Positions 1 through 28,125 of a stretch of DNA of 28,125 bases are shown here, piece by piece (position 1 is the stretch's first letter; each line of letters opens with the position of its first letter). The stretch covers positions 1-28,125 of the forward strand of contig CAJKKQ010000029.1 in the NCBI GenBank assembly GCA_905200545.1, written 5' to 3'. Source of the DNA: an uncultured Oscillibacter sp. GTDB taxonomy: Bacteria > Bacillota > Clostridia > Oscillospirales > Oscillospiraceae. The position numbers were made by a program, and so were the translations under genes. Under the pieces are notes generated by a model. That model saw nothing but the letters and a program-made list of their open reading frames with translations, did no database searches and had not been told where the DNA came from.

Positions 1-410
<410 letters not shown>

Positions 411-597
411 TCCTTTCCCGTCCTTTCCTTTGTTTTGAGTAGGGAGCAAGCACAGCAAATGAGTACCCATTTGCGATTTTGGCTTGTTGGGAAAATCCCA
501 AACCCTTTACTTTCTCTCACTCAATATCCCGTTTGAAAGGCAGCTTTTGTTGCACTTTCCCCCTCACTATATAAAAATGAAAATCCGGAAAATGATA

Positions 598-626
598 TTG
601 ACTTACCATGCAATTTGTGATATTCT
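598..626 (+). promoter_or_regulatory. Sigma-A type promoter of the PPOX/MATE cargo
   Basis: TTGACT (598-603) and TATTCT (621-626) are separated by 17 bases, a good vegetative promoter. Transcription would start near 633, giving a leader of about 90 bases before the PPOX start at 723. Confidence 0.65.
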
Positions 627-638
627 AAATAAAAATAT

Positions 639-654
639 GTTTCTGCCGAGAAAC
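639..654 (+). promoter_or_regulatory. Small leader hairpin upstream of the PPOX gene
   Basis: GTTTCT (639-644), a four-base loop and AGAAAC (649-654) form a perfect 6-bp hairpin in the predicted leader. A and T runs follow near 690-712. It could be a stabilising or attenuating structure; the evidence is structural only. Confidence 0.35.
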
Positions 655-722
655 GCTTATTCTTACTCCAGTCGGCCATGGAAGGAGTAAAAAAAAACGT
701 CTATTTTTTTGTGGAGGTCAAT

Positions 723-1232
723 ATGATATTTCGAGAAATGAGGCAAAAAAAACAGGAACTATCGCGGCAAGAGATTGCGGATATTCTGCATAAGGGGACA
801 TCTGGTGTGCTTGCCCTTTTGGGCGACAACGATTATCCCTACGCCGTTCCAATCAGTTATGTGTATGACGACGGGAAAATCTATTTTCACAGCGCAAAAA
901 GCGGTCATAAAATAGACGCTATTCAAAGAACTGAAAAAGCGTCGTTTTGTGTGATTGATAAAGATTTAGTTGTGCCGGAGGAGTACACAACTTATTTTAG
1001 AAGTGTAATTGCTTTTGGACAAATACGGATAATCGAAGGTGATCTCGAAAAGAGAGCAGCGATAGAAAAATTGGCAATCAAATATGCGCCGGAAGATACT
1101 GCCGCAAGCCGCGATCATGCCATAAACCGTGGGTGGAAGCCTCTTTGTATGTTGGAAATGACAATCGACCACATAACAGGAAAAGAGGCGATAGGACTTG
1201 TAAAAGAAAAGGAAAAATTAAATAGACTGTAA
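723..1232 (+). CDS. NimA/PPOX-like flavin-binding family protein
   Basis: A 169-residue protein of the pyridoxamine 5'-phosphate oxidase-like split-barrel superfamily, in the branch that includes nitroimidazole-resistance NimA proteins. Visible features are the N-terminal strand ending GTSGVLALLGDNDYPYAVPI, the pattern KIYFHSAKSGHKIDAI typical of the flavin/substrate-binding half, RSVIAFGQ, and the C-terminal ITGKEAIGLVKEK. Start ATG 723 is preceded by GGAGGTCAAT; an upstream ATG at 678 lacks such a site. It leads a three-gene plus-strand cargo group. A reductase role on a nitro-drug or flavin substrate is family-based inference. A homologous domain occurs in the GIY-YIG fusion gene at 4654-5373. 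Confidence 0.85.
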   Translation: MIFREMRQKKQELSRQEIADILHKGTSGVLALLGDNDYPYAVPISYVYDDGKIYFHSAKSGHKIDAIQRTEKASFCVIDKDLVVPEEYTTYFRSVIAFGQIRIIEGDLEKRAAIEKLAIKYAPEDTAASRDHAINRGWKPLCMLEMTIDHITGKEAIGLVKEKEKLNRL

Positions 1233-1272
1233 ATAAAATCAGCCCGCCGGGGTTTCATTTTATTGTGTAGTA

Positions 1273-1304
1273 GGCCAGCGTTACACAAACGCTGGCCTTT
1301 TTTT
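1273..1304 (+). terminator. Rho-independent terminator after the PPOX gene
   Basis: GGCCAGCGTT (1273-1282) pairs perfectly with AACGCTGGCC (1288-1297) around a 5-base loop, followed by a run of seven T. It lies just before the MATE gene, so MATE transcription may depend on read-through or on its own promoter. Confidence 0.85.
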
Positions 1305-1327
1305 ATTTGTTAGGAGGATTGATTATC

Positions 1328-2659
1328 ATGTATGAAGGCAAATCACACACTTTATTTGCCAAATATGCCGTACCGCAAATGATAGGGTTGCTGTTTAACT
1401 CGGTCTATATGATTGTTGACGGTGTATTCATTGGCAATCGACTTGGCCGCGACGCTATGGCCGCCGCTGCCGTTTCTGTTCCGCTTGTCGAGATACTAAT
1501 TGCATTGTCTATGGCAGTTGCCACAGGCGCGGGCGTTTTGATTTCCTCACATCTCGGTCAAGGTGAGAAAGAAAAAGCACGCCACATTTTTAGCCTTGCC
1601 GCCCTATGTACGGCTGTTATGGGGCTGTTGATTAGCGTATTGGGAAATATTTTTATTCACCCGCTTGCTGAACTTTTAGGCTCAACTCCGGTTATCCATG
1701 ATGAAGCAATCAGTTATATGTGGTACATCATTACCTTTTCCCCATTCCTGCTTTTCAGTTTCTTGTTAAGCGGTCTGGTGCGTAATGATAACCGTCCAAA
1801 ACTTGCCATGTTTGCCCTCATGTTTGGCTCTGTATCAAATATTGTCTTGGACTATGTGTTTATGTACCCATTGAACATGGGGATTGCCGGTGCAGCATTG
1901 GCTACCGCACTTGGCCCCATTTTCAGCGTTTTAATTATGCTGCCCCATTTCATATTCAAGCGCGGGGATTTGTACTTAACGAAATTCAAACTGAAGTGGC
2001 GGAGCATTTGCTCGGTCTATGTACTTGGCTTCCCGTCCTTTATCATGGAGTTTACTATTGGCATTATTACCTTTGTATATAACTTTGCCATTGTGCATTA
2101 TGGCTTTGGGGAAATCGGACTTGCAGCCTACCTTGTCATCGGCTACTTAATGTTGATTATTTTGACACTGTTTCTTGGTATGGCGCAGGGCTTGCAACCC
2201 GTATTTAGTTATTTTATGGGGACAGGGGAAGAAAAACGGAGCAAATCTCTACTTGGCTTTTCCATTAAAGCATTTTTAGCAATAGGCGTTTTGTGCTATG
2301 TCTTGATCGTGTTCTTCTCTCGCGGCTTTTTCACGATTTTCAATCCGGGAGATATTGAACTAATCAACTTTATGGAAAGTAAAAGCCTACCTTACTTTTC
2401 CGGTTTCTTCCTTGCAGGATTTAATATTTTAATGATTTCTTATTGGCAGGCAAATGGGCGCACAAGTAACGCCCTTACGGTATCTCTATGCCGTAGCGTC
2501 ATATGGCCGCCAATTTTGGTTGCCGTTCTTCCGCTGATTTTTGGCAGCGAAGCCGTATGGCTTTGCCATTCTATCAGTGAAATCATGACGGCGATTATAG
2601 CAGTTGTTTTGATTGTTTTCATAAAGCGCAAGAAAGAAAATCAGAAAGTTGGATTTTAA
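1328..2659 (+). CDS. MATE family multidrug/Na+ antiporter
   Basis: A 443-residue integral membrane protein with about 12 hydrophobic segments and the two-fold MATE architecture (MepA/NorM-like). Recognisable pieces include the start YEGKSHTLFAKYAVPQMIGLL, then VDGVFIGNRLGRDAMAA, VLISSHLGQGEKEKAR and MAQGLQPVFSYFMGTG. Such pumps export cationic drugs using a sodium or proton gradient. ATG 1328 is chosen because TAGGAGG lies 10 bases upstream; a TTG at 1307 is in frame but inside the terminator tail. The gene lies between the PPOX terminator and the cytidylate-kinase-like gene, which starts 13 bases after its stop, so these two are likely co-transcribed. Confidence 0.9.
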   Translation: MYEGKSHTLFAKYAVPQMIGLLFNSVYMIVDGVFIGNRLGRDAMAAAAVSVPLVEILIALSMAVATGAGVLISSHLGQGEKEKARHIFSLAALCTAVMGLLISVLGNIFIHPLAELLGSTPVIHDEAISYMWYIITFSPFLLFSFLLSGLVRNDNRPKLAMFALMFGSVSNIVLDYVFMYPLNMGIAGAALATALGPIFSVLIMLPHFIFKRGDLYLTKFKLKWRSICSVYVLGFPSFIMEFTIGIITFVYNFAIVHYGFGEIGLAAYLVIGYLMLIILTLFLGMAQGLQPVFSYFMGTGEEKRSKSLLGFSIKAFLAIGVLCYVLIVFFSRGFFTIFNPGDIELINFMESKSLPYFSGFFLAGFNILMISYWQANGRTSNALTVSLCRSVIWPPILVAVLPLIFGSEAVWLCHSISEIMTAIIAVVLIVFIKRKKENQKVGF

Positions 2660-2672
2660 GGAGGGACATGAT

Positions 2673-3275
2673 ATGAAGCGGATCATTACCATAGGCCGTG
2701 AATTTGGAAGCGGTGGAAGAGAAGTTGGCAGGCGTTTAGCCGAAAGACTGAATATTGCCTATTACGACCGAGAGATTATTGATGAATTGATGAAACGAAC
2801 TCAATTAGCGGAAAGTTATGTGTTGCAAGTGGAGGAAAGCAGGCCCCTGCCGCTGTTACCAATAACAACTGCTCGCACTTTTGGTATTCCTACCAACTAT
2901 ACATTGGAAAATCGTCTGTCCATTTATAAGCAGGAAAGCGAAATAATCCGCGAAATGGCAGAGAAATCGGATTGTATCATTGTAGGACGATGTGCAGACT
3001 ATGTTTTGCAAGATTTGAACCCTTTTCGCTTGTTTGTATATGCGGATATAAGTTCTAAAATTGCCCGTTGCAGGGAAAAGGGAGCCGACGCAGCGGCGAT
3101 GACGGATAAAGAATTGCAGCAAAAAATTATATCTATTGATAAGAAAAGAGCACGTTACTACCAATTTTATACAGAACAAGATTGGGGCAATAAAGCAAAC
3201 TACGATTTATGTATCAACACCACCAATACAGAAATCAAGAAAATCGTTGCTGCCATAGAGAAGTTTATCGTTTAG
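2673..3275 (+). CDS. Cytidylate kinase-like family protein
   Basis: A 200-residue protein with the N-terminal P-loop variant ITIGREFGSGGREVGRRLAE, followed by YYDREIIDELMKR. This matches the cytidylate-kinase-like family (cmk-related; often of unassigned substrate). SDCIIVGRCADYVL and VYADISSKIARC correspond to the family's central strand and LID regions. ATG 2673 is preceded by AAGGAGGGACATG, while an upstream in-frame start overlaps the MATE stop. It is the third gene of the cargo group and has the same AT-rich composition. True CMP kinase activity is uncertain because housekeeping Cmk proteins have a different, longer layout. Confidence 0.85.
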   Translation: MKRIITIGREFGSGGREVGRRLAERLNIAYYDREIIDELMKRTQLAESYVLQVEESRPLPLLPITTARTFGIPTNYTLENRLSIYKQESEIIREMAEKSDCIIVGRCADYVLQDLNPFRLFVYADISSKIARCREKGADAAAMTDKELQQKIISIDKKRARYYQFYTEQDWGNKANYDLCINTTNTEIKKIVAAIEKFIV

Positions 3276-3500
3276 CAGTATTGGGGATGTGTCAATATGT
3301 CTGTATTTCATTATCTTTCTTCTCATAACCTGCGGTCAAAAAAAGCCCTTGCGCTTGCATGGGATTTTGCGCCTATGAGTATGAACACACAAGTCATATA
3401 GTTATCTCTTATAGTTCCTGTACCAAACGCCCATGCGGTTTTATGCTGCGTGGGCGTTTGGTATTTTGCCCCCTGCTTGGGAAGAAAGGGGGTGAGAAAA
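3276..3500. other. Intergenic region upstream of the element sigma factor
   Basis: No gene is seen. The main content is the 15-bp hairpin at 3422-3465. A GGGGGTGAG ribosome-binding site (3488-3496) precedes the sigma gene. The spacer separates the cargo group from the conjugation-type regulators. Confidence 0.5.
3422..3465 (+). promoter_or_regulatory. Strong hairpin before the element sigma gene
   Basis: ACCAAACGCCCA (3422-3433) pairs perfectly with TGGGCGTTTGGT (3451-3462), and three further inner pairs extend the stem to 15 bp. Only a short ATTTT follows, so it is a weak terminator at best. Placed about 40 bases before the sigma factor start, it may attenuate that gene. Confidence 0.6.
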
Positions 3501-3941
3501 ATGATGAATAGTGAGCAGTATCGGGAACATATCGAGCGCACTTTCAACGCCTTTTGCAAGATTGTCCTTTACCATGCGGCGCTGGGTATTTACAAGAAAA
3601 TACGGCGGAAGCAACAGTTTGAGGTATCACTCGACTATCTTCGGGAGTTTGATTTTGAGCCGATTGCCACAACAGACGAGTATTTTGTGAAATACGATAT
3701 GCCTACCACTTTTACCGTTCGTGGGGAAACGGTCATTGTAGAAAGCGAGCAGTTAGCGGCCGCGCTTTTGCGTCTGCCGGAAAAGCGGCGTGAAGTGCTG
3801 TTTTTGCGGTACTACCTCGGTTACAGCGATACGGAAATCGGAAGGCTATTCGGAGTTTGCAGAAGCACAATCTTTCGTAGACGAAAAAGGTCATTGCGCT
3901 TCATACGAAAAGAACTGGAGGCGTTAGAAGATGAAGAATAG
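3501..3941 (+). CDS. Tn916 Orf7-like RNA polymerase sigma factor
   Basis: A 146-residue sigma-70/ECF-like protein. The C-terminal region 4 is clear: LPEKRREVLFLRYYLGYSDTEIGRLFGVCRSTIFRRRKRSL forms the helix-turn-helix that contacts -35 elements. The N-terminal half (EHIERTFNAFCKIVLYHAALGIYKKI) resembles regulators of Tn916-family elements. ATG 3501 follows AAAGGGGGTGAG. The next gene overlaps its end by 11 bases, matching the orf7/orf8 pair of Tn916. It likely activates element transfer or excision genes, but the partner int/xis genes are not present downstream here. Confidence 0.85.
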   Translation: MMNSEQYREHIERTFNAFCKIVLYHAALGIYKKIRRKQQFEVSLDYLREFDFEPIATTDEYFVKYDMPTTFTVRGETVIVESEQLAAALLRLPEKRREVLFLRYYLGYSDTEIGRLFGVCRSTIFRRRKRSLRFIRKELEALEDEE

Positions 3942-4140
3942 GAAATACAATTTGCTGCCCTATGAAACGATTGTAAAGGCAACCGCCGGGGAGCCGGAAG
4001 CGGTGAACACCGTCATTCAAACCTATACCGGCTACATCAAATATCTGTCCTACTTTCAAGGGAGTATCAACGACGATATTCAAGATTATCTCAAAGCGTC
4101 CTTAATGGAAGCACTACCCAAGTTCCGCTTTGACAGATGA
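3931..4140 (+). CDS. Tn916 Orf8-like helix-turn-helix protein
   Basis: A 69-residue protein starting MKNRKYNLLPYETIVKATAGEPEAV. It contains VIQTYTGYIKYLSYF and LKASLMEALPKFRFD, the layout of the short HTH-domain proteins that follow the sigma gene in Tn916-like elements. Its start lies inside the sigma gene, so translation is probably coupled. The role is presumably regulatory, with DNA or RNA-polymerase binding inferred from family position. In Tn916 the next genes would be xis and int, whereas here only non-coding hairpins follow. Confidence 0.8.
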   Translation: MKNRKYNLLPYETIVKATAGEPEAVNTVIQTYTGYIKYLSYFQGSINDDIQDYLKASLMEALPKFRFDR

Positions 4141-4160
4141 CAAGTAGCAAAGGCAGAAAA

Positions 4161-4202
4161 AGCCGTCAAGGATAAACTTCGCGCTTCGCGTCCTTGACGG
4201 CT
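4161..4202 (+). terminator. 12-bp perfect hairpin after the sigma/HTH pair
   Basis: AGCCGTCAAGGA (4161-4172) and TCCTTGACGGCT (4191-4202) are exact complements around an 18-base loop. There is no proper T-run after it on the plus strand, so its terminator function is uncertain. It lies 20 bases past the HTH stop codon. Confidence 0.5.
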
Positions 4203-4230
4203 TTGCCCGTCTTTGCTGTCGGGTAATCAA

Positions 4231-4263
4231 GAGGGCGCAAACGGATAGACCGCTTGCGCCCTC
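4231..4263. repeat. Inverted repeat, hairpin with GAGGGCGCAA arms
   Basis: GAGGGCGCAA (4231-4240) and TTGCGCCCTC (4254-4263) pair perfectly, with an inner CGG/CCG adding further pairs. Together with the preceding hairpin it forms a tandem structured region; its role is unknown. Confidence 0.5.
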
Positions 4264-4524
4264 AATCTATGATGATGTGTTACGCAATAGAGAGCGAGAG
4301 CGCCTTACACAACGCGGTTTTGCAGACTTGAAAACACAAGAGTTGAGTGTTTATATCCCCACCCTCAAAAATGGCGGTCTACTGCGTAACATTTTGCCAT
4401 GCCAGCGTGGACATTTAGGCAGGCGAAAAGCCTTGATTTATGCGACTTGCAGAGAACGGAAACAGAACAAGTAGTATCGTATCCCTTGAAAGCGCAAAAA
4501 TGCCTTTCTATCGTTCCACGCGGC

Positions 4525-4568
4525 ACAGAAAAAGCGGGCAAGAAGTCTTTGACCTCTTACCCGCTTTT
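4525..4568 (-). terminator. Hairpin terminator, probably for the minus-strand GIY-YIG/PPOX gene
   Basis: AAAAGCGGG (4530-4538) pairs with CCCGCTTTT (4560-4568), and AAGA/TCTT extends the stem past one mismatch. Read on the minus strand the stem ends in a run of five T then C. It lies about 90 bases beyond the stop of the minus-strand gene at 4654. Confidence 0.5.
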
Positions 4569-4653
4569 GTGGCAATCCGTATGGCAGCTACCCTGTTTCA
4601 GTTGATTGTTGATGCTGTTTTATGAGTAGCTACCATCCCGGCGTCCTCTTTTT

Positions 4654-5373
4654 TCAGTCATTGTGCTTTCCGGTGATGGCCTCTATCCGGATCCGCCAGA
4701 CCCCGGTGCGGGGGGCAGCCTCCAGCTCCCGACCCACGGCTTCCCGGCCCATATCCGGCGTATACCGGCCGCAAAGCTTCTCCAGAGCCGCGGTTTTCTC
4801 CGCCGGATCCGACACCTCCTCCGCCGTGCCGAAGGCGACGGCAGAGCGGTAACGGGTAGTAAAACGCTCCTGCACCACCTGGGCATCCTCCACAAAGGTC
4901 AGGCATACCCGGGGATGGCTTTGCAGGCAGCGGTTCTTGCGTCCCTCCCGGGCACAGTGGAAATAGAAGTCCCGTCCTTCCCGGATCACATGGACCGGCA
5001 CGGCATAGGCGCTGCCATCTTCCGCCGTCATGGACAGCACGGCATACAAACAACTGTCCGCCACCGTCCAGGCTGTTTCTTCCGGCAGCTGCCGGTCTTT
5101 TCTTCGCATCTCATACATGGTTTTACGCTCCTTTTCCTGAATGAGGGCCAGCTTCTCCCTGCGGGACAGGCCCTTGATGGCGGCCTCCCGGCGCAGGGCC
5201 GTGGATTTGTCCGGCAGTTCCTCCCAGTAGGCCAGTGCCACCGGCAGACGGCTGCGGGTGTACTTGGCGCCTTTCCCGCTCTGGTGGACCACCAGGCGCC
5301 TTGCTACGTCGTTGGTGGAGCCGGTATACAGCGTTCCATCCCCGCAGCGCAGGATATAGACATAATAGGCCAC
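4654..5373 (-). CDS. GIY-YIG domain fused to a NimA/PPOX-like domain
   Basis: A 239-residue protein with two domains. Residues 1-80 form a UPF0213/YhbQ-like GIY-YIG nuclease domain (MAYYVYILRCGDGTLYTGST, then KGAKYTRSRLPVAL and ALRREAAIKGLSRREKLALI). Residues 86-239 form a PPOX/NimA-like flavin-binding domain (AYAVPVHVIREGRDFYFHCA, RSAVAFGTAEEV, ITGK). The start is GTG 5373 with GGAGGG upstream. Inside the frame, ATG 5118 (residue 86) has its own AGGAG about 9 bases upstream, so the flavin domain may also be made alone. The protein ends ITGKHND, shorter than the homologue at 723-1232 (ITGKEAIGLVKEKEKLNRL), exactly where the acquired element begins. The GIY-YIG role in DNA processing is family inference. 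Confidence 0.85.
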   Translation of the reverse strand: MAYYVYILRCGDGTLYTGSTNDVARRLVVHQSGKGAKYTRSRLPVALAYWEELPDKSTALRREAAIKGLSRREKLALIQEKERKTMYEMRRKDRQLPEETAWTVADSCLYAVLSMTAEDGSAYAVPVHVIREGRDFYFHCAREGRKNRCLQSHPRVCLTFVEDAQVVQERFTTRYRSAVAFGTAEEVSDPAEKTAALEKLCGRYTPDMGREAVGRELEAAPRTGVWRIRIEAITGKHND

Positions 5374-5403
5374 GGTGTTTTTCCCTCCTCGTTGGTCTCC
5401 TTG

Positions 5404-5409
5404 AGTATA
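5404..5409 (-). promoter_or_regulatory. Extended -10 of the GIY-YIG/PPOX gene
   Basis: On the minus strand TGGTATACT forms an extended -10 box with TATACT at 5409-5404, about 30 bases before the GTG start. No good -35 is visible 17 bases upstream, consistent with an extended -10 promoter. Confidence 0.45.
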
Positions 5410-5442
5410 CCACAGCTGCCGCCCCGGGGAAAGACCTCCCGG

Positions 5443-5472
5443 GCATGGGGACTTCCCCAGGCTGCATAGGAA
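5443..5472 (+). promoter_or_regulatory. Possible sigma-E type promoter of sigK
   Basis: CATAGGAA (5465-5472) resembles the sigma-E -10 element CATACAnT, and GCATGGGG (5443-5450) sits 14 bases upstream as a weak -35. Known sigK genes are transcribed in the mother cell by sigma-E with SpoIIID. The match is partial, and the spacing is the best support. Confidence 0.35.
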
Positions 5473-5492
5473 TGAACTCAGGAGGGATCGCC

Positions 5493-5820
5493 ATGCTGTC
5501 TGCTGTGCTGCTGTTGGTCAATACGCTGCTGTTTTCCCTGCGCCTGTCCGGCGGGGGATCGTTTCCCCGCCCCCTGTCCGCCGCTGAGGAACGAGAGTAC
5601 CTGCAAAAATACGCGCAGGGTGATCCGGAGGCACGGGATGCCCTGATCCGCCACAATCTGCGCCTGGTGGCCCATATCGTGAAAAAATACTACACCCAAA
5701 GCGGTGATCAGGAGGATCTTATCTCCATCGGCACCATTGGGCTCATCAAGGGCATCTCCAGCTTCAATCCGGAAAAGGGTGCCCGGCTCGCCACCTATGC
5801 CGCCCGCTGCATTGAAAATG
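5493..5820 (+). CDS. sigK: Sporulation sigma factor K, 5' segment (interrupted gene)
   Basis: This is the N-terminal 109 codons of pro-sigma-K (the spoIVCB part). After GGAGGG and ATG 5493 comes a hydrophobic pro-sequence (MLSAVLLLVNTLLFSLRLS), then FPRPLSAAEEREYL. Sigma region 2 follows: LIRHNLRLVAHIVKKY, QEDLISIGTIGLIKGI and ATYAARCIEN. The B. subtilis protein has the same order and near-identical region 2. The gene breaks inside region 2 at the core AAATG (5816-5820). Beyond it the frame runs on as unrelated sequence (ILSPAHRPL...) to a stop at 6143. The missing half lies at 12043-12459. Joining the halves gives 246 residues, against 241 in B. subtilis (from memory). The product drives late mother-cell spore coat genes. 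Confidence 0.95.
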
Positions 5821-5824
5821 CAAT
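5811..5824. other. Left attachment site of the sigK intervening element
   Basis: The site reads ATTGAAAATGCAAT, an imperfect dyad with ATTG/CAAT arms, containing the core AAATG (5816-5820) shared with the right end at 12042-12046. The dyad is centred between 5817 and 5818, the same position within the core as the dyad at the right site. The exact crossover bases are inferred. Confidence 0.8.
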
Positions 5825-5894
5825 CCTCTCACCGGCGCATCGTCCCCTGGGATTGAGCTGCTCCCGCCAGGACCGGCAAGGGCTGAAAAAAATA

Positions 5895-5933
5895 CCCGGA
5901 ACTTCTGTTTATCCAGAGGTCCCGGGCTTTTTT
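5895..5933. terminator. Bidirectional terminator at the left end of the skin element
   Basis: CCCGGAACTTCTG (5895-5907) pairs with CAGAGGTCCCGGG (5914-5926), 12 of 13 positions including one wobble. It is followed by CTTTTTT on the plus strand and by a T-run on the minus strand. It ends truncated sigK transcripts from the left and hydrolase transcripts from the right. Confidence 0.8.
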
Positions 5934-6660
5934 ATGAATCGGCCTGGCGGCCGCGTAGAAATTCCTGGATGGCCGCCACCGTCTGCTCCTGCTGTTCCTG
6001 AGTGGAAATCTCCGCAGGGGGATCCCCCTTCTGTGGCCCGTAGTTGCCGAATTGGGCGTGATTGCCCCCCTGGATCTCCACCACGTTTTCCGTGTAGTCC
6101 AGCTGATCCTCCACACTCTGGTTCAGGGAGCCGTAAATGGTAAGGGTGTCCTCCGGAGGATAATCGCCGTAGATGTACGCCCCCAGCAAAATCAGCCCGT
6201 CCACCTGGGCCCGGTGGTCGGCGGCAAACTGTGAGGCCATGGCACCGCCCATGGAGTGCCCCGCCAGATACCAGTGTTCCACCTCCGGGAATCGTTCCAT
6301 CACATCCTGGGCAGCATCGGGGTCAAAAATCGCCATACGGAAGGGCATCTCCACCAGGATGCAGGTGACGCCGGTGCGGCGGATCTGATCCAGCAGCGGC
6401 AGATAGGCAATGGCCTCCACTTTGGCTCCGGGATAGAAGATGATGGCGGTGTCGGTGGGAACCGAGGGGGAGAGGATCGTCATCCCATCCTCCACCGCCA
6501 TACCGTCACCCCGGGCCATGACCTCCAGGGCCACATCCTGGGCCGGGTAATAGTCGGAGACATACCAGAAAAACGCCCCTGTCAGTGTTGCCAGCAGAAG
6601 GACTGCCCCCATGACAACCTTTTTCCCCCGTGATATGCTCTTTTTCCTGTTTGTGTTCAA
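5932..6660 (-). CDS. Membrane-anchored alpha/beta hydrolase
   Basis: A protein of about 242 residues of the alpha/beta hydrolase fold-5 type. A basic N-terminus (NRKKSISRGKK) precedes one hydrophobic segment (VVMGAVLLLATLTGAFFWYV), so the catalytic domain is probably outside the membrane. AIIFYPGAKVEAIAYLPLL gives the oxyanion strand, WYLAGHSMGGAMAS holds the nucleophile serine in GHSMGG, and EIQGGNHAQFGNYG supplies the His near the C-terminus. There is no ATG start. TTG 6660 lies 7 bases after AGGTGA, whereas TTG 6666 is too close to it. The gene follows the EFR1 gene by 24 bases, forming an operon. Substrate is unknown. It is carried inside the sigK intervening element. Confidence 0.85.
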   Translation of the reverse strand: MNTNRKKSISRGKKVVMGAVLLLATLTGAFFWYVSDYYPAQDVALEVMARGDGMAVEDGMTILSPSVPTDTAIIFYPGAKVEAIAYLPLLDQIRRTGVTCILVEMPFRMAIFDPDAAQDVMERFPEVEHWYLAGHSMGGAMASQFAADHRAQVDGLILLGAYIYGDYPPEDTLTIYGSLNQSVEDQLDYTENVVEIQGGNHAQFGNYGPQKGDPPAEISTQEQQEQTVAAIQEFLRGRQADS

Positions 6661-6684
6661 TTCCAATCACCTGCACCCCGCGCT

Positions 6685-7419
6685 TCAGCGGTCCTGCAAA
6701 TACCGCCCGATGGTATAGCGGCCCCGCTTTTCGGTTCCCATTCCGTATTGAATGGCCTCCTGCGGACATTCATGGATGCAGCGCAGGCACTGGTAGCACT
6801 GCCTGCCCCAGGCGGGCTTGCCGTTCATCAGGGAAATGGTTCCGGCAGGACAGTTCCGGGCGCAAAGTCCGCAGCCGTTGCAGGAATCCTCCGTGAAAAA
6901 AGCCTTGGTGCTGCGGGCAAACTTGTTGAAGCCAAAGTTCACAAAGCCGGATTTCAGCTTTGCAAGGGAGCCCTCCTCCACCCGATATACTGCTTTCCGC
7001 TGGATGATCTCCCGGGCCATGGTCTGGATGGCCTTCTCCGCCTCATGGATCTTCTGACGGGCCATCTGGTCGTCGTCCACATCCGCGCCCAGAATATAGT
7101 TGTTGGGCATCACCAGGCTATAGCTGCTGCGGAGAGGATACAGGGCGGAGAGCTTTTTCATGGCCAGTCCGGCCTCCTCCCCGCAGGTGCAGACTCCGAA
7201 CGTAAAGGCGTTTGTTTTTTCCAGGGTCTTCACGAAGTCCAGCATGGGCTCCGGCACGCCCCAGGCATAGATGGGAAACACCAGCCCGATCTGCCTCTCA
7301 TTCCGAATCTCCGGTGTTTTCTCAAGCCGGGAAATATTCCGGGTCTCATCGCCGGTAAGAGCCGCGATCTGCTCCGCCGCCCACCGGGAATTCCCGGTAC
7401 CGGAAAAATAAAAAATCAT
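6685..7419 (-). CDS. EFR1-type flavodoxin-ferredoxin fusion protein
   Basis: A 244-residue electron-transfer protein. The N-terminal flavodoxin-like domain starts MIFYFSGTGNSRWAAEQIAAL (FMN phosphate loop) and continues IGLVFPIYAWGVPEPMLDFV. The C-terminal third carries two 4Fe-4S ferredoxin motifs, CNGCGLCARNCP and CYQCLRCIHECP. ATG 7419 is supported by AGGAAG upstream; longer in-frame forms extend into the XRE gene and lack family sequence. It lies 64 bases after the XRE gene and 24 before the hydrolase. EFR1 proteins are common in anaerobic Firmicutes; the partner redox enzyme is not known. The nearby double-flavodoxin oxidoreductase is a candidate. Confidence 0.9.
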   Translation of the reverse strand: MIFYFSGTGNSRWAAEQIAALTGDETRNISRLEKTPEIRNERQIGLVFPIYAWGVPEPMLDFVKTLEKTNAFTFGVCTCGEEAGLAMKKLSALYPLRSSYSLVMPNNYILGADVDDDQMARQKIHEAEKAIQTMAREIIQRKAVYRVEEGSLAKLKSGFVNFGFNKFARSTKAFFTEDSCNGCGLCARNCPAGTISLMNGKPAWGRQCYQCLRCIHECPQEAIQYGMGTEKRGRYTIGRYLQDR

Positions 7420-7483
7420 GGTATCAGCACTTCCTATCGTTTCATTGGTATAGCGGCCCCTCCGGCTATCTTCCCGGCCGCCA

Positions 7484-7882
7484 TCAGGCAGGGACATCTT
7501 TCCCAAGGGTGGAGGCCGCCAGGCAGGCAAGGCCGATGCCCAGCATGACCATGGCGTCCCGGCCTTCCAGCGCCTCCAGAATGGAGAGCACCGCCACGGC
7601 CACGCCCATGGCCAGCGCCACGCCCCGGAACACCGTGTTCAGGATCACGCCCGTCCTGCCGTTCTCCGGCAGTCTTCCGCACTTCCCCTGCATCAGCTCA
7701 TCCACGGAAAGCCCCAACGCATCGGCCAGGGCAGGCAGCGTATGGATATCCGGGCAGGCAAGATCCCGCTCCCATTTGGAGACGGCCTTATCCGTCACGC
7801 CCATCTTTTCCGCCAGCTCCAGTTGGGTCATGCCCTTTTGCTTGCGCATCTCCGCTATTAACTTCCCCAGGGATTTTTTCAT
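7484..7882 (-). CDS. XRE-family regulator with C-terminal membrane segments
   Basis: A 132-residue protein. Residues 1-65 are a Cro/C1-type helix-turn-helix domain (LIAEMRKQKGMTQLELAEKMGVTDKAVSKWERDLACPDI). Residues after 80 are hydrophobic, forming about two membrane segments (VFRGVALAMGVAVAVLSIL and AMVMLGIGLACLAASTL). This layout is common among Clostridial XRE proteins next to transporter or redox genes. AAAGGAG precedes the ATG by 9 bases, and a good promoter lies at 7918-7946. It probably regulates its own operon with EFR1 and the hydrolase. Its ligand or signal is unknown. Confidence 0.88.
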   Translation of the reverse strand: MKKSLGKLIAEMRKQKGMTQLELAEKMGVTDKAVSKWERDLACPDIHTLPALADALGLSVDELMQGKCGRLPENGRTGVILNTVFRGVALAMGVAVAVLSILEALEGRDAMVMLGIGLACLAASTLGKDVPA

Positions 7883-7917
7883 AGGAGGTCGCTCCTTTAC
7901 ACTTCTGGATACGTCTC

Positions 7918-7946
7918 ATTGTACGCCGCGCTCCGGCGTTTCTCAA
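7918..7946 (-). promoter_or_regulatory. Promoter of the XRE-EFR1-hydrolase operon
   Basis: On the minus strand TTGAGA (7946-7941) and TACAAT (7923-7918) are separated by 17 bases, a near-consensus vegetative promoter. It lies 36 bases before the XRE start. Confidence 0.7.
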
Positions 7947-8002
7947 CCGTCCGGCGGTTTCCCCCTCTCGACCATCAGTTTCGCCGGAGTAGAGCGGCAC
8001 CA

Positions 8003-9352
8003 TCAGGTGCGCTTTGCCTGTTCCACCACTTTTTCATAGGGGCCGATCATGGCCTCGGTCATCTTCCCCCTGGCCTTCTTCTGCACCGACGGAACCGCCA
8101 TCAGGGCTCCCACCAGGCGCATCTGCCAGATGCGCTTTTTCTGCTTCTGGGGAAAATCGTAGATGCCGTGCTCTTTATAGAACTTGTGGTCGGCCTTCAT
8201 AAGGCCCTGCATGACATAGATGAGATCCCGGAAGATCTTCATGCCTCCCACACCGTAGAAGTTGGCCGGACGGGTGAGTTTTTGCTCCATGGCAAAAGCC
8301 AGGTTGTCCGCCAGGGAGCGGATGTCCGCCGCTGTTTCGGCTTCATCCGTAGCCACGCCGGCCAAATAGTTGCCTCCCACCTCCGCCCGGCCCTCCACGA
8401 TCATGCGCAGGTTGGGCTCACAGCGGTAGTCGCCGCTGATGAGATAGGCGATGGGGGTACCGTGGGTAACGGTGCGGTGGCCGTTGCAGAACTGCCGGTC
8501 ATCAAAACACTTGAAGCTGGAGTGGGTGAAGTGATCGGAGATGGTAAAGGCGTACACAAAGCCGTCGGCGGTCTGGATGGTGCTGCGCAGAAAATCGTCA
8601 AACCCGTCCTTGTACACGCATTTGCCGGTAATGGCGCAGCCGAAGCAGCCCAGGCATCCGCCGCCGAAGGGGAACTCCCGGATATTCACCACCCGGCTCT
8701 CATAGGGCAGGGCACGGCGGAAATCGGCGATCATATTGGCGAGATTCCAGTCGTCGGGGGCACAGTTGGTGACGATGACCACATCCTTCTCCCGGCTCTT
8801 GGGCACGTCAGGCAGGATGGCCTGATACACAGCGCTTTCCCGGGCCGGAGCCTGGACGGGCGGTGTGACAAACAGGCCGTGTTGGCAGGAGAAAATCAGC
8901 TGGTCAAAGAGCATCCGGGCGTCCTTTTGGCCCTGCACACTGAGGAGATCCTCCATGTCGGCGGACAGACCCCGGATCACTTTCATCCCCAGGTCAAAGC
9001 AGTTTTCCTCCACATACCGATGGGCGGTGACGTCGTAGAAGTGCTTGGAGGTGGTGATCTGGGAGGCGAACTTGCCGGCAAGATCCACCCCGTCGGCCTT
9101 GATGAGCTCTATCAGGCGGTGGAGCTGGTAAGGAGCGATAAAGGTGTAGACCGGGTAGCAGAACAGGATCAGCTCTGCCTGCTCCAGGGCGGAGCGCACC
9201 GGTGAAAAGTCCTTTTCATAGGCTTTGATGCGCTGGCCCACCGGCAAAAACGTGAAGGTGTGTTCCGGGTGCAGGGCCTGCAAATACAGCGCCGTGTGGA
9301 CGGTGGTGGAGTTTTTCCCCTTGGGGCTGGCATTTAAAACGAGAATCTTCAT
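8003..9352 (-). CDS. NAD(P)H-dependent oxidoreductase with two flavodoxin-like domains
   Basis: A 449-residue protein. Residues 1-170 form an FMN-reductase/flavodoxin-like domain (MKILVLNASPKGKNSTTVHTA; ELILFCYPVYTFIAPYQL). A second related domain begins near residue 190 (KDVVIVTNCAPDDWNLANMIADF) and has a cysteine-rich turn, GGGCLGCFGCAITGKCVYKDGFDDF, like NADPH-dependent FMN reductases of Clostridia. The C-terminal 80 residues are helical and basic. Its ATG overlaps the stop of the PadR gene (ATGA), so the two are translationally coupled and PadR likely controls it. A role in quinone, flavin or xenobiotic reduction is plausible; the substrate is unknown. Confidence 0.88.
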   Translation of the reverse strand: MKILVLNASPKGKNSTTVHTALYLQALHPEHTFTFLPVGQRIKAYEKDFSPVRSALEQAELILFCYPVYTFIAPYQLHRLIELIKADGVDLAGKFASQITTSKHFYDVTAHRYVEENCFDLGMKVIRGLSADMEDLLSVQGQKDARMLFDQLIFSCQHGLFVTPPVQAPARESAVYQAILPDVPKSREKDVVIVTNCAPDDWNLANMIADFRRALPYESRVVNIREFPFGGGCLGCFGCAITGKCVYKDGFDDFLRSTIQTADGFVYAFTISDHFTHSSFKCFDDRQFCNGHRTVTHGTPIAYLISGDYRCEPNLRMIVEGRAEVGGNYLAGVATDEAETAADIRSLADNLAFAMEQKLTRPANFYGVGGMKIFRDLIYVMQGLMKADHKFYKEHGIYDFPQKQKKRIWQMRLVGALMAVPSVQKKARGKMTEAMIGPYEKVVEQAKRT

Positions 9353-9900
9353 GACGGTTCCTCCAATTTGCGAAGCAGGCGGCAGTACCAGTCCCGTTCA
9401 AATTCCGCGGCGGCAATGCCGTATTCGATGGTATATCCCTGAAAGCGGAAGATCGTATCCCAGTCCTGTCCCGGAGGCAGCGGGGCCTCCCGCACCTGCC
9501 GGAACCGCTCCCGGATGGCCCGCAGCAGGGCGCCCGTCTCCTCCATCTGCCGGATGTAATCCCGGATGGCGGCGGTGCGGGAGTGAGGAGAGGCAAGCCC
9601 CAGGAAAAACATGCGGGCAAGCTCCATATTCTTCACCCTGTCCGCCTGCATGGGCTGGGCCACCCACCGGGAAAACGCGGCCCGGCCGGTATCCGTGATG
9701 GAATAGGTCTTCTTCCGCCGCCGGCCCTCCGTGGTCTCTGCAGCCGTGACATAGCCCTCCCGAACCAGCTTCCCCAGGGCCGCCTGGACGCTGCCGGCGC
9801 TGTGGGAACAGATGAGAGCCAGATTCTGTTTGATGAACTGCTGCAGCTCATATCCCGTCATGGGCGTGAGGATCAGCAGCCCCAGGATGAGATACTCCAT
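9349..9900 (-). CDS. PadR-family transcriptional regulator
   Basis: A 183-residue protein. The winged-helix domain (MEYLILGLLILTPMTGYELQQFI, then VQAALGKLVREGYVTAAETTEGRRRKKTYSITDTGRAAF) is typical PadR, and residues 90-180 form the alpha-helical dimerisation region. The start at ATG 9900 is set by GGAGG seven bases upstream; a TTG twelve bases earlier overlaps that site. It is the first gene of a two-gene operon with the flavodoxin oxidoreductase. An inverted repeat over its own -10 suggests autoregulation. PadR proteins usually respond to phenolic compounds or drugs, which fits an inducible reductase (inference). Confidence 0.92.
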   Translation of the reverse strand: MEYLILGLLILTPMTGYELQQFIKQNLALICSHSAGSVQAALGKLVREGYVTAAETTEGRRRKKTYSITDTGRAAFSRWVAQPMQADRVKNMELARMFFLGLASPHSRTAAIRDYIRQMEETGALLRAIRERFRQVREAPLPPGQDWDTIFRFQGYTIEYGIAAAEFERDWYCRLLRKLEEPS

Positions 9901-9913
9901 AGGCGCCTCCAAT

Positions 9914-9930
9914 ATATCGAATAGAGATAT
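9914..9930. promoter_or_regulatory. Putative PadR operator
   Basis: ATATC (9914-9918) and GATAT (9926-9930) form an inverted repeat with a 7-base spacer that overlaps the -10 box of the padR promoter. AT-rich dyads at this position are typical PadR targets. Binding is inferred. Confidence 0.5.
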
Positions 9931-9958
9931 TATACAGGAAGCGGCAGGATACCGTCAA
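9929..9958 (-). promoter_or_regulatory. Promoter of the padR-oxidoreductase operon
   Basis: On the minus strand TTGACG (9958-9953) and TATAAT (9934-9929) are 18 bases apart, with TG directly before the -10. This is a strong vegetative promoter, 28 bases before the PadR start. Confidence 0.75.
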
Positions 9959-9961
9959 CGG

Positions 9962-10005
9962 AAAAAACAGGGCCGCCCGGAGGATTTCTCCTCTGGGCGC
10001 CCCTG
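9962..10005 (-). terminator. Terminator of the small skin gene
   Basis: A 17-position stem with 15 pairs (9968-9984 with 9989-10005, loop TTTC) is followed on the minus strand by a run of six T (9967-9962). It begins 4 bases past the stop codon of the 67-residue gene, which shows that gene has its own transcript. Confidence 0.85.
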
Positions 10006-10008
10006 CTG

Positions 10009-10212
10009 TTATGACTGCCGGCCAGACGCCTGCACCGCATCCAGCACCGCCTGCAGCAGCGCCAGTTTCTCTCCGGCAGGGCAGTTTAAATTGTCCATGG
10101 CCCCAAAGACGGCCTCCGCATGGGCACCGGCCACCCGTCCCGCCAGAGCCTGCCTGCCCGCTTCTCCCTCCGGGACATGTACGGCCACTTCAACGGCTTT
10201 GCGCGTTTTCAT
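10009..10212 (-). CDS. Small skin-element protein, candidate directionality factor
   Basis: A 67-residue protein starting MKTRKAVEVAVHVPEGEAGR and continuing as a mainly helical chain with one cysteine (DNLNCPAGEKLALLQAVLDAVQ). I do not recognise a named family. The gene is well supported: GGAGGAG lies seven bases before ATG 10212, and a strong terminator follows its stop directly. It is divergent from the recombinase gene, with a 131-bp shared intergenic region holding a perfect palindrome. Skin and phage recombinases of this type need a small element-encoded partner to excise (CD1234 in C. difficile, SprB in SPbeta). Position and size make this a candidate, but that is inference only. Confidence 0.7.
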   Translation of the reverse strand: MKTRKAVEVAVHVPEGEAGRQALAGRVAGAHAEAVFGAMDNLNCPAGEKLALLQAVLDAVQASGRQS

Positions 10213-10272
10213 TTCACTCCTCCTCTTTCCCCCTTTTCTTCCGGTTCCCAGCCTATGGCGGGAGCCCGTCCC

Positions 10273-10286
10273 ATATGCCGGCATAT
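10273..10286. promoter_or_regulatory. Perfect 14-bp palindrome between the divergent skin genes
   Basis: ATATGCCGGCATAT is a perfect palindrome, placed 57 bases before the recombinase start and 60 bases before the small gene start. On the minus strand GCATATGG followed 14 bases later by CATAGGCT resembles a sigma-E promoter for the small gene. It could be an operator for the sporulation control of excision. The sequence shows the palindrome; the role is inferred. Confidence 0.5.
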
Positions 10287-10343
10287 CCGCCGCCGGATGC
10301 CACTAAAATGAAAGGAGATCACCCGGAGGGAGGAACATAGACC

Positions 10344-12047
10344 ATGCAGCAAAACGAGGACGTGATCGCCGTCTACTCCCGCAAATCTCGGTTTACCGGC
10401 AAGGGGGAGAGCATCGGCAACCAGGTGGATCTGTGCCGGAGCTATATCCGCAGCACATTTGGAGAGCAGTATGCAGATCGCGCTGCGGTTTTCGAGGACG
10501 AGGGATTTTCCGGAGGCAATCTGAACCGGCCCGGCTTCCGGAAAATGATGGACGATGCCCGGGCGCATCAGTTCCGGGCCGTGGTGGTATACCGGCTGGA
10601 CCGGATCAGCCGCAACATCAGCGACTTCTCCCACCTCATTGAGGAGCTGGGTCGTCTGGGGGTGGATTTTATCTCCATCCGGGAGAGCTTTGACACCTCC
10701 AGTCCCATGGGCCGGGCCATGATGTACATTGCCTCGGTGTTCAGTCAGCTGGAACGGGAGACCATTGCCGAGCGTATCCGGGACAACCTCCACGAGCTGG
10801 CCAAAACCGGCCGCTGGCTGGGCGGCACCACTCCTACCGGCTACGCCTCCGAAAGCGTCCGGAACATCACCGTGGAGGGAAAGTGCAAAAAGGCCTGTAA
10901 GCTTAAACTGGTTCCGGAGGAAGCGGAGATCATCCGGAAAATCTACCACCTGTACAGCCGGACGGAATCTCTCTCTGAAACGGAAGCCCAGCTGCTCCGG
11001 GAGGGAATCAAAACCAAAACCGGACGGGATTTCACCCGGTTCTCCATCAAGGCCATTTTGCAGAATCCCGTCTATCTCATGGCCGATGCAGACGCCCGCC
11101 AATATTTTCTGGACCGAGATGCGGAGGTGTTTTCCCCGCCGGAGGCCTTCGACGGCCAGCGGGGCATTCTGGCCTATAACCGCACCCATCAGGCAAAGGG
11201 CCGCGCCACCGTGTACCTGCCCGTCAGTCAGTGGATCGTAACCGTGGGGCAGCATCCGGGTCTTATCCCCTCCGGAGTGTGGATCCGGACCCAGGAATCC
11301 CTGGAGCGCAGCAAGTGCAAATCATACCGAAAGCCCCGCAACAGCCGGGCGCTGCTGACGGGCCTGCTCCTGTGCCGCTGCGGCAGCCGGATGTATCCCA
11401 AAAACACCTCAAGGATCACGGATGACGGCCGGCCCATCTACACCTACGTCTGCAAAGCCAAGGAGCGCAGCAAGGGCAGCCTTTGCAGCTGCAGCAATGT
11501 AAGCGGCAACGCGCTGGACGCCGCCGTTCTGGAGCAGATCCGGGCTCTGCCGGAGGACACAGGTGCACTTGTCTCCCGGCTGAGCGCCCACAGGCAATTC
11601 TATGCCGGACAGCAGGACACGGATCTGCCGGCGCAGCTGCGGCGGCAGCAATCCGAGATCCAGCGCAGGATCCGCGCATTGATCGACTCCCTGCCGGAGC
11701 TGGAGGACAGTGCCGCCGCCCTCCACGTAAAGGAGCGGGTGGAGGAGCTGCACGCTCAGGCGGCCACCCTGCGCTCCCGCCTTTCCGCCCTGGAGACTCC
11801 GCCCGGTCCGCAAGCGCTGTGGGGCCCCCGGCAGGACACCCTGGCCCGGCGGCTTGCTGGGCTGCAAAGCGCTCTGGATGCCCTGCCGCCGGAGCAGCTG
11901 CGATCTGTGATCCGCGCCGTAGTGGAAAAAGTGGTATGGGACGACCGCCAGGCCCATGTGGTGCTGTGGGGCGCCGCCTATGAAGCCAGTCCGGCGGAAC
12001 ACCCCACCCTTCCGGAACAGACGCACTTGCGTGAGGATAGCAAATGA
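10344..12047 (+). CDS. spoIVCA: SpoIVCA-like large serine recombinase of the skin element
   Basis: A 567-residue site-specific recombinase. Residues 1-150 are the resolvase catalytic domain: VYSRKSRFTGKGES with predicted nucleophile Ser15, VYRLDRISRNISDF, and MGRAMMYIASVFSQLERETIAERI leading into the long E-helix. Residues 150-260 form the recombinase domain (GGTTPTGYASES). A zinc ribbon follows (LLCRCGSRMYPK and YVCKAKERSKGSLCSC), then a coiled-coil-like stretch (residues 430-500). GGAGGGAGG precedes ATG 10344. Its TGA stop (12045-12047) overlaps the right attachment core. Its place between the sigK halves identifies its job as precise excision in the mother cell; timing by sigma-E is inferred from B. 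subtilis and C. difficile. Confidence 0.93.
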   Translation: MQQNEDVIAVYSRKSRFTGKGESIGNQVDLCRSYIRSTFGEQYADRAAVFEDEGFSGGNLNRPGFRKMMDDARAHQFRAVVVYRLDRISRNISDFSHLIEELGRLGVDFISIRESFDTSSPMGRAMMYIASVFSQLERETIAERIRDNLHELAKTGRWLGGTTPTGYASESVRNITVEGKCKKACKLKLVPEEAEIIRKIYHLYSRTESLSETEAQLLREGIKTKTGRDFTRFSIKAILQNPVYLMADADARQYFLDRDAEVFSPPEAFDGQRGILAYNRTHQAKGRATVYLPVSQWIVTVGQHPGLIPSGVWIRTQESLERSKCKSYRKPRNSRALLTGLLLCRCGSRMYPKNTSRITDDGRPIYTYVCKAKERSKGSLCSCSNVSGNALDAAVLEQIRALPEDTGALVSRLSAHRQFYAGQQDTDLPAQLRRQQSEIQRRIRALIDSLPELEDSAAALHVKERVEELHAQAATLRSRLSALETPPGPQALWGPRQDTLARRLAGLQSALDALPPEQLRSVIRAVVEKVVWDDRQAHVVLWGAAYEASPAEHPTLPEQTHLREDSK

Positions 12048-12053
12048 GATCCT
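12034..12053. other. Right attachment site of the sigK intervening element
   Basis: AGGATAGCAAATGAGATCCT has 5-bp inverted arms (AGGAT/ATCCT) centred between 12043 and 12044, within the shared core AAATG (12042-12046). The centre aligns exactly with the left site. The core also holds the recombinase stop codon and codons of sigK (AAT GAG). Confidence 0.8.
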
Positions 12054-12459
12054 GATGTATTTTCGCAGTCAGAAGAAACTGCAGGGGGAGGTCTCCCTGT
12101 CCGACTCCATTGATACGGACAAAGAGGGCAACGCCCTGCAGCTGATGGATGTGGTAGGGGTGGACGACACCATGCTGGAAGATCTCCACGACCGGGACAG
12201 CGCTCTGCGTCTGCGGCAGCTGGTACGGGAAAGCCTTACCGCCCGGGAGGCGGAGATCATCCGCCTGCGGTACGGCCTGGGCGGCACGGTGCCTCTGACC
12301 CAGCGGGAGATCGCCTCCAGTTTCGGCATCTCCCGGTCCTATGTATCCCGCATTGAAAAGCGTGCTCTGGAGAAGCTCCGGGCCGGGTTGGAGGAAAATC
12401 CGGCTCATGCTGCCGCCAAACATTCTCCATTCCCACTGTCTTCCAGAGAAAACCGCTGA
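12043..12459 (+). CDS. sigK: Sporulation sigma factor K, 3' segment (spoIIIC part)
   Basis: This is the C-terminal half of sigma-K, with no start codon of its own in the unrearranged state. From codon AAT 12043 it reads NEILMYFRSQKKLQGEVSLSD, then DTDKEGNALQLMDVVG, then regions 3 and 4 (LTAREAEIIRLRYGLGG; TQREIASSFGISRSYVSRIEKRALEKL). The last is the -35 binding helix-turn-helix, as in B. subtilis spoIIIC. Frame and sequence join exactly to the 5' segment after AAATG: ...RCIEN + EILMYFR..., compared with RCIENEILMHLR in B. subtilis. It therefore cannot make a complete sigma factor until the 6.2-kb element is removed. Confidence 0.95.
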   Translation, partial: NEILMYFRSQKKLQGEVSLSDSIDTDKEGNALQLMDVVGVDDTMLEDLHDRDSALRLRQLVRESLTAREAEIIRLRYGLGGTVPLTQREIASSFGISRSYVSRIEKRALEKLRAGLEENPAHAAAKHSPFPLSSRENR

Positions 12460-12496
12460 AATGTCCGGATTTTTCTCAGAAAATGACGTCAGCCCC

Positions 12497-12524
12497 TTGA
12501 CTTCCCTGCTGGATATGATATGAT
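12497..12524 (+). promoter_or_regulatory. Promoter upstream of ygeX
   Basis: TTGACT (12497-12502) and TATGAT (12519-12524) are 16 bases apart. It would give a leader of about 55 bases that includes the AAAATTTTTG repeats. A second TATAAT at 12569-12574 is only 11 bases before the start codon and is less likely to serve this gene. Confidence 0.55.
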
Positions 12525-12540
12525 GGCCAAAGAAGCAAAC

Positions 12541-12574
12541 AAAATTTTTGCTAATCAAAAAATTTTTGTATAAT
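12541..12574 (+). repeat. Direct repeats AAAATTTTTG in the ygeX leader
   Basis: AAAATTTTTG occurs at 12541-12550 and 12559-12568, 18 bases apart, each nearly palindromic, followed by TATAAT. Equal spacing of about two helical turns is compatible with an operator or a second promoter; the regulator is unknown. Confidence 0.45.
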
Positions 12575-12585
12575 GGGGGCACATT

Positions 12586-13800
12586 ATGAGAGATCCGATC
12601 AAGTGGACTGACAATCACATGCCCGCCAGCGATGACCGCCAGCTGGGTATCATGTCCCTGAGCAACGTGGCCAAGGCCCGTTTCTTCCACAGCAGTTTTC
12701 CCCAGTACTCCATCACTCCCCTGGCCCGTCTGGACGGCATGGCCAAGTACCTGGGTCTGGCCGGATTGTATGTGAAGGATGAGTCCTTCCGTTTCGGCCT
12801 CAACGCCTTCAAGGTGCTGGGCGGCTCTTTTGCCATGGCCCGCTACATCGCCCAGCAGATGGATCGGGACGTCTCCCAGATGACCTATGACTATCTCACC
12901 AGCGCCGAGTTCCAGAAGGAGTTCGGCCACGCCACCTTCTTCACCGCCACCGACGGCAACCACGGCCGTGGTGTTGCCTGGGCCGCCCACAAGCTGGGAC
13001 AGAAGGCCGTGGTACATATGCCCAAGGGCAGCAGCAAGGCCCGCTACGACAACATTGCCAAGGAAGGCGCCCAGGTGACCATCGAGGACGTCAACTACGA
13101 CGAGTGCGTCCGCATGGCCGCCGCAGAGGCCGCCCAGACCAAGCACGGCGTGGTGGTGCAGGACACCGCCTGGGAGGGCTATGAGGAGATCCCCTCCTGG
13201 ATCATGCAGGGATACGGTACCATGGCCAACGAGGCTGCCGAGCAGCTGCGCCAGATGGGGGTCAACCGTCCCACCCACGTTTTTGTGCAGGCGGGCGTGG
13301 GCTCTCTGGCCGGTGCCGTGATCGGCTACTTTACCAACCTCTTCCCCAACGATCCCCCCAAGTTCATCGTCATGGAGGCCCGGGCCGCAGACTGCCTGTA
13401 TCAGGGCGCTCTGGCCGGTGACGGCAATCCCCGGATTGTGGAGGGCGATCTGAAAACCATCATGGCGGGCCTTGCCTGCGGTGAGCCCAATATCCTCTCC
13501 TGGGATATCCTGCGCAACCATGTCTCCGCCTTCGTCTCCTGCCCCGATTGGGTTAGTGCCCGGGGCATGCGGATGCTGGGCGTGCCCGTCAAGGGCGATC
13601 CCACCGTGATCTCCGGCGAGTCCGGTGCCGTGGGCATGGGTCTGATTGCTGCCCTGATGGAGACGGACGAATACAAGGATCTGCGGGAATATCTGGGACT
13701 GGATCGCTTCAGCCAGGTGCTGCTGTTCTCCACCGAGGGCAATACCGATCCCATGAAGTTCCGCAAAGTGCTCTGGGACGGCGAATATCCCACTGTCTGA
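12586..13800 (+). CDS. ygeX: Diaminopropionate ammonia-lyase (PLP enzyme)
   Basis: A 404-residue cytoplasmic enzyme that splits 2,3-diaminopropionate into pyruvate and two ammonia. It is a fold-type II PLP enzyme. FRFGLNAFKVLGG holds the predicted Schiff-base lysine (Lys76), TDGNHGRGVAWAA is the PLP-phosphate/substrate loop, and QAGVGSLAGAV is the glycine-rich phosphate loop. Length matches the E. coli YgeX family (about 400). ATG 12586 follows a GGGGG ribosome-binding site. It stands alone after sigK and before a strong terminator. Codon use is strongly biased to G/C-ending codons, suggesting good expression. No purine or dipeptide catabolism genes are adjacent, unlike in E. coli. Confidence 0.93.
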   Translation: MRDPIKWTDNHMPASDDRQLGIMSLSNVAKARFFHSSFPQYSITPLARLDGMAKYLGLAGLYVKDESFRFGLNAFKVLGGSFAMARYIAQQMDRDVSQMTYDYLTSAEFQKEFGHATFFTATDGNHGRGVAWAAHKLGQKAVVHMPKGSSKARYDNIAKEGAQVTIEDVNYDECVRMAAAEAAQTKHGVVVQDTAWEGYEEIPSWIMQGYGTMANEAAEQLRQMGVNRPTHVFVQAGVGSLAGAVIGYFTNLFPNDPPKFIVMEARAADCLYQGALAGDGNPRIVEGDLKTIMAGLACGEPNILSWDILRNHVSAFVSCPDWVSARGMRMLGVPVKGDPTVISGESGAVGMGLIAALMETDEYKDLREYLGLDRFSQVLLFSTEGNTDPMKFRKVLWDGEYPTV

Positions 13801-13833
13801 TGTTCAGCGGATCTGTCACAGAATGTAAAATAC

Positions 13834-13876
13834 AATACAAAGAGGACTGCGGAGCTTCCGCAGTCCTCTTTGTATT
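13834..13876. terminator. Very strong bidirectional terminator between ygeX and lexA
   Basis: A 20-bp perfect stem (13834-13853 with 13857-13876) with a 3-base loop contains AATACAAAG/CTTTGTATT at its base. It separates convergent ygeX and lexA and is likely used by both. Confidence 0.85.
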
Positions 13877-13907
13877 CAAAATTCGACAGTTTTCATACCG
13901 GTAGCTC

Positions 13908-14498
13908 TCAATAACGGCGCACCACGGCGCTGACCCGACCCAAGATGGTTGCATAGGTGCCGTCAATGGGCTGATAGGCCTCATTCTCCGGCAAGAGCCA
14001 CACATGTCCGTTCTGGATGGAAAGCCGCTTCACAGTGGCCTCATCTTCCAGCAGTGCCACCACGATCTCGCCGGGATGGGCGGTGGACTGCCGGTGCACC
14101 ACCACCAGATCGCCGGGGAGGATGCCCGCACCCAGCATGGACTCGCCCCGAACCCGCAGGGCGAAATACTCCCCCTGGCGGCCGCCGGTCTCAAAGGTCA
14201 AGTATTCTTCGATGCACTCCTGGGCCAAAATGGGACTGCCGGCAGCCACATTGCCTACCACCGGCACCCGGTCCTCCGGCTCCGGAGGCTCTGTCAGGGC
14301 GATGGCCCGGCCTTTGCCGGCCCCCTTCTCAATGACGCCCACTTCCTCCAGGTGCTTGAGGTGGAAATGAACCGTGGAGGGGGATTTGAGGCCTACGGCC
14401 TCTCCAATCTCCCGTACCGATGGGGAGTATCCCCGGGTGCGGATATACTGGACGATAAAGTCGTAGATCTTTTGCTGCATCTTGGAAAGCTCCGGCAT
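13908..14498 (-). CDS. lexA: LexA repressor
   Basis: A 196-residue SOS repressor. Residues 1-65 form the winged helix-turn-helix (QQKIYDFIVQYIRTRGYSPS; REIGEAVGLKSPSTVHFHLKHL). The autoproteolysis site is Ala86-Gly87 in NVAAGSP, and the catalytic pair is Ser120 (RGESM) and Lys157 (EATVKRL). ATG 14498 is preceded by GAGAGGAGGATTG. Its promoter carries an SOS-box-like dyad, so it should repress itself until RecA-induced cleavage. It ends next to the ygeX terminator and is divergent from secG, with 241 bases between the starts. Confidence 0.95.
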   Translation of the reverse strand: MPELSKMQQKIYDFIVQYIRTRGYSPSVREIGEAVGLKSPSTVHFHLKHLEEVGVIEKGAGKGRAIALTEPPEPEDRVPVVGNVAAGSPILAQECIEEYLTFETGGRQGEYFALRVRGESMLGAGILPGDLVVVHRQSTAHPGEIVVALLEDEATVKRLSIQNGHVWLLPENEAYQPIDGTYATILGRVSAVVRRY

Positions 14499-14558
14499 GG
14501 GCAATCCTCCTCTCAGCCCGGTGTGGCGGTTTTCCCCGCCCTTGGCTTCTTTTGATTG

Positions 14559-14596
14559 ATTGTACCACACTATGGAGCAGGATGCAACGTTTGTTC
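14559..14596 (-). promoter_or_regulatory. lexA promoter with overlapping SOS box
   Basis: On the minus strand TTGCAT (14587-14582) and TACAAT (14564-14559) are 17 bases apart, with TG-n before the -10. GAACAAACGTTG (14596-14585) matches the Firmicutes SOS dyad GAAC-N4-GTTC in 7 of 8 defined bases and overlaps the -35 by three bases, the arrangement expected for autorepression. Confidence 0.75.
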
Positions 14597-14650
14597 CATT
14601 TTTTGTTTCCCGTTTTTTGCGGAAATCCTGTTCTTTTTTTGAAATTACCC

Positions 14651-14679
14651 TTGAAATAGAGAACAAACTATGGTAGTAT
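14651..14679 (+). promoter_or_regulatory. Promoter of secG
   Basis: TTGAAA (14651-14656) and TAGTAT (14674-14679) are 17 bases apart, with TGG before the -10. The spacer contains GAACAAAC, the same eight bases as the lexA SOS half-site, but without the second arm. Confidence 0.7.
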
Positions 14680-14739
14680 GAATATCTGTGAAACGACGTT
14701 TATGCCTGAGCGCATGACTGAATCTTTGGAGGTTATCTG

Positions 14740-14991
14740 ATGGACGCTTTGGTTCTTGTAATTACGATTCTGCAGCTGCTGTGCGGCCTGGCCATCATTC
14801 TGGTGGTGCTGTTCCAGTCCGGTAAGAGTGCCGGCCTTTCCGGTGCCATCGGCGGCGTGGCGGATTCTTTCCTGGCCAAGAACAAGGCCAAGACCTGGGA
14901 CGCCAAGCTGGCCCGCGCTACCAAGTGGATCGGCGCCGTGTTCCTGATCCTGACCATGATTCTCCTGATCCTGCAGGGCCGCACTGCTTGA
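14740..14991 (+). CDS. secG: Preprotein translocase subunit SecG
   Basis: An 83-residue membrane protein with two transmembrane segments (residues 3-26 and 62-79). The conserved loop between them, VLFQSGKSAGLSGAIGGVADS, is the SecG signature. It assists SecYE in protein export; secY itself is at 21387-22676. ATG 14740 follows TTGGAGGTTATCTG. It is a single-gene unit with its own promoter and a terminator starting 9 bases after the stop codon. Confidence 0.93.
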   Translation: MDALVLVITILQLLCGLAIILVVLFQSGKSAGLSGAIGGVADSFLAKNKAKTWDAKLARATKWIGAVFLILTMILLILQGRTA

Positions 14992-15000
14992 TTGCTCCAT

Positions 15001-15033
15001 AAAAAACACCCGGCTGCGGCCGGGTGTTTTTTT
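15001..15033. terminator. Bidirectional terminator after secG
   Basis: ACACCCGGC (15006-15014) pairs with GCCGGGTGT (15019-15027), flanked by A6 and T7 that lengthen the stem. It serves secG from the left and the deacetylase gene, whose stop codon lies in the T-run, from the right. Confidence 0.9.
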
Positions 15034-15742
15034 ATCCCGCGATCTCCCGGTACATCACACCGGGCTGCGGCGTAATGCCGTTGAGGGCCAGCAGCTCCTC
15101 CACTGTCACAAAATAATATCCCTCCGCCTGGAGGGTATCCACGATCTCCAAAGCAGCATCCACGGAATCGGAGAAAAAATCGTGCAGCAGCACGATGTCG
15201 TTGGGGCCTGCCTCTTTCAGCACAGCCTGTACCACCGCCTCCGGAGAGAGTTTTGCCCAGTCCTCCGGATCCACCGTCCAGTGCACCAGCGGCACCTCCA
15301 GGGCGGCCCGCTCTGCCTCGCTGATGAGTCCGTACGGAGGGCGCACCCAGTAGGTACCCGATCCCAGAAGCTCCTGCAGCAGCGCATCCGTGCGCCGGAG
15401 CTCCTCCAGGTCGGCTGTAAGGCTTCCTGACAGCGTCACATGGTTCCAGGTGTGATTTCCCACCTGATGGCCCTCCGCCTTCATACGCAGCACCAGATCC
15501 TCATTTCCGGGGATCTGGCGTCCAATCAGAAAGAACGTGGCACTGGCTCCCCGCTCCCGCAGACCGTCCAGCAGGCGCTGTGTGGTATCCCGGCGGGGCC
15601 CGTCGTCGAAGGTCAGGGCGATATAATGTGTCTCCTGTGTCAGATGTGCGCTGCCGCTGGCCGCAATGGCACCAAACGCGTCAAAGCCCCCGCAGGCCAG
15701 CGGCAGCAGCAGCAGCGCCAATGCCAGTATCCGTTTTCCCAT
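15032..15742 (-). CDS. Secreted polysaccharide deacetylase (NodB domain)
   Basis: A 236-residue protein with an N-terminal signal peptide (KRILALALLLLPLAC) and a NodB/CE4 domain. Visible motifs are ALTFDDGP (Asp46 base, Asp47 metal ligand), NHTWNH (metal His97 and His101), RPPYG, and VPLVHWTVDPEDW with VLLHD near the C-terminus. Such enzymes remove N-acetyl groups from peptidoglycan or other cell-surface glycans. ATG 15742 follows AAGGACCGGAAG. The cysteine in the signal region lacks a clear lipobox, so secretion or membrane anchoring is more likely than lipidation. Whether this one is sporulation-specific (PdaA-like) or vegetative cannot be told from sequence. Confidence 0.9.
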   Translation of the reverse strand: MGKRILALALLLLPLACGGFDAFGAIAASGSAHLTQETHYIALTFDDGPRRDTTQRLLDGLRERGASATFFLIGRQIPGNEDLVLRMKAEGHQVGNHTWNHVTLSGSLTADLEELRRTDALLQELLGSGTYWVRPPYGLISEAERAALEVPLVHWTVDPEDWAKLSPEAVVQAVLKEAGPNDIVLLHDFFSDSVDAALEIVDTLQAEGYYFVTVEELLALNGITPQPGVMYREIAG

Positions 15743-15813
15743 GCACTTCCGGTCCTTTTATATGATAAGGCTAGTTTGCATCGCTGCCGCCGGATTATGT
15801 CCCTGCCGCAAAT

Positions 15814-15850
15814 AAAAAGATCCCGGTTGTTCACAAACCGGGATCTTTTT
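15814..15850 (-). terminator. Terminator of the zinc-ribbon gene
   Basis: AAAAAGATCCCGGTT (15813-15827 region) pairs with AACCGGGATCTTTTT (15836-15850) around an 8-base loop, giving a T-run on the minus strand. It lies about 20 bases after the stop at 15870. Confidence 0.85.
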
Positions 15851-15869
15851 GCAGATGTACATGATGCTA

Positions 15870-16271
15870 TCAAAGGAATGCAAGTAAAAGGCCTCCGAAA
15901 AAATTCCACAAAATAATGGCCAGCACGATCCCGCCCACGATCTTGGCAGGATTCACTTCTTTTTTGGGTTTGTTCCACAGCCGTCCCGCTTCCATCACGA
16001 TCTGGGGATTTGCCTGGCGCTGTGGGCGGGGCGCTGCCTTTCCTTTGATATACTCCAGCCCCAGACGGCGGCGCTGGCTGTCCTCGGCGTGGAGCTCCCG
16101 ATGAAGAAAGGAACCCGCGTGATTCGCCTCATTGAGCCCGTCCTTGCGGACAGCCATACCCTTTTTGATCCCGCTCCCATCCGGGCGGTTAAAAGAACCG
16201 CATTTGGGGCAAAAAGGATCATCCTGCCAGTCATAGGTCCTGCCGCACTCATAACAACGTACCTTGCCCAT
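15870..16271 (-). CDS. Zinc-ribbon membrane-anchored hypothetical protein
   Basis: A 133-residue protein. An N-terminal zinc ribbon (VRCYECGRTYDWQDDPFCPKCGS, two CxxC knuckles) is followed by a basic, proline-rich linker. A single C-terminal transmembrane segment ends the chain (VGGIVLAIILWNFFGGLLLAFL). The start at ATG 16271 is set by GGGGGGAG; an upstream in-frame ATG lies inside the operon terminator. No named family is recognised. It is a single gene between two terminators, downstream of the ribosomal operon. Confidence 0.75.
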   Translation of the reverse strand: MGKVRCYECGRTYDWQDDPFCPKCGSFNRPDGSGIKKGMAVRKDGLNEANHAGSFLHRELHAEDSQRRRLGLEYIKGKAAPRPQRQANPQIVMEAGRLWNKPKKEVNPAKIVGGIVLAIILWNFFGGLLLAFL

Positions 16272-16293
16272 GGAAACTCCCCCCTTTATTTGG

Positions 16294-16322
16294 ATTCTAT
16301 CACAGTCACCGCCCGTTGAAAA
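16294..16322 (-). promoter_or_regulatory. Possible promoter of the zinc-ribbon gene
   Basis: On the minus strand TTTTCA (16322-16317) and TAGAAT (16299-16294) are 17 bases apart, just before a GGGGGGAG site. The -35 match is weak. Confidence 0.35.
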
Positions 16323-16332
16323 GAGAAAACAA

Positions 16333-16379
16333 AAAAGCCCTTTGTCACAGGACCTAGGTTCCCATGACAAAGGGCTTTT
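16333..16379 (-). terminator. Terminator of the ribosomal operon
   Basis: AAAAGCCCTTTGTCA (16333-16347) and TGACAAAGGGCTTTT (16365-16379) are perfect 15-bp complements, with a T-rich tail on the minus strand. It lies 15 bases past the rplQ stop and closes the operon. Confidence 0.92.
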
Positions 16380-16393
16380 CTTGTTCGGGTGGA

Positions 16394-16735
16394 TTACACC
16401 AACTCGATCATAGCCGTCTCGGCGGCGTCGCCGCGGCGGACGCCGGTGCGCACGATGCGGGTGTAGCCGCCGTTGCGCTCAGCGTACTTGGGAGCGATCT
16501 CCTTGAAGAGCTTCTTGCACACATCCTCGCGGGTGATGAAGCTCATGGCCTGCCGGTAAGCAGCCAGATCGTTCTTCTTGCCGAGAGTAATCATCTTCTC
16601 AGCCAGGGGCTTGATCTCCTTGGCACGGGTGACGGTGGTCTCCATCTTGCCGTGATCCAGGAAATCCGTAACCTGCTGACGCAGCATCGCCATGCGCTGG
16701 TCAGTGGTCTTGCCAAGCTTGCGGGTTCCGGGCAT
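16394..16735 (-). CDS. rplQ: 50S ribosomal protein L17
   Basis: A 113-residue protein of the large subunit. It shows [23 protein letters not shown] at the N-terminus and the ending [25 protein letters not shown], both diagnostic of L17. It lies at the nascent-chain exit region of the 50S subunit. It is the last gene of the alpha operon part, 60 bases after rpoA, and is followed directly by the operon terminator. Confidence 0.97.
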
Positions 16736-16795
16736 TTCGGTTTTCCTCCTTGTAAGGATTTTGGTCAGCCGGGGGAAGCTCCCGCCGGCAATTCA

Positions 16796-17746
16796 TCAGT
16801 TGTTTTCTTCGTCCGCCAGGTGAAGGCCCATCATCGCCAGCTTGTTGATGACTTCCTCCAGGGACTTGCGGCCCAGGTTGCGAACCTTCATCATCTCGTC
16901 CTCGGTCTTGGAGATCAAGTCCTCGACGGTATTGATGTTGGCGCGCTTGAGGCAGTTGAAGCTGCGCACGCTCAGATCCAGCTCCTCGATGGTCAGCTCC
17001 AGCACCTTATCCCGCTGGGCCTCCGCTTTCTCCACCACGGTGGGCTTGCTGCCCACGTTCTCAGAGAGATCGGTAAAGAGCGTGAAGTGGTCGCACAGGA
17101 TCTTGGCGCCCAGGGACACAGCGTCCCGGGCGGAGATGGTGCCGTCGGTCCAAACCTCCAGCGTCAGCTTGTCAAAGTCACTGGAAGCGCCCACGCGGGT
17201 GGGTTCCACCGTGTAGTTGACCTTGTAGACGGGAGTGTAGATGGAGTCCACAGCAATGGTGCCGATCACATTCTGCTGGGGCTTGTTACGATCCGCGGGC
17301 ACATAGCCGCGGCCGTGGGACAAAGTGATCTCCATGTTGAGGGTAGCCCCATTGTCCAGAGTGGCAATGTGCATATCGGGATTCAGAACCTCGACCTCAC
17401 CGTCGGACTTGATATCGCCGGCTGTGACTTCGCAGGGGCCCACCGCCTCGATATAGACCGTCTTCACGCTCTCGCTGTGCAGCTTCGTCAGGAGGCCCTT
17501 GATATTCAGGACGATCTCCGTGACATCTTCTTTCACACCGGGAATCGTGGCAAACTCATGCTGGACACCGGCGATCTTGATGGTGGTCGGCGCGGTGCCG
17601 GGCAGAGAAGAAAGCATAATACGGCGGAGCGCATTGCCCAGGGTCGTACCGTAGCCGCGCTCCAGCGGTTCCACCACGTACTTGCCGTAGGTGACGTCGC
17701 CAGGCGTCTCGACACATTCGATCTGGGGCTTTTCAATTTCGATCAT
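16796..17746 (-). CDS. rpoA: RNA polymerase alpha subunit
   Basis: A 316-residue protein. The N-terminal domain (residues 1 to about 230) holds the assembly motif [22 protein letters not shown]. After a linker, the C-terminal domain ([40 protein letters not shown]) contacts UP elements and activators. ATG 17746 is preferred because it follows GGAGGGTAACTGC; the ATG six codons earlier is part of that ribosome-binding site. It lies 84 bases after rpsD, with a hairpin between them. Confidence 0.97.
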
Positions 17747-17773
17747 GCAGTTACCCTCCTTCATCTTCTCATT

Positions 17774-17795
17774 GCGGCAATGCAGAGCATGCCGC
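17774..17795 (-). promoter_or_regulatory. Hairpin in the rpsD-rpoA gap
   Basis: GCGGCAATGC (17774-17783) can pair with GCATGCCGC (17787-17795) apart from one bulged base, in the 84-base gap between rpsD and rpoA. There is no T-run, so it may be a processing or translational-control element rather than a terminator. Confidence 0.4.
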
Positions 17796-17830
17796 CGGCA
17801 GTTCGTATCATCCTCGAGGGTATCCTCCGA

Positions 17831-18457
17831 TTACTTGGAGTACAACTCGACGATGAGGTGTTCCTCGATGGGAAGATCAATATCCTCGCGGGCGGGTTCT
17901 GCGACGACCTTGGCCACATTGTTCTGATCCATTTCCAGCCACTTGGGGACCACGCGGGAAGCGTTGGCCTCCAGGGAGCCCTTGAACTTGTCCAGGCTGC
18001 GGGAGCCTTCCTTCAGTTCGATGACATCGCCGGTCTTCACCAGGTAAGAGGGGATGTTGACCTTCTTGCCGTTGACGGTGAAGTGGCCGTGGAGCACCAG
18101 CTGACGGGCCTCCGCACGGCTCATGGCAAAGCCCAGACGGTACACCACGTTGTCCAGACGGGTCTCCAGGATGGACAGCAGGTTCTCACCGGTCATGCCG
18201 GCCTTCTTGTTGGCCATCTCGAAGTAGTCACGGAACTGGCTCTCCAGCACGCCGTAATAGCGCTTGGCCTTCTGCTTCTCACGCAGCTGCAGGCCGTACT
18301 CAGAGAGCTTCTTGTTTCTCGCATTGCCGTGCATGCCGGGAACGTAACCACGACGCTCGAGGGAGCACTTGTCCGTATAGCAGCGGTCGCCCTTCAGGAA
18401 GAGCTTCTGGCCCTCTCTGCGGCAAAGGCGGCAGACTGCACCGGTATATCTTGCCAT
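17831..18457 (-). CDS. rpsD: 30S ribosomal protein S4 (zinc-type)
   Basis: A 208-residue primary 16S rRNA-binding protein. The N-terminus has the C+ zinc motif CRLCRREG...CYTDKC, and the S4 RNA-binding domain is at [27 protein letters not shown]. In many bacteria S4 represses the alpha operon by binding its mRNA. It follows rpsK by 24 bases. Confidence 0.97.
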
Positions 18458-18481
18458 ATTGCTTGTTACCTCCTCTTTCGA

Positions 18482-18886
18482 TTACACGCGACGACGCTTG
18501 GGGGGACGGCAGCCATTGTGGGGGATGGGAGTGACGTCCTTGATCATGGTCACTTCCAGGCCCACGGCCTGCAGTGCGCGGATTGCAGCCTCACGGCCCT
18601 GGCCGGGGCCCTTGACGAAGACCTCAACGGTCTTCAGGCCGTGCTCCATAGCGGCGCGGGCGGCAGTCTCAGCCGCGGTCTGAGCGGCGAAGGGAGTGGA
18701 CTTCTTGCTGCCACGGAAACCCAGTCCGCCGGAGGAAGCCCAGGAGATCGCGTTGCCCTGGCTGTCGGTGACGGTCACCATGGTGTTGTTGAAGGAAGAA
18801 CGGATATGGACCTGGCCACGCTCGATGTTCTTCTTTTCACGCCGGCGGCGAATAACTTTCTTGCCGGATGCTTTTGCAGTTGCCAT
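18482..18886 (-). CDS. rpsK: 30S ribosomal protein S11
   Basis: A 134-residue protein of the 30S platform. [22 protein letters not shown] and the ending [16 protein letters not shown] are conserved S11 features. The N-terminus is rich in Lys/Arg ([11 protein letters not shown]). It sits between rpsM and rpsD in the usual alpha-operon order. Confidence 0.97.
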
Positions 18887-18901
18887 TGTTTCGCTCCCTC
18901 C

Positions 18902-19267
18902 TTACTTCTTCTTGTTGGCAATGGTCTTCTTGGGACCCTTGCGAGTTCTTGCGTTGGTCTTGCTGCGCTGGCCGCGCACGGGCAGGCCCTTGCGGTGCCG
19001 GATGCCGCGGTAGCAGCCGATCTCAGTCAGACGCTTGATGTCCAGAGCGGTCTGGCGGCGCAGGTCGCCCTCAACGGTATAGGCGTCGATGGCATCACGC
19101 AGCTGCTGCTCCTCGGCGTCGGTGAGATCCTTGACGCGGGTGTCGGGGTTGATGCCTGTCTGCGCCAGGATGTCCTTGGCGCTCTTTCTGCCAATGCCGT
19201 AGATATAAGTGAGGCCGATCTCGATACGCTTATCCTTCGGCAGGTCAATACCGGCAATACGTGCCAT
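18902..19267 (-). CDS. rpsM: 30S ribosomal protein S13
   Basis: A 121-residue protein of the 30S head that contacts the P-site tRNA and the 50S bridge. [25 protein letters not shown] and the basic tail [18 protein letters not shown] are diagnostic. It starts 26 bases after rpmJ. Confidence 0.97.
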
Positions 19268-19293
19268 ACTCTTAAAGCACCTCCAATTAAATG

Positions 19294-19407
19294 TTAGCCC
19301 TGTCTCTGCTTATGCTTGGGGTTCTCGCAAATGACCATGATACGGCCTTTGCGGCGAATGACCTTGCACTTTTCGCACATGGGCTTCACGGACGGTCTTA
19401 CCTTCAT
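19294..19407 (-). CDS. rpmJ: 50S ribosomal protein L36
   Basis: A 37-residue protein: [20 protein letters not shown], then [17 protein letters not shown]. It has the zinc-binding CxxC plus C...H ligands of the C+ form. It lies between infA and rpsM as in most Firmicutes. It is too short for many gene callers, but the match is full length. Confidence 0.96.
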
Positions 19408-19461
19408 AGTTGATAACCCTTCCTTTCAGCGGTTTGTGTCTTTCGGTTACTGGGCGCCAGC

Positions 19462-19680
19462 TTACTTGCTGCGCCAGGTGATCCGGCCGCGGGTCAGATC
19501 ATACGGGGACATCTCCACCGTTACCTTGTCGCCGGGCAGAATCCTGATGAAATTCATTCTGAGTTTTCCGGAAATATGTGCCAAAATCGTGTGTCCATTT
19601 CCAATGTCCACCTGGAACGTCGTGTTCGGCAGGGCTTCCACCACTACGCCTTCCACTTCAATCATGTCGGATTTTGCCAA
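19462..19680 (-). CDS. infA: Translation initiation factor IF-1
   Basis: A 72-residue S1/OB-fold protein that occupies the A site during initiation. It shows [18 protein letters not shown], the RNA-binding [20 protein letters not shown], and the ending [11 protein letters not shown]. It directly follows the KOW gene with a 3-base gap. Confidence 0.97.
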
Positions 19681-19683
19681 ACG

Positions 19684-19968
19684 TTATCCCTCCTGGTCCG
19701 GATGAACCTCCCCGCGGTAGGCCGCGAGGGTCCTGCGAAGCTCACTGTTGGTGATTCTCTCTTCGCCTTTAATTTTTTCAGAAAGGCGGCTCTCGTCTTC
19801 CGCCACAAACAACACGTGTCTGCGTTTTTTGCGCTTGGGCGACTCCACTTTCCTGCTCTTTCCGTCCGCCAGCAGGAGGTACTCCCCCTCCACCGCCAAA
19901 ACGACGAAGAGTTTTCCCTTGTCCCGGCCGGCGTCGGATCTAACAATATTTGATTTCGCGATGTCCAT
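19684..19968 (-). CDS. KOW-domain RNA-binding protein (L14e/L6e-like)
   Basis: A 94-residue protein. A KOW motif fills residues 8-45 (VRSDAGRDKGKLFVVLAVEGEYLLLADGKSRK), followed by a basic stretch (SPKRKKRRHVLFV) and a charged helical tail. Proteins of this kind sit between map and infA in many Clostridia and Bacilli and are thought to be ribosome-associated. The exact role is not established here. It starts 10 bases after the map stop. Confidence 0.88.
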   Translation of the reverse strand: MDIAKSNIVRSDAGRDKGKLFVVLAVEGEYLLLADGKSRKVESPKRKKRRHVLFVAEDESRLSEKIKGEERITNSELRRTLAAYRGEVHPDQEG

Positions 19969-19978
19969 ACCTGTCCTC

Positions 19979-20731
19979 TCAGATGACGGGAACCGTCAGA
20001 ATCTCCGGTTCTCCGTCTGTGACTAGAACGGTATTTTCATAGTGGGCCGCCCACTTTCCATCCAGCGTCTTGACGGTCCAGCCGTCACTCATCTGGCGGA
20101 TGGCTGCCGAGCCCGCGTTTACCATGGGCTCGATAGCCAGGGTCATGCCCCGCAGCAGCCGCGGCCCTCTTCCGGGATGTCCGTAATTGGGGATCTCCGG
20201 TGCCTCGTGCATCTGGGCGCCGACGCCGTGGCCGACGTATTCCCGAACGACGGAGTAACCGTGACTTTCCACATACTGCTGAATGGCTGCGGAAATGTCC
20301 AGCAGCCGATGTCCCTCCCGGGCGAACCGGATCCCCTCGAAAAAGCTCTGTCTGGTCACATCGATCAGATCCTGAGCCTCGGGGCTGATCTTCCCGCAAG
20401 GGAAGGTGGCTGCGCAGTCTCCGTGGAACCCTCCAATGTACGCACCCACATCAATGCTGACGATATCGCCCTCCTGCAGCACCCGTTTGCCGGGGATGCC
20501 GTGGATGATCTCGTCGTTGACGCTGATGCAGGCGCTGGCCGGATAGCCATTGTAGTGCAGGAAGGAGGGGACTGCGCCCTGTTTGCGGATAAAATGCTCC
20601 ACCGCACGGTCGATCTCCTGGGTTGTTACGCCGGGCTTTACCAATTCCCCTGCATAAGCACGGGCAGCCGCGGTAATTTTTCCGGCACGGCGCATCAGTT
20701 CGATCTCATGGGAAGATTTCAAAGTAATCAT
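19979..20731 (-). CDS. map: Methionine aminopeptidase, type I
   Basis: A 250-residue metalloprotease that removes the initiator methionine from nascent proteins. The five metal ligands are visible as Asp94 (IDVGA), Asp105 (GDCAATF), His168 (GHGVG), Glu201 (AIEPM) and Glu232 (HYENT), matching the E. coli positions offset by three. It starts 3 bases after adk, so translation is coupled. Confidence 0.97.
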   Translation of the reverse strand: MITLKSSHEIELMRRAGKITAAARAYAGELVKPGVTTQEIDRAVEHFIRKQGAVPSFLHYNGYPASACISVNDEIIHGIPGKRVLQEGDIVSIDVGAYIGGFHGDCAATFPCGKISPEAQDLIDVTRQSFFEGIRFAREGHRLLDISAAIQQYVESHGYSVVREYVGHGVGAQMHEAPEIPNYGHPGRGPRLLRGMTLAIEPMVNAGSAAIRQMSDGWTVKTLDGKWAAHYENTVLVTDGEPEILTVPVI

Positions 20732-20734
20732 ACT

Positions 20735-21367
20735 TTATCTCCCCAACGCGCGGAGGATTGCCTGGGAAGTCTCAGCCAGCGTGGGCTGATTCTCCACAGA
20801 CCGCAGGAGACCCCGCTCCGCATAGAACCCCTTGAGAGGTTCGGTCTCCTTATGATAGACCTCAAGCCGTGCCAGCACGGTCTCGGGTTCATCATCGTGA
20901 CGCTGGATCAGCTTGCCGCCGCACTTGTCGCACACACCGGGGGTCTTGGGGGGCACCGCCACCAGATGATAGGTGGCACCGCAGTGCTCGCACACCCGAC
21001 GGCCCGCCATGCGCTCCACGATGGTCTCGTCGGAGATCTCGATGGAAATGACGTGGTCAAACTGGATACCAGCCTTCTCCAGGGCTTCCGCCTGGGCGAT
21101 GGTGCGGGGCACTCCGTCCAGGATGAAGCCGTTCCGGCAATCGTCCTGGGCAAGCCGCTCCGTAATGATGCCGATGATGACCTCATCCGGAACCAGCTGG
21201 CCCGCGTCCATAAAGGACTTGGCTTTCAATCCTGTGGGCGTGCCATCCTTGATGGCCGCCCGCAGGATGTTGCCGGTGGAAATGGTAGGAATGTTCAGCT
21301 CTTTGCAAAGAACCTCAGCCTGAGTTCCCTTGCCGGCGCCAGGGGCGCCCAACAGAATCAGTTTCAT
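20735..21367 (-). CDS. adk: Adenylate kinase
   Basis: A 210-residue enzyme that interconverts ATP + AMP and 2 ADP. Residues 7-15 form the P-loop (GAPGAGKGT), and the AMP-binding TISTGNILRAAI follows. The long LID domain carries a four-cysteine zinc site (CEHCG...CDKCGG) as in Gram-positive enzymes. The usual GFPRT motif appears as GVPRT. It lies between secY and map. Confidence 0.97.
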   Translation of the reverse strand: MKLILLGAPGAGKGTQAEVLCKELNIPTISTGNILRAAIKDGTPTGLKAKSFMDAGQLVPDEVIIGIITERLAQDDCRNGFILDGVPRTIAQAEALEKAGIQFDHVISIEISDETIVERMAGRRVCEHCGATYHLVAVPPKTPGVCDKCGGKLIQRHDDEPETVLARLEVYHKETEPLKGFYAERGLLRSVENQPTLAETSQAILRALGR

Positions 21368-21386
21368 TTTTGAAACGCCTTCTCTC

Positions 21387-22676
21387 TTACTCCAAGAAGC
21401 CCTTGTACTGACGCATCAGCATCTGGGATTCCAGTGCCTTGACCGTTTCCAGAGCGACGCCCACCACAATGATCACGGAGGTGCCGCCGATTCCCAGAGA
21501 AGCACTGCTCATTACCTTGCCCACGATCAGGGGGCAGATGGCCACGATGCCCAGATAGATGGCACCGAAGAGCGTGATCTTGTTGAGAACCTTACGAATG
21601 AAATCCACCGTGGGCTTGCCGGGCCGGAAGCCGGGGATGAAGCCGCCCTGCTTCTTGAGGTTGTTGGCGATCTCCACGGGGTTGAACTGAATGCTGGAGT
21701 AGAAATAGCTGAAACCGATGATCATGATGAAGTACACCACCATATAGATGATGGACTTCGTATCGATGGCATCATAGATGGTGCGGGAAATGGTGCCCTG
21801 CTCGGGAACACCGATGAAGCTCCACACCGTGATAGGCAGAGACGCAATGCTCTGGGCGAAGATGATAGGCAGAACGCCGGACATATTCACCTTCATGGGC
21901 AGATGCGTGGACTGGCCGCCGTACATCTTCCGGCCCACCTGACGCTTGGCATACTGCACGGGGATCCGGCGCTCAGCATCGTTGATGAACACGATGAACA
22001 CGATGAGGGCCAGGATGCCCACCACCAGCAGCGCCACCCACAGCCAGTTGATGGCCGCCTGGCTGCCGTAGGCAATCAGAGAGGACACCATGGTGGGGAC
22101 GCGGGACAGGATGCCGGCAAACAGGATGATGGAGATACCGTTGCCAACACCGAACTCGGTGACCTGCTCGCCCATCCACATAACGAAGGAGGAGCCGGCG
22201 ATGAAGCTGACGATAATCACCAGCGCATGCCAGATGGTGGGATCAGACACAGCCAGCAGGTTGTAGCGGACCATCATCATATAGTAGCCGAAGCCCTGCA
22301 GGATGGCGATGGCCACCGTGGTATAGCGGGTGATGGACTGGATCTTCTTGCGGCCTTCCTCGCCGCCGTCCTTGGCCAGCCGCTCCAGGGCGGGGATGGC
22401 CACGGTCAGCAGCTGGATGATGATGGAGCTGTTGATATAGGGCTGGATGCTCAGGGCGAATACCGTCGCCTGGGCGAATGCGCCGCCGGACATGACGTTG
22501 TACAGGCCCAGGATGGTGGTACCCATGGCGTCCAGCTGCTGTTCCAACGCGCTGACGTTGACATAGGGCACCGTGATGGCATTGCCGATCCGGAAGATCA
22601 GCAGAATGAGGAGTGTAAAGATGATCTTCTTCCGCAGCTCGGGGATACCCCACGCCTTGCGAATCGTTTGGATCAC
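21387..22676 (-). CDS. secY: Preprotein translocase subunit SecY
   Basis: A 429-residue integral membrane protein with ten transmembrane segments forming the export channel. It begins VIQTIRKAWGIPELRKKIIF, and the conserved cytoplasmic loop reads MVRYNLLAVSDPTIW. The start is GTG 22676, 1 base after the rplO stop. Its AGGTGATG ribosome-binding site lies within the end of rplO, indicating translational coupling. SecG is encoded at 14740. Confidence 0.97.
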   Translation of the reverse strand: MIQTIRKAWGIPELRKKIIFTLLILLIFRIGNAITVPYVNVSALEQQLDAMGTTILGLYNVMSGGAFAQATVFALSIQPYINSSIIIQLLTVAIPALERLAKDGGEEGRKKIQSITRYTTVAIAILQGFGYYMMMVRYNLLAVSDPTIWHALVIIVSFIAGSSFVMWMGEQVTEFGVGNGISIILFAGILSRVPTMVSSLIAYGSQAAINWLWVALLVVGILALIVFIVFINDAERRIPVQYAKRQVGRKMYGGQSTHLPMKVNMSGVLPIIFAQSIASLPITVWSFIGVPEQGTISRTIYDAIDTKSIIYMVVYFIMIIGFSYFYSSIQFNPVEIANNLKKQGGFIPGFRPGKPTVDFIRKVLNKITLFGAIYLGIVAICPLIVGKVMSSASLGIGGTSVIIVVGVALETVKALESQMLMRQYKGFLE

Positions 22677-22677
22677 G

Positions 22678-23118
22678 TTACATCACCTCGGCCTTTCCGC
22701 CAGCTGCCTCGATGGCCTCCTTGGCAGACGCGGAGAAGGCAGAAGCCTGGACAGTGACTTTCTTGGTAACCTTGCCGTTGCCCAGCACCTTGTAACCATA
22801 CTCACACTTGGAGAGGATGCCCTTGGCCAGCAGCGCCTCGGCAGTGACGGTCTCGCCGTCCTCGAAAGCGTTCAGGGCATTGAGGTTGATGACCTCCAGG
22901 GGCTTGGCGAAAATGTTGTTGAAACCGCGCTTGGGGATGCGGCGGGCCAGAGGCATCTGGCCGCCCTCAAATCCGATACGGACCTTGCCGCCGGAACGGG
23001 CCTTCTGGCCCTTGTGGCCGCGGCCGCCGGTCTTGCCGTTACCGGAACCAGCGCCCCGGCCCTTGCGGTATGCCTGCCGGACAGAGCCCTCGGCGGGAGA
23101 CAGTTCGCTTAACTTCAT
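22678..23118 (-). CDS. rplO: 50S ribosomal protein L15
   Basis: A 146-residue protein. The glycine-rich basic N-terminus ([26 protein letters not shown]) and [21 protein letters not shown] are diagnostic for L15, an early assembly protein around 23S rRNA. It lies between rpmD and secY. Confidence 0.97.
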
Positions 23119-23132
23119 GATACCGTGCCTCC

Positions 23133-23315
23133 TTACTTCACTTCAGTAACCTGCAGCAGATAGCCGATCTTGGCGATCTTGCCGCGGGTCTGGTCGTTGT
23201 CGGGCTGCACGGTGACGTCACCGATCTTGCGCAGGCCCAGGGAATTAGCGGTGGCAACCTGCTTCTCCAGGCGGCCGTTCAGGCTCTTGACGAGCTTAAT
23301 GTTTAAGTTTGCCAT
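23133..23315 (-). CDS. rpmD: 50S ribosomal protein L30
   Basis: A 60-residue protein ([20 protein letters not shown]..., [30 protein letters not shown]). The start at ATG 23315 follows GGAGGCGC; the same frame is open upstream into rpsE but that is not coding. It starts 13 bases after the rpsE stop. Confidence 0.96.
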
Positions 23316-23328
23316 GTTCAGCGCCTCC

Positions 23329-23829
23329 TTAACCCACGATCTCTTCGACGCTCTTGCCGCGGATGCGGGCAACCTCTTCGGGGCCACGCATGTTCTTGAG
23401 GCCCTGGAAGGCGGCGGCGACAACGTTGTTGGGGTTGTTGGAACGCAGGCACTTGGTACGGATGTCCTTGATGCCCGCGGCCTCGACGACGGCACGCACG
23501 GCGCCGCCGGCGATCACGCCGGTACCGGGAGCAGCGGGCTTCATCAGCACGCGGCCGGCACCAGCCTCACCGATGGTCTCATGGGGAACGGTGCTGCCGG
23601 AGAGAGTCACGGTAATCATGTTCTTCTTAGCAGCCTCGATGCCCTTGCGGATGGCCTCGGGAACTTCGGCGGCCTTACCCAGGCCATAGCCGACCTTGCC
23701 CTTGCCGTCACCGACGACCACCAGGGCGGAGAATTTCATCACGCGGCCGCCCTTGACGGTCTTGGAAACACGGTTCAGGGACACGACCTTCTCGATATAC
23801 TCGCTCTGTTCTCTTTCAAATCTAGGCAT
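23329..23829 (-). CDS. rpsE: 30S ribosomal protein S5
   Basis: A 166-residue protein important for decoding accuracy. Visible are [23 protein letters not shown] (the double-stranded-RNA-binding region that includes the spectinomycin-site loop, here with no obvious resistance change), [19 protein letters not shown] and [18 protein letters not shown]. Confidence 0.97.
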
Positions 23830-23850
23830 TTTAGTGGTTCCTCCCTCCGA

Positions 23851-24210
23851 TTAAAACTTCAGGCCGCCCTCGCGGGCACCCTCGGCCAGAGCCTGGACAC
23901 GGCCGTGGTACAGATAACCGCCACGGTCGAAGACCACGGTCTCGATGCCCTTGGCCTTGCAGCGCTCGGCCACCAGCTTGCCAACTGCGGTCGCAGCGGC
24001 CACGTTGCCGCCGTAACCCTCGATGGCCTTATCCAGGGAGGAAGCGGAAGCCAGGGTCACGCCGTTGACATCATCGATGACCTGGGCGTAGATGTTGGCT
24101 TCGCTGCGGAACACATTCAGACGCGGCATCTCAGGGGTGCCGGAGATCTTGGCGCGCACTCTCTTGTGGCGCTTCAGACGCTGGGCGTTGGTATTGGGTC
24201 TCTTAATCAT
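23851..24210 (-). CDS. rplR: 50S ribosomal protein L18
   Basis: A 119-residue 5S rRNA-binding protein. The N-terminus is basic ([21 protein letters not shown]), followed by [19 protein letters not shown] and [20 protein letters not shown]. It lies between rplF and rpsE. Confidence 0.97.
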
Positions 24211-24224
24211 TTCGGCACACCTCC

Positions 24225-24770
24225 TTACTTCTTGGCGCCGGTCTTACCGACCTTGCGGCGGATCACTTCATTGGCGTACTTGATGCCCTTGCCCTTATAA
24301 GGCTCGGGAGGACGCTTTTCGCGGACCTCAGCGGCAAACTGGCCCACAGCCTGCTTGTCGCAGCCGCTGATCACGATTTTATTGGGAGCGGGAACATCAA
24401 TGGTGATGCCCTCGATCTCAGAAACGATCACCTGATGAGAGAAGCCCAGGTTCATGACCAGGTTCTTGCCCTCCTTGGCCACACGGTAACCAACACCGTT
24501 GACCTCCAGCTCCTTGCTGAAGCCGTCAGTGACGCCCACAACCATGTTGTGCAGCAGGGTGCGGGTGAGGCCGTGCAGGCTGCGGTGCAGCTTGTCGTCG
24601 GAAGGACGATCCACGGTGATCGTGTTGCCTTCCTGCTTAATGATCATCTCAGGGCGCAGAGCGCGGGTCAGCTGGCCCTTGGGTCCCTTCACGGTAACCA
24701 CATTACCCTCGGCGACGGAAACCGTCACGCCGGCGGGAACGGTAATGGGCATTCTGCCAATTCTAGACAT
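24225..24770 (-). CDS. rplF: 50S ribosomal protein L6
   Basis: A 181-residue protein with the two tandem L6 folds. The N-terminus [17 protein letters not shown] and the C-terminal [27 protein letters not shown] are diagnostic. It sits near the factor-binding centre of the 50S subunit and starts 16 bases after rpsH. Confidence 0.97.
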
Positions 24771-24786
24771 TGTTCAAATACCCTCC

Positions 24787-25185
24787 TTACCAGACAAATG
24801 CCAGGACTTCGCCGCCGACATGCAGCTCGCGGGCCTTCTTGTCGGTCATGACGCCCTTGGACGTAGAGATGATGGCGATACCCAGGCCACGCAGCACGCG
24901 GGGCAGCTCATCGGCGCCCACATAGACGCGCAGGCCGGGCTTGGACACGCGGCGCAGTCCGGAGATAACCTTCTCCTTGCCCGCGTTGTACTTCAGAGTG
25001 ATGTGGATGACACCCTGGGTGCCGTCGTCCACGATCTGGAAGTTCTTGATATAGCCCTCGTCCAGCAGAATCTGAGCAATGCTCTTCTTCATGTTGGAGG
25101 CGGGGACATCCACAGTTTCGTGCTTGGCACTGTTGGCGTTGCGGATACGGGTCAACATATCGGCAACAGGATCGGTGATATGCAT
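24787..25185 (-). CDS. rpsH: 30S ribosomal protein S8
   Basis: A 132-residue primary 16S rRNA-binding protein ([21 protein letters not shown] at the N-terminus; [21 protein letters not shown] at the end). In E. coli S8 represses the spc operon by binding an mRNA structure. Here rpsH is preceded by a 188-base structured gap, unusual for this operon. AGGAGGATTTTACC precedes the start codon. Confidence 0.97.
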
Positions 25186-25373
25186 GGTAAAATCCTCCTA
25201 TTTTAGAGTTACGGTTCCGGGGAACCGTTCCGGCAGCGAGGTATCATGGCCAATGGAGCAGTCCGCTCGCGCGTGGTGCCCAATTGGTCATGACCTTTCG
25301 CCATCCGTTATATCACCAGGGCCCCATATCAAAAGCCCTCGGTTACAAAAAGTTGCTTGGTGCGGGGCGTTCC
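25186..25373 (-). ncRNA. Structured 188-base gap between rpsN and rpsH (candidate leader RNA)
   Basis: Adjacent genes in this operon are mostly separated by 1 to 25 bases, but here 188 bases lack a gene. On the minus strand the RNA can form a perfect hairpin ACGGTTCC/GGAACCGT (25228-25211). It can also form a long stem of CATGACCAAT with ATTGGCCATG (25292-25283 with 25254-25245, one mismatch), extended by GGT/ACC, that encloses a GAGC/GCTC hairpin. The downstream gene encodes S8, a known mRNA-binding autoregulator, so a regulatory leader is plausible. It might instead be a remnant insertion or hold an internal promoter (GATATAAC near 25312). The base-pairing is seen; function is inferred. Confidence 0.45.
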
Positions 25374-25559
25374 TTAGAAGGAAGCCTTCCGGACACCGGG
25401 GATCTCGCCCTTGTAGGCCAGCTCACGGAAGCAGATACGGCACACGCCGTAGTCACGCAGATAGGCGTGGGGACGGCCGCAGAGCTTGCAGCGGTTGTAC
25501 TTCCGGCTGGAGAACTTGGCGGGAGCCTGCTGCTTGAGAATCATAGATTTCTTAGCCAT
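25374..25559 (-). CDS. rpsN: 30S ribosomal protein S14 type Z (zinc)
   Basis: A 61-residue protein with the zinc-binding pattern [20 protein letters not shown] and ending [18 protein letters not shown]. This is the short C+ form (RpsZ), the housekeeping S14 of Firmicutes. It starts 14 bases after rplE and is followed by the unusual gap. Confidence 0.97.
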
Positions 25560-25573
25560 TTGCCTCTTCCTCC

Positions 25574-26113
25574 TTAGCGGGCGAAGGGAGCGCCGACCTG
25601 CTCCAGCAGGACGCGGGCCTCTTCATCGGTTTTCGCGGTGGTGCAGATGACCACATCCATGCCGCGGATCTTGTCGATCTTGTCGTACTCGATCTCGGGG
25701 AAGATCAGCTGCTCCTTCAGGCCCAGGGCATAGTTGCCGCGGCCGTCAAAGGAGTTGGGGTTGATGCCCTGGAAATCACGCACGCGGGGCAGGGCCACAT
25801 TGAACAGGCGGTCCAGGAACTCCCACATCTTCTCGCCGCGGAGGGTGACCTTCGCGCCGATGGGCATATCCTCACGCAGCTTGAAGTTTGCGATGGACTT
25901 GCGGGCCCGGGTGATGACGGGCTTCTGGCCGGTGATCTGGCTCAGGTCGCTGACCACGTTCTCCAGAACCTTGGAGTTCTCACGAGCCTCGCCGCAGCCC
26001 ACGTTCACGACCACCTTGTCGATCTTGGGGATCTGCATGACGCTCTTGTAGCCGAACTGCTTCATCAGAGCGGGAGCGATCTCGGCGTTGTACTTTTCCT
26101 TCAGTCTTGCCAT
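25574..26113 (-). CDS. rplE: 50S ribosomal protein L5
   Basis: A 179-residue 5S rRNA-binding protein. [40 protein letters not shown] and [20 protein letters not shown] are conserved L5 sequences. It contacts tRNA and the subunit bridge. In E. coli this gene carries the S8 regulatory site. Confidence 0.97.
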
Positions 26114-26132
26114 GTTCGTCTACGCTCCTTTC

Positions 26133-26444
26133 TTACAGCTCAGCGCCGCAGTGCTTGCACACGCGGACTTTCTTGTCGCCGGTGATGTTGTGGGCAATGC
26201 GGGTGCCCTTGCCGCACTTGGGGCAGACAACCTGCACCTTGCAGGAAGCAATGGCAGCCTCACGCTTCATGATGCCGCCCTCCTCGCCCTGACGGCGGGG
26301 CTTGACGTGGCAGGTCACCATGTTGATGCCCTCCACGACCACCTTGCTGGAGCCGGGAACGGTGCCCAGCACCTTGCCCTGCTTACCCTTGTCCTTGCCG
26401 GACAGGACGACAACGGTATCGCCCTTCTTAATGTTCATAGCCAT
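26133..26444 (-). CDS. rplX: 50S ribosomal protein L24
   Basis: A 103-residue KOW protein that starts 50S assembly (KKGDTVVVLSGKDKGKQGKVL; MVTCHVKPRRQGEEGGI). The C-terminal part has two CxxC pairs (CPKCG...CKHCG), the zinc-ribbon variant. ATG 26444 is favoured over the ATG two codons later because GGAGG lies 8 bases upstream. Confidence 0.96.
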   Translation of the reverse strand: MAMNIKKGDTVVVLSGKDKGKQGKVLGTVPGSSKVVVEGINMVTCHVKPRRQGEEGGIMKREAAIASCKVQVVCPKCGKGTRIAHNITGDKKVRVCKHCGAEL

Positions 26445-26457
26445 TTCGTTGCCCTCC

Positions 26458-26826
26458 TCAAATCACTTCGGGGGCGAGGGACAGGATCTTCATGTAATCC
26501 TTGTCACGCAGCTCGCGAGCCACAGGCCCAAAGATACGGGTGCCTCTGGGGTTCTTGTCGTCCTTAATGAGGACGGCGGCGTTGTCGTCGAAGCGGACAT
26601 AGGTGCCGTCGGCACGACGGACGCCCTTGGCGCTGCGGACGATGACGGCCTTGACAACCTCGCCCTTCTTCACGGTGCCGCCGGGAGTGGACTTGCGGAC
26701 GGAAGCCACGATCACATCGCCGATGTTGCCGAACTTCCGCTTGGAGCCGCCCAGAACGCGGATGCACTTGATTTCCTTGGCGCCGGTATTATCGGCAACT
26801 TTCAGATAACTTTCCTGCTGAATCAT
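26458..26826 (-). CDS. rplN: 50S ribosomal protein L14
   Basis: A 122-residue protein ([22 protein letters not shown]; the ending [20 protein letters not shown]). It lies at the intersubunit face and contacts L19 and 16S helix 44. It starts 14 bases after rpsQ. Confidence 0.97.
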
Positions 26827-26840
26827 ATCACGGCACCTCC

Positions 26841-27107
26841 TTACTTCGCTTTTTCAATGATCTCGACCACGCGCCAGCGCTTGTCCTTGGACAGGGGGCG
26901 GGTCTCCATGACCTTGACCTTATCGCCGATGCCGCAGGCGTTCTGCTCATCATGAGCCTTCAGCTTATAAGTGCGGCCGACGATCTTCTTGTACAGAGGA
27001 TGGGCAACGCGGTCCTCAATGGCGACGACCACGGTCTTGTCCATCTTGTCGGAAACGACCTTACCGACCCGGGTCTTACGGGAGGAAGTTCTCATCTCTT
27101 CGCTCAT
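26841..27107 (-). CDS. rpsQ: 30S ribosomal protein S17
   Basis: An 88-residue OB-fold protein that binds 16S rRNA early in assembly ([44 protein letters not shown]). The N-terminus has a short acidic addition, MSEEMRTSS. It starts 17 bases after rpmC. Confidence 0.97.
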
Positions 27108-27124
27108 TTACGTTTCCCTCCTTC

Positions 27125-27325
27125 TTACTGCTTGTCGGAAGCCTGGAGCTCCCGCAACACGGTCTTGACTCGGGCAATATCATGCTTGGTCTCCCGGATC
27201 TTCAGGGGATTATCCAGCTGATTGGTAGCGTGCTGCATACGCAGATAGAAAAGATCCTTCTTCAGGCCCACCAGCTTCTCATTGAGCTGCTCGGGGCTCA
27301 TCTTACGAATTTCACTTGCCTTCAT
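27125..27325 (-). CDS. rpmC: 50S ribosomal protein L29
   Basis: A 66-residue two-helix protein ([42 protein letters not shown]) at the nascent-chain exit. ATG 27325 is preferred over GTG 27334 because AGGTGAG lies upstream of it and family members begin MKA. With this start rpmC begins 1 base after the rplP stop instead of overlapping it. Confidence 0.95.
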
Positions 27326-27326
27326 C

Positions 27327-27749
27327 TTACTCACCTGCTTCCTCGGTGCGGGCGACGATCTTCGTCTTGATGGGCAGCTTGTGGCTGGCCAGACGGAGCG
27401 CCTCGCGGGCTACTTCTTCGGATACGCCGGCGATCTCGAACATAACACGGCCGGGCTTGACAACGGCGACCCAGAACTCGGGGGAACCCTTACCGGAACC
27501 CATACGGGTCTCAGCGGGCTTCTTGGTAACGGGCTTGTCAGGGAAGATCTTGATCCACACCTGGCCGCCACGCTTGGTGTAACGGGTCATGGCGATACGG
27601 GCTGCCTCGATCTGATTGCTGGTGATCCAGGCGGGCTCGGTAGCCACCAGACCAAACTCACCATAGGACACCGTGTTGCCGCGGGTGGCCTTACCGGTCA
27701 TGCGGCCGCGGTGCACACGGCGATACTTGACTCTCTTCGGCAGAAGCAT
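27327..27749 (-). CDS. rplP: 50S ribosomal protein L16
   Basis: A 140-residue protein that organises the A site ([58 protein letters not shown] is the conserved core, residues about 75-105). Its ATG shares one base with the rpsC stop (TAATG), so translation is coupled. Confidence 0.97.
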
Positions 27750-28125
27750 TACTGGGCTCCTCCTTCCTTAGCGGGTGCCGCAGGGGCTGCGCCCGGACGG
27801 CTGTTGTTGTTGCGATTGAAACCGCCCTGGGGACGGCCCTGACCGCCGCGGTTGAAACCGCCCTGACGGTCACGGTTGAAGCCGCCCTGGCCACCGCGGT
27901 TGAAGCCGCCGCGACGGTCGCCATCCCGGCGGGGACGACGCTCACGACGCTCCTGATAGGGCTTGGAGGTGTCCATGGTGCGGGGAGTGGTGCGCAGGGT
28001 CTGGGAGAGGACCTCGCCCTTGTAGATCCACACCTTCACGCCGATGCGGCCGAAGGTAGTGGCAGCCTCCGCGAAGCCGTACTCGATGTCGGCGCGGATG
28101 GTCTGCAGGGGGATGGTGCCCTCGT
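27749..28125 (-). CDS. rpsC: 30S ribosomal protein S3, C-terminal part (partial) with RGG-like tail
   Basis: The gene begins beyond the right edge; 125 C-terminal codons are seen. [20 protein letters not shown] and [18 protein letters not shown] are the conserved end of the S3 C-domain at the mRNA entry tunnel. Beyond it lies an extension of about 80 residues, mostly Arg, Gly, Asn and Phe: a basic start ([16 protein letters not shown]), then four GGFNR units ([36 protein letters not shown]), and an Ala/Pro-rich end. Short basic tails on S3 are common; a GGFNR repeat tail is unusual. It overlaps rplP by one base. Confidence 0.96.

Follow-up and report, generated by a model that had tools for sequence, protein, structure and literature searches.

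A 6.2-kb insert between the two halves of sigK in an uncultured Oscillibacter sp. as a probable skin-type element

Introduction

In a 28,125-nucleotide stretch of DNA from an uncultured Oscillibacter sp. (assembly GCA_905200545.1, contig CAJKKQ010000029.1; the whole stretch is called the window here), two parts of a sporulation sigma factor gene are separated by DNA that ends in a serine recombinase gene. In a preliminary description the gene was taken to be sigK, and the intervening DNA to be a skin-type element that must be excised before sigma-K can be made. Skin elements have been termed an exception in clostridia (PMC5025042). The question addressed here is whether the locus holds such an element and how it compares with known systems.

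Results

The split gene

A 6,226-bp insert interrupts sigK after codon 109 in the window (table 1). Both halves lie on the same strand in one orientation, the 5′ one bearing Sigma70_r2 and the 3′ one Sigma70_r4 (Pfam), and copies of AAATG, spaced by 6,226 bases, mark the break. The pentamer is uninformative by itself, occurring 31 times on the + strand of the window. Fusion of the halves at AAATG, which had been predicted to restore the frame and the family sequence, gave an open frame of 246 residues. The fused protein passed one of the two NCBIfam SigK cut-offs (NF004471, 284.5 bits, cut-off 252) and fell below that of the stricter TIGR02846 (282.2 bits, cut-off 298.65). With SigE models its scores were lower than with either SigK model, at 213.7 bits (cut-off 339) and 203.1 bits (cut-off 348.6).

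Table 1. Features of the sigK locus in the window.
Feature	Position	Strand	Basis
sigma-E-like promoter motif before sigK, matched in its loose form only	5443..5468	+	sigma-E-like consensus
sigK 5′ half; residues 1-109 of joined protein; sigma-70 region 2	5493..5820	+	Pfam, NCBIfam, alignment to relatives' uninterrupted sigK
left exchange core AAATG	5816..5820	+	sequence, arm comparison
left attP arm GCAATCCTCTCAC, inverted copy of right arm	5820..5832	+	similar arms in related elements
cargo: alpha/beta hydrolase	5932..6666	-	PF12695
cargo: EFR1 family ferredoxin-type protein; true start possibly downstream of 7530	6685..7530	-	NF038196, 240.4 bits, cut-off 75
cargo: XRE-type helix-turn-helix regulator	7484..7882	-	PF01381
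cargo: flavodoxin/FMN-reductase family protein	8003..9352	-	PF03358, PF02525
cargo: PadR-type regulator, overlaps flavodoxin gene	9349..9912	-	PF03551
small 67-aa protein, gene divergent from that of the recombinase; recombination directionality factor candidate	10009..10212	-	alignments, co-occurrence
sigma-E-like promoter motif, starts 66 bases upstream of small gene	10250..10278	-	motif search
large serine recombinase, 567 aa	10344..12047	+	Resolvase, Recombinase, zinc-ribbon domains
right attP arm GTGAGGATAGC	12031..12041	+	arm comparison, palindrome test
right exchange core AAATG	12042..12046	+	sequence, arm comparison
sigK 3′ half; sigma-70 region 4	12042..12459	+	Pfam, NCBIfam, alignment to relatives' sigK

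Relatives' genes also align over the break. Their DNA (e.g. L002 and L003) sets window positions ~5820-5828 against 12042 with no gap, and because of this ungapped alignment across the junction the split is unlikely to be a product of chance. All 80 sigK loci returned were continuous at the junction point, these being the best 80 by score of 542 confirmed, a ranking that disfavours split genes. Uninterrupted genes, which had been proposed as something to look for in other strains, were found in relatives, and a near-identical database protein (P0182) is uninterrupted over the junction, with 1 difference in its first 210 residues. By sequence, the halves of a single sigK flank the insert exactly, and the split reported earlier is confirmed in both gene identity and precise junction.

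Among 86 genomes of the closest genus, sigK was cut at this same codon in 11, where the sole other long match (E <= 1e-28) was a 44-47% identical gene, or there was none. The split sigK genes compared among themselves gave dN/dS values of 0.04-0.09, with dS saturated. Internal stops were seen in the sigK matches of some relatives (G066, G018).

Element ends and possible traces of excision

Inverted arms are carried at the ends of the element, and the predicted attP is a palindrome, GTGAGGATAGC-AAATG-CAATCCTCTCAC, centred on the exchange point. It pairs at 9/11, and 30 random junctions out of 20,000 attained this value. At all eight other junctions long enough to show it, the right arm was within two bases of GAGGATAGC; likeness of the left arm to GCTATCCTC varied among 7 other elements. 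The recombinase gene supplies the right attP arm through its last codons (E-D-S-K); the stop codon of the gene (12045-12047) falls on the sigK side of the junction, where sigK sequence completes it.

Two contigs from other genomes, L125 and L128, stop at the limits of the sequence common to the joined and split forms, at its first and last base, as is expected if the two forms coexist. A strain mixture could also produce such ends. The exact attP junction was not found by pattern search in the 86 genus genomes. When up to two mismatches were allowed, 17 places in 16 of these genomes matched, of which five were right junctions; among the 12 others, the one inspected, G035 C247, had neither recombinase nor sigK. 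A reversed control pattern also gave several matches, and four exact matches in viral contigs were all without recombinase and sigK. The attP-pattern search is no evidence for or against an excised circle.

The recombinase clade

A large serine recombinase closes the insert at its 3′ end, in agreement with the preliminary description. The 86 genus genomes contain seven recombinases with 43-60% identity to it, two of them truncated where their contigs end, and all seven adjoin the sigK 3′ half. The clade was present in 38 of 400 sampled genomes of the family (E <= 1e-100). Thirty clade loci were inspected: 28 adjoin a sigK half (25 at the 3′ half, 3 at the 5′ half and reversed), one has the sigK 5′ half 1.4 kb off, and one has no visible sigK. 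A partial recombinase copy lies distant from sigK in L108. Seventeen genomes with near sigK loci were searched and held no close recombinase (best 34%). From these comparisons the window recombinase appears as one member of a widespread family, its clade mostly sited against sigK. Codons 65 and 210 are two further sigK insertion sites in the same group, with other recombinases.

The small protein and promoter motifs

The family of the small protein was found in 34 of the 400 family genomes, and 30 of these were among the 38 with the recombinase (~3 expected); four genomes had it without the recombinase at the threshold used. No match was found in Pfam, NCBIfam or PHROG, and comparison by sequence gave a single match (E 0.7). 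The predicted fold has two helices and is confidently modelled (pLDDT 88), and its comparison with the PDB gave nothing at E <= 0.001. Directionality factors of this kind are described as having no significant sequence similarity to one another (PMC5025042).

The sigma-E-like motif was present in seven of nine small-gene upstreams of the initial set (0.07 expected), having been picked after these were viewed, and in 10 of 27 of a further set (0.26 expected), where the ten include some close relatives and two instances of a motif identical to an earlier one. The other 17 of the 27 were without the motif, one having just 13 bases. Upstreams of sigK were scored with a sigma-E-like consensus motif; matches were found in 21 of 76 relatives with its strict form (0.4 expected) and in 30 of 76 with its loose form (3.4 expected). 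Linkage and promoter motif together make the small protein a candidate excision factor.

Cargo and the question of a phage

No phage structural genes were found by PHROG among the seven insert proteins, and the earlier statement that the element is non-phage stands. Matches in PHROG fell among integrase, invertase and transposase types, among regulators and, weakly, among enzyme types; the PadR protein gave the single replication-initiation match, itself weak (23 bits). A prophage or prophage remnant, as in the B. subtilis skin, was rejected for want of structural or replication genes beyond that weak match, and a phage origin because the closest annotated phage integrase, from a Terrisporobacter phage, is just 36% identical; no arm like that of the window was seen just after that integrase. 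The window cargo genes were sought in the examined parts of other elements and not found there. Homologues of the flavodoxin cargo lie near sigK in L015 and L051 (74-79% identical, ~1-3 kb away) and L028 (56% identical, ~3 kb away); this cargo may have come from a neighbour of sigK, but no path into the insert is visible. The window contains no RNA family at gathering score.

Discussion

The insert is probably a sigK-intervening element; in anatomy, as far as can be read from the DNA, it is of the skin type in a compact non-phage form. Acting at the central AA of each AAATG core, the recombinase would join the two cores, release a 6.2-kb circle and restore sigK. The small protein may act as the directionality factor that switches the recombinase from integration to excision, and a sigma-E-type promoter would turn it on in the mother cell. 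With switching in the mother cell, the forespore would retain the split gene and pass it on. The N-terminus of the joined protein is hydrophobic, like the B. subtilis pro-sequence, and proteolytic control may for this reason act as an added layer.

A possible but rather unlikely alternative is a mobile element for which sigK is an integration site free of developmental control, so that excision is rare and random and carriers sporulate poorly until the element is lost. Its patchy presence (11 of 86 genus genomes cut here), the existence of near-identical empty sites, cargo not shared with the examined parts of other elements, three inverted elements in the clade and the lack of the motif in most further small-gene upstreams would all fit such behaviour, whereas the low dN/dS of the split genes and the occurrence, in several lineages, of a sigma-E-like motif ahead of the small gene argue against it. 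That the insertion is dead, in a host past sporulating whose sigK is a decaying pseudogene, is distinctly doubtful given that both sigK halves and the 567-codon recombinase are open in the window, both arms are present, close relatives keep an uninterrupted sigK, and dN/dS is low, although dS is saturated. Oscillibacter has been described as asporogenous (PMC3533761), so that this host may not sporulate either; the internal stops in G066 and G018 and the partial recombinase copy in L108 would also suit a dead insertion. An assembly or binning artefact is highly improbable: the relatives are mostly metagenome assemblies, but the same architecture occurs on single contigs (G043, 22.6 kb; G051, 35.5 kb), near-identical recombinases and small proteins occur on further database contigs (P0001 on 4, P0130 on 62), the arms are conserved and a sigK half is adjoined in 28 of 30 clade loci.

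On a wider reading, with about an even chance of being right, the Oscillospiraceae have a dedicated family of self-excising sigK elements to which that of the window belongs, with a codon-specific recombinase clade, its own sigma-E-switched directionality factor and interchangeable cargo of ~6 to 35 kb. In such a case sigK would serve as a general docking gene, with insertion after any of codons 65, 109 and 210 and with double interruption of some genes, and a sizeable fraction of gut species might make sigma-K only after one or two programmed excisions. Related elements cut sigK in about one in ten sampled relatives, and self-excising DNA may occur in this gene more often among gut bacteria than has been assumed; if these elements are excised at the right moment, sporulation in a major group of gut anaerobes would commonly include a programmed DNA rearrangement. 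Dozens of related elements would then make it possible to ask why sigK is the target, by what route mobile DNA is turned into a developmental switch, and whether the benefit falls to element or host. With one recombinase and one candidate factor, the 6.2-kb element is a small experimental system. Annotation is affected as well: a sigK split in this way could pass for an absent or defective gene, and its host for a non-sporulating species.

The B. subtilis skin (recombinase SpoIVCA) also splits sigK, encodes its own recombinase and is excised in the mother cell. Its exchange core, AATGA, is likewise short (PMC10745906). It is 48 kb long and phage-like (PMC10745906), against 6.2 kb and non-phage here. 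The preliminary description had likened the placement of the recombinase to that in B. subtilis; its position at the 3′ end of the insert holds, but the likeness does not, since the B. subtilis gene is at the 5′ fragment in the opposite direction (PMC10745906) and that of the window at the 3′ half in the same direction. The C. difficile element skinCd (recombinase CD1231, directionality factor CD1234) likewise splits sigK and combines a recombinase with a small element-encoded protein, the latter described as sigma-E- and SpoIIID-dependent and required for excision; unlike the window insert it is prophage-like (PMC5025042). According to the same source, its site and orientation differ from those of the B. 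subtilis skin, and C. difficile sigK has no pro-sequence.

In the B. cereus group, sigK insertions are described at nt 195 and nt 423 (PMC10745906). Island IV of B. cereus biovar anthracis is, like the window element, a non-phage sigK insertion, and is excised during sporulation; it differs in its 22.2 kb, its restriction-modification system and its recombinase at the 5′ fragment, and lies at nt 195, i.e. codon 65, the same number as the second Oscillospiraceae site (PMC10745906). The gin element in gerE of B. cereus is also a non-phage insertion in a sporulation gene with a serine recombinase and an extra factor, GirX, but in a different gene, 28.6 kb long and with three recombinases (PMC5595907). 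Integration within sigK is shared by two phages, the Alicyclobacillus prophage MMB025 (core TCTC; PMC13141910) and C. perfringens phiS63 (cited in PMC13141910). The suggestion that a compact non-phage element is undescribed therefore holds in part: a non-phage sigK island is in print (PMC10745906), and compactness and lineage are unusual. The open-licence literature that was searched gave no recognised report of sigK elements in Oscillibacter or Oscillospiraceae. As far as searched, the window element is an undescribed lineage of a known kind, set apart from the systems above by its compactness and lineage and not by non-phage insertion into sigK as such.

Split sigK gene and its joined product

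One sporulation sigma factor lies in the window in two halves, 6,226 bases apart core to core, and the reading frame of the unjoined 5' half continues into the insert. Fusion at the common AAATG gives an open frame of 246 residues. The joined protein scored 284.5 bits against the NCBIfam SigK model NF004471 (cut-off 252), 282.2 bits against TIGR02846 (below the cut-off of 298.65) and 213.7 and 203.1 bits against the SigE models; on these scores, the joined gene is best read as sigK rather than sigE.

Positions of features in the window and in loci of other genomes
Sequence	Feature	Position	Strand
Window	Low-GC region	1-4650	
Window	GIY-YIG fusion gene	4654-5373	
Window	sigK 5' half	5493-5820	
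Window	Left AAATG core	5816-5820	
Window	Small protein, 67 aa	10009-10212	-
Window	Recombinase, 567 aa	10344-12047	+
Window	Right AAATG core	12042-12046	
Window	sigK 3' half	12042-12459	
Window	Recombinase stop codon	12045-12047	
Window	Segments adjoining in L002	4754-5828 and 12042-12385	
L015	Relative of flavodoxin-type cargo	2911-4275	
L051	Relative of flavodoxin-type cargo	8461-9810	
L028	Relative of flavodoxin-type cargo	11944-13287	
L042	lexA-type gene end and sigK 3' half	~8583-8615	

Uninterrupted relatives and selective constraint

In the protein database, P0178-P0181 are uninterrupted and match joined SigK at 94-97%, and P0182 shows one difference within the first 210 residues, running through the junction at residue 109 and departing after residue 210, the third insertion site. 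The empty site is therefore present in near-identical strains, with the joined sequence exactly as predicted. The preliminary description of two sigK halves 6.2 kb apart, restored in frame by fusion at AAATG, held. In a tblastn-confirmed scan of species genomes, sigK was in one piece across residue 109 in 80 of 80 (the best 80 of 542 relatives, ranked by score and so biased towards intact genes); the nearest of these were labelled Oscillibacter, Dysosmobacter, Oscillospiraceae or Clostridia. The window segments flanking the insert adjoin in DNA alignments to L002, and likewise to L003, L004, L008 and other loci, and the lexA-to-ribosomal region downstream of sigK has the window's order in L002, L003 and L033. 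A close copy of the window recombinase was not found in 17 genomes chosen among those with near sigK loci (best identity 34%). For seven sequences (125-126 codons, dS saturated, ratios computed from dN and dS), comparisons among split genes gave dN/dS values of 0.04-0.09; pairs of one split and one intact gene gave 0.03-0.15, and pairs of intact genes 0.05-0.11.

Distribution of the codon-109 elements

The window recombinase was matched at E <= 1e-60 in 12 of 86 genomes of the closest genus. The sigK 3' half comes next after the recombinase in 7 of 7 loci with 43-60% identity (L101-L107; recombinases of L102 and L106 cut by contig ends), and no sigK was found at the loci of a partial copy (L108, 66%) or of more distant recombinases (L109-L112, 33-41%). 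Joined SigK was matched at E <= 1e-28 in 82 of the 86 genomes, and the gene was cut at codon 109 in 11 (G024, G029, G031, G033, G034, G035, G043, G046, G051, G055 and G064). Both halves lie on a single contig in G043 and G051 (22.6 and 35.5 kb core to core) and on two contigs each in G024, G034 and G035; just one half was found in the rest, G046 having the 3' half plus a 5'-half piece cut at codon 65. No second sigK was found in any of the 11, the next long match, if any, being 44-47% identical. Contig C62 of G034 (L127) holds two copies of the 5' half with left arms, equally oriented and ~2.3 kb from each other, possibly a tandem element or a duplication.

Close relatives of the recombinase were detected at E <= 1e-100 in at least 38 of 400 genomes drawn from the family, a lower bound with up to three candidates scored per genome. 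The sigK 3' half adjoins the recombinase in 25 of 30 family loci examined and the 5' half, in reverse orientation, in three (L213, L224, L230); in L240 the 5' half is 1.4 kb away, and no sigK was seen near the recombinase in L237. Among 394 genomes drawn from the order, 32 matched a pattern for the right junction; inspection by eye sorted these into 24 junctions, 7 uninterrupted genes and 1 unclear case. The wider recombinase family is large, because at least 7,609 of 8,000 scored protein relatives pass E <= 1e-60, irrespective of sigK position.

Attachment sites and junctions

Across elements, the right end before the core is GAGGATAGC or nearly so, and the left end after the core is GCTATCCTC-like. 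The predicted circle junction of the window element is CGTGAGGATAGCAA joined to ATGCAATCCTCTCA. In the predicted attP, 9 of 11 pairs match about the AA inside the core, a level reached by 30 of 20,000 random window-sequence junctions; the reconstructed attP fits the symmetry about a central dinucleotide described for attP sites of phage serine recombinases (PMC5595907), and attB does not. The last recombinase codons (E-D-S-K) also form the right arm, and sigK bases complete the stop codon, so that integrated and circular elements would encode recombinases with different C-termini, the frame on the circle extending by 60 residues (627 versus 567 aa). Four of six recombinase proteins compared (P0001, P0007, P0019 and P0031) terminate in EDSK and two do not. 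Contig C11 of G064, read towards sigK, starts at AAATGAA..., the first base common to split and joined forms, and contig C201 of G031 stops at ...GAAAATG, the last such base. Breaks at the exact junction can be an assembler trace of both forms in the sample; a strain mixture could be an alternative source of these contig ends.

Candidate directionality factor

The small gene is divergent from the recombinase and has relatives in other elements; its product matched nothing in Pfam, NCBIfam or PHROG, and nothing significantly in the PDB. A profile search found it in 5 of the 86 genus genomes, all five among the 11 cut at codon 109; four of the five had supplied profile rows, so what the search adds is that the other genomes of the 86 gave no hit. 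It occurs in 34 of 400 family genomes (by handles, the draw used for the recombinase), 30 of them among the 38 with the recombinase (~3 expected) and four (G299, G306, G332 and G336) without it at E <= 1e-100.

The motif NCAT-N17/18-YATANNNT, which we take to be a sigma-E-like consensus, lies 36-70 bases upstream of the small gene in 7 of 9 first-seen cases, with 0.07 expected from first-order Markov shuffles and the motif picked after these upstreams had been seen. It was found in 10 of 27 further cases (0.26 expected); several of the ten are closely related and two have motifs already seen, and one of the 27 upstreams has just 13 bases. Of 76 sigK loci, 21 carry it ahead of the gene as well, against 0.4 expected; the window sigK has a loose form only. 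The small protein is a candidate directionality factor.

Cargo and surroundings

The insert, with a GC content of 60.5% similar to the adjoining flanks, carries an alpha/beta hydrolase, an EFR1 ferredoxin-type protein, XRE and PadR regulators and a flavodoxin-type protein. Phage structural genes were not found among its proteins, in agreement with its initial description as non-phage. None of the cargo was found in retrieved parts of other clade elements, and the sole XRE match, in L129, sits outside that element. Relatives of the flavodoxin-type cargo, 56-79% identical, lie at most ~3.3 kb from sigK in L015, L051 and L028, all with a sigK uncut at codon 109.

The low-GC region (43.5%, versus ~60% elsewhere in the window), in which the N-terminus of a serine recombinase, at the left edge, and sigma-like and MATE-like genes were recognized by eye, is probably part of another mobile element. 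The gene beside sigK fuses a GIY-YIG domain to a pyridoxamine-oxidase-like domain; its Nim-like match (83 bits) is far under the NCBIfam cut-off of 260, and several relatives match in the GIY-YIG part only.

Other insertion sites in sigK

Eleven of the 86 genomes (G007, G008, G015, G018, G026, G046, G052, G058, G062, G066 and G082) have sigK cut after codon 65, between HIVKK and Y. The recombinases, a family separate from the codon-109 clade, share 68-90% identity with the one in G007, the genome to which L033 belongs and which bears the label Oscillibacter sp. 1-3. They adjoin the sigK 3' half at five loci and the 5' half at six, as if the elements had been inserted in both orientations; those on single contigs (among L161-L176) span ~5 to 20 kb. 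In L042 of G008, the lexA-type gene ends directly against the 3' half left by the codon-65 cut, the reverse of the order in relatives; a rearrangement of some kind took place there.

Twelve sequence-checked loci are cut at codon 210, between SRSYVS and R (L006, L007, L038, L069, L164, L165, L176, L227, L231, L232, L235 and L236), and 8 of the 12 genes carry a second interruption at codon 65 or 109. The L069 insert is ~2.4 kb, with a recombinase frame terminating in the sigK tail; by eye, L007 resembles a prophage. Counting codons 65 and 109 alone, sigK is cut in 21 of 86 genomes, to which sequence-checked codon-210 cuts add G012 and G013; fragmented assemblies underlie most of these counts.

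Comparison with known elements

By anatomy (split sigK, own recombinase and junction), the window element is of skin type, as first proposed, and it likely works like a skin element; what is new here is lineage, compactness and prevalence, not the principle. The codon-65 site has the same codon number as island IV of B. cereus biovar anthracis, placed in sigK at nt 195 by PMC10745906. The small protein with its upstream sigma-E-like motif is reminiscent of C. difficile CD1234, a sigma-E-dependent directionality factor (PMC5025042).
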